Below, piece after piece: positions 1 through 38,152 of a stretch of DNA of 38,152 bases (positions are counted from its first letter, which is position 1; each line of letters starts with the position of its first letter). Where the stretch lies: NCBI GenBank assembly GCA_017461225.1, contig JAFTYV010000036.1:1-38152 (forward strand), in the 5' to 3' direction. The notes below the pieces were generated by a model. The model had not been told where the DNA came from. It ran no database searches and was given only the letters and a program-made list of their open reading frames with translations. Source of the DNA: Candidatus Methanomethylophilaceae archaeon (GTDB lineage: Archaea > Thermoplasmatota > Thermoplasmata > Methanomassiliicoccales > Methanomethylophilaceae). The position numbers and the translations under genes were made by a program.

Positions 1-2
1 AC

Positions 3-980
3 GCAGGACGCGTCAAGGACATAGAGGTCGTGCCGCTCGAGGAGCTCGGGAGGCCGAGGGTCGACGTGACGCTGAGGATCAGCGGGCTGTTCAGGGACAC
101 GTTCCCCAACTTGGTGGAGCTCATAGACAGGGGCGTCAGGATGGTGGCCGAACTGGATGAGTCCGACGAGGACAACCACCTCAGGGCCAACGTCAGGGCG
201 GACATCGTGAGGTCCATAGCCGAGGGCATGCCAGAGGACGAGGCGAGGGAGCAGGCGTCCATACGCATATTCGGTGACGCCCCCGGGACGTACGGCTCCG
301 GGACCAACATACTGATCAGGACGTCCGAGTGGAACGACGTCTCCGACATCGGCGCAATCTACCGCAGCTACGGGGAGTACGCCTACGGGAACGGCAGGAG
401 GGGCAGGAGGTGTCCCGAGGCGTTCAGGCGCAGGCTGGAGTCGATCGAGGTCACGGTGAAGAACAGCGCTTCCAGGGAGTACGACATGCTGGACAACGAC
501 GACGTGTACAACGACCTCGGTGGATTCAACGCCGCCGTCAGGTCCGTGTCGGGCAGGATGCCCATGTCCGTCATCGGGTGCTCCGCGGACACCTCCAACC
601 TCAGGCTGAGGTCCATCGCGGAGGAGGGCCGCTACATCTTCCGCAGCAAGATCATGAACCCCAAGTGGGTGGAGGGGTTGAAGCAGCACGGGTTCAAGGG
701 CGCCGAGGAGATCTCCAACATGGCGGAGTACGTGTTCGCGTGGGACGCCACCTCGGACATCATAGAGCCGTGGATGTACCAGTCCATCGCGGACAGGTTC
801 CTCCTGGACGACGACAACTCCGAATGGCTCAGGGACGCCAACCCGTACGCGATGTACGAGACCGCCGCATGGCTGCTTGAGGCCGTCGGCAGGGGCATGT
901 GGGAGCCGGACGAGGCCACCCGCAGGGCCCTGGAGCAGCTGTACATGGACCTGGAGGGTCAGTTCGAGGGGTCCGAATGA
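3..980 (+). CDS. CobN-type chelatase large subunit, C-terminal part (gene cut by window start)
   Basis: This is the C-terminal 325 residues of a CobN/BchH-family chelatase subunit, the large porphyrin- or corrin-binding subunit that inserts a metal into a tetrapyrrole with AAA+ partner subunits. The frame is open to the left edge, so the true start lies outside; the GTG at 30 is internal. It is colinear with the C-terminal third of the full CobN at 5772-9557: both share VxPLEELGRPR, then RISGLFRD, a VTVKN segment, a LGG(F/M)NAAVR segment, NPKW(V/A)EGLK and EPWM. The many substitutions show it is a paralogue rather than a recent copy. The stop overlaps the next ATG (ATGA), so it is probably translationally coupled to the ABC-2 exporter. 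The metal and substrate cannot be told from sequence. Confidence 0.9.
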   Translation, partial: AGRVKDIEVVPLEELGRPRVDVTLRISGLFRDTFPNLVELIDRGVRMVAELDESDEDNHLRANVRADIVRSIAEGMPEDEAREQASIRIFGDAPGTYGSGTNILIRTSEWNDVSDIGAIYRSYGEYAYGNGRRGRRCPEAFRRRLESIEVTVKNSASREYDMLDNDDVYNDLGGFNAAVRSVSGRMPMSVIGCSADTSNLRLRSIAEEGRYIFRSKIMNPKWVEGLKQHGFKGAEEISNMAEYVFAWDATSDIIEPWMYQSIADRFLLDDDNSEWLRDANPYAMYETAAWLLEAVGRGMWEPDEATRRALEQLYMDLEGQFEGSE

Positions 981-1858
981 GCGGTGCGATTGTCCGTGCA
1001 CGCGGCATCACCAAGCGCTTCGGGGACCACGTGGCCGTCGACGGGATCGACGTGGACATCATGGAGGGCGAGATCATGGGGTTCCTGGGCCCGAACGGCG
1101 CCGGGAAGACCACGACCATGAGGATGCTGACCACCCTCTCCCAACCGACATCGGGGGAGATCGAGGTGGACGGGCGCCGCATCTCCGGGTCGTCCGACCC
1201 GGTCAAGGAGAGCATAGGCATCATCCAGCAGCACACGGCCCTGGACCGCGACGTCTCCGTCCTGGAGAACATACGCTACCACGCCATGCTGCACCGCATG
1301 TCCCGCAGGGAGGCGGACGAGAGGATAGCGGAGCTCACGGAGCTCATGGGTCTGACCCCCTACCTGGACCGTCTAGCCATCAACCTGTCGGGAGGGTGGA
1401 AGAGACGCGTCGCCATCGTCTGTGCGATCATACACCGGCCCCGCATCCTGTTCCTGGACGAGCCCACCGCCGGACTGGACACCCAGTCCAGGCACATGCT
1501 GTGGGACCTGATCAGGCAGCTGAACTCCGAGGGGACGACGATATTCATCACGACCCACTACATGGACGAGGCGGAGGAGCTCTGCGACCGCGTCGCCATC
1601 ATAGACCACGGACGCATAGTCAGGGAGGGGACACCCGCCGAGCTGTGCAGGTCGATAGGGCAGTGGGCGGTCGAGTACCGCTCCGAGGGGCGCAAGTCGT
1701 ACCGGTACTTCACGGAACGCGACGACGCCCGCTCGTTCCTGGACTCGCTGCCGCCGGACGTCCCCACGGTGTCCAGGGCGACGAACCTGGAGGACGTCTT
1801 CCTGGAGCTCACCGGCAGGGAGACCGTCGCGACCGAGGAGGTGTCGTACAAGATATGA
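977..1858 (+). CDS. ABC-2 type exporter, ATP-binding protein
   Basis: A 293-residue ATPase of the DrrA/CcmA-like ABC-2 export class. It has Walker A GPNGAGKT (residues 38-45), a QQ Q-loop near 84, the signature LSGGW (137-141, tryptophan where glutamine or methionine is usual), Walker B ILFLDEP (157-163) and a switch histidine in ITTHY. The last 80 residues form the usual C-terminal extension of this class. The ATG overlaps the cobN stop by four bases, and its own stop overlaps the next ATG. It is a clear paralogue of the ATPase at 15897-16763, including the W signature and the phrase EPTAGLDT. Family assignment is secure; the substrate is unknown. Context suggests a tetrapyrrole, corrinoid, metal or metallophore-like compound. 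Confidence 0.93.
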   Translation: MSGAIVRARGITKRFGDHVAVDGIDVDIMEGEIMGFLGPNGAGKTTTMRMLTTLSQPTSGEIEVDGRRISGSSDPVKESIGIIQQHTALDRDVSVLENIRYHAMLHRMSRREADERIAELTELMGLTPYLDRLAINLSGGWKRRVAIVCAIIHRPRILFLDEPTAGLDTQSRHMLWDLIRQLNSEGTTIFITTHYMDEAEELCDRVAIIDHGRIVREGTPAELCRSIGQWAVEYRSEGRKSYRYFTERDDARSFLDSLPPDVPTVSRATNLEDVFLELTGRETVATEEVSYKI

Positions 1859-2601
1859 GCCTGATCGCAGACTCCGTGCGCGTGTCGTGGATCGACATGT
1901 GCTTCATACGCAGGAACATCCCGAGCATACTGGTCACCTGCCTGGTGGCCCCGCTGCTGTACCTGGTGGCGTTCGGATACGGTCTGGGCAAGGGGATGAC
2001 CGTGGACGGGTTCCCTTACATCGCGTTCATGATACCCGGTGTCATGGCCCTGACCACCCTGACATCCAGTTTCAACACCGTTGCGACCAAGGTGATGGTC
2101 CAGCGCGTCTACTACCAGAGCTTCGACGAGCTCATCCTGTGCTCGATGAGCCCCACGGCGATAGCCCTGGGGAAGGCCTACGCCGGAGCGGTCCGCGGTG
2201 TGATCAGCTGCATGATCCTGTATATCCTGGGCCTGGCGATATGCCCGGAGATGTCTCTCAGCCTTTGGGTCCCCGTGCTGGTGGTCGTCTCCAGCATGGT
2301 GTACTCCCTCCTGGGGGTCGTGTCCGGGATGCTGGCGAATTCCAACCTGACGCTCACGTTGTTCACGAGCCTGGTCATAATGCCGATGACCTTCCTGTGC
2401 GGGACGCTGTTCTCGCTGGATGCGATGCCGCCGGCGGTGTCGGCGGTGATAGGGGTGCTGCCCCTGACGCACACCACCGAGTGCATGAGGGCCGCCGTCC
2501 TGGGGACGGCGTTCCCGTGGGTGTCCCTGGCGGTGATGCTGGTCTACGGGGTCGCGTTCCTGTTGGTCGCGAGGTATGTTATTGAACGTGGTAAATCATG
2601 A
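1855..2601 (+). CDS. ABC-2 type exporter, membrane permease
   Basis: A 248-residue integral membrane protein with about six hydrophobic segments and the ABC-2 permease layout: a soluble start (ADSVRVSWIDMCFIRRN), a first membrane span, the LLYLVAFGYGLG motif after it, and a PMTFLCGTLF motif before the last spans. It begins four bases inside the ATPase gene (ATGA) and is its partner. The permease at 16760-17518 shares the same motifs (YLLAFGYGLG, FDELLLC, PMTFLCGTLF), so the two ATPase-permease pairs arose by duplication. It probably acts as a homodimer in the cytoplasmic membrane. Substrate unknown. Confidence 0.92.
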   Translation: MSLIADSVRVSWIDMCFIRRNIPSILVTCLVAPLLYLVAFGYGLGKGMTVDGFPYIAFMIPGVMALTTLTSSFNTVATKVMVQRVYYQSFDELILCSMSPTAIALGKAYAGAVRGVISCMILYILGLAICPEMSLSLWVPVLVVVSSMVYSLLGVVSGMLANSNLTLTLFTSLVIMPMTFLCGTLFSLDAMPPAVSAVIGVLPLTHTTECMRAAVLGTAFPWVSLAVMLVYGVAFLLVARYVIERGKS

Positions 2602-2622
2602 TGTGTATCGGAGGATGGTGAC

Positions 2623-3174
2623 ATGAGGTACGATCCGTTGGGGAAGGACCTGGCCCTGGTGGTCATAGACGTGCAGAGGAAGTACATGCTGCGGGAGGAC
2701 GGGACGCCCAAGTGGGACGGTTCCGGGGTCGACCGCATCAACGAGCTGTCGCGGATGTTCCGCGATGCCGGCAGACCGGTCGTCTTCGTCAGGTTCATGG
2801 GGTGCAGGGACCACTGCGCCTACCAGGGCGATGACGGGGACGATCTGGTGGAGGGTGTGGACGTCCGCGAGGGGGACCTGTTCGTCCCCAAGGGGAACAT
2901 GAACTCCTTCCTGGATTCCGACCTGGAGGCCGTGGTGAGGGGTGCGGGGTGCAACGGCATCCTCCTTGCCGGGACCGTGTCCAACATGTGCGTCCTGGCG
3001 ACCTACTTCGGGGCGTTCGACCGCGGTCTCACGTCGTACATCGCCGAGGGCGCCTGCATGTCCGGACGCACGGAGGTGGACAGGGCCGTGGAGCTGATCT
3101 GCAAGAAGCTGACGCTGGAGGACGTACGCGGGTATCTGGCCGGGGAACCCATGGTGGGTCCGGATCCGTGGTGA
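2623..3174 (+). CDS. isochorismatase-like cysteine hydrolase, copy A
   Basis: A 183-residue protein of the isochorismatase-like (cysteine hydrolase) fold, of usual family length. The family catalytic triad is visible as D16 (VVIDVQ), K90 (VPKGNMNSF) and C123 (SNMCVLAT). Family members hydrolyse small amides, carbamoyl groups or enol ethers (nicotinamidase, N-carbamoylsarcosine amidase, isochorismatase); nothing here fixes the substrate. The gene lies 21 bases after the ABC-2 permease, with GGAGG at about 2609 as ribosome binding site, so it is likely the last gene of the cobN-ABC-2 operon. A second copy follows with identical triad spacing. Confidence 0.88.
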   Translation: MRYDPLGKDLALVVIDVQRKYMLREDGTPKWDGSGVDRINELSRMFRDAGRPVVFVRFMGCRDHCAYQGDDGDDLVEGVDVREGDLFVPKGNMNSFLDSDLEAVVRGAGCNGILLAGTVSNMCVLATYFGAFDRGLTSYIAEGACMSGRTEVDRAVELICKKLTLEDVRGYLAGEPMVGPDPW

Positions 3175-3191
3175 CGTGTGGTCGAAGGTAT

Positions 3192-3208
3192 TTGGACATA
3201 TAATCCAA
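3192..3208. promoter_or_regulatory. 17-bp inverted repeat, putative operator (site 1)
   Basis: TTGGAC-ATATA-ATCCAA, one mismatch from a perfect palindrome. It lies in the 77-base gap between the two hydrolase genes, 43 bases before the second start. The AT core may itself be the TATA box, so a bound regulator would block initiation. Three near-identical sites occur at 12476, 12723 and 15841. The regulator is not identifiable in the window. Confidence 0.6.
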
Positions 3209-3251
3209 GTCTTTATCAGGACACGTTGCATACCATCCGACGGGTGTTGTT

Positions 3252-3812
3252 TTGAAGGCGGATCCGCTGGGAAAGAGGTTGGCCCTGGTCATCATAGATG
3301 TCCAGAGGAAGTTCAGGATAGACACGGAGGATGCGGTCAGGACCCATGACGAGCACGTGGGGAACATCAACGCCCTGTCCCGCATGTTCAGGGATGCCGG
3401 CAGGCCCGTCATCTTCGTGAAGTACATCGGTGGTGATGAGTGCCGCCCCTACGAGGGGACCGACGGGGACGAGTTCTTCCCCGGGATCGAGACCGCCGAT
3501 TCCGATGTGGTCGTGGAGAAGCACCACATGAACTCCTTCAGGGAGTCGGATCTGGCGGGGGCCGTGAGGTCCGCCGGATGCGACGGTGTGCTCCTCGCGG
3601 GCACGGTGACGCAGTACTGCGTCCTGTCCACCTACTACGCGGCGTTCGACGACGACCTCTCCCCGTTCCTGGCGGGAGGGGCCTGCATGTCCACCTCCGA
3701 GGAGACGAACCGTGCCGTCGAGCACATATGCAAGACCCTCGGCCCCGACGATGTCCGCAGGTACCTCGCCGGGGAGCCCATGCCGGGGGCGGAGTTCAGA
3801 CTGAGCTCATGA
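3252..3812 (+). CDS. isochorismatase-like cysteine hydrolase, copy B
   Basis: A 186-residue tandem paralogue of the preceding hydrolase, with the triad at the same positions: D16 (VIIDVQ), K90 (VEKHHMNSF) and C123 (TQYCVLST). The start is TTG at 3252, chosen because the resulting MKADPLGK aligns with MRYDPLGK of copy A and no better in-frame ATG lies near. Unlike copy A it has its own promoter region carrying operator site 1, so it may be regulated with the chelatase and importer genes. The SNMC to TQYC change next to the nucleophile suggests a different substrate from copy A. Its last six bases overlap the end of the convergent CbiZ-like gene. Function beyond the fold is unknown. Confidence 0.87.
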   Translation: MKADPLGKRLALVIIDVQRKFRIDTEDAVRTHDEHVGNINALSRMFRDAGRPVIFVKYIGGDECRPYEGTDGDEFFPGIETADSDVVVEKHHMNSFRESDLAGAVRSAGCDGVLLAGTVTQYCVLSTYYAAFDDDLSPFLAGGACMSTSEETNRAVEHICKTLGPDDVRRYLAGEPMPGAEFRLSS

Positions 3813-4622
3813 GTGCGGACCGGGGAGGTCGTCCACGACCTCCCCGGGCAGTCCGCGCGTCAGTTCCCCGAAGACATCCGCACCCGCATCGCCGGGCACC
3901 AGTCCCCAGCCGACCGCATCGCGCAGGAACGTCAGCGAGGATGCCAGTGGCAGGAGGTGCCCGGGAGGTACGTCCGCGGCACCACGGAGGGCGGGGACAT
4001 GGTCGAACGCATCCTTCTCGACGAGTCCGTTCGCCCTTGCGGATTCGAACAGCGACATCCTCGCGCATCTCCCGATGATCTCACCCATGTACGAGTGCTT
4101 CCCCGTGCCGTGTATGAACACACCCGATCCACGGTCGCGGACCACGGTGATGTCCTGTACGACGGAACCGGAGGACACGCCGGATCCCGGCGACGCCCTG
4201 ACGGTCATGTCCTGCATCACGGTGGTGACGGCCTCGGTGAGGGTGACCGCAGCACGTGCCATGGACGACACGGGCATGTCCGCTCCGATGATCAGGACGA
4301 CGTTGGTCCCGCATCCGGGTGCGGTCCCCGCACGGTCCCCCGCCCTGGAGGTCCCGGACGTCATGTCCGACGAGCAGATGCAGGTCACGGTGTTGCGTCC
4401 CTTGGACAGTGTCGTCACGGAGGTGGATCCGACGGGTGAATGGGGGTCCAGGCGCATCCATCCGTCCCCCGTAGGTCCGGCACCCCCGACCGAGATCCCC
4501 GCGACGGACCCCACGAGTCCCGTACCCGGGGAGGTAGAGAGCGCGTCGAAGCGTCCCGCCTCGAACACGATGTCGATGCGGTCGGTCGTCCGCTCCACGG
4601 TGAAACCGGTGCCCCCTGTCAT
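3807..4622 (-). CDS. CbiZ-like protein (adenosylcobinamide amidohydrolase family), divergent copy
   Basis: A 271-residue protein that I place in the CbiZ family from its layout: an ALSTSPGTGLVGS segment near residue 25 (compare STGFFNGG in its neighbour), a central GCGTNVVLIIGAD strand, an ARAAVTLTEAVTTVMQD helix, and GSGVF followed by HGTGKHSYMGEIIGR. CbiZ cleaves the aminopropanol arm of adenosylcobinamide to adenosylcobyric acid during corrinoid salvage in archaea. The ATG overlaps the upstream cbiZ stop (ATGA), so it is the last gene of the bchI-bchD-cobN-cbiZ operon. It is more divergent than its neighbour, so it may act on another corrinoid or serve as a partner subunit. Family call moderately sure, activity unproven. 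Confidence 0.68.
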   Translation of the reverse strand: MTGGTGFTVERTTDRIDIVFEAGRFDALSTSPGTGLVGSVAGISVGGAGPTGDGWMRLDPHSPVGSTSVTTLSKGRNTVTCICSSDMTSGTSRAGDRAGTAPGCGTNVVLIIGADMPVSSMARAAVTLTEAVTTVMQDMTVRASPGSGVSSGSVVQDITVVRDRGSGVFIHGTGKHSYMGEIIGRCARMSLFESARANGLVEKDAFDHVPALRGAADVPPGHLLPLASSLTFLRDAVGWGLVPGDAGADVFGELTRGLPGEVVDDLPGPHS

Positions 4623-5770
4623 GCCATCAGCCCCCTGGCGGTGTGCTGGATCAGTATGGCCGTCACCAGGCTCATGTGGTGCGCGATGTCCTCGGTCCTC
4701 TCCAGTCTCAGGTCCAGGACGGGATCCGTCCGGATCCCGGCGAGGAGCGCCCCGCCTATGCGGTCCTTGACGAACGAGAGGGCGTCCCCGGCGGGGATGC
4801 ACCCGTTGCGGACCTCGTCGTCGAGATGGGCCGCCAGAAGCGTCATCGCCGTCAGGCGTGAATCACGCCTGAGGATGCCCTCCGCCTCGAGGAGGGACGA
4901 CATGGTGGCCCCGAAACGTATCTCGTCCCGTATGCGGGGCATGTCCACACCCAGCCTCGACAGTGTGACGAACGGGTCGCACTGCGTCTCCGCCGTCATA
5001 CCGGACTGGAGGTCGAACGTGCCGAGGAGGGCCCTCCTGACGCACAGGCACAGCTCCCGTCCGATGTCGGAATCCATGCGCACGGACCCCACGGGTGTCC
5101 CGGACGGGCCGGACCTGCAGACCACGACCACCTGGTCCGTCCCGGAACCGGTGGCGTAGCCCCTGCTGTAGAGGCTCCTCGCCATGAGCTCCTGGAGGAT
5201 GCAGCTCTTGGCCTGCGTCGCCAGGGAAACTGCGTCCAGCAGTGCGCTGTCCGACAGCACGGCGTCGATGACCGCGATCGTGACGATGGTGCCCTCCCTG
5301 TGGTAGTACCTCTCGATCTCGTCGAACCCGGCGGGATCGCCGGCACGTCCGCCGTTGCCCCTCACGCCCCCTGTCATGACCACGGACACGGGGGTCCCGT
5401 CGTCCGCCTCCCCGTTGACCAGGTACGCGTTGTCCATGTTGGCGGCCGTCCCCAGACCCACGGTCCGGGAGGTGTCCAGACCGATCTTCGCTATGCACAT
5501 CGCGGTGCACTCGTCGTGGACCTCCCTGGGCAGACCCATCATCTCCCATTCCACGTCCCCTCCCAGGCTGGTGGTGTTCACCACCGCCTGCGGGGAGTCC
5601 GTGTACCCTCCGTTGAAGAACCCGGTGGACAGGCACCTGAAGCCGCCGTCGGGCATCAGGGCGATCAGGGACCTGCCCTGCCTGTGGAGCGTCACCCCGG
5701 CGCACATGTCGCCGAACCATCTGCGTTCGCCCGGCTCCTCGACAGCGAGTACCTCCCTCCAGTCGAGCAC
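4619..5770 (-). CDS. cbiZ: adenosylcobinamide amidohydrolase CbiZ, with C-terminal extension
   Basis: A 383-residue protein whose first 230 or so residues match CbiZ: STGFFNGGYTDSPQAVVN, then TVGLGTAANMDNA, VSVVMTGGVRGNGGRAGD, ATQAKSCILQELMA and ATGSGTDQVVVV. The family acts in salvage of incomplete corrinoids, removing the aminopropanol side chain so that a new lower ligand can be attached. About 150 further residues follow the CbiZ core and are helical and acidic; I do not recognise them, and they make the protein longer than a bare CbiZ domain. The start GTG at 5770 is preferred because GGGGGTGA sits six bases before it; a GTG at 5779 overlapping the cobN stop is the alternative. Translationally coupled on both sides. 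Confidence 0.8.
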   Translation of the reverse strand: MLDWREVLAVEEPGERRWFGDMCAGVTLHRQGRSLIALMPDGGFRCLSTGFFNGGYTDSPQAVVNTTSLGGDVEWEMMGLPREVHDECTAMCIAKIGLDTSRTVGLGTAANMDNAYLVNGEADDGTPVSVVMTGGVRGNGGRAGDPAGFDEIERYYHREGTIVTIAVIDAVLSDSALLDAVSLATQAKSCILQELMARSLYSRGYATGSGTDQVVVVCRSGPSGTPVGSVRMDSDIGRELCLCVRRALLGTFDLQSGMTAETQCDPFVTLSRLGVDMPRIRDEIRFGATMSSLLEAEGILRRDSRLTAMTLLAAHLDDEVRNGCIPAGDALSFVKDRIGGALLAGIRTDPVLDLRLERTEDIAHHMSLVTAILIQHTARGLMA

Positions 5771-5771
5771 G

Positions 5772-8700
5772 TCACTCACCCCCGGACATGTCCTCGAGGA
5801 GCCCCTCGGTCTCGAGGAAGAGGTCCGTGAGTTCGCGGACGGTGTCCTCGTCGGCATCCCACAGCCCCCTGTGGACCGCCTCGAGCATGTCGTCGATCAT
5901 CTCCCTCAGGGCATCGGGGTTGTTCTCGGCGATCCACTCCCTCATCCCCTCGTCCAGGATGTACATGTCCGTGACGGAGGAGAACATCCAGGGTTCGATG
6001 GAGTCCGATGTGGCGCTCCAGCCCAGCATGTACTCGGTGAGCTTGGAGAGCTCCATGGCGCCCTTGTACCCGTGGCGCTTCAGGCCCTCCGCCCACTTCG
6101 GGTTCAGGACCCTGCTCCTCATGACGTACGCGGTCTCCTCCTCCAGGGTGCGGGTCCTCAGACGGTCCACGTCGGAACTGTCGCCCATGAACGTGACCGG
6201 GGTGTGCCCGCCGTACGTCCTGACGGCGGCGTTCATGCCGCCGAGGCTGTCGTAGTCGTCGTCGATGTCCAGGAGGTCGAACTCCCTGTCGTTGTGGTTC
6301 TTGACCGTGACGTCCAGCGATCCCAGGCGCATCTTGAACGCGAGTGGGACCTTCTCGCCCTTCCACCCACCGCCGTAGGCGTGCGATCCCCAGGTGGCGT
6401 AGGTCTCGGCTATCTGGTCGAGGCTGTCCCACTTCGACGATGCGATCAGGACGGAGACCCCGCAGCCGTGCTGTCCGGGCGGATCCCCGAAGACCCTGAT
6501 CCCGGCGAGGTCGCGTGCCTCCGAGGGCATGAGCCCCTGGTCGATGAACCTCCTGATGTCCTCCTCCAGGTGCTTCCTGTAGTAGTTCTCCTCCTCGGAC
6601 TCGTCCAGTGCCGCCACCATGGCCAGGGCGTCCACGAGCATCTCCGTGAGGTTCGGGAAGGAGTCGCGGAACAAACCGGATATGCGGGGCATGACGTCGA
6701 TCCTCGGACGTCCCAGCTCCTCGAGGGGGATGACCTCCATGCCGGTGACCTTCCCGCCGACGGTGCCCCAGGTGGGTCTCACCCCCAGCAGGGCGAGGAT
6801 GTACGCGACGTCGTCCCCGTAGGTCTTCATGGTGTCCGTGGCCCACACGACGATCCCCACGTTCTCGGGGTACCTGCCGTTCTCCTCCACGTAGCGGGAC
6901 ACCATGTCCTCCGCCATGCGGGAGCCGACCCTCCAGCTGGCCTCCGATGGGATGGCGTCCGGATCGATCGAGTAGATGTTGCGTCCGGTGGGCAGGAGGT
7001 GCGCGTTCCCGCGGGTCGGGGAACCGGACGGCCCCGGGGGAACGTAGCGTCCGTCCAGGCCGACCAGGAGGTTCCCGATCTCGTCCCCCATGGCCATGAT
7101 CCCGGGGAACACGGTCCCGCACACGTACCTGATGGAGCGCTCCATCCCCCCGTCGAGGTCCCCGAAGGTCCCGCGGGCGGCATCCACGCACGCCACCTCG
7201 TCGAACCCTAGTCCGTCCATGGTGTCGATCAGTCCGTTGAACGCCCCGTCGACCCCGTCGAGGATGGAACCGAACGTCGTCCCGGTGGAGGGGTCCACGG
7301 AGGAGGGGGAGTCCAGGAGGGCGTCAAGGTCGTAGCCCATCGCCGTGCACACGCATCCGCGGAGGGACGGGACGTCCCCGTTGCGGAGGCGGCACAGGCT
7401 GTAGACCATCTCCCTGAGGCGCTCCCCCTCCGGGACCTCCCCCAGCACGTGGAGGCCGTCCTTGATCACGGCGTCCTTCAGGTCCGCTATGTAATCGTAG
7501 ATCTCGTCGACGATGGCATCCACGTCTTCGGGGGTGCAGTCGGGTTGGAGCCCGAGCTCTGCGAACATGTCCAGTTCGGCCACCCTCTCTAGGATGCTCT
7601 CGTCCAGGACCCTGCGCTTCGACTGCTGCAGGGTGCTGCGCGAGTTCAGGTACTCCTGCAGGGTCCCCTCCAGGGCCATGAGCTCGTCGTAGTTGCCGGC
7701 CCTCGTCATGGACGGGCACATGTGGCTTATCAGGACGGAGTTCGTCCTGCGCTTGCACTGGACCCCCTCCCCGGGGTCGTCGATGATGTAAGGGTAGATG
7801 TTGGGCATGGTGTCGAGGACCACGTCGGGGTAGCAGTCCGAGGACAGCCCGTTCCCCTTCCCCGGGAGCCACTCCAGCGTCCCATGGGTCCCCATGTGGA
7901 TGATGCAGTCCGCCCCGAACCCGTGCTTCAGCCACCTGTAGTACGCGAGGTACTGGTGCGGCATGACCACGAACGGGTCGTGGTACAGCTTCTCCGCCTG
8001 CTCGTGCTGTCCGCGGTTCGGCTGTATGCCGATGAACACGTTGCCGTCCAGGTACCCGGGGACCAGGAACCCGGAACCGCAGGTCGATATGTCGCCCGGC
8101 GGTTCGCCCCAGCTGACCTCGATGCCCGCCCTCGCCTTCTCCGACAGTCCCGAGTACCACCCCAGGTAGGTCTCCGTGGGTATGACGGTGTGCGACCTGG
8201 ACTCCAGCTCGTCCTCGGGGATCCAGCGCGTGTCGCTGGTGACCCCCTCCATGAGCCTCCCCACGATGGAGTTGCCGTCGGCGGGGATGTCGTCCACCGT
8301 GTACCCGGTGTCCCTCATGGCGATGAGGCACCTCCGGACGCTCTCCAGGGAGTCCAGTCCGGAGGCCCCTCCGATGCGGTCGTTGGTCGGCGGGTACATG
8401 TTCAGGAGGATCGCCACCCTCCTCTCGGACACGGGTTTGCGTCTCAGCTCCGCCCATGCGACGGCAAGGGTGGCTATCCTGTCCACCCTGTCCGGGACCG
8501 AGTCGCTGCGGTAGACCCCGTCCGGATCCCTGTAGTTGAAGGAGGACGGGACGGATATCATCTGCCCGTCGAACTCCGGCCATATGACGGCGCTGCCCAG
8601 CTCCATGGAGCTGAGTCCTATGCCGTCCGCCATCCACCTCTCCACGGGACGGCTCAGGGTCATCGCCTGTATGACCGGGACGTCCAGGTCCTCGAAGAAG

Positions 8701-9557
8701 TTCCTGGGGACGGTGTCCGCGGACACGTTGTTCATGCACACCTGTGAGAAACCGGTGGTGAACACCACGGTGTCCACGATCGGGCGCCCGTCCCTCCGGA
8801 GGTACCTGTCGACGACCTCCCCTATCCCGATGCTCCCGGACAGTTCGTTCGGGGCCGAGGTGAAGAACACGGGGAGGGTGTTGGCACCCAGTTCCTCCAG
8901 CCTGCGTATCAGGTCCACCACGGGCTTGCGCCTGTCCTTCAGCCACGATGTCTGGTGCATCATAACCGCGACGGTGGGTCTGGACGGGTCGAGGGATGAG
9001 ATGTACTCGTCGAACCCCGTGTCCTCCGGCCAGTCCGGATGGAACACGCCCTCCGTGCGGTTGAGCGTGGGTCCGCGGATCCCCACATCGGCACCGGCGA
9101 TGCGGTTCAGGATCCACAGGATCATCGACTCGTGGTTCTCCCTGCCGCCGATCTCCGCGAGGGTGCGCATGAGGAGCCAGTCCTCGTCCGTGTGCCTGAA
9201 CATGTGCCTGTGGTCGTCGTTGAGCTCCTCCAGGGCGCCGTCGTAGAGGAAGTCGATGGAACCCCTCCCCACGACATCCATCATCCTGTCCCATTTCCTG
9301 AAGTACGACTGGTCGCCGTGGAGCTTGGCGATCACCAGGTCCGCCTCGCGGACCTCGTGGAGGAACCCCACGAACCCCTCCTCGTCGGAATCGAGTTCCT
9401 CGGAATCGGCGCAGACGAGCCTCATCGGGACCGGGATCCCGGCCATCTCCGAGAACGCCCTGCCGATGAGTGCGGCGTCCCTGTTCATAACGCTGAGGTA
9501 GACGACCCTGACGGGCTCGCGTCCGTCGGAGGGTCCGTTGACATGGATGTTCACCAT
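5772..9557 (-). CDS. cobN: CobN-type chelatase large subunit
   Basis: A 1261-residue protein of full CobN/BchH length. The diagnostic central motif HMGTHGTLEWLPGK lies at 554-567, with H554, H558 and E562 as likely metal or substrate ligands. Other CobN blocks are GFSQVCMNN (269-277), LLNMYPPTNDRIGGASGLD (384-402) and VWATDTMKTYG near 945. CobN inserts cobalt into hydrogenobyrinate diamide in the aerobic B12 route together with AAA+ subunits; relatives insert magnesium, and archaeal paralogues are of unproven specificity. The BchI- and BchD-like partners lie directly upstream (four-base gap to BchD), and CbiZ directly downstream. This favours a corrin substrate, but nickel or other metals and other tetrapyrroles cannot be excluded. 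A second CobN is encoded at 3-980. Confidence 0.93.
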   Translation of the reverse strand: MVNIHVNGPSDGREPVRVVYLSVMNRDAALIGRAFSEMAGIPVPMRLVCADSEELDSDEEGFVGFLHEVREADLVIAKLHGDQSYFRKWDRMMDVVGRGSIDFLYDGALEELNDDHRHMFRHTDEDWLLMRTLAEIGGRENHESMILWILNRIAGADVGIRGPTLNRTEGVFHPDWPEDTGFDEYISSLDPSRPTVAVMMHQTSWLKDRRKPVVDLIRRLEELGANTLPVFFTSAPNELSGSIGIGEVVDRYLRRDGRPIVDTVVFTTGFSQVCMNNVSADTVPRNFFEDLDVPVIQAMTLSRPVERWMADGIGLSSMELGSAVIWPEFDGQMISVPSSFNYRDPDGVYRSDSVPDRVDRIATLAVAWAELRRKPVSERRVAILLNMYPPTNDRIGGASGLDSLESVRRCLIAMRDTGYTVDDIPADGNSIVGRLMEGVTSDTRWIPEDELESRSHTVIPTETYLGWYSGLSEKARAGIEVSWGEPPGDISTCGSGFLVPGYLDGNVFIGIQPNRGQHEQAEKLYHDPFVVMPHQYLAYYRWLKHGFGADCIIHMGTHGTLEWLPGKGNGLSSDCYPDVVLDTMPNIYPYIIDDPGEGVQCKRRTNSVLISHMCPSMTRAGNYDELMALEGTLQEYLNSRSTLQQSKRRVLDESILERVAELDMFAELGLQPDCTPEDVDAIVDEIYDYIADLKDAVIKDGLHVLGEVPEGERLREMVYSLCRLRNGDVPSLRGCVCTAMGYDLDALLDSPSSVDPSTGTTFGSILDGVDGAFNGLIDTMDGLGFDEVACVDAARGTFGDLDGGMERSIRYVCGTVFPGIMAMGDEIGNLLVGLDGRYVPPGPSGSPTRGNAHLLPTGRNIYSIDPDAIPSEASWRVGSRMAEDMVSRYVEENGRYPENVGIVVWATDTMKTYGDDVAYILALLGVRPTWGTVGGKVTGMEVIPLEELGRPRIDVMPRISGLFRDSFPNLTEMLVDALAMVAALDESEEENYYRKHLEEDIRRFIDQGLMPSEARDLAGIRVFGDPPGQHGCGVSVLIASSKWDSLDQIAETYATWGSHAYGGGWKGEKVPLAFKMRLGSLDVTVKNHNDREFDLLDIDDDYDSLGGMNAAVRTYGGHTPVTFMGDSSDVDRLRTRTLEEETAYVMRSRVLNPKWAEGLKRHGYKGAMELSKLTEYMLGWSATSDSIEPWMFSSVTDMYILDEGMREWIAENNPDALREMIDDMLEAVHRGLWDADEDTVRELTDLFLETEGLLEDMSGGE

Positions 9558-9561
9558 AGAA

Positions 9562-11409
9562 TCACTCCCATATGACGCCCCGCACCGACCTGGTCAGGCG
9601 GTCCGCGTCGAGTTCCTCCAGACGGAGGTATGTGCCCCCGAGGGCGTTGCAGAGGTCGAGTGCCAGTCCGAGTCCGTTCCTCCCGGTCTCGGTGTCGACC
9701 ACGATGAAGCGCGTTTCAGTGGATGAGAGGGCGGAGGCCGTCGAGAGCATCTCCTCCAACGGTCTCCTGCCGGGGTCGACGGACACGTTGCAGCGTCCAT
9801 CGGACAGTATGACCATGACGGGTTCTGCATCGGTGCTCCCCCTGGACGAGAGGATCCCGTGTCCGCACATCAGTCCCCGTGTCAGCGGGGTCCTGCCGCC
9901 CGTGGGGATCGCCTGCAGCGCCCTGTAGGCGGTGGCGGTGCTCTTGGTCAGGGGCAGGACCTCCTCCGCGGAGTCCTTCCTGAAGACCGCCATGCCTATG
10001 CGGTCGCGTCTGCGGTACGCGTCCTCCAGTATGGAGAGGACGGCGCCCTTGACCGCGACCATGCGTTTCTGGGCCCCCAGGGACCCGCTGCCGTCCACCA
10101 GGAACAGGACGTCCTTCCCGCTCCTCCTGGTGCGGACCTTCTCGCGGAGGTCCCCGCGTTCGAGGACGAGTGCGAGGCCGTCGTGGACCCTGTAGGGCTG
10201 GTACGGCGCCGCCATCCTGATGCTCGGGACCAGCGCTATGTCGCGTGGGCGCCCGCGCGGCATGCGGTAGCCGACGCATCTCCCGGAGGGGTCCTCGGAC
10301 TCCACCGGTGCGTGCCTGCCGGAGCGGCCGTGTCTGTAGCCGTCGTCGGCGAGGGACAGGTAGTCTATCAGGGACAGGCGGTCCCCTATGGAGAACACCT
10401 CCTCCCCCGACGGGGGTCCCCCGGGTGGAGGGGGCGGGACGTCCGTGTCGGGCAGGTCGCCGCCATCGTCCGTGCGTCCGGGGTCCGTCTCGGACCCGTT
10501 CCCGTCGTCGCGTGGGCGGTCGTCCTCCGGTTGCTCGTCGGACCTCTCCGGCGGATCCCGGGGTTCAGGTTCCTCCCTCCGCATGTCGTCGAGGTCGTTG
10601 CGCCTGTGCTCGAGGCTTACGGACACCGCGTCGCGGAGGTCCTCCAGGTCGACGGTCGCATGTCCCTTCAGCGCCGCGACGGCACGTGCGGCGTTCATGA
10701 CCGCCACATCGCCCCTGTGCCCCATGACCCCCAGGTCCCGGCAGGTCTCGGTGACCGCGCGGTAGTAGCCCTCCGGTATGTGGACGAACCTGCACCTGCC
10801 CCTTGCGTCGGCGATGGTCCGGCACAGCCCATCATCCTCCCCGGTGACGTCCGTCCCGCGGAGGTTGGAGACCAGGGCCTCGACCCTGGAGTCCTCGTCG
10901 CCGAGTGTGTGCGTGAAGGCGCACAGGTCGAACCTGTCGAGGATGTTGTCCGGCAGGGCGCCCTCCGACGGGTCCATCGTCGCCACGAGGGTGTGGTCGC
11001 AGGGGTGCACCTCCGAGATCCCCTCCCTCTCCACCACGTTCACACGGTTCTCCGTGACGTCCAGTATGTGGTGCAGGACATGGGGTTGCAGCAGGTTGGC
11101 GTTCTCCACGAGCAGGATGTTCCCATGGGACCTCCTGAGTATGCTGGTGCCCCCGCGGCTGCGCCCGGTCCCGATGGTGTCCTCGATGTCCAGGCCCCCG
11201 AATATGCGGTCCTCGGTCGCACCGAGGGGGAGTCTCACGACCTCCCTCCCGCCGGAGATCCCCCCGACGGATGATGCGAGTGCGGACTTCCCGGTCCCAC
11301 GGGGACCGCAGATGAGGACGGAGCGTATGCTGTCGGAGCACAGGGCGCATCTGAGCGCCAGCTTGGCGGTGTCGTTGCCGACGATGCCGGAGAAACCCGT
11401 CATCGTCAT
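9562..11409 (-). CDS. BchD/ChlD-like chelatase subunit (AAA+ plus von Willebrand A domain)
   Basis: A 615-residue protein with three parts. An AAA+ domain spans about 1-265, with Walker A GPRGTGKS (35-42) and a degenerate Walker B (NILLVENAN, 97-105) in which the usual aspartate-glutamate pair is missing. A proline- and acid-rich linker follows (275-340, with a PPPPP run). A C-terminal vWA domain begins near 432 with an intact MIDAS motif D439-G-S441-G-S443. This is the architecture of the D subunit of Mg-chelatase and related chelatases: weak or no ATPase, bridging the BchI ring to the CobN/BchH subunit. The start is ATG at 11409, overlapping the bchI stop (ATGA); a second in-frame ATG lies two codons on. 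Operon position supports the role. Confidence 0.9.
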   Translation of the reverse strand: MTMTGFSGIVGNDTAKLALRCALCSDSIRSVLICGPRGTGKSALASSVGGISGGREVVRLPLGATEDRIFGGLDIEDTIGTGRSRGGTSILRRSHGNILLVENANLLQPHVLHHILDVTENRVNVVEREGISEVHPCDHTLVATMDPSEGALPDNILDRFDLCAFTHTLGDEDSRVEALVSNLRGTDVTGEDDGLCRTIADARGRCRFVHIPEGYYRAVTETCRDLGVMGHRGDVAVMNAARAVAALKGHATVDLEDLRDAVSVSLEHRRNDLDDMRREEPEPRDPPERSDEQPEDDRPRDDGNGSETDPGRTDDGGDLPDTDVPPPPPGGPPSGEEVFSIGDRLSLIDYLSLADDGYRHGRSGRHAPVESEDPSGRCVGYRMPRGRPRDIALVPSIRMAAPYQPYRVHDGLALVLERGDLREKVRTRRSGKDVLFLVDGSGSLGAQKRMVAVKGAVLSILEDAYRRRDRIGMAVFRKDSAEEVLPLTKSTATAYRALQAIPTGGRTPLTRGLMCGHGILSSRGSTDAEPVMVILSDGRCNVSVDPGRRPLEEMLSTASALSSTETRFIVVDTETGRNGLGLALDLCNALGGTYLRLEELDADRLTRSVRGVIWE

Positions 11410-12443
11410 CCGACCCGGAACTGCTCCCTCGCCCATGTGCCGAGCTCGTCCAGGTCGAGTTTCGATTCCTGGAACGGGTTGCGCCTCATGCGGTGGGGCA
11501 TGACTAGGTTGGACACGTGGACGACATCCGAGGGCAGGACCTCGATCCTCCCCTCGAACGCGGCGTGCGCGACCGCGGCCTTCACCAGGGTCAGATCCGC
11601 GCGGTGCCCGTCCACGTCCAGGTGGAGGGGGATCCTCACGGCGGCGCGGAGCACGTCGGGTCCCGGTTCGATCTCGGACACGAGTGAACGTGCATCGCGG
11701 ATCCTGTCCCTCAGCTCCTCCTGGGATCCCCTGTAGTCCTCGGAGAAGCCCTCGGGGTCCCTCTCGAACTCCATGCGTCTGAGCAGGATCTCCGTCCTGC
11801 GGTCCTCGTCCTTCTCCGATACCACGTCGACCATGAGGCCGAACCTGTCCAGGAGCTGGGGCCTCAGGTCCCCCTCCTCGGGGTTCATGGTGCCGATGAG
11901 GATGAACCTGGACGGGTGGCTGTAGGACACACCCTCCCTCTCCACGAAGTTGACGCCCATCGCCGCGGCATCGAGCATCAGGTCGACTATGTGGTCGTCG
12001 AGGAGGTTGATCTCGTCGACGTACAGGATGTTGCCGTTGGCCTTCGCCAGGACCCCGGGTTCGAACCTCTTCCGCCCGGTCGTGATGGCGTGCTCGATGT
12101 CCAACGTCCCCGCCACCCTGTCCTCGGTGGAGCTGAGGGGAAGTTCCACGACCCTCATGGGCACGGTCTCCATCTCCAGGGAGCCGTCCGAGGCCCTCTC
12201 GCGGCACTCGGGGCACATGTTGCCGTCGTCGCCCCAGGCACAGGAGCACGGGCATCCGCGGACCACGTCCCTGTCCGGGAGGAGTCCCGCCAGGGCCCTC
12301 ACCGCTGTGGATTTGGCGGTCCCCTTCTCCCCGCGGATCAGAACGCCACCTATCAGGGGGTTCACCGTGTTCAGGATCAGGGCCTCCTTCATGGGCTCCT
12401 GGCCCACTATGGCTGTGAACGGGTATACCGGTCTGTCTCTCAC
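11406..12443 (-). CDS. BchI/ChlI-like chelatase AAA+ ATPase subunit
   Basis: A 345-residue AAA+ ATPase of the Mg-chelatase I-subunit family, of normal length. Walker A is GEKGTAKS (38-45), Walker B ILYVDE (139-144), and sensor-1 asparagine lies in GTMNPEEG. A cysteine group C64, C66, C68, C77, C80 sits in the insert that often carries cysteines in this family. It forms the ATP-driven ring that powers metal insertion by CobN. The start is GTG at 12443. It is the first gene of a five-gene minus-strand operon with overlaps or gaps of at most four bases. A TATA-like AATATAAAA (about 12477-12469) gives a nearly leaderless mRNA, and operator site 2 overlaps it. Confidence 0.93.
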   Translation of the reverse strand: MRDRPVYPFTAIVGQEPMKEALILNTVNPLIGGVLIRGEKGTAKSTAVRALAGLLPDRDVVRGCPCSCAWGDDGNMCPECRERASDGSLEMETVPMRVVELPLSSTEDRVAGTLDIEHAITTGRKRFEPGVLAKANGNILYVDEINLLDDHIVDLMLDAAAMGVNFVEREGVSYSHPSRFILIGTMNPEEGDLRPQLLDRFGLMVDVVSEKDEDRRTEILLRRMEFERDPEGFSEDYRGSQEELRDRIRDARSLVSEIEPGPDVLRAAVRIPLHLDVDGHRADLTLVKAAVAHAAFEGRIEVLPSDVVHVSNLVMPHRMRRNPFQESKLDLDELGTWAREQFRVG

Positions 12444-12475
12444 GATCTCACCTTCTGGGTTTTGTGAGTTTTATA

Positions 12476-12492
12476 TTGGAATATATATCCAA
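12476..12492. promoter_or_regulatory. 17-bp inverted repeat, putative operator (site 2) at the bchI-bchD-cobN-cbiZ promoter
   Basis: TTGGAATATATATCCAA, with TTGGA/TCCAA arms and an AT-only centre. Read on the minus strand it abuts and slightly overlaps the TATA-like AATATAAAA, with the GTG start of the bchI-like gene 33 bases away. That position would let a bound protein block TBP/TFB. It is one of four matching sites in the window. The 309-base divergent gap 12444-12752 otherwise holds only promoter elements; I see no gene or known riboswitch there. Confidence 0.65.
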
Positions 12493-12694
12493 CAGTTGGA
12501 GGATAAAACTGACCGCATAATCCTGCGTAAAACGGATGCATCTGGCGCGGAACCGGGAGAATCGTGTTGTTTCAAACTCAGTATTCCCGTGTTCATCTGA
12601 CAGGTATCGTTCCCATCCGTTGTGGTCGATAGTTAAAGGCTCTGGGAATTGGATGATTCTGTACGGTTTTTACATAACTTCGGGGCGGATTAAG

Positions 12695-12703
12695 TTAATA
12701 TAA
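12695..12703 (+). promoter_or_regulatory. TATA box of the FecB-like importer operon
   Basis: TTAATATAA within an AT-rich stretch, 50-58 bases before the ATG at 12753. An archaeal start site about 25 bases downstream would fall near 12725, inside operator site 3. Confidence 0.5.
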
Positions 12704-12722
12704 CCCTGGAGTGGATGATTAG

Positions 12723-12739
12723 TTGGATAATACATCCAA
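12723..12739. promoter_or_regulatory. 17-bp inverted repeat, putative operator (site 3) at the importer promoter
   Basis: TTGGAT-AATAC-ATCCAA, with perfect 6-bp arms; the best copy of the four. It overlaps the predicted transcription start and ends 14 bases before the ATG of the FecB-like gene, with GGTGA between as ribosome binding site. A repressor here would block the importer operon. The position relative to TATA differs from site 2 but is repression-compatible in both. Confidence 0.68.
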
Positions 12740-12752
12740 TAGGTGAAATGCC

Positions 12753-13838
12753 ATGGAAAAGAATCAGACGATAGTCATCGGCGTCGTCGCCGTCCTCCTC
12801 ATCGCAGCGGTGGGTGTCGGTTGGTACGTCATGTCAGGTGACGATGATGTGGATCAACCGGCGGAGATCACCGATGCCATGGGCAATGTGGTGAAACTCG
12901 ACGGTGTACCTGAGAGGATAGTCAGCACCTCAGCCGTGCCGACCGAGATACTTTGCGATCTCGGATTCAGGGCGAACCTGGTCGGAGCGACCAGCAATGC
13001 AGGCATCTATGATGTCTTCAGCGATGTGTACGGAATCGATTTGGAATTCGATTATCCTGCGACGATAGAGGCCGATATGGCGAGTGGAAAGGTCGCCGAC
13101 ATCGGTAAGTGGTCATGGGCCGTAGAGGATGTTCTCGCAGCCAACCCTGAACTCGTGATCATGGATGAGGATCAGCTCTCCGACATCAACAAGATGAAGG
13201 ATATCCAGAAGGTCGGTGTCGATGTCATCGTTCTGGATGCGGATTCCGGATTCGATGTGATCAAATCCAACTACATGATGCTCGGCAAGGCACTGGGTGC
13301 CGTAGACAGAGCCGAGGACATATGCTCCGAGATCGACGAGGCACTGAAGGCTATCGACGACAGGTTCGACGAGAGTGCGAACGCGTCCGTGACGTTCGCT
13401 GCGGTCTGCTACATGCCCGGATACATCTACGGTTACGGTGATGGCGGAATGGTCCAGGCCATGAAGAGCGCGGGATATACCAACGCATTCAAGACCTCGG
13501 ACTCCTTCTTCTCCATATCCTATGAGGACATAGCGGCCGCTGACCCTGACGTCATAGTGTTCGAGGACATGGGATCCATGCTTGATTGGGCACCCATCAT
13601 CGAACAGTGGAAGGCGGATCCCGTGATGGGGTCCATCGATGCCATCAAGAACGGTGATTTCTACTGTCTCGAGTACGGCCCGTTCCGTGCCAGCGGTTAC
13701 TCCACAGTGCACATGGTCGAAGGATACGCCCTGTTGCCGTCCCTGATCCAGGGTGCGGTCAACGACTCCGGGCTCCCCAACATCGTCGATGACAAGGAGT
13801 GGAGGGAGAACATAGAGTGGCTCAAGGAGGCCGCCTAA
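12753..13838 (+). CDS. FecB/BtuF-family substrate-binding protein, membrane anchored
   Basis: A 361-residue periplasmic-binding-type lipoprotein substitute. Residues 7-28 form one N-terminal membrane anchor, with no lipobox cysteine, followed by a polar acidic linker and a Fe/B12-type helical-backbone binding domain from about 38: ITDAMGNVVKLDGVPERIVSTS is the usual opening, and AAADPDVIVFED and WKADPVMGSIDAIKNGDFY are family blocks. Relatives bind B12, haem or iron-siderophores outside the cell. Divergent CbiZ/CobN genes sharing the same operator favour a corrinoid or other metal-tetrapyrrole ligand, which is inference. First gene of a three-gene importer operon. Codon use is less G-rich at third positions than the chelatase genes. 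Confidence 0.88.
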   Translation: MEKNQTIVIGVVAVLLIAAVGVGWYVMSGDDDVDQPAEITDAMGNVVKLDGVPERIVSTSAVPTEILCDLGFRANLVGATSNAGIYDVFSDVYGIDLEFDYPATIEADMASGKVADIGKWSWAVEDVLAANPELVIMDEDQLSDINKMKDIQKVGVDVIVLDADSGFDVIKSNYMMLGKALGAVDRAEDICSEIDEALKAIDDRFDESANASVTFAAVCYMPGYIYGYGDGGMVQAMKSAGYTNAFKTSDSFFSISYEDIAAADPDVIVFEDMGSMLDWAPIIEQWKADPVMGSIDAIKNGDFYCLEYGPFRASGYSTVHMVEGYALLPSLIQGAVNDSGLPNIVDDKEWRENIEWLKEAA

Positions 13839-13845
13839 ACACAAG

Positions 13846-13874
13846 GGGGGTGACCCCCACCCCAACGGGGTTTT
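13846..13874 (+). terminator. two small hairpins between the binding-protein and permease genes
   Basis: In the 39-base gap, GGGGG-TGA-CCCCC (13846-13858) is followed by CCCC-AAC-GGGG-TTTT (13860-13874), only three bases before the permease ATG. They could slow or partly end transcription, protect the binding-protein mRNA end, or mask the next ribosome site, so that the binding protein is made in excess. The strand and short T-run fit a weak intra-operon terminator. Confidence 0.45.
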
Positions 13875-13877
13875 CCA

Positions 13878-14960
13878 ATGACGGATGACGAGGCCAGACT
13901 CCGTGAGGAGGTCATGGGGAGGAACGTCGGCATCAGGACGATCCGGAAGAGGTCCACAGTGATCATAATAGCGGGGATCGTCGCCATAATGGTGACCTAC
14001 GTGTATTCCCTGACCATGGGGTCGTATCCGGTCTCCTTCACAGAATCCTTCCATCAGTTGGTGGAGATCGTGATGACGGGCGGCAACCCCGAGGAGATGA
14101 GTGGGAAGGTGATATACCATCTCAGGATGCCCCGTTCCCTGCTCGTCATAATGGTCGGTGCGGGACTCGCAGTTGCCGGAGCGGTCATGCAGGCGTTGAT
14201 CCACAACCCCCTGGTCGATCCGTATGTGACCGGTGTGTCGTCGGGGGCATCGTTCGCCGTGATCCTGGTCTCGCTCGGCACAGCAGTCGCGACATCCGTC
14301 GCCTCCATCTGGGTCATGCCGGTCGCCGCGGTCATAGGGGCCGTCCTCGCATTCATACTGACCATGACTGTCGCCGAGTCCGCGGGCGGGAAGGCGATGA
14401 GCTACGTCCTCGGTGGAACGATCATAGGTATGGGGCTGAGTGCCGGGACGACGTTGATCCTGTCCACCAACGCGGACGACATGCACAAGATCACGGATTG
14501 GATGTTCGGGAGCTTCGCCAACACATCGTGGGAGGAGGCGATCCTCTGTACCGTGTGCATATCGGTCATCCTGGTCATCATCATGGTTCATGCACGCAAA
14601 CTGAACATGATGCTGCTCGGGGAGGATCAGGCGAGGTACCTCGGACTGGATGCAAGGAGGTTCAAGAGGAACATGCTGATCCTGGTTGCGGTCCTGACCG
14701 CCTTCTGCGTCGCATTCTGCGGTGTCATAGGATTCGTCGGACTGATCGTGCCGCATCTGTGCAGGATGATCATCGGAGGGGACAACAGGGTGCTCCTGCC
14801 CACGAGCATCGTCGTCGGATCCGTCGTGCTCTTGGTCGCAGATGTGTTCTGCAAGAGTTTCACCGTGGGGGAACTGCCGATCGGGGCTATAATCTCCGTA
14901 ATCGGTGTGCCGTTCTTCATCTACCTCATGGTCAAGGAGGGTAAACGCTATGCACTCTGA
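13878..14960 (+). CDS. FecCD/BtuC-family importer permease
   Basis: A 360-residue membrane protein with about ten hydrophobic segments, the FecCD norm. Key blocks are HLRMPRSLLVIMVGAGLAVA, then MQALIHNPLVDPYVTGVSSGA, and the coupling region GVIGFVGLIVPHLCRMIIG close to the last spans. It forms the channel of an ABC importer for B12, haem or siderophore-like ligands, as a homodimer with the ATPase that follows. A 38-residue cytoplasmic N-terminus precedes the first span. The ATG at 13878 follows the hairpins just upstream. The end overlaps the ATPase start by 11 bases. Confidence 0.92.
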   Translation: MTDDEARLREEVMGRNVGIRTIRKRSTVIIIAGIVAIMVTYVYSLTMGSYPVSFTESFHQLVEIVMTGGNPEEMSGKVIYHLRMPRSLLVIMVGAGLAVAGAVMQALIHNPLVDPYVTGVSSGASFAVILVSLGTAVATSVASIWVMPVAAVIGAVLAFILTMTVAESAGGKAMSYVLGGTIIGMGLSAGTTLILSTNADDMHKITDWMFGSFANTSWEEAILCTVCISVILVIIMVHARKLNMMLLGEDQARYLGLDARRFKRNMLILVAVLTAFCVAFCGVIGFVGLIVPHLCRMIIGGDNRVLLPTSIVVGSVVLLVADVFCKSFTVGELPIGAIISVIGVPFFIYLMVKEGKRYAL

Positions 14961-15762
14961 TGCAGCCATGCTCGAAGTGTCCGAGATGGCGTTCAGCTAT
15001 TCCGACGAGGGCACTCTGAAGAACATAGATTTCGAGATAATGCCCGGTGAGTTCGTCGCCCTGATGGGCCCCAACGGTTCCGGGAAGACCACGATGATGC
15101 GCTGCATCAACAAGATCCACAAACCTTCCGGTGGGACCATCGAGATCGACTCCGAGGACATAATGGAACTGTCCATGGGTGAGATCGCCAGGATATGCAC
15201 CACAGTCCCTGCCGACACGTCCGTCGACTTCTCGCTCTCCGTCAGGGACTACGTCGCCCTCGGCCGTTCCCCGTTCATCAAGACGATATGGTGGGAGGAC
15301 GAGCACGACGAGGAGCTGATCAACGAGGCCATGTGGAGGATGGGCATAGCCCACTACGCCAACAGGAGGCTCCACGAGCTGAGCAGCGGCGAGAGGGCCC
15401 GCGTCCTCCTCGCCAAGGGCCTGGTCCAGACCCCGAAGGTACTCCTGGTCGACGAGCCCAGTGCTCACCTGGACATCAAGTTCAAGGTCCAGATCATGGA
15501 GATCCTCCGCAACCTCAGCAGGCAGGGCCTGACCGTGCTGATCGCATCGCACGACATCAACCTCCTCACGAGGTTCTGCGACAGGATACTGCTCCTGTCC
15601 AGGGGACACATCCTGAGGTACGGCACCCCCGAGGAGGTCGTCACGGAGGAGTCCATACAGGAGGTCTTCGACATACGCGTGAAGGTCGTCACGGAGGAGG
15701 GCACGGTGTACGTGCTCCCGACGGGCTCCACCCGGTTCGGGGTCGACGGTCCGCTGGACTGA
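14950..15762 (+). CDS. FecE/BtuD-family importer ATP-binding protein
   Basis: A 270-residue ABC ATPase. Walker A is GPNGSGKT (40-47), the signature LSSGERAR (144-151, serine in place of the first signature glycine), Walker B VLLVDEP (164-170), and the switch histidine lies in IASHD. At the Q-loop, where relatives usually read a proline-glutamine pair, the text is TTVPADTSVDF near 84-94, so the conserved glutamine seems replaced by alanine. The ATG at 14950 overlaps the permease end and has AAGGAGGG about 8 bases upstream. It completes the importer. C-terminal residues 200-270 carry the usual helical extension. Confidence 0.92.
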   Translation: MHSDAAMLEVSEMAFSYSDEGTLKNIDFEIMPGEFVALMGPNGSGKTTMMRCINKIHKPSGGTIEIDSEDIMELSMGEIARICTTVPADTSVDFSLSVRDYVALGRSPFIKTIWWEDEHDEELINEAMWRMGIAHYANRRLHELSSGERARVLLAKGLVQTPKVLLVDEPSAHLDIKFKVQIMEILRNLSRQGLTVLIASHDINLLTRFCDRILLLSRGHILRYGTPEEVVTEESIQEVFDIRVKVVTEEGTVYVLPTGSTRFGVDGPLD

Positions 15763-15803
15763 GATGGCAACATCCCCGGACACAAACACCATTCCCCCTT
15801 TTT

Positions 15804-15813
15804 CTATATTATA
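15804..15813 (+). promoter_or_regulatory. TATA-like element before the second ABC-2 exporter
   Basis: CTATATTATA in an AT-rich run following a C/T stretch. A start site about 25 bases on would fall just before operator site 4 at 15841. Confidence 0.4.
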
Positions 15814-15840
15814 ATATCAATAAAGGGGAGGGGGACATTA

Positions 15841-15857
15841 TTGGATGTATATGCCAA
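15841..15857. promoter_or_regulatory. 17-bp inverted repeat, putative operator (site 4) before the second ABC-2 exporter
   Basis: TTGGAT-GTATA-TGCCAA; one arm departs at two positions from ATCCAA. It lies 28-40 bases before the possible starts of the ATPase gene, and close to the expected transcription start if the TATA at 15804 is used. Confidence 0.55.
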
Positions 15858-15896
15858 TCATGAAATACTCATACCCCGATCGACGTGTCCGATAGC

Positions 15897-16763
15897 ATGT
15901 GTGACGGCGTTCCGGACGACATAGTCGAGGTGAGGGACCTGGTGGTCCGTTTCGGTGACTTCACGGCGGTGGACGGCATATCGTTCGATGTCCGCCGCGG
16001 GGAGATATTCGGTTTCCTGGGGCCCAACGGCGCCGGGAAGACCACGACCATACGCACCGTCACCACGATCCAGAAACCGACCTCCGGGAGCGTGACCATA
16101 GACGGTCACGACACGGAGGACGACTACATCGCCGCACGCTCGTGCATAGGCATCGCGCAGCAGCACATCAGCCTGGACAAGGACCTGACCGTCCGCCAGA
16201 ACCTGAGGCACCATGCGATGCTCCACAAGATCCCCCGCTCCGAGATGACGGAACGCATCGAGTCGACCGCGTCGATCCTCGAGCTCGGCGACTACATGGA
16301 CCGCAGGATAGAGAACCTCTCCGGGGGATGGAAGCGCAAGGCATCCATCATCTGCTCCATAATCCACGAGCCGTCCGTCCTGTTCCTGGACGAGCCCACC
16401 GCCGGACTGGACACCCGTTCCCGTCACATGCTGTGGGACCTGGTACGCATGCTGAACCGCAGGGGGACCACGATATTCCTCACCACCCACTACATCGAGG
16501 AGGCGGAGTCCCTGTGCGACAGGGTGGCCATCATCAACCGCGGCCGTCTGGTGGCCATGGGCACCGTCGACGAGCTGAGGGCCATGGTGGGGAACGTGAC
16601 CGTGGACGTGACGGACCACGAGGGGAGGGTGACCAAGCACCACTTCCCGGACCGCGAGGCCGCACGTGGGTACACCGAGGGTCTGGACTTCTTCTTCAAC
16701 GTCCGCAGGACGACGCTCGAGGACGTGTTCCTGGAGCTCACCGGCGAGGGGGGACTTGCATGA
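15897..16763 (+). CDS. ABC-2 type exporter, ATP-binding protein, second copy
   Basis: A 288-residue ATPase, paralogous to the one at 977-1858. Walker A GPNGAGKT near 38, Q-loop IAQQH, signature NLSGGWKRK (again tryptophan), Walker B VLFLDEPTAGLDT, and switch histidine LTTHY are all intact. The C-terminal extension differs most between the two copies, which may reflect a different partner or cargo. The start could be ATG at 15897 or GTG at 15885; neither has a clear ribosome site. Operator site 4 just upstream ties this gene to the corrinoid-block regulon, and the stop overlaps the permease ATG (ATGA). Substrate unknown. Confidence 0.9.
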   Translation: MCDGVPDDIVEVRDLVVRFGDFTAVDGISFDVRRGEIFGFLGPNGAGKTTTIRTVTTIQKPTSGSVTIDGHDTEDDYIAARSCIGIAQQHISLDKDLTVRQNLRHHAMLHKIPRSEMTERIESTASILELGDYMDRRIENLSGGWKRKASIICSIIHEPSVLFLDEPTAGLDTRSRHMLWDLVRMLNRRGTTIFLTTHYIEEAESLCDRVAIINRGRLVAMGTVDELRAMVGNVTVDVTDHEGRVTKHHFPDREAARGYTEGLDFFFNVRRTTLEDVFLELTGEGGLA

Positions 16764-17518
16764 CGAACCCCCTGACGATCCTGGACGAGACGTACCGCGT
16801 GGCGTGGGGGGACCTGTGCTACCTCAGGGGGAACGTGGTGGAGGTCCTGCTGACCGGTCTGGTCGGACCCATCCTGTACCTCCTGGCGTTCGGATACGGA
16901 CTCGGCGGGAGCATGGAGGGCGGTTCCTCGGAGTACCTGGCGTTCATCATCCCCGGCATCATCTCCCTGGCAACGCTGTCGGGGACGTTCAGCACCGTCG
17001 CCATGAAGATCCTGGTCCAGAGGCTGTTCTACATGAGCTTCGACGAGCTCCTGCTCTGCCCGGTGCACATAACCTCGGTCATACTGGGGAAGACCCTCTC
17101 CGGCGTGATACGCGCCGTCGTGTGCTGCACAGTGATAATGGGTCTCGGATGCATCCTCTCCCCGTCGGTGGAGTTCTCACTGGGCGCGATGGGTGTGGTG
17201 GTCCTCGCGAGCCTGACGTTCTCCCTCTTCGGGCTCCTCGCCGGCATGGTCACGAACAAGACGCAGAAGCTGTCCCTGTTCACAAGCATAGTCATCGTCC
17301 CGATGACCTTCCTCTGCGGGACCCTGTTCAACGTGTCCGCGTTGCCGGCGTTCGCCGCGTACGTGGTGTACCTCCTCCCGCTGACCCATGTCAGCCAGCT
17401 GGTGAGGGGGTTCATGCTCGACACGGGCATCCCGTTGGATTCGGTGGCCATCCTGCTGGCGTACACGGCGCTGTTCTTCGGCCTGTGCTACTGGATGATC
17501 AAGACACACAGGTGCTGA
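16760..17518 (+). CDS. ABC-2 type exporter, membrane permease, second copy
   Basis: A 252-residue permease with about six spans and the motifs ILYLLAFGYGLG, FDELLLC and PMTFLCGTLF shared with the copy at 1855-2601. Four-base overlap with its ATPase. Probably a homodimeric exporter. It ends 146 bases before the unrelated ATPase gene, and the gap holds tandem repeats. Confidence 0.91.
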   Translation: MTNPLTILDETYRVAWGDLCYLRGNVVEVLLTGLVGPILYLLAFGYGLGGSMEGGSSEYLAFIIPGIISLATLSGTFSTVAMKILVQRLFYMSFDELLLCPVHITSVILGKTLSGVIRAVVCCTVIMGLGCILSPSVEFSLGAMGVVVLASLTFSLFGLLAGMVTNKTQKLSLFTSIVIVPMTFLCGTLFNVSALPAFAAYVVYLLPLTHVSQLVRGFMLDTGIPLDSVAILLAYTALFFGLCYWMIKTHRC

Positions 17519-17554
17519 CCGTGGTGCTGATGCCGGTTTCTGATAACGGTGTTT

Positions 17555-17632
17555 ACAACCAATTCTGGTTGTAAAAATTATTACATTCATTTTTGGTTGT
17601 AAAAATTATTACATTCAAATTTGGTTGTAAAA
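17555..17632. repeat. 28-bp tandem repeats and an inverted repeat before the DUF234 ATPase
   Basis: TGGTTGT starts at 17566, 17594 and 17622, a period of 28. Units one and two share 24 leading bases (TGGTTGTAAAAATTATTACA and on); the third keeps the first 11. Each full unit holds TGTAA-N6-TTACA, an inverted repeat. The first unit also forms ACAACCA-ATTC-TGGTTGT (17555-17572). It resembles a multi-site operator or promoter array rather than a mobile element. Confidence 0.7.
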
Positions 17633-17664
17633 TATTTGAACACGGAGATGGATGCCGTACCATC

Positions 17665-19101
17665 ATGAACGGGTTCATAGGTCGTGAGTCGGAGCTATCG
17701 CATCTGGAACGTGTCTACCGTGAGGAGCGTATCAAGACCTGTATGATCTACGGTCGTCGCCGTATAGGTAAGACGGCATTGTTGGCGGAGTTCGCATCGG
17801 ATAAACCGAATCTGTTCGTGGAGTTCGATGATGCTCTCCCGGCAACTAATCTCGAGATTCTGGATAAGGTACTTTCAGATCATACGGGTACGGAGGTCAA
17901 GAGTCCGAGTATGCGCCATTCCATGGATGTCATCTATGGGATATGTGCATCCGAGAAGGGGATGGTTGTGATTTTCGACGAGCTACCGTATCTGACCTCC
18001 AGATTCAAACCCGCGGCATCGGAACTCCAGCATCTTGTGGACAGATTGGTCAGGGACACCGACGCCATGGTGATCGTATGCGGGTCCTCCATCTCGCTCA
18101 TGATCGATGAGGTCTTCAGGACAGATAAACCGTTATTCGGTCGCTTCATGTTCTGCATCCACCTCCAACCGTTCTCATTGGAGGAGGTGCGTGGTTTCCA
18201 TCCATCCGTTCCGGATCGCGATCTCTTGAACCTGTACCTGGTGCTGGGGGGAATCACAGCATACCACTCCCTGGTGGGGGATCACGGCTTCCGGGAATCC
18301 ATGAACAGGTACATACTCAACAGATTCGGATTCATACAGAGCGACATACTCCATACAATATCCACAGAGGTGAGGGGCAGGGGCCCGGAGATATCTTCGA
18401 TCTTCAAATCCATAGTGGCCGGTGACAATGCGTATGGGGCGATACGCAACCGCACGGGGATAAGCGAGACGGAACTCACGAGATGCATGGACATCCTCAT
18501 GACCACGGACATGGTGAGGAAGGTGGACTGCATGTTGAAACCAAAGAAGTCCAAGATGTACGAGATCGCGGATCCCATGACATCGTTCTACTACTCCGTG
18601 GTGGATAGGAACAGGACGGTTCTGGAGAATTGTTCCGGGGATGTGTATGAGGGCTTCTCCCAACTCGTGTCATCGCATCTCGGGAAGGTGTTCGAACAGT
18701 ACTGTAGGGATTTCGTATCCAAGTGCTACACATGTTCCATGATCGGTACCTGGTGGGGGCCGGCACCCATAATAAAGGGGGGCTCACCCGTGGTGGAGGA
18801 TGACGGACGCATCCTGATGGAGGATGCGGATATCGATGTGGTTGCGATCATACGCAGGGGCAACGACCGCATAAACCTGTTCGGGGAATGCAAGTACACC
18901 AACGCGCCTATGGGCTTCGGCACATTCAACACCCTGAAGGGCAGAGTGGAGTCCCTGAAAGGATCGTACAACAGCAGGTTCGCACTATTCTCCGTATCCG
19001 GTTTCACCGATGAACTGGTGGAGTATGCGACAGAGAACGGGGTGCTCCTCTTCGATCTGGATATTCTGGTGGGGAGGAGACCCGCCCCGGAGATCATCTG
19101 A
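17665..19101 (+). CDS. archaeal ATPase with DUF234/PD-(D/E)XK-like C-terminal domain
   Basis: A 478-residue protein of the archaeal AAA-type ATPase family that ends in DUF234. The N-terminal opening FIGRESELSHLE is typical. Walker A is GRRRIGKT (30-37), Walker B VVIFDE (101-106), and an arginine/sensor region with CGSSISLM follows. A winged-helix-like middle is followed by a C-terminal domain with D391 (ADIDVVAI) and E408-x-K410 (FGECKY), the spacing of a PD-(D/E)XK nuclease core. The family is widespread in archaeal genomes, often in many copies, with no settled role; a defence or selfish-element role has been suggested by its spread. The start at 17665 is chosen because the family begins close to FIGRE; upstream in-frame sequence is repeat DNA. 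Codon use is less GC-biased than neighbours, which hints at transfer. Confidence 0.88.
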   Translation: MNGFIGRESELSHLERVYREERIKTCMIYGRRRIGKTALLAEFASDKPNLFVEFDDALPATNLEILDKVLSDHTGTEVKSPSMRHSMDVIYGICASEKGMVVIFDELPYLTSRFKPAASELQHLVDRLVRDTDAMVIVCGSSISLMIDEVFRTDKPLFGRFMFCIHLQPFSLEEVRGFHPSVPDRDLLNLYLVLGGITAYHSLVGDHGFRESMNRYILNRFGFIQSDILHTISTEVRGRGPEISSIFKSIVAGDNAYGAIRNRTGISETELTRCMDILMTTDMVRKVDCMLKPKKSKMYEIADPMTSFYYSVVDRNRTVLENCSGDVYEGFSQLVSSHLGKVFEQYCRDFVSKCYTCSMIGTWWGPAPIIKGGSPVVEDDGRILMEDADIDVVAIIRRGNDRINLFGECKYTNAPMGFGTFNTLKGRVESLKGSYNSRFALFSVSGFTDELVEYATENGVLLFDLDILVGRRPAPEII

Positions 19102-19104
19102 GGG

Positions 19105-19680
19105 TCAGAGGACCGCGCCGCTGCGGGAGATCACCGTCTCCACGACCTCCACGTCCCTGCCGGACCCATGTGCGGCCTGTCTCACCAGGTTGACCAGAGC
19201 CCTGCAGCAGGGGACCTCCATCCTGACGACCTCGACCCTGTTCACCGGGTTCTCGGACAGTATTGCGGCGATCTTGTCGAAACGGGACCTGTCGTCCAGC
19301 TTGGGGCACCCGATGATCACGGGCCTCCCTCTGATGAACCTGTCCCTGAAGTCGTCGGTCGAGAACGCGGTGCAGTCCGCGGCGATGACGAGGGTGTCCC
19401 TGAAGAAGGACGACACCGGCGACACGAGACCGATCTGTATGGGCCACTGGTACCCGGGTTCCGCCATGATGCATGGGGATCCCCCGATCTCCCCGGAGGT
19501 GAACGAGATCGCACCCAGGGGACACGCCGGCAGGCAGTCGCCCAGGCCGTCGCACACGTCCGCCCTGACGAGGGCGGCCTTGCCGTCGACCATCTGGATG
19601 GCGCCCTCGTGGCACGCGGTGACGCAGAGCCCGCATCCGTCGCACTTCTCCCTGTCTATGGAGACCTTCCTTCCTATCAT
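19105..19680 (-). CDS. 4Fe-4S ferredoxin-domain protein, function unknown
   Basis: A 191-residue cytoplasmic protein. Residues 1-60 form a two-cluster ferredoxin domain: C13, C16, C19, C23 and a second, altered set C43, C49, C53 (CDGLGDCLPAC) preceding PLGAISF. The remaining 130 residues contain conserved-looking cysteines in AADCTAF, IIGCPKLDD and EVPCCRAL, a pattern I know from a family of uncharacterised iron-sulfur proteins in anaerobes. Probably an electron carrier or sensor; the partner is unknown. It starts with ATG at 19680 and ends convergently three bases after the ATPase stop. Confidence 0.85.
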   Translation of the reverse strand: MIGRKVSIDREKCDGCGLCVTACHEGAIQMVDGKAALVRADVCDGLGDCLPACPLGAISFTSGEIGGSPCIMAEPGYQWPIQIGLVSPVSSFFRDTLVIAADCTAFSTDDFRDRFIRGRPVIIGCPKLDDRSRFDKIAAILSENPVNRVEVVRMEVPCCRALVNLVRQAAHGSGRDVEVVETVISRSGAVL

Positions 19681-19738
19681 GCCCTCCGTATCGGCGTGCG
19701 GGTATAACCGTTGACCGTCCGGTCGGTCGGCGGATGCG

Positions 19739-20326
19739 TCATGCCGACTGGACGATGGTCGCCATCACGGTCCCGGTGTAGGTGTTAAGCTCCCCGTCCT
19801 CCACGACCTCGAGGGTCCATTCGGTGTCGAACCCCACCGGACCGGAGGTGCTGTCGAGGCCGAACACGAGGGTGATCCCGACCGAGTGGTGTCCGTCCAG
19901 CAGACCTGGGTCGTCGAACGTCCACACGGTGTGGCCGGATCCTCCCCCGTCCATCTGTGAGACCAGGGTGTGGTCGTCTGGGCCGGACGAGATGCGGTAG
20001 TCGGTGTCGGAGCCGGTGATGCGGGTCCCGGTGATGTCGTGGACGAACCTCATCCCGATGACGTGCAGGTCCCCCTCCACGGACACCCGCATGACGAGGG
20101 TCCCGTCGTCGGCGTCGAGGTCCAGCACCATCTCAGCCGTCCCCGTACCGAGTCCGTGGTCGATGTACGCGCCATGGGTCCCGTCCAGGGTGCAGTCCAG
20201 GTCGTCCAGCTGGACGGTGCTCCCGTCCACGTACCGGAGCGGGGTGGAGTCGGCCGCGTACACGCACAGCGAGGCCAGGATCGCCACGATGCCCAGGGCG
20301 ACCGCCTCCTTGGTGGTTCCGTTCAT
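19739..20326 (-). CDS. exported or membrane-anchored hypothetical protein
   Basis: A 195-residue protein I do not recognise. Residues 8-25 (AVALGIVAILASLCVYAA) form a signal or anchor segment; the rest is rich in aspartate, glycine and threonine with alternating hydrophobics, as in a beta-sandwich domain outside the cell. The ATG at 20326 is preferred because it puts the hydrophobic segment right after a short charged start; an upstream TTG at 20353 would add nine unlikely residues. No Shine-Dalgarno is seen, so the mRNA may be leaderless. Confidence 0.65.
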   Translation of the reverse strand: MNGTTKEAVALGIVAILASLCVYAADSTPLRYVDGSTVQLDDLDCTLDGTHGAYIDHGLGTGTAEMVLDLDADDGTLVMRVSVEGDLHVIGMRFVHDITGTRITGSDTDYRISSGPDDHTLVSQMDGGGSGHTVWTFDDPGLLDGHHSVGITLVFGLDSTSGPVGFDTEWTLEVVEDGELNTYTGTVMATIVQSA

Positions 20327-20408
20327 GGATTTAACATTCGTTATGTCATACAAAAGGCTGTAGGATATTGGATGTGGGCGGCCATTACATCGTCCTCATC
20401 CTAAACCG

Positions 20409-20416
20409 CTTATATA
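20409..20416 (+). promoter_or_regulatory. strong TATA box facing a gene-free, structured stretch
   Basis: CTTATATA preceded by AAACCG resembles promoters of archaeal stable RNA genes. No plausible coding start follows; the expected transcript start is about 20438, at the edge of a structured segment. Confidence 0.5.
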
Positions 20417-20437
20417 CTCCAGAACGTACGGGGTACC

Positions 20438-20600
20438 GCCGGTGGGATCTGACGCTTCGCGTCAGGTTTCCTCACTTGAAGCCGCGGGACCCTCCGCCGG
20501 TGGGGTCGTGGACCGTCTATGGCGGTCCGGGGAAGCTTCCCCTGGTTCCGCGGTGCTTCTGTCATCCATCCCTGTCAATCATGCCGGGGACAGGTCGTCA
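20438..20600 (+). ncRNA. candidate structured non-coding RNA
   Basis: The 417-base gap 20327-20743 has no credible gene, but this part folds well by eye. A 7-bp hairpin CTGACGC-TTC-GCGTCAG lies at 20449-20465. A 10-bp stem then pairs 20478-20487 (GAAGCCGCGG) with 20548-20559 (CCGCG, GT bulge, GCTTC), and encloses three hairpins: 20488-20507 (GACCC/GGGTC), 20510-20528 (GGACCG/CGGTCC) and 20529-20542 (GGGGAAGCTTCCCC). That is a four-way junction. A further 6-bp stem is at 20571-20594. It does not match RNase P, SRP or 5S signatures I know. Ends are guesses. Confidence 0.42.
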
Positions 20601-20743
20601 TCGTCCGAGGTCAGGATGGGGATGATCGATACTGATTCACGGGCCACGTGCAAAATGAACGGATCTGCCGATGCGGATCGATGTGGGAAACACGGTTCGG
20701 AACGACATAGGAACCACAGATAAGGAAATGAAGAAGAGATGAG

Positions 20744-20816
20744 TGCAGCCGCCGGGATTCGAACCCGGGCAATGAGCTTGGAAGGCTCAGATCCTAACCA
20801 GCTAGATCACAGCTGC
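20744..20816 (-). tRNA. tRNA-Gly (anticodon UCC)
   Basis: A complete 73-base cloverleaf. The acceptor GCAGCTG pairs with CGGCTGC (one G-U), with discriminator A; the anticodon arm is TGAGC-CTTCCAA-GCTCA with anticodon TCC at 20782-20780; the T arm is CCGGG-TTCGAAT-CCCGG. The D arm ATCT/GGAT has loop AGCTGGTTA. CCA is not encoded and no intron is seen. Confidence 0.96.
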
Positions 20817-20840
20817 ACTAAAACTCCTGTATCTTTACTA

Positions 20841-20850
20841 ACTATAAATA
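20841..20850 (-). promoter_or_regulatory. TATA box of tRNA-Gly
   Basis: TATTTATAGT on the minus strand, about 26-33 bases upstream of the tRNA 5' end at 20816, as expected for an archaeal stable-RNA promoter. Confidence 0.6.
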
Positions 20851-20908
20851 CCTTTCTACAGGCTGGATTCCACTGGCCCGATCCCCCGGACCCGGACCCG
20901 GCAAGCTG

Positions 20909-20936
20909 TTTATCTACGCACCGGGGGATACCCCGG
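20909..20936 (+). promoter_or_regulatory. TATA box and start-proximal hairpin of the TPR gene
   Basis: TTTATCTA at 20909-20916 predicts initiation near 20937, so the mRNA is probably leaderless. Between them lies the perfect 6-bp hairpin CCGGGG-GATA-CCCCGG (20921-20936), ending two bases before the ATG; it would be in DNA only if the mRNA is leaderless. Confidence 0.45.
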
Positions 20937-20938
20937 AC

Positions 20939-23900
20939 ATGAGCGGCACCCCCGTGTTCCAGGACCAGAAGGACCTCCGTCTTTGGAGACGCATCAGAGG
21001 CGAAGGCATCCACAGGATCACGGGGCTGTTCACGGGGGGACTGCCTCCCCTGTGCGACGAGGTCGTGTCCAGGGAGGGCAGCGTCCATCCCGCGATCCTC
21101 ACGGAGCTCATAGATGCCCTCGGCCGTTCCGACACCAGACCGTCCCGCGACCTCCTGGAGCGCATAGTCCAGAGGAGCCGCGCCACGGACTGCACCCCGT
21201 CTGTAGCCGCCGCCCGTCTCCTGCTGGCCCAGGGGGACCACCGCGGTGCGACCGAGGTCCTGTCCCTGTCGGCAAGGTCGGGGGAGGTCCTGAACAGGGC
21301 CCTGGTGTCGATGGAGATCGCTGTGGCAGCCGGGAACCCGGAGGCCGCACGCGACTCGGCCCTGAGGGCGTACCAGATAGACCCGTCCATCCCGGAGCCG
21401 TACGCGGTCCTCAGGGACGTGGACGGGACGGACTGGGACCAGAGGCAGAACATACAGATCATACTGGATGGCGGCAGGCCGGTCAACCCCCCTTCCGAGG
21501 GGAGGGCGCAGGAGCTGTACCGCATCTACCACGAGTGGTTCAGGGGGAGCCGCAGCGCCGCCACGGACCTGCTGGCCGGATCCTCCCACCACAGGGCCGG
21601 AGACCCCGAGTTCATCCTCGCGTCCGCCCGCATCGCGGCGGACGAGGGCGACTGGCACTCGGCCTGCAGGATGTACGGGGGACTGGTCTCCTCCGGCGGG
21701 GCACCGTCCTTCGTTGTCTGCGAGGCGGCGGAGGCCCTCCTGGCGTCCGGCGACCCGCTGGGTGCGCTGGAGATGTACGGTCTCGCCGAGCAGACCAGCG
21801 TCCGTGTGATGCGCGGGATCCTCCGCTGCCACATGGAGGCGGGGGACATGGCGGAGGCCATGGACTCCCTGCGCTCGTACCTGGACAGCGAGTTCACGGA
21901 CCTGGGGGACCACATAGCCGCCGTCTCCATGCTGTCCGGGGCGTCGATGCACGCGGAGGCCGCGGGGATACTGTCGTCCCTGGAGCGCATGTACCCGAAC
22001 GATCCCGGCGTCCTGGCCTGCGTGTCGTGCACCAGGTCCGCACGCGGCGACGTGCCGGGTGCGATGGCCGCGGTGTCGTCGGCGATCAGACGCGATCCCG
22101 GAAACGTCCCCGCGAGGGTCCAGAGGGCGCGCCTCCTGCTGATGTCCGGCAACCCGGAGGCGGCGGAGAGGGAGTGCAACGGCGCCCTGGGGAGGGCACC
22201 CGGCGACAGGGGCGCCGAGACCGTCCTGAGGGACGTGCTCGTGGAGCTCGGCAGGACCGGGGAGGCCGTCGAGCTCTGCAGGCGCCTGATCGAGGGGGAC
22301 CACTCCGACACGGGGTCCATGTCCGTCCTCGCGGAGCTGCTGGCATCCGAGGGGGAGCCCGAGGGCGCGGAGGCCGTGCTCCGTAGGTCCATGAAGGCCG
22401 ATCCCGGTCTGCCCAACTGCGTGTCCGCCGTGCGCACGCTCGTCGCCCACGGCATGTACCGCGAGGCGCTGTCCGTCTGCAGGGACGTGGAGTCCATGCA
22501 TCCCGGAGACCCGATGGTCAGGCGCCTGAGGGGCAACGCGGAGTACGGGCTGGGGAACCACCTGGCCGCCTCGATGGCGTTCCTGTCCGCCGCGGAGGCC
22601 TCTCCGCACGATCCCGAGATATGGCACTCCAAGGGGATGGCCGACGAGGCGCGCGGGGACCTGGAGTCCGCCGCCGATGCCTACGACAGGGCGATCCTGC
22701 TGGACCTCGGCGAACCAAGTTACTGGATATCCAAATCGCACATACAGGAGAGGAACGGGGACATGCACGGTGCGGTGGAGTCGCTCAACCGCGCCATGGA
22801 GCTGGACCCCGGTTCCATATACGCACCGGTCTGCAAGGCCAGGATACTGTCCTCCCGGTCGATGTACCGCGAGGCCCTCCACTTCCTGGACATGGCCGCG
22901 GAGATCGAACCCGGGAACGTCCTGCTCCTCAGGGAGAGGATCTGCGCCATGGCGGAGGTGGGGAGGTACGCCGAGGCCATGTCCCTGGGGGAGTCCGACC
23001 CCGGAGCGGTCTCCGTCCCGGTGGTGGCGATAGCGCTCGCCAAGTGCCATCTCGAGACGGGTTCCACCGAGGGTGCGCTGTCCGTCCTTGACGCCTCATC
23101 GGAATCGAACCCCGATTCCATCCACATCCTCAGGGCGAGGGCAGAGGTCCTCGCCGTGGGTGGCGACATGGATGCGGCACTGACGGTCTGCGACAGGCTG
23201 GAGTCCATGGCCCCGGACGATGCGGACGTCATGCGCTTCGTATCCAAGGTCAACAGGATGGCCGGGAGGACCGACGTGGCCGACAGGATAGACGGGACCA
23301 CTGGGTCGGACAGGCCCGCTCCCGGTGTCAGGAGGACGGACAGGTCCGTCCCCGTCGAGGATGCGACCACACTGTACGCCATGGCATCTTCCCTTCTGGC
23401 GGCGGGCGAGTACAAGGGGGCGCTGAGGACGGTGGACCGTCTGATCCCCATGTCCCCCACCAACCCGTCGTACTCGTCGCTCAAGGCGAGGGTCCTGTTC
23501 TCAATGGGCGACTACAGGTCGTCCGCCACGGTGACCGAGTCCGCCCTGGAGCTGAGTCCGAACGATCCCGGGCTCCGCGAGGTCATGGGCGACCTCCGCG
23601 TGGTCCTCGGCGACGACCGCGGCGCGGTGTCCGAGTACGACACCGCCGTGGTGTACGGTGCGGACTCCGCCGATGTGCACCTGAAGCGCGGGGAGGCCCA
23701 CGAGAGGCTCGGCGACACCGTCCGTGCCGCGGAGGACTACCGCATCGTCGTGTCCAGGGATCCGTCACGCGTCGGCGTGGAGGAGAGGTTGGTCAGGATG
23801 CTCATCGACAGGTCGGAGTACGCCACCGCGGAGGCCCATGTGGCCAACATCCTCCACAGGGACCCGTTCAGGGTCGGGGCGATACTCCTCAGGGCGGAGA

Positions 23901-24553
23901 TCGCCGTCGGGAGGTGCGACGATGAGGCCCTGCTGTCCACATACAACCAGTTCAGGAGGTGCCCCAACCCCGGTGCGGAGAGCACCGTGCAGATGGTCAG
24001 GCTGCTGGAGTCCAGCGGCCATCGTCCGGAGGCAGGGGAGCTCATGGGAACCTCGGGACAGACCGCGGACAACGTGGTCAGGAGGTACGCGGAGAAGGCC
24101 ATACGCAGGTCGTGTGCGACGCACACGCCGTTGGACGACCCGGACCTGCTCACGGCACTCGGGATCGAACCCGACATCGCCGTCCGCGTCTCCCGGTACC
24201 TGTCGGAGAGGCCGGAGTACGGTCCGATAAACCCCGACACGGAGGAGTTCGCGAGGATGGAGGCCCTGTCCCACGATGTCATCATCGGGATGGGGTGGAG
24301 GGACCTGGAGTCCGACCCGGTGCTCCCGTTGGAGCGCGTATTCATGGAGGGGCGCTTCAGGGACGTGGAGGACGCCAGGAGGCTGGTGGCCTACGTGTTC
24401 AAGGTGATGCACTACGATGTCGGCCGCAGGGCGGACCCGCGTCTCACGAGGATGTCGATGGACCTCCCGAAGGGGATGACCGTCTACGGTATAATGGAGG
24501 AGTGCGGGGTCGGGATCTACGAGGCCCGTGTGATCGGGTCCCTGGTGATCTGA
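20939..24553 (+). CDS. large tetratricopeptide-repeat protein
   Basis: A 1204-residue cytoplasmic protein with no signal or membrane segment. From about residue 60 to 1060 it is a chain of 34-residue helical repeats with TPR marks (A at positions 8 and 20, G at 8, P at 32), for example the units ending DPGNVPARVQRARLLL, DPGLPNCVSAV, DPGSIYAPVCKARIL and NPDSIHILRARAEVL. I estimate more than 20 repeats. A gap near 770-800, rich in charged residues (TGSDRPAPGVRRTDRS), splits the array into two superhelices. The last 140 residues are non-TPR, ending in MEECGVGIYEARVIGSLVI, and look like a helical domain of unknown role. Probably a protein scaffold; partners cannot be inferred. Convergent with truD, stop to stop. 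Confidence 0.85.
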   Translation: MSGTPVFQDQKDLRLWRRIRGEGIHRITGLFTGGLPPLCDEVVSREGSVHPAILTELIDALGRSDTRPSRDLLERIVQRSRATDCTPSVAAARLLLAQGDHRGATEVLSLSARSGEVLNRALVSMEIAVAAGNPEAARDSALRAYQIDPSIPEPYAVLRDVDGTDWDQRQNIQIILDGGRPVNPPSEGRAQELYRIYHEWFRGSRSAATDLLAGSSHHRAGDPEFILASARIAADEGDWHSACRMYGGLVSSGGAPSFVVCEAAEALLASGDPLGALEMYGLAEQTSVRVMRGILRCHMEAGDMAEAMDSLRSYLDSEFTDLGDHIAAVSMLSGASMHAEAAGILSSLERMYPNDPGVLACVSCTRSARGDVPGAMAAVSSAIRRDPGNVPARVQRARLLLMSGNPEAAERECNGALGRAPGDRGAETVLRDVLVELGRTGEAVELCRRLIEGDHSDTGSMSVLAELLASEGEPEGAEAVLRRSMKADPGLPNCVSAVRTLVAHGMYREALSVCRDVESMHPGDPMVRRLRGNAEYGLGNHLAASMAFLSAAEASPHDPEIWHSKGMADEARGDLESAADAYDRAILLDLGEPSYWISKSHIQERNGDMHGAVESLNRAMELDPGSIYAPVCKARILSSRSMYREALHFLDMAAEIEPGNVLLLRERICAMAEVGRYAEAMSLGESDPGAVSVPVVAIALAKCHLETGSTEGALSVLDASSESNPDSIHILRARAEVLAVGGDMDAALTVCDRLESMAPDDADVMRFVSKVNRMAGRTDVADRIDGTTGSDRPAPGVRRTDRSVPVEDATTLYAMASSLLAAGEYKGALRTVDRLIPMSPTNPSYSSLKARVLFSMGDYRSSATVTESALELSPNDPGLREVMGDLRVVLGDDRGAVSEYDTAVVYGADSADVHLKRGEAHERLGDTVRAAEDYRIVVSRDPSRVGVEERLVRMLIDRSEYATAEAHVANILHRDPFRVGAILLRAEIAVGRCDDEALLSTYNQFRRCPNPGAESTVQMVRLLESSGHRPEAGELMGTSGQTADNVVRRYAEKAIRRSCATHTPLDDPDLLTALGIEPDIAVRVSRYLSERPEYGPINPDTEEFARMEALSHDVIIGMGWRDLESDPVLPLERVFMEGRFRDVEDARRLVAYVFKVMHYDVGRRADPRLTRMSMDLPKGMTVYGIMEECGVGIYEARVIGSLVI

Positions 24554-25864
24554 TCAGTAGTCGCGCATCTCCGACTTCATGAACTCCCTGAGGAGGCATG
24601 TGGCGTAGTTGCCCTTGGGCAGTGAGAATCCCAGGGTGTAGCCGTCGTCGGTGACCGCGTGCCTGATGTCCTTCACGGGGCAGAGGATCTCCCTCCTGCC
24701 GCCCTTGGAGCTGCATCTGGGGAGTTCGGGGACGACGAAGTCCTCCGGTTCGAGGCCCTGCTCGTCTATGACCGCCCTCTCGATCTCGCCCATCTCACCC
24801 TCCGCGAGGACGCTCTCCGATCCGTAGAGCGCTATGGTGACGAACGCCCTGCCGGCGCGGACCTGCCTTGTCACGAGGTCGATGTTCCTCGAGGTGGCGA
24901 GGATGGGGTTCTCGTGTTGGGGGATCCTGTTCCCGTCCAGCGGTATGACGATGTCGCCCTCCACGGGGAGGTTGAGCGGCAGACCCGCGTCCATCCTCCT
25001 GCTGAGCATCTCGTTGAACAAGTAGGACTGGTAGGCGTGGACGAACATCATCTGGAGGTTGTTGGGGAGGATCGCGACGGCACCGACCCAGTCGTCGGGG
25101 TCGTCGGCGAGCACGCCCATCATGGTCTTCTCGAAGGACATGTTCTCGGGCACGGTGCCGAGCGCACCCGCCCAGTCCGTGCAGCCCTCGAGCTCCGCCC
25201 TCTTGGCGCGGAGCTCCTCTTCCTCCTCGTCGGTGGTGAACGATATGTAGGTCCTGACGGCACCCTCGATGTCGCCGCGGACGATCCTCTCGCCCACGAG
25301 GTGTGTCACGGGTCTGACGACTCCGAACCTCTGGACCCCGAAGTAGTTGGGGAACCCGCCCACCTTCCTGATGGTTGCCAGGTCCTCCTCGACGGTGCCC
25401 GCGATGAGGTCGGGGGACATGGTGCAGTCCCTGACGGTGATCTCGAACTCGTTGCCGATCAGGTCCCCGATCTGTATTGCGCGTGCGCCCCTGTACGGAT
25501 CGGTGATGGAGACGTCCTTGAGGTCCACCTTGGAGAGCATCTCGGGGGGTCCCTGGAAGGACATGAGCTGGGTCGTGACGGCCCTCTTGTCCTTGGTGCC
25601 GGCGAACCCTATCCTCTCCCTGGACACGCCCATGCAGCGCGACATCAGCCTGACGAGCCTGTTGGTCTCCCAGTTGCGGCACGTGACGGTGGCTATGGTG
25701 TAGTCCCCGTTCTCCTTCGCCCTGGGGGGATCGGAGATCTCCCTGACGACGAAGTCCTCCGGCATGGTCTTCAGGTGCCCCCCGGTGCCGTCGGTGTCGC
25801 ACAGGTAGTTGCGCATCCCGATGGATGCCTCGGCCGTGTCGCATCTGCGGTACAGGTCATTCAC
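24554..25864 (-). CDS. truD: tRNA pseudouridine(13) synthase TruD
   Basis: A 436-residue enzyme of archaeal TruD length that turns uridine 13 of tRNA into pseudouridine. The catalytic aspartate is D92 in GFAGTKDKRAVTTQ; the family blocks PEDFVVREI (35-43) and FPNYFGVQRFG are intact, as are AYQSYLFN and the C-terminal LPKGNYATCLLREFMK. The TRUD insertion domain lies in the middle. The start is GTG at 25864, overlapping the rpo11 stop (GTGA) in a two-gene operon; an ATG at residue 17 is an alternative. Confidence 0.95.
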   Translation of the reverse strand: MNDLYRRCDTAEASIGMRNYLCDTDGTGGHLKTMPEDFVVREISDPPRAKENGDYTIATVTCRNWETNRLVRLMSRCMGVSRERIGFAGTKDKRAVTTQLMSFQGPPEMLSKVDLKDVSITDPYRGARAIQIGDLIGNEFEITVRDCTMSPDLIAGTVEEDLATIRKVGGFPNYFGVQRFGVVRPVTHLVGERIVRGDIEGAVRTYISFTTDEEEEELRAKRAELEGCTDWAGALGTVPENMSFEKTMMGVLADDPDDWVGAVAILPNNLQMMFVHAYQSYLFNEMLSRRMDAGLPLNLPVEGDIVIPLDGNRIPQHENPILATSRNIDLVTRQVRAGRAFVTIALYGSESVLAEGEMGEIERAVIDEQGLEPEDFVVPELPRCSSKGGRREILCPVKDIRHAVTDDGYTLGFSLPKGNYATCLLREFMKSEMRDY

Positions 25865-26112
25865 TCCTTGGTGGAGTAGTAGTTGGAGATGGCGTCGGAT
25901 GCCCTGGCGATGGCGGCCACGGGGTCGCCCTCGCTGACCTGGACGTAGAGGGTCCTGTCGGAGAGCTCGGGGTGCTTGTCGACGTACCTGACGAGCTCGA
26001 CCGTCGCATCGTCGTAGAGTTTATCGATGAGGGGTGTGATGAGTGTCAGGTTTGCGTCCTTGAACGCGATCGTGACGGAGTTCTCGGTCTTCTCGACAAG
26101 ATAGGTCTGCAT
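25861..26112 (-). CDS. rpo11: DNA-directed RNA polymerase subunit Rpo11 (RpoL)
   Basis: An 83-residue protein of archaeal Rpo11/RpoL length, which pairs with Rpo3 in the assembly platform of RNA polymerase. Family features are an N-terminal beta strand, DANLTLITPLIDKL (HTLxNLLxxxL equivalent), then VRYVDKHPEL (the Y.V.HP motif) and LYVQVSEGDPVAAIARA. The start ATG at 26112 is chosen because the TATA box TTTATAG near 26138 predicts initiation there; an in-frame ATG at 26124 would add MGVT. Likely leaderless and translated with truD. Confidence 0.9.
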   Translation of the reverse strand: MQTYLVEKTENSVTIAFKDANLTLITPLIDKLYDDATVELVRYVDKHPELSDRTLYVQVSEGDPVAAIARASDAISNYYSTKE

Positions 26113-26130
26113 GGTCACGCCCATGCCGTA

Positions 26131-26183
26131 CCATCTATAAAGGTTTCGCGGGTGCGCGCGATTCGGGTTGAAAGTTAAATATC
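26131..26183. promoter_or_regulatory. divergent promoters of rpo11-truD and the MFS gene
   Basis: On the minus strand, CTTTATAGAT (about 26142-26133) lies 26 bases before the rpo11 ATG. On the plus strand, TTAAATATC (26175-26183) lies about 28 bases before the MFS ATG at 26207. Both imply leaderless mRNAs. The second excludes the TTG at 26168 as the MFS start. Confidence 0.6.
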
Positions 26184-26206
26184 GGACCTGTCGCGTCGGG
26201 GTCCGC

Positions 26207-27403
26207 ATGCGTGGGACGTTGCCGGTTCCGGTGGTGGCCATGGTCTTCCTCACCTTCGTCCTGGGGATCAGCGAGTTCATAGTCATGGGGATACTCCCCG
26301 ACATAGCCGAGGGTCTCGGGGTCGCCTACACCGATGTGGGCGGGCTGGTCTCGGTCTACGCGCTCGGGTACGCCGTCCTCACGCCCATGGTGGCGGCCGT
26401 CATGGGCAGGTTCAACCGCTTCAGGGTGATGGTGGTGTTCACCGTGCTCTTCATCCTGGTGGATGCGTGGTCCATGCTGGCCACCGACTACCTGTCCATG
26501 CTCCTGTCACGTGTAGCGACCTCCGCTGTGGCGGGGTTCCTGTTCTCACTCGGTCTCGCCATCACGGTCGAGGTCGTCTCCCCGGAGGCGAGGGCGGGTT
26601 CGATGGCGTGGATGTACGCCGGGTTCAACATGTCGACCATAGCGGGTCTGCCGCTGGGGACGCTCGTCACCGAGTCGTTCGGCTGGAGGTCCGCCTTCCT
26701 GATGATCCTCGCCATGGCCGTGCTGGCACTGGTCCTCCTGTGGGTCTCCGTGCCCCACGGGGCGGGGTCCGTGGAGCGTCCGACCGGGGGTTCCGGTGGT
26801 GCCGCGGACCTGGTCAGGGACCCCAGGGTGATCCTCGGTGCGATGGTCACGGTCTTCGCGTTCGGGGGTTCATACTGCATCTTCACGTACATCACGCCGA
26901 TCCTGGAGGACATGGTCGGCCTGGACGGGTCCATGGTGGGTGCGGGGCTGATGCTGTTCGGGGTCATGTGCCTGGTCAGCAACCTGGTCGCAGGGAGGCT
27001 CTCCGGGATGGGGGGCTTCAGACTGGCGCACATAACGTTCGGTGTGCAGATCCTGGTAATGCTGTCCATGCCGCTGGTGGCGGGCATCCCGGTCGCATCC
27101 ATGGCGTTCCTGATGGCGGTGGGTCTGATGATGTACCTGATGAACTCCTCGGCGCAGATGGCCATCATGGACGTGGCGTCCAGGGACTACCCGGGTGCGA
27201 TGACGCTGGCGTCATCGATCAACCCGATGGCGTTCAACGTGGGGATCGTCGCCGGATCGTACGTCGCCGGTGCGGTGTTCGACGGGGCGGGTGTGGAGTT
27301 CCTCGGGTTCGGTGGGGCCGTGTTCATAGCCATGGCGCTGGTCTCCGCCCTCGTCCTCCGCAGGTACTGTTCGGCCCCCGGCAGGGGAACCTGCGTCACC
27401 TGA
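26207..27403 (+). CDS. MFS transporter, drug/sugar efflux type (AraJ/YdhP-like)
   Basis: A 398-residue membrane protein with 12 predicted spans, of the DHA1 drug:H+ antiporter type. The opening FLTFVLGISEFIVMGILPDIA matches the AraJ/YdhP group, motif A is represented by GRFNRFRVMVV after span 2, and span 5 carries AGLPLGTLVTESFGWRSAF (motif C region). A charged loop between spans 6 and 7 (SVERPTGGSGGAADLVRDPR) separates the halves. It probably exports small organic molecules with protons; the substrate is unknown. Divergent from rpo11. Confidence 0.9.
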   Translation: MRGTLPVPVVAMVFLTFVLGISEFIVMGILPDIAEGLGVAYTDVGGLVSVYALGYAVLTPMVAAVMGRFNRFRVMVVFTVLFILVDAWSMLATDYLSMLLSRVATSAVAGFLFSLGLAITVEVVSPEARAGSMAWMYAGFNMSTIAGLPLGTLVTESFGWRSAFLMILAMAVLALVLLWVSVPHGAGSVERPTGGSGGAADLVRDPRVILGAMVTVFAFGGSYCIFTYITPILEDMVGLDGSMVGAGLMLFGVMCLVSNLVAGRLSGMGGFRLAHITFGVQILVMLSMPLVAGIPVASMAFLMAVGLMMYLMNSSAQMAIMDVASRDYPGAMTLASSINPMAFNVGIVAGSYVAGAVFDGAGVEFLGFGGAVFIAMALVSALVLRRYCSAPGRGTCVT

Positions 27404-27440
27404 CGTCGTTTTCACGTTTAGGGCGTCCTTATCGACAAGA

Positions 27441-27450
27441 ATTAAATAGA
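27441..27450 (+). promoter_or_regulatory. TATA box of the small ferredoxin gene
   Basis: ATTAAATAGA lies 33-42 bases before the ATG; a short leader follows with GAGGT (27471-27475) as ribosome site. Confidence 0.5.
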
Positions 27451-27482
27451 CACGTCCAATTCCAACGGTCGAGGTTATCAAA

Positions 27483-27644
27483 ATGGTATCCGTTAAAGAG
27501 TCCGAGTGTGTCGCATGCGGAGCATGCGTCGACGTCTGCCCCGAGGGAGCAATCACCTGCGACGACATCGCAGTCATCGATGCCGGAAAGTGCATCGACT
27601 GCGGTGCATGCATCGACGAGTGCCCCTCCGCGGCAATCGAGTGA
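27483..27644 (+). CDS. small 2[4Fe-4S] ferredoxin
   Basis: A 53-residue protein, too short for many gene callers. It has two classic cluster motifs: C9-x2-C12-x2-C15-x3-C19-P and C37-x2-C40-x2-C43-x3-C47-P, in a pseudo-twofold arrangement of normal clostridial-type ferredoxin size. One extra cysteine, C26, lies between. It transfers electrons in the cytoplasm. GCA, GGA and ATC codons dominate as in mtmC and mtmB, which suggests strong expression. It has its own promoter and a following hairpin. In these methanogens ferredoxin is thought to link heterodisulfide reductase to energy conservation, which is family knowledge only. Confidence 0.95.
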   Translation: MVSVKESECVACGACVDVCPEGAITCDDIAVIDAGKCIDCGACIDECPSAAIE

Positions 27645-27657
27645 TTTCAAACCAGAA

Positions 27658-27679
27658 GACCGTGGCTCCGGCCACGGTC
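27658..27679 (+). terminator. hairpin after the ferredoxin gene
   Basis: GACCGTGGC-TCCG-GCCACGGTC-like perfect 9-bp stem (27658-27666 with 27671-27679), 13 bases after the stop. No T-run follows, so it may act as an mRNA end or stability hairpin. Its TCCG loop recurs in the hairpin after the Rh gene. Confidence 0.5.
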
Positions 27680-27842
27680 ACACACCCTCATCCACCATCG
27701 TTCTCCCGTATACGCTTTCCGTCCACATGGCGGAGACATAATCCATTCCGGTCATGTTTCCCGGAGTCGGATCCGGCGTTCCGGATGATTGGTCGTTCCT
27801 AAAACTTATAATATTTAAAATAGATGGTTTAAAAACAAAAGT

Positions 27843-27941
27843 ATTAAATACATATGGATGTCGCAAAAAGCCGGTTGGGGATTTCGGCGGATATTGTCGG
27901 AACCGTGGTTCCGGGGTTTTCCGATAGCGGATGTCGGAAAA
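27843..27941 (+). other. structured intergenic segment with own TATA-like box
   Basis: In the 400-base gap 27645-28044, TTAAATACATATGG (27844 on) could start a transcript near 27872. It would hold GGAACC-GT-GGTTCC (27899-27912) and the 8-bp stem TTTTCCGA/TCGGAAAA (27917-27924 with 27934-27941). GGATGTCGCAAAA and GGATGTCGGAAAA form a direct near-repeat. No open frame is credible. It may be a small RNA or a binding region before the mtmC-Rh pair. Confidence 0.3.
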
Positions 27942-27982
27942 GGGGCATCCTACTTATCCATGTTAACGATTGAAACACCGTG

Positions 27983-27990
27983 TTTTATAT
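27983..27990 (+). promoter_or_regulatory. TATA box of the mtmC-like/Rh operon
   Basis: TTTTATAT about 55 bases before the ATG at 28045; start expected near 28013, giving a leader of about 32 bases with AAGGTAGG as ribosome site. Confidence 0.6.
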
Positions 27991-28044
27991 AGTCCCAACC
28001 GGATGAAAAATGCACGTGTTTACACCGTAAGGTAGGTAGACATT

Positions 28045-28740
28045 ATGCCTGAAAACTGCCCCGTGCTGCAGGACCTCAAGAGATCCGTTGAAACTTGGGA
28101 TTACGCCCTGATGGAGAAGAGCGTCAAGGACGCCTTAGACCAGGGTCTGGCTCCCGAAGTTATTGTGTCGCAAGGACTCGCGAAGGGAATGGAGACGATC
28201 AGCGACCTGTTCAATGAGGCGAAGATATACTTGCCCCAGGTCATGGCCGCGGCGAAGACGATGGAGGGGGCGCTCGAGATGATCGGGCCCACCATGGCGC
28301 ATGACACGAGCATGTACCGTGGCACCGTCGTCATGGGGTCTGTTTTGGGAGATATTCACGAGATCGGCAAAAACGTCTGCTGCGCGATGCTTCGCGGAGC
28401 GGGTTACAACGTGATCGATCTCGGACCGGATGTGTCTCCTGATAAATTCGTGGAGGCAGCGGAGCAGTACTCCGCCGACATCGTGGGGGGCTCCGCGCTC
28501 ATGACCACGACCCTGGTTATGCAGAAGAACATAGTCAGGGCGGTCAGGGACGCGGATTCCAAGGTCCTCATGATATTCGGTGGTGCCCCCTGCAGTCGTG
28601 AATGGGTGGAGGAGATCGGCGGTGATGGCTATTCGGCCTCCGGATCGGAGATCGTTGCCCTCGTCAACCGTCTGATGTCCGATGATCCCCTGAGCGCAGA
28701 TCCACATGTACTTAGTACAGAAGGGGATTCATATGAATAA
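28045..28740 (+). CDS. mtmC: methylamine corrinoid protein, MtmC family, second copy
   Basis: A 231-residue methyltransferase corrinoid protein. The helical cap domain (about 8-85) is followed by a B12-binding Rossmann domain with the base-off/His-on motif GDIHEIG, in which H105 is the lower cobalt ligand, then GSALMTTT and FGGAPCS. It is closest in the window to MtmC at 31170-31808: a 28-residue stretch around the His motif is identical apart from its ends. It therefore most likely serves monomethylamine transfer. It has an added 20-residue acidic tail (SADPHVLSTEGDSYE), and no mtmB beside it; its neighbour is an Rh-type channel whose start overlaps its last eight bases. Dimethylamine or other specificity cannot be excluded. 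Confidence 0.88.
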   Translation: MPENCPVLQDLKRSVETWDYALMEKSVKDALDQGLAPEVIVSQGLAKGMETISDLFNEAKIYLPQVMAAAKTMEGALEMIGPTMAHDTSMYRGTVVMGSVLGDIHEIGKNVCCAMLRGAGYNVIDLGPDVSPDKFVEAAEQYSADIVGGSALMTTTLVMQKNIVRAVRDADSKVLMIFGGAPCSREWVEEIGGDGYSASGSEIVALVNRLMSDDPLSADPHVLSTEGDSYE

Positions 28741-29938
28741 GAAATCTATCGGACTGGCAGCCCTGCTCGTCTTCGTCATCATCGCGGCGGTTCTCACCTT
28801 CCTCGAGATGGGCGATGCGGCTTCGCTTGCCGAGAGGTTCCAGACCCCCCTCGTGGGTGGAACCGAGTCTTTCCTCATGGAGGAACTCCAGTTTGGAAAG
28901 AACCTTGACGTTTGGTTTATGCTGATGCTTGTTGCGTTCCTGATGCTCTTCATCAAGAAGTTCGAGTGGGGAGTCTGCCTCGCTGTTCTCCTCTCCGCAG
29001 CAGCCAGCTTTGTTGTTTACCTCGGAATCCAGCAGTTCTGCTACGAGGCTGTCTGGAACCAGACCCTCCTCATCAAGGCGGTCATCTGTTCCATCACCCT
29101 CGTCATCGCGATCGGTGTGTTCCTCGGAACATGCAAGATGTGGCAGTACCTCCTCGCTGGAGTCCTGTTCGCAATCGCATACACCGTTGTCGAGAACGTC
29201 ATCATGCCCCTCGACATCATCGGTGCCGCAACCGACCCCGGAGGATCCATCCTCGTCCACATGTGCGCAGCATACTTCGGACTCGGAGTCGCACTCGGTA
29301 TCCGCGACAAGAGGGCATTCGACGAGCCCATGTACACGACCACCCACAGTGTGTCCTTCGTCTGGCTCGCAAGCATGCTCCTCTGGATGCTCTGGCCCTC
29401 CTTCGTTACCTCCCTCGCAGGTCTCCAGGATGTCACCTGGGCAACCATCACCTGCTACATGGCCGGTATCGGATCCATCCTCAGCACCTACATCATGTGC
29501 ATGGCCCTCCAGGGCAAGGTCAACCCCCTTGTCTACACCTACGCCATGCTCTGCGGTCCCGTCGCGATCGGAGCACCCCTCCTGTCCGTCGGACCCTGGG
29601 GAGCACTCCTCATCGGTCTCATCGCCGGTGCAGTGTCCACCACCTGTTTCATCTACCTCCAGCCCTGGCTCTGCAGCAAGCTCGGAGTCCTCGATGTCAT
29701 GGGTGTCCACAACCTCCACGGTGTCGGTGGATGGATGGGAGCGATCTTCGTCTGTATCGTTGTCGGCTCCTTCGGCAGCCTCCTCACCGCAGCCATCGTG
29801 TTCGTCTTCGCGATCGTCACCGGTCTCATCACCGGTGTCATCATCAAGGCGACCCGTGGCGAGATCGCGGATGAGGACATCTGCAGCGACGCACCTGATT
29901 TCATCAGGAGCGACGACCCCGAGATCGGAGTCAGCTGA
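28733..29938 (+). CDS. Rh-type ammonium/methylammonium channel (Amt/MEP/Rh family)
   Basis: A 401-residue membrane protein with 11-12 spans. Rh-type rather than Amt-type marks are AAYFGLG after H176, LLWMLWPSF (216-224) and GVHNLHGVGGWMGA (324-337), so the pore twin histidines are most likely H176 and H326. It would conduct ammonia or methylamine into the cell. The start ATG at 28733 is chosen over 28706 because AAGGGGAT lies just upstream and translation is coupled to the MtmC paralogue. That pairing suggests methylamine uptake, or ammonium release after demethylation. The C-terminal 25 residues are cytoplasmic and acidic. Rh-type proteins are much rarer than Amt in archaea to my knowledge. 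Confidence 0.88.
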   Translation: MNKKSIGLAALLVFVIIAAVLTFLEMGDAASLAERFQTPLVGGTESFLMEELQFGKNLDVWFMLMLVAFLMLFIKKFEWGVCLAVLLSAAASFVVYLGIQQFCYEAVWNQTLLIKAVICSITLVIAIGVFLGTCKMWQYLLAGVLFAIAYTVVENVIMPLDIIGAATDPGGSILVHMCAAYFGLGVALGIRDKRAFDEPMYTTTHSVSFVWLASMLLWMLWPSFVTSLAGLQDVTWATITCYMAGIGSILSTYIMCMALQGKVNPLVYTYAMLCGPVAIGAPLLSVGPWGALLIGLIAGAVSTTCFIYLQPWLCSKLGVLDVMGVHNLHGVGGWMGAIFVCIVVGSFGSLLTAAIVFVFAIVTGLITGVIIKATRGEIADEDICSDAPDFIRSDDPEIGVS

Positions 29939-29949
29939 AAACTCTAAAA

Positions 29950-29980
29950 GCCGGGCTCCGGCCCGGCACACCACCTTTTT
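29950..29980 (+). terminator. terminator after the Rh gene
   Basis: Perfect 7-bp stem GCCGGGC-TCCG-GCCCGGC (29950-29967), then ACACCACC and TTTTT, 12 bases after the stop. Confidence 0.7.
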
Positions 29981-31059
29981 GCATCCGATATACACATCCG
30001 AGCCCCCTGGTTCGGCGGATCCACCCTTCAAACGGTTCGGTGTTTCATCTTTCGTGATGAATCCTCCACGAGCATGCAGGGGGGAAACCCCTGCGATGAA
30101 CATCAGAGGAGGGTCCGTATCGGATCCGTTCCGATGAACAGAAGTTGCACACGGGGTCATGCTGATGGACAGGTCCGGATCATCGATGGTCCGGTCCATG
30201 ATGTCATCATCACATCGTGTGACGATGTCTCCAGGGGTCGTACCTGTCGCCGAACCGGGATGCTCGTTATTCCGGATACACCGGGGTCTCCGCAGAGGGG
30301 CATTGAAAACCGTCCGAGGTACGGATGCATCATGGAAACGGATGTGGAGCATCAAGTACCATGGGCGATGCCCACCATCGGGTCGTGGATCGCACCCTGC
30401 GCTACGGGTACCTGGATCTCACCGGACCTCAACCCGTCTCGATCATGTACAAGGGACCTGCTCCAAATTCCCGAACCGCTGTGCTACGGGAGTGCGTCCC
30501 GTGGTGTGATGGGGCGGCACGGGTCGGGAGTCGGACTCGTCGTCGCACTCCTTCTCCGATCCCTTTCCAGACAACGTCCGATTCGGGATTACCGGTCCTT
30601 TGTGTAATTTCTGTGTTGGTTGCATAAGGTCCTTGCATCCATCCACTTATTGGATGTAACTATGGATGGATGGTTCAACATCCAATTATTGCATATCGGA
30701 AGATCTCCATTTGTAGCCGAGATTGTTCATTCACTGGTACGATCCGATGTTTTTCTGTCAATCAGGGTTGAATAACAAGTTCGGTGGGGCAACAATGCAC
30801 CAAAGTGAAAAATGGAGTTAACAGGTGATTTTAGTTCAATATTGGTATCACATATTACGAAATTCGAATAACAATCTTATAATTTTGATTTAAATCGTAG
30901 AAATTCTCCATTATTCGAAAAATTAGAGAATACTTATATATCAGGTGTAGGGGGGTTAAGGCCCATATAGATATATTTAAATATTAAAAAAATCAGCTCT
31001 AATTTTGCTAAAGTTAGTTTTATATAAAATGAAAAACGGCAAAAGTCGGAAAATAGAAA
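29981..31059. other. long gene-free interval between the Rh gene and mtmC
   Basis: About 1.1 kb with no credible gene on either strand; the short open frames lack coding texture. 29981-30605 is mixed and contains GCAGGGG-GGAAA-CCCCTGC (30076-30094) and TTCATC-TTTCGT-GATGAA (30044-30061). 30610-31059 is strongly AT-rich, with TTGGATGT (30650-30657) facing ACATCCAA (30678-30685) and CATCCATCC (30636-30644) facing GGATGGATG (30664-30672). The arms resemble half-sites of the 17-bp operator but with the wrong spacing. Confidence 0.5.
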
Positions 31060-31071
31060 GTAATATATACT
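31060..31071 (+). promoter_or_regulatory. promoter of mtmC-mtmB
   Basis: TAATATATAC preceded by GAAAG, an excellent archaeal TATA with a purine-rich BRE. Start expected near 31092, leaving a leader of about 75 bases. Confidence 0.65.
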
Positions 31072-31098
31072 GACTAGTCGGATGCTATCATTGCAGTT

Positions 31099-31154
31099 GC
31101 GGGGTGGAAGCCCGCATGGCATGCTTGACATGCACTGCACTGCCCTTGTGGCAG
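31099..31154 (+). promoter_or_regulatory. three-hairpin 5' leader of mtmC
   Basis: GCGGG-GTGGAAG-CCCGC (31099-31115), GCATG-CTTGA-CATGC (31119-31133) and CTGCC-CTTGT-GGCAG (31140-31154) follow one another and end three bases before the ribosome site AAGGAGG (31157). All loops are 5-7 bases. They may stabilise the mRNA or control translation. Confidence 0.55.
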
Positions 31155-31169
31155 ATAAGGAGGAATATA

Positions 31170-31808
31170 ATGGCAAACGACGCAATTCTTGCAGACCTGA
31201 AAAAGGCAGTCGAGACCTGGGACATCAAACTGGCCCAGTCCGCAACCCAGGCAGCTATCGACGCAAAGATGCCCATCTCCGAGATCATCGGAGAGGGACT
31301 CGGAAAGGGAATGGAAGTCATCGGAGAGAAATTCGATGCAGCAGAGATCTTCCTCCCCCAGGTCGTCGCAGCATCCAAGACCATGGAGGCAGCACTCGCA
31401 GTCCTCAAGCCCCTGATGGAGGCCGGAGAGGGGTCCCTTAAGGGAACCGTCGTCATGGGAACCGTCGAGGGGGACATCCACGAGATCGGGAAGAACGTCT
31501 GCTGTGCGATGCTCCGCGGAGCGGGATACAACGTCATCGACCTCGGTCCCGACGCATCCGCGATGGACTTCATGGACGCAGCAGAGGAGAACGGCGCACA
31601 GGTCTGCGGCGGATCCGCACTCATGACCACCACCCTCGAGGCACAGAGGGAGCTCGTCGAGACCATCAAGGAGATGGACGCACCCTACAAGGCCATCTTC
31701 GGTGGAGCACCCTGCAGCCAGGCATGGTGCGACGAGATCGGAGCAGACGGATACTCCGAGACCGCGAACGAGATCATCGGGCTTGTCGACAAGCTCGTTT
31801 CCCAGTGA
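31170..31808 (+). CDS. mtmC: monomethylamine corrinoid protein MtmC
   Basis: A 212-residue corrinoid protein that receives the methyl group from monomethylamine via MtmB and passes it to the coenzyme M methyltransferase. It has a helical cap (1-90), then the cobalamin domain with GDIHEIG (H104 the lower ligand), GSALMTTT and GAPCSQ. The length is that of known MtmC. The start ATG at 31170 follows AAGGAGGA by five bases; the in-frame upstream ATG at 31104 lies in the structured leader and is unlikely. It is followed by mtmB after 11 bases. Heavy use of GCA, GGA and ATC codons fits very high expression. Confidence 0.95.
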   Translation: MANDAILADLKKAVETWDIKLAQSATQAAIDAKMPISEIIGEGLGKGMEVIGEKFDAAEIFLPQVVAASKTMEAALAVLKPLMEAGEGSLKGTVVMGTVEGDIHEIGKNVCCAMLRGAGYNVIDLGPDASAMDFMDAAEENGAQVCGGSALMTTTLEAQRELVETIKEMDAPYKAIFGGAPCSQAWCDEIGADGYSETANEIIGLVDKLVSQ

Positions 31809-31819
31809 GGTAGATTGAA

Positions 31820-33205
31820 ATGGCAGCAACAAGAGCACTCACCATCCCCGACGTCTACGAGAGATTCGTCAAGGGAAAGAAGGTCCCCGAGGCAACCTGG
31901 GACTACGAGATCATCCCCCAGAACGCGACCGCACTCAAGGAGAAGTACAAGCTCAACTTCGGCGACAGGATCATCCCCGAGGACAAGGAGACCATGAACA
32001 ACCTGTTCCAGGCCGGTCTCGAGATGCTCGTCTCCACCGGATTCTACTGCCAGGACCTCGGACGCGTCCTCAAGATCTCCGAGGAGGAACTCTGGGAGGG
32101 GATCAGGAAGACCCCCACGAAGCTGATCCTCGGCGAGGGTAAGGACATCGCGAGGTTCTACCCCAGGCACGGGAACAGCTCCGTCAAGCCCATCATCCAG
32201 GGAGGACCCACCGGATCCCCCATCTCCGAGGACGTCTTCGTCCAGGTCATGCAGTCCTACGCCCAGGAGGGTATCGTCGACAACCTCGTCAACGGGGTCA
32301 TGACCACCATCGAGGGCAAGCCCGCCAAGACCAAGACCCCCTACGAGATCCGCGCAACCATGGCGGAGCTCAGGGCCGTCAAGGAGGCACGCGTCAGGGC
32401 CGGAAGGCCCGGCATGGGTGTCTAGGGACCCGAGACGCCCCTCTCCGAGGCAGGACGTCTCGTCGCAGACTGCCCCAACGCGGGACACAGGATCACCGAC
32501 GCACACGAGTGCTCCCAGCTCAACGAGCTCAAGATGGACATGACCGGTCTGAACATGCTCGCCGGATGGACCACCGTCGGCGACACCATCATGATCGAGC
32601 AGATGCCCATCTTCGGCGGATACACCGGCGGAGTCGAGGAGACCGCGATCTGCGATGTCGCGACCACCCTCGCATCCTTCGGACTCTTCAGCGGCAACTT
32701 CCACCTCGACGGACCCATCCACATCAGGTGGGGAGTCACCACCGCGAAGGAGACCCTCCAGATCGCGGCACACGCGGCGGCGGCCATCGATGCCAACACC
32801 GACCTGCTCCTCGCGAACCAGTACTACCCCATGGCAGGACCCTGCACCGAGATGTGTCTCCTCGAGACCGCGGCCCAGGCGATGGTCGACACCGCATCCG
32901 GAAGGGAGCTCCTCTCCGGATCCGCAGCTGCGAAGGGGGTCGTCCAGGACAAGACCACCGGTATGGAGGCACGTGTCATGGGAGCGGCATCCCAGGCGAC
33001 CTGTGGAATGAAGGTCTCCGATGTCAACGACATCCTCGCCAAGCTCGTCCCCTCCTACGAGCAGTACTACACCTGCGCACCCGCCGGTAAGACCTTCCAG
33101 GAGTGCTACGACGTCAGGACCGTCAAGCCCACCGCGGAGTACCTCGAGGTCTACGACAAGGCACTCGCGACCCTCAGGGACTTCGGTCTCGACATCAAAC
33201 AGTGA
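31820..33205 (+). CDS. mtmB: monomethylamine methyltransferase MtmB, contains pyrrolysine (TAG read through)
   Basis: A 461-residue TIM-barrel methyltransferase that moves the methyl group of monomethylamine to Co(I)-MtmC. An amber codon at 32423-32425 is codon 202, exactly where known MtmB proteins carry pyrrolysine; the flanks AGRPGMGV before and GPETPLSE after are the family's own. Other blocks are VQGGPTGSPISEDVF, DEQMPIFGGY-like IEQMPIFGGYTGG, HLDGPIHIRWG and PAGKTFQECYDV. A gene caller that stops at TAG would report a 201-residue and a 223-residue pseudogene-like pair. The stop is TGA. The needed pylT and pylSBCD are not in this window. Confidence 0.97.
32431..32462 (+). promoter_or_regulatory. 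PYLIS-like stem-loop after the mtmB amber codon
   Basis: Five bases after TAG, CGAGACG (32431-32437) pairs perfectly with CGTCTCG (32456-32462); inside, CCTC-TCC-GAGG (32440-32450) forms a second stem. Position and shape match the PYLIS element reported after the UAG of mtmB genes; its need for readthrough is disputed in the literature as I know it. Confidence 0.6.
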
Positions 33206-33255
33206 TCTCACTGTCTTAAACAGGGGGAACGGTCCCGACACATGGCCGCTCCCCC

Positions 33256-33310
33256 GTCCCCCGGCCTCCGTTCATCCGGTCGGATGCCGGGGGACACCCT
33301 CTCCTTTTCT
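33256..33310 (+). terminator. terminator of mtmC-mtmB
   Basis: Perfect 10-bp stem GTCCCCCGGC/GCCGGGGGAC (33256-33265 with 33286-33295), with an inner ATCCG-GT-CGGAT hairpin, followed by a pyrimidine run CTCCTTTTCTT. Strong, as suits a highly expressed operon. Confidence 0.75.
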
Positions 33311-33524
33311 TCCACAACTCTTCCCGGCCGATTCCAGTGACGGCATGGTGTCGATTATCTGGTTCCGGCCAGTCCCCATCATGTATTATTTAAAGATTTG
33401 TATCTGAATCATATATTCCATGTTGGAAATAGCAAGATTTAAATAATAATTATATCAGCATACATATCAAAAACAGTTATGGTTAAATAGTTGAATCAAT
33501 GGTTAATTGTTTACATACGATAGT

Positions 33525-33532
33525 TTTAAATA
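33525..33532 (+). promoter_or_regulatory. TATA-like box before a structured segment
   Basis: TTTAAATA in a 150-base AT-rich stretch (33380-33545) that also has a related TTTAAATAATAA copy near 33438. A transcript would start near 33555, where a structured segment begins. Confidence 0.45.
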
Positions 33533-33559
33533 ATAACTGATTGATACTATAATCGCAAG

Positions 33560-33760
33560 ATGTGTTGAGGGTAGAACCTCATCATGTCGGGTCACGTGAG
33601 TGCGATGGAGACATCGTATCCGAAGTAACGCCAAGAACACTAAGTTGGCGGCGCCGATCATCCGCCGCCAGAACCCAGTCTCCTCTGGGAGCGACCCCCG
33701 CCACAAACAAGCATCACATGTTTTCCTCCTCGGCGGGGGCCGCGGACTCTTGGTCCCGCA
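33560..33760 (+). ncRNA. candidate structured RNA with alternative pairings
   Basis: Six or more hairpins fit in 200 bases: TGAGG/CCTCA (33566-33581), CGATG-GAGA-CATCG (33603-33616), CGCCAA/TTGGCG (33629-33650), CCCAG/CTGGG (33674-33689), the 8-bp CCCCCGCC/GGCGGGGG (33695-33702 with 33732-33739) and GGAC/GTCC (33744-33756). TGGCGGC (33646-33652) can instead pair with GCCGCCA (33664-33670), which excludes the third hairpin. It may be a free RNA or a leader of the TerB-like gene 35 bases on. It matches no RNA family that I recognise; ends are estimates. Confidence 0.42.
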
Positions 33761-33794
33761 CAGGTTATCTACCGCCATCACCCTACATCGTCCC

Positions 33795-34247
33795 ATGGGC
33801 CGCATGCAGGATCTCATCGACAGGTACACCGGTCTGGAACCCTCCGAGTTCGGCAGGGTCCTGACCGAGAGGACCACCACCCTCTTCACCGGACTCGTCC
33901 CGCTCGCCGGTGGCACCGGGGACGCCGAGGCCGCGTTCATCAGCATCGTGATGGGCGCCGTAGCCGGCGACGGTGAACTCACCGAGACGGAGTACGACGC
34001 CCTCGCACCCTACTTCGACAACGCCGTCGGCAGGAGGCTGGGGTACGACGAGGTCGTGACCGCCCTCGACGCCGCCGGATCCCCGGAGGACCACAGGTCC
34101 AACGTGAGGGACCTCGCCCGCACCCTGGACGGCGTCTCCCGCAGGCTCGGGGAGGATGTGGCGGTCGTCTCCATACTGTTCTGCTCCGTGGACCGTGACA
34201 TCAACGACACCGAGAGGGCGTGGCTGCTGGACCTCCTGGACGATTGA
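33795..34247 (+). CDS. TerB-like protein, copy 1
   Basis: A 150-residue acidic helical protein that resembles the TerB/tellurite-resistance fold. The repeated TerB marks are IVMGAVAGDGELTETEYDAL (near 55-74) and LFCSVDRDINDTERAWLLDLL at the C-terminus, each an A/V-x-D-G/R-D-l-x-x-x-E metal- or protein-binding pattern. ATG at 33795 is preferred because a TATA-like TTATCTA near 33765 predicts a leaderless start; ATG at 33804 is possible. Longer in-frame sequence upstream is structured non-coding DNA. It is a tandem paralogue of the next gene. Role unknown; TerB families are linked to stress and phage defence, but no other ter gene is here. Confidence 0.75.
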   Translation: MGRMQDLIDRYTGLEPSEFGRVLTERTTTLFTGLVPLAGGTGDAEAAFISIVMGAVAGDGELTETEYDALAPYFDNAVGRRLGYDEVVTALDAAGSPEDHRSNVRDLARTLDGVSRRLGEDVAVVSILFCSVDRDINDTERAWLLDLLDD

Positions 34248-34293
34248 AGCACCGTCCGTCACGGATAAATACATGTAACACGCGTTCAGCATC

Positions 34294-34749
34294 ATGAACG
34301 ACTTCGATGCGCTCTGCGAGATCCTCGAACGCATGGACCCCGAGACCTACAACCAGATCTACGAACAGAAATCGGTCGGTATCGTGAAGGCCCTGTCCGG
34401 GATCATGGAGGACGGCCGCGACGGTGTCGCGATATTCATGGACTTCATCCTCGCGGCGGTCGCCGCGGACGGGAAGCTGGCCGAGGACGAGTTCCTGGCG
34501 ATCAGACCCGGCATGGAGGCCATCCTCGGGAGGAGCGTCTCCTACGGCGACGCCCTCGAGATGTTCATGAGGGCGGGCCTCGACGAGCCCGAGGGACTCA
34601 AGGCGGAGGTCGACCTGATGGTCGACGTCATCGGACTCCTGTCCCCCGAGCTGAAGGAGGACATCGTCCTGATCTGCCTGATGGTCTGCGCCGTGGACGG
34701 CAAGGTCTGCGACTCCGAGAAGGCCTGGATCAAGCAGCTCATAGAGTGA
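34294..34749 (+). CDS. TerB-like protein, copy 2
   Basis: A 151-residue acidic helical paralogue of the preceding protein. Marks are FILAAVAADGKLAEDEFLAI (near 50-68) and LICLMVCAVDGKVCDSEKAWIKQLIE at the end, both with the DGK-x4-E pattern that is clearer here than in copy 1. A TATA-like GATAAATA near 34265 lies about 28 bases before the ATG, so it has its own, probably leaderless, transcript. A hairpin terminator follows directly. Cytoplasmic; function unknown. Confidence 0.78.
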   Translation: MNDFDALCEILERMDPETYNQIYEQKSVGIVKALSGIMEDGRDGVAIFMDFILAAVAADGKLAEDEFLAIRPGMEAILGRSVSYGDALEMFMRAGLDEPEGLKAEVDLMVDVIGLLSPELKEDIVLICLMVCAVDGKVCDSEKAWIKQLIE

Positions 34750-34777
34750 CGGGGCGGACGCCCCGGGAAACCCTTTT
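34750..34777 (+). terminator. terminator after the second TerB-like gene
   Basis: CGGGGC-GGAC-GCCCCG (34750-34765), starting inside the stop codon region, followed by GGAAACCC and TTTT. Confidence 0.7.
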
Positions 34778-34810
34778 CACATCCTTTGTTTCACAACCCC
34801 GTACTGGACC

Positions 34811-35380
34811 ATGATGATCGATATGTGCGATGGATCCCCGGATCGTAAATCGGATGGTGACTTCCGCCCCGATCCGATTCCGGCACCGTCTCGGACAGAC
34901 CCTTCCCAAGAGTCGATGCATGGGGGACATCACTGCCACGTACGTCCCGTATCCGCTCCAGATAACCCCGATGTGAGGATGACCGGTCATCCACCGTTCG
35001 ATATGAACCGCACCCTCATCCCGCCTGGTTCCCAGGATGTGATATCCAAACTCATGTCCGGTATGATGGATATCGGATCGTCCTCCATCAGGATACAGGT
35101 CGAATCATTCTGCTCATGTCTCTCCGAAGCGATCGTCGGACATCACATCGTCCGCAGGTTGCCGGAGTTCTACATGATCCATGATGACGACGAGTTCTAC
35201 CTGGAATGGATCTTCGACCGTTTCCGCTTCGGATTCGATTTCGATGAGGATCCCAGACTATCCGGTTGGTTCGTCCTGATGAAATGCGGTAACGGGATGT
35301 TCAGCTTCAATGCGGGATTCGGGGGAAATCACGTGGATGCAGTGGACTGTGTCCTACGCATCATCGGAAGGATGACGTGA
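34811..35380 (+). CDS. hypothetical protein
   Basis: A frame of 189 residues that I do not recognise. The C-terminal 120 residues (from about 70) look genuinely coding, with a compact alpha/beta pattern: HHIVRRLPEFYMIHDDDEFYLEWIFDRFRFGFDFDEDP-like text (broken here only for description) has alternating aromatics, and GNGMFSFNAGFGG closes it. The first 55 residues are rich in D, P, H and S with no clear pattern, so the true start may be an internal ATG at 34979 or 35003. Codon use is more mixed than in neighbouring genes, which could mean recent acquisition. No membrane or signal segment. Confidence 0.55.
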   Translation: MMIDMCDGSPDRKSDGDFRPDPIPAPSRTDPSQESMHGGHHCHVRPVSAPDNPDVRMTGHPPFDMNRTLIPPGSQDVISKLMSGMMDIGSSSIRIQVESFCSCLSEAIVGHHIVRRLPEFYMIHDDDEFYLEWIFDRFRFGFDFDEDPRLSGWFVLMKCGNGMFSFNAGFGGNHVDAVDCVLRIIGRMT

Positions 35381-35405
35381 CCGGGGTATCCCCCTATACG
35401 GAATA

Positions 35406-36101
35406 TCAATATGTGACGTCGGTGCAGTCCGCGGGGACCAGCTCCGGCAGTGCGCCGAACATGGCCACCCTGCCGCCGCAGCACGCCATGCACCCCCCGA
35501 CACCCGGGATCGACCCGACGGCCTCCACGGCCGCCTGCAGGGCGTCCTCGTCGGTCACGAGGTTGCCCAGCGCCGTGGCGCAGCAGTCCGCCAGGACCAC
35601 GTCGTCCGAGAACACCGTGCTTATGCTGCTGCCCCCGAGGGACACGGACGGTCCGACGGTCCTGGACGAGGAGCACACCCCGGTCACCGTGTCCGACGAC
35701 ATCCTGAACGCCAGGTCCCTGAACACGGGATGGTCCGCGAATATCCCCACGGGCAGCGGATCCGGGGACATGAACGCGATGTCGCCGCCGTTCTCGACCA
35801 CCGCGACACTAGAACCCGCGTCGCGCAGCGCCTCCGCCATGTGCACTGCCACGGCACCGGCCACGCCGGCCATGGGTCCGACCCCCGCGGCGACGGACGC
35901 GGAGCACATCCGCTGTATCAGGGGGTGGTCCCTCCCGGAGACCGGGAGGGGGTCGTAGGTTATCCTGAAGAAGGGGTCCTCCGCCACCTTGGACTCGACG
36001 ACGTACCTCGCCTCGAACATGGCGTCGCGCGCCACGTCCAGCATGCCGTCGTCGCAGAGCACGGTGACGTTGGTCTCCAGGTACGAGAGCCTCGCCCTCA
36101 T
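35406..36101 (-). CDS. UPF0280 family protein (COG2122), homocysteine biosynthesis
   Basis: A 231-residue protein of the UPF0280/COG2122 family, distantly related to ApbE flavin-transfer proteins. Family blocks are RLSYLETNVTVLCDD at the start, SVAAGVGPMAGVAGAVA (near 70-90), VVENGGDIAF (near 105), and VLADCCATALGN. A methanogen homologue (MA1715 in Methanosarcina acetivorans) was linked genetically to homocysteine formation together with COG1900 and NIL-ferredoxin partners, the very genes upstream here. Its chemistry is not settled. ATG at 36101 overlaps the ferredoxin stop (ATGA). Confidence 0.88.
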   Translation of the reverse strand: MRARLSYLETNVTVLCDDGMLDVARDAMFEARYVVESKVAEDPFFRITYDPLPVSGRDHPLIQRMCSASVAAGVGPMAGVAGAVAVHMAEALRDAGSSVAVVENGGDIAFMSPDPLPVGIFADHPVFRDLAFRMSSDTVTGVCSSSRTVGPSVSLGGSSISTVFSDDVVLADCCATALGNLVTDEDALQAAVEAVGSIPGVGGCMACCGGRVAMFGALPELVPADCTDVTY

Positions 36102-36505
36102 AGCTCGAGCTGGATCGCCTTGACGGAGCAGGCGTTGATGCACGAGCCGCAGGCGATGCAGGTGCCCGTGTCGAGGAGCACCCTCATGGTGCCCTCCTCG
36201 TGGTGGATGGACCTGGTGGGGCACAGGGAGACGCATGCTCCGCAGCTCCAGCACCTCTCGGTGTCGTGGATGATGTGCCCGCTGAGCTCCCTCACGGAGA
36301 AGCCCATGTCGCGGATGCGCGCCATGGCCCTGCAGACGTTCTCCTCCTCCCCGACGATGCTGAGCAGCATGAACCCGCTGCCGTCGCCGTCTATGTCCGC
36401 CCTGAGGACGTTGGGCCTGAGGTCGAACTCCGACACCAGCGTGTAGGTCACTGACTCGAGCACGTTGCCCTCGTTGAAGTCTATCCTGATCTTGTGGTCG
36501 ACCAT
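36098..36505 (-). CDS. NIL-domain ferredoxin, homocysteine biosynthesis
   Basis: A 135-residue fusion of an N-terminal NIL (ACT-like) domain (1-75) and a two-cluster ferredoxin. The cysteines are C85, C88, C91, C95 and C116, C119, C122, C126, all intact. The homologue MA1822 supplies electrons for sulfur insertion into aspartate semialdehyde, forming homocysteine with the COG1900 enzyme encoded just upstream. ATG at 36505 is preferred over GTG at 36514 because GGGGTGA lies six bases before it; this leaves one base after the upstream stop. NIL domains often bind small ligands, so feedback control is possible. Confidence 0.92.
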   Translation of the reverse strand: MVDHKIRIDFNEGNVLESVTYTLVSEFDLRPNVLRADIDGDGSGFMLLSIVGEEENVCRAMARIRDMGFSVRELSGHIIHDTERCWSCGACVSLCPTRSIHHEEGTMRVLLDTGTCIACGSCINACSVKAIQLEL

Positions 36506-36506
36506 G

Positions 36507-37670
36507 TCACTCACCCCTCTTCCTCTCGAGGAGGGGCTTCACGGCACCCTCCCTGGGCAGCATCATGCTGGGCCTGTTGAGCAGGAACTCACCGTGCTCG
36601 ATCCAGTCCCTCAGTTTATCCGCGACCCTCCTCGCGCCGTGCATGGACGACAGCGAGGACGTCCTGATCCTCCTGCCCTGGTACTCGATGCTGCCGGAGC
36701 GGAGCTCCTCGTAGCTGTACCTCTGCATGCAGGTCCTGCCGGACGGGAGGCTGTAGTCCACCATCTCGGCGAAGATCTCCGCGTCGGATATGGCGCACCT
36801 CCCCATCACGTCCTCGTTCAGGACGGGTATGGGTATGCCCACGCCGATCGCCAGGGACGTGCCGTAGCCGGTGATGTCGAGTCCCCTGACGAAGTCGGGG
36901 TCCATCTGCTTCATGTCGCCCATGAGGGCTAGGGTCCTGGACCCGCCGACGGGGACGCCGTTGACCTCCTCCACGGTGGTCTTGAACTGGGTGCCCTGCC
37001 ACGCCACGTAACCCTCCCCTCCGCCGAGGAAGATCCTGGTGCCGATGCCGGTCACGTCCAGGTGGGGGTCGTTCAGCAGCGGGGAGAGCGCGCCCGCGGA
37101 GCTGTACGTGGCGTTCTTCATCCTGGGCATGAGCTTGCCCATGTAGGTGTATATGGTCCTGTCGGACGTGTTGGTGGCGATGCCGTAGTTCTGGTAGGCG
37201 TTGCGGGGGTTGTAGATGTAGGCCTCGTTCAGGTCGTCGATGGTGACGCAGGTGTCGATCCTCTTCCTGACGTAGCAGTCGGTCCCGGGCCCCCAGGCCT
37301 GGAGGTGGATGCTCCTGCCGGCGATGAGGTCCTCGATGACGTGGGCGCCGCCGTAGCCCTTGCCGGGCGGCTCGACCATGGAGGTGGCACCGATGTAGGT
37401 GTCCACCGCGGCGAGTCCCCCGTAGGCCTCGACGCCGTTGAGCCTGATGTTCGTCATCCTTATCGGCGGGTCCGAGTGGCCGAAGTTGAGGAAGGCCCCG
37501 GACGAGCACATGGCGCCGAAGGTACCCGTCGTGACGACGTCGACCTTCTCGGCGGCCTTCTCCACACCCTTCTCCCTCACGAGGTCCACGACCTCCTCGG
37601 CCGTCATGACCACGGCCTCGCCGGAGCGTATCCTCTCGTTGATCTCCTCGTACGTCCTGTTCAAATGCAT
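36507..37670 (-). CDS. hcyS: L-aspartate semialdehyde sulfurtransferase (COG1900/DUF39)
   Basis: A 387-residue enzyme of the DUF39/COG1900 family, of normal length. It makes homocysteine from aspartate semialdehyde in methanogens that lack the standard route. The two cysteines reported as important in M. acetivorans MA1821 (C54 and C131) correspond in context to C55 (TTGTFGAMCSSGAF) and C132 (GPGTDCYV). Other blocks are GGLAAVDTYIGAT, RNAYQNYGIATN and FLGGGEGYVAWQGTQ. First gene of a three-gene operon with near-zero spacing. The CBS domains found in some relatives are absent. The leader holds a 7-bp hairpin. Confidence 0.92.
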   Translation of the reverse strand: MHLNRTYEEINERIRSGEAVVMTAEEVVDLVREKGVEKAAEKVDVVTTGTFGAMCSSGAFLNFGHSDPPIRMTNIRLNGVEAYGGLAAVDTYIGATSMVEPPGKGYGGAHVIEDLIAGRSIHLQAWGPGTDCYVRKRIDTCVTIDDLNEAYIYNPRNAYQNYGIATNTSDRTIYTYMGKLMPRMKNATYSSAGALSPLLNDPHLDVTGIGTRIFLGGGEGYVAWQGTQFKTTVEEVNGVPVGGSRTLALMGDMKQMDPDFVRGLDITGYGTSLAIGVGIPIPVLNEDVMGRCAISDAEIFAEMVDYSLPSGRTCMQRYSYEELRSGSIEYQGRRIRTSSLSSMHGARRVADKLRDWIEHGEFLLNRPSMMLPREGAVKPLLERKRGE

Positions 37671-37684
37671 TCGCTCCCTGTCTC

Positions 37685-37738
37685 GCGCACCGTCCGGTGC
37701 GCCGTTCGGAATGGATGTCTTTACTTACAACTATAAGA
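37685..37738 (-). promoter_or_regulatory. promoter and leader hairpin of the homocysteine operon
   Basis: CTTATAG (minus strand, 37738-37732) is a TATA candidate, with initiation expected near 37709. The leader then carries GCGCACC-GGAC-GGTGCGC (37702-37685), a perfect 7-bp hairpin, before the ribosome site GGGAG and the ATG at 37670. Confidence 0.45.
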
Positions 37739-37810
37739 AGTATGTGCCAGACGTCGAGGTGAATGAGGGGAGTTGGATGGGTCGTCAGACCAATTGTTCC
37801 TATGAAATGT

Positions 37811-38152
37811 ATGGATATGAAGAACAGGAGGGGACTCCTCGCCGTCGTCATGGCGCTCGCCATGGTGTTCGCAGCTACCACGTTCGTGGTAGGTGAGGCG
37901 GACGCAGCCGAGGGCCCCGTCGACATCGCCACGATGATCTCGGGTGCCGAGGTCAAAGATGGCGTAGCAACCGTTGAATTGGAAAAGGATACGGTCTATG
38001 CTTTCAAGGGTACTGGCGAGTACATAAAAACTACAACCATTACCAAAGAAGGTGCTAACAAAATAGTGTTCAATGGACAGGGCAAGACCACAGTGGTCGA
38101 CCAGACCCTGACCGTAGTATATGCGAACGGATTCGACCTTGAATTCAACAAC
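37811..38152 (+). CDS. secreted surface protein, N-terminal part (cut by window end)
   Basis: The first 114 codons of a gene that runs off the right edge. Residues 3-33 form a signal peptide: KNRRG, a hydrophobic core LLAVVMALAMVFAATTFVV, then a polar EADAAEG cleavage region. The mature start (VDIATMISGAEVKDGVATVELEKDTVYAFKG) has short beta strands with threonine and glycine turns, and IVFNGQGKTTVVDQT resembles the first coil of a right-handed beta-helix, as in the adhesin-like proteins many host-associated methanogens encode. In-frame ATG choices are 37802, 37811 and 37817, with no Shine-Dalgarno. Surface location is well supported, the adhesin role is a guess. Confidence 0.75.
   Translation, partial: MDMKNRRGLLAVVMALAMVFAATTFVVGEADAAEGPVDIATMISGAEVKDGVATVELEKDTVYAFKGTGEYIKTTTITKEGANKIVFNGQGKTTVVDQTLTVVYANGFDLEFNN

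Follow-up and report, generated by a model that had tools for sequence, protein, structure and literature searches.

The 17-bp palindrome TTGGAT-N5-ATCCAA is a conserved operator of the Methanomassiliicoccales, and it is associated in archaeal genomes with genes for proteins of the DUF4443 family. The operator probably is read by a dimeric winged-helix DUF4443 factor whose role, local in ancestral lineages, would have expanded to a regulon of corrinoid, cobalt and tetrapyrrole genes. A literature search retrieved neither a published TTGGAT-N5-ATCCAA motif nor a paper on DUF4443. An initial annotation of the stretch of DNA analyzed here (38,152 nt; the window) had described four such palindromes, all between genes, and each copy was located as described and is intergenic (Table 1). 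No other window site reaches 15 bits with the genome-trained matrix, under which these copies range from 20.4 to 28.8 bits. Copy 4 is the weakest, and is supported by the recurrence of its sequence, which reads TTGGCATATACATCCAA on the opposite strand, at contig C6:51 and at L023:6164.

Table 1. Operator copies and adjoining genes in the window, with the candidate regulator gene. Distances to start codons derive from the gene calls of this analysis.
Feature	Position	Strand	Details
Operator copy 1, TTGGACATATAATCCAA	3192..3208		1 mismatch; 24.5 bits; 44 bp ahead of isochorismatase-family hydrolase gene
Isochorismatase-family hydrolase, copy 1 target	3252..3812	+	PF00857, E=1.6e-27
CbiZ-like adenosylcobinamide amidohydrolase, operon end	3807..4622	-	PF01955, E=2e-12
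CbiZ adenosylcobinamide amidohydrolase	4619..5770	-	PF01955, E=3.4e-38
CobN-type chelatase large subunit	5772..9557	-	PF02514, 1197.8 bits; TIGR02257, 906.8 bits (above cut-off of 822)
ChlD/BchD-like AAA+VWA chelatase subunit	9562..11409	-	PF17863, PF13519, PF07728
ChlI/BchI-like AAA chelatase subunit, first gene past copy 2	11406..12407	-	PF17863, PF07728, PF01078
Operator copy 2, TTGGAATATATATCCAA	12476..12492		1 mismatch; 25.7 bits; 69 bp ahead of bchI (bchI-bchD-cobN-cbiZ-cbiZ operon, minus strand)
Operator copy 3, TTGGATAATACATCCAA	12723..12739		0 mismatches; 28.8 bits; 14 bp ahead of fecB (FecBCD-type importer)
FecB-type substrate-binding protein, first gene past copy 3	12753..13838	+	PF01497, E=4e-23
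FecCD-type permease	13878..14960	+	PF01032, E=1.6e-82
FecE-type ATPase	14968..15762	+	operon position and sequence motifs
Operator copy 4, TTGGATGTATATGCCAA	15841..15857		2 mismatches; 20.4 bits; 40 bp ahead of second ABC-2 exporter
ABC-2 exporter ATPase, first gene past copy 4	15897..16763	+	PF00005; DrrA-like, below cut-off
ABC-2 exporter membrane subunit	16760..17518	+	gene position; similar to other ABC-2 membrane genes
Candidate regulator (DUF4443), 194 aa	G000:C1:23319-23903 = L265:2820-3404	-	directly after metK; outside the window

The probability that the sites reflect chance likeness among AT-rich palindromes near promoters is negligible. The window count alone is just marginally high at up to three mismatches (15 matches versus 10.4 expected), but comparison with controls at the level of the genome, of the order and across phyla refutes this explanation. 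The genome from which the window derives (G000) has 19 exact copies of the motif and none of the reversed control, and 87 matches at up to two mismatches compared to 13 for the reversed pattern. Exact copies occur in 128 of 147 Methanomassiliicoccales genomes, against 2 of 147 for the control. Sites were scored further in 233 kb of G000 sequence, comprising stretches around sites together with the two DUF4443 genes, of which 88% is coding: 37 of the 39 sites of at least 19 bits are wholly intergenic, and the reversed sequence of the same 233 kb gave no matches at this score. As the regions were picked because they hold sites, it is the intergenic fraction and not the site density that counts as evidence. 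The G000 matrix reduces to half-sites and spacing of GGAT-N5-ATCC. The five-base spacer, previously described as AT-rich, is refined to a constrained, W-rich and symmetric middle that is not free to vary.

This constraint on the middle of the operator also argues against the palindrome acting at the RNA level (as a hairpin, a terminator or part of a riboswitch) instead of as protein-binding DNA, a very improbable reading even though the two arms could pair as RNA and some sites are near start codons. Among the 39 strong sites, none showed paired, compensating changes, whereas 20 possess unpaired ones. In addition, sites occupy divergent promoters that serve both directions. Rfam matches at gathering thresholds in the window and in L016, L017 and L018 were confined to a single tRNA, with no cobalamin riboswitch.

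The strong sites in G000 precede FecBCD importers, CobN/ChlI/ChlD, CbiK, CbiX, a CbiL/CbiD divergon and NifH-NifD-like reductases. Throughout the Methanomassiliicoccales the motif stays ahead of the same kinds of gene and clusters, as predicted, in front of cobN, cbiZ, FecBCD and ABC-2 genes; further targets in relatives include CobT-like, CobQ, CbiA and Fur-CbiM genes. The suggestion in the initial annotation of a new regulon governed by one transcription factor thus gains support from the intergenic motif, the order-wide recurrence of target types, and the regulator candidate described below. We read the regulon as one of corrinoid, cobalt and tetrapyrrole genes. Counting against a corrinoid reading, 36 genes that adjoin sites in relatives are without assignment in the comparison, and the sequences of many G000 targets (FecBCD, NifH-NifD and ABC exporters) show no specificity for corrinoids. 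Two further arrangements were observed: a Fur gene linked to CbiM, sometimes with an operator site, and an MTase-ArsR fusion (L020_6) that adjoins operator sites.

Methanogens possess other short promoter palindromes, among them the NrpR operator GGAA-N6-TTCC and the TTCGTA-type operator of MsvR. TTGGAT-N5-ATCCAA differs from both in half-sites and spacing, as was proposed originally, and also in targets, and the G000 matrix does not conform to GGAA-N6-TTCC. Rodionov and co-workers reportedly described in 2003 a CBL-box, a palindrome upstream of archaeal cobalamin genes that was ascribed to a hypothetical B12 regulator; this element resembles TTGGAT-N5-ATCCAA in being palindromic and in its placement ahead of cobalamin genes.

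In agreement with the earlier view that the window lacks a regulator gene, the candidate gene is located on contig C1, where its product matches PF14544 (DUF4443) above the family cut-off (G000:C1:23325-23615, E=2.6e-32). The candidate has an N-terminal winged helix of the CggR/PH0730 type, as judged by PF21715 and PF22167 in homologues from the order and by their alignment with the G000 protein, and DUF4443 proteins share an invariant GEGS-x-R in the recognition helix. The C-terminal domain is DUF4443 and not the sugar-binding effector domain of SorC proteins. A model of the close homologue L358 matches both PDB entry 2P8T and the DNA-bound CggR domain, which makes DNA binding by the DUF4443 protein plausible. 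Entry 2P8T is PH0730 of Pyrococcus horikoshii, a DUF4443 protein of unassigned function with the same arrangement of winged helix and DUF4443 (profile E=8.8e-20); its structure superposed on the model over 186 columns with a TM score of 0.74 and ~26% identity. The match to CggR of Bacillus subtilis, a member of the SorC family, is limited to the DNA-binding domain, which is of the same winged-helix type (PF21715; 7oyk, 8r3g). Arginines in this CggR domain contact operator guanines (PMC11229326). CggR is a tetramer with a sugar-phosphate-binding effector domain and a two-part operator, whereas the candidate has a DUF4443 effector domain and a single 17-bp palindrome. The archaeal cofactor-responsive regulators RbkR and ThiR also combine a winged helix with a small cofactor-related domain and control vitamin uptake or synthesis genes. 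However, their effector domains are riboflavin-kinase-like and ThiN-like, respectively, and RbkR appeared solely at low rank among the fold matches of the model.

DUF4443 is present in 144 of 147 genomes of the order and in 74 of 74 high-quality ones; as it is nearly universal, even where exact sites are lacking, presence or absence within the order is uninformative. An exact or near site lies ~20–330 bp from a DUF4443 gene in six genomes of the order, representing three families, and in eight genomes outside it, although the G000 gene has no adjoining site. Among 52 DUF4443 loci outside the order, 16 have an exact site no more than 2 kb from the DUF4443 gene, and none occurs elsewhere in the 732 kb. 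An unbiased scan of these loci for all 6-mer palindromes with spacers of 0–10 ranked TTGGAT-N5-ATCCAA first. Ten genomes of Hadarchaeota, Nitrososphaeria and other Thermoplasmatota have a sole exact copy, which adjoins the DUF4443 gene and typically also an operon for an ECF transporter with DUF4430 (transcobalamin-like) or for beta-propeller proteins. The metK neighborhood is common to the G000 gene and the site-bearing outgroup loci. The motif was not found at the DUF4443 loci of Thermococcales and Altiarchaeota; the operator of PH0730, and perhaps its target, therefore differ. Overall, the genomic association suggests that the candidate binds TTGGAT-N5-ATCCAA directly.

Recognition of the operator by a second DUF4443 paralogue of ~320 aa, or by some further factor, is distinctly unlikely. 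The paralogue is common in the order with a recognition helix nearly identical to that of the short form, and the support for DUF4443 derives from chosen candidates instead of a genome-wide inventory of transcription factors. Nevertheless, the DUF4443 genes that adjoin sites are of the short form (G001, G002, G006, G125 and the outgroups), and three other candidates failed. Fur has no match in G000, and the full-length protein is found in part of the order only, with none in those members of the G000 genus that were listed. In the case of DtxR, the G000 DtxR-FeoA/FeoB operon is without a site, DtxR absence tracks motif absence weakly, and the gene is missing from some site-bearing genomes, several of which are incomplete. 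A zinc-ribbon HTH protein (L028:6589-6984) is not universal and has a site in many members of its genus, and is more likely a target.

In the mechanism that we favor, each subunit of a DUF4443 dimer would read one TTGGAT half-site, the half-site centers being 11 bp, or one DNA turn, apart. The ancestral role, presumably kept in Hadarchaeota, Nitrososphaeria and several Thermoplasmatota, would be control of a single neighboring operon, typically ECF-type uptake genes with DUF4430 or beta-propeller partners and most likely a corrinoid importer. Multiplication of the operator in the Methanomassiliicoccales would then have produced the genome-wide corrinoid, cobalt and tetrapyrrole regulon that includes the four window sites, whose operons would change together. 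With abundant corrinoid the DUF4443 protein probably acts as a repressor, and it would release the operator under corrinoid scarcity. Vitamin B12 or related cobalt compounds are the likely signal. A corrinoid ligand is preferred to iron or haem because the targets are cobalamin, cobalt and tetrapyrrole genes and the outgroup operon encodes an ECF S-component and DUF4430 proteins. The DUF4430 profile reached transcobalamin-1 in the PDB weakly (E=0.009), with an annotated metal-binding protein scoring better, and a phmmer search of the PDB with one DUF4430 protein gave no useful match.

The best rival retains the operator and DUF4443 with iron or haem as the signal; haem or siderophore iron would be scavenged by FecBCD importers together with CobN-like chelatases and nitrogenase-like reductases, leaving the corrinoid genes as a side branch. 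The G000 regulon is indeed rich in FecBCD-type importers and CobN paralogues, and the window FecB weakly resembles iron and haem binding proteins, with NCBIfam matches so far under the cut-offs that no substrate is assigned. Nonetheless, this reading is unlikely: the G000 iron operon has no site, and the targets common to the order and other phyla are cobalamin, cobalt and ECF/DUF4430 genes. On the corrinoid reading, DUF4443 may tentatively be viewed as an ancient archaeal corrinoid sensor, a single regulator and operator of Hadarchaeota, Thermoproteota, Micrarchaeota and Thermoplasmatota that possibly evolved from a local transcobalamin-like uptake switch and came, in Methanomassiliicoccales, to govern importers, chelatases and nitrogenase-like reductases across the genome.

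Most archaea are not known to possess cobalamin riboswitches. The results identify a candidate protein family by name, for which an unassigned structure (2P8T) has been solved, and define the operator exactly along with dozens of target genes; binding and ligand can accordingly be put to direct test. Functional context also is gained for dockerin-bearing binding proteins, NifH-NifD fusions and CobN paralogues that share the operator. Many Methanomassiliicoccales inhabit animal guts, and, as corrinoid proteins transfer the methyl groups on which members of the order subsist, corrinoid supply bears on their methane production.

The four palindromes on which the initial annotation had based a candidate regulon were recovered at their positions in the window and scored against TTGGAT-N5-ATCCAA, hereafter the operator (Table). 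Counting in the 38-kb window alone gave thin support for enrichment. The window comprises the entire 38,152-base contig C5 of the source genome (G000; 1.52 Mb), across which the operator occurred 19 times exactly and 87 times with at most two mismatches, compared with 13 matches at the latter stringency and no exact match for a control pattern read backwards. A matrix built from 34 sites has a near-invariant TTGGAT half-site and a symmetric, W-rich 5-base middle, and in the window only the four sites originally described reached ≥15 bits. Strong sites are largely intergenic: 37 of 39 sites of ≥19 bits lay wholly between genes in 233 kb of G000 stretches that are 88% coding by our own gene calls, and the reversed sequence of these stretches produced no matches at ≥19 bits. 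Within Methanomassiliicoccales at least one exact operator was found in 128 of 147 genomes versus two of 147 for the reversed control, and nearly all genomes in the rest of the class contain none or one. Members of family f16 outside the order (L249, L251, and others) have one exact site with no DUF4443 gene within 1.5 kb; a DUF6580 membrane protein gene is near the lone site in L251.

Rfam detected one tRNA and nothing else in 94 kb that included the window, and among 39 operator sites paired changes were evident in none and unpaired changes in 20. The operator sites behave as DNA.

Table. Coordinates of features in the window and in other stretches (L) of the source genome
Location	Feature	Remarks
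Window 3192	Operator copy	1 mismatch
Window 12476	Operator copy	1 mismatch
Window 12723	Operator copy	0 mismatches
Window 15841	Operator copy	2 mismatches
Window 17550-17640	Three AT-rich direct repeats around TTTGGTTGTAAAAATTATTACATTCA	Just upstream of ATPase gene (about 17665-19101); signature of a separate element, regulatory or mobile
L265:2820-3404	DUF4443 orthologue	Minus strand, contig C1; directly after metK
L017:15-2168	NifH-NifD fusion	Under operator, with NifE-like partner
L018:9160-11286	NifH-NifD fusion	Under operator, with NifE-like partner
L029:6504-8600	NifH-NifD fusion	Under operator, with NifE-like partner
L025:7439-8698	Dockerin-like FecB-type binding protein	
L026:2970-4268	Dockerin-like FecB-type binding protein	
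L027:2422-3750	Dockerin-like FecB-type binding protein	
L020:5871-7025	Methyltransferase with C-terminal ArsR-type HTH	Operator between this gene and divergent binding-protein gene
L028:1727-1835	TTAGGT repeats in DtxR-FeoA/FeoB promoter	Possibly the iron regulator's own site
L028:6589-6984	Small protein, two zinc ribbons and HTH-like C-terminal part	Exact operator 11 bp before the gene; conserved across many genomes of the genus

Genes at G000 sites were assigned by Pfam searches. They encode three CobN-type chelatases, ChlI, ChlD, CbiK, CbiX, two CbiZ proteins in the window operon, a CbiL-like tetrapyrrole methylase divergent from CbiD, three NifH-NifD fusions with nitrogenase-like partners, ABC exporters, and many FecBCD-type importers, several of whose binding proteins have a dockerin-like domain. 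In relatives the operator precedes Fur-CbiM, CobQ- or CbiA-like, CbiX-like, and CobO-like genes, a gene whose product has a CobT-type phosphoribosyltransferase domain (by Pfam, for a single copy), and, as read from sequence alone, putative CbiT and precorrin-2 dehydrogenase genes. What unites these targets is corrinoid synthesis, uptake of cobalt and corrinoids, and tetrapyrrole chemistry. No operator copy is present at the DtxR-FeoA, FeoB iron operon of G000. The NifH part of the fusions is nearest to CfbC of F430 synthesis with a score below the cut-off for that family. The dockerin-like proteins occur as several near-copies per genome, most under the operator, and relatives of the methyltransferase-ArsR fusion adjoin operator sites in other genomes. 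A Fur-family gene and CbiM share an operon in relatives (L040, L074, L077, L080, and L173), and this operon carries the operator in only part of the order. Fur, DtxR, and the zinc-ribbon HTH protein were considered as the common operator reader and did not suit that role.

The lead to a candidate regulator came from site-poor deep relatives and outgroups, which often have one site directly beside the gene for a small protein comprising a CggR-type winged helix and a DUF4443 domain. DUF4443 genes are present in 144 of 147 genomes of the order, including all 74 of high quality. An exact or near operator lies about 20-330 bp from this gene in six genomes from three families of the order, plus eight from other families; in the seemingly motif-free genus g17 the same place is occupied by TTGGATGTATCATCCCA (G004) and the symmetric TGGGATATATCATCCCA (G005). 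A DUF4443 profile scan of named public genomes yielded 80 loci. Hadesarchaea, Hadarchaeum, and Hodarchaeaceae contributed 12 loci in which an exact site is 1.1-1.3 kb away from the gene; such a site also was present at two loci of Nitrososphaeria and at one each of Micrarchaeota and Sysuiplasma (G196, counted in both surveys). When all 6-mer palindromes with spacers of 0-10 were counted without bias in 52 loci outside the order, TTGGAT-N5-ATCCAA ranked first with 16 loci and none elsewhere in 732 kb. These 16 loci correspond to approximately four phyla as independent units because many of the lineages are closely related. Only one palindrome that does not overlap the operator exceeded four loci. 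The site beside the DUF4443 gene is the sole exact copy genome-wide in ten outgroup genomes, whereas two exact copies were counted in that of the Micrarchaeota. A different palindrome, GACGAT-N1-ATCGTC, was found repeatedly at a distance of up to 2 kb from DUF4443 genes of Thermococcales and of some loci of Nitrososphaerota type (L287, L288, L289, L295, L296, L298, and L299); it may be coding sequence.

The metK-DUF4443 gene order of G000 also is found beside sites in outgroup Thermoplasmatota, and the short DUF4443 proteins of the order form one fully supported clade in a tree whose deeper branches are weak. Modelled at pLDDT 92, the close homologue L358 matches PH0730 (2P8T) over its full length as well as the DNA-binding domain of CggR. 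Across 36 homologues there is no variation in the GEGS-x-R of the recognition helix or in the arginine of the DUF4443 QRD motif. The C-terminal domain of model m28c9df0ae0d6 aligns partially, over about 100 columns, with bacterial aspartyl-tRNA synthetases, perhaps with their insertion domain.

The winged helix, the palindrome, and half-sites 11 bp apart would fit a dimer positioned on one face of the DNA. Tandem sites (n=66) are a median of 40 bp upstream of the start codon, and archaeal repressors usually act at such distances. As the TATA analysis gave no clear picture, we infer that the operator-bound protein would repress transcription. Similarly, we infer the ligand from the targets. In Nitrososphaeria the operator lies upstream of an ECF S-component gene and a DUF4430 gene; in Hadarchaeota the corresponding genes encode a small membrane protein and a member of DUF4430. 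In Micrarchaeota the regulator gene is flanked by DUF4430 and alpha/alpha-toroid genes. The Thermoplasmatota target encodes a beta-propeller protein and has ECF genes behind it, and the single member tested also has a DUF4430 protein. The DUF4430 profile reaches the C-terminal part of transcobalamin-1 (E=0.009), a hit that ranks below one to an annotated metal-binding protein; as a family, DUF4430 is placed with the transcobalamin C-domain. Because of these ECF and DUF4430 neighbors and the cobalamin genes of the order, we judge a corrinoid to be the probable signal, and iron or haem to be markedly less likely.

Cofactor-responsive winged-helix regulators are of a known kind, and DUF4443 was not mentioned in the literature searched. 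Rodionov and co-workers reportedly proposed a CBL-box for a hypothetical archaeal B12 regulator in 2003; that box may have the sequence of the operator, which restricts any priority claim. Within that limit, the new element is an operator that is linked to DUF4443, conserved across phyla, and expanded in Methanomassiliicoccales.
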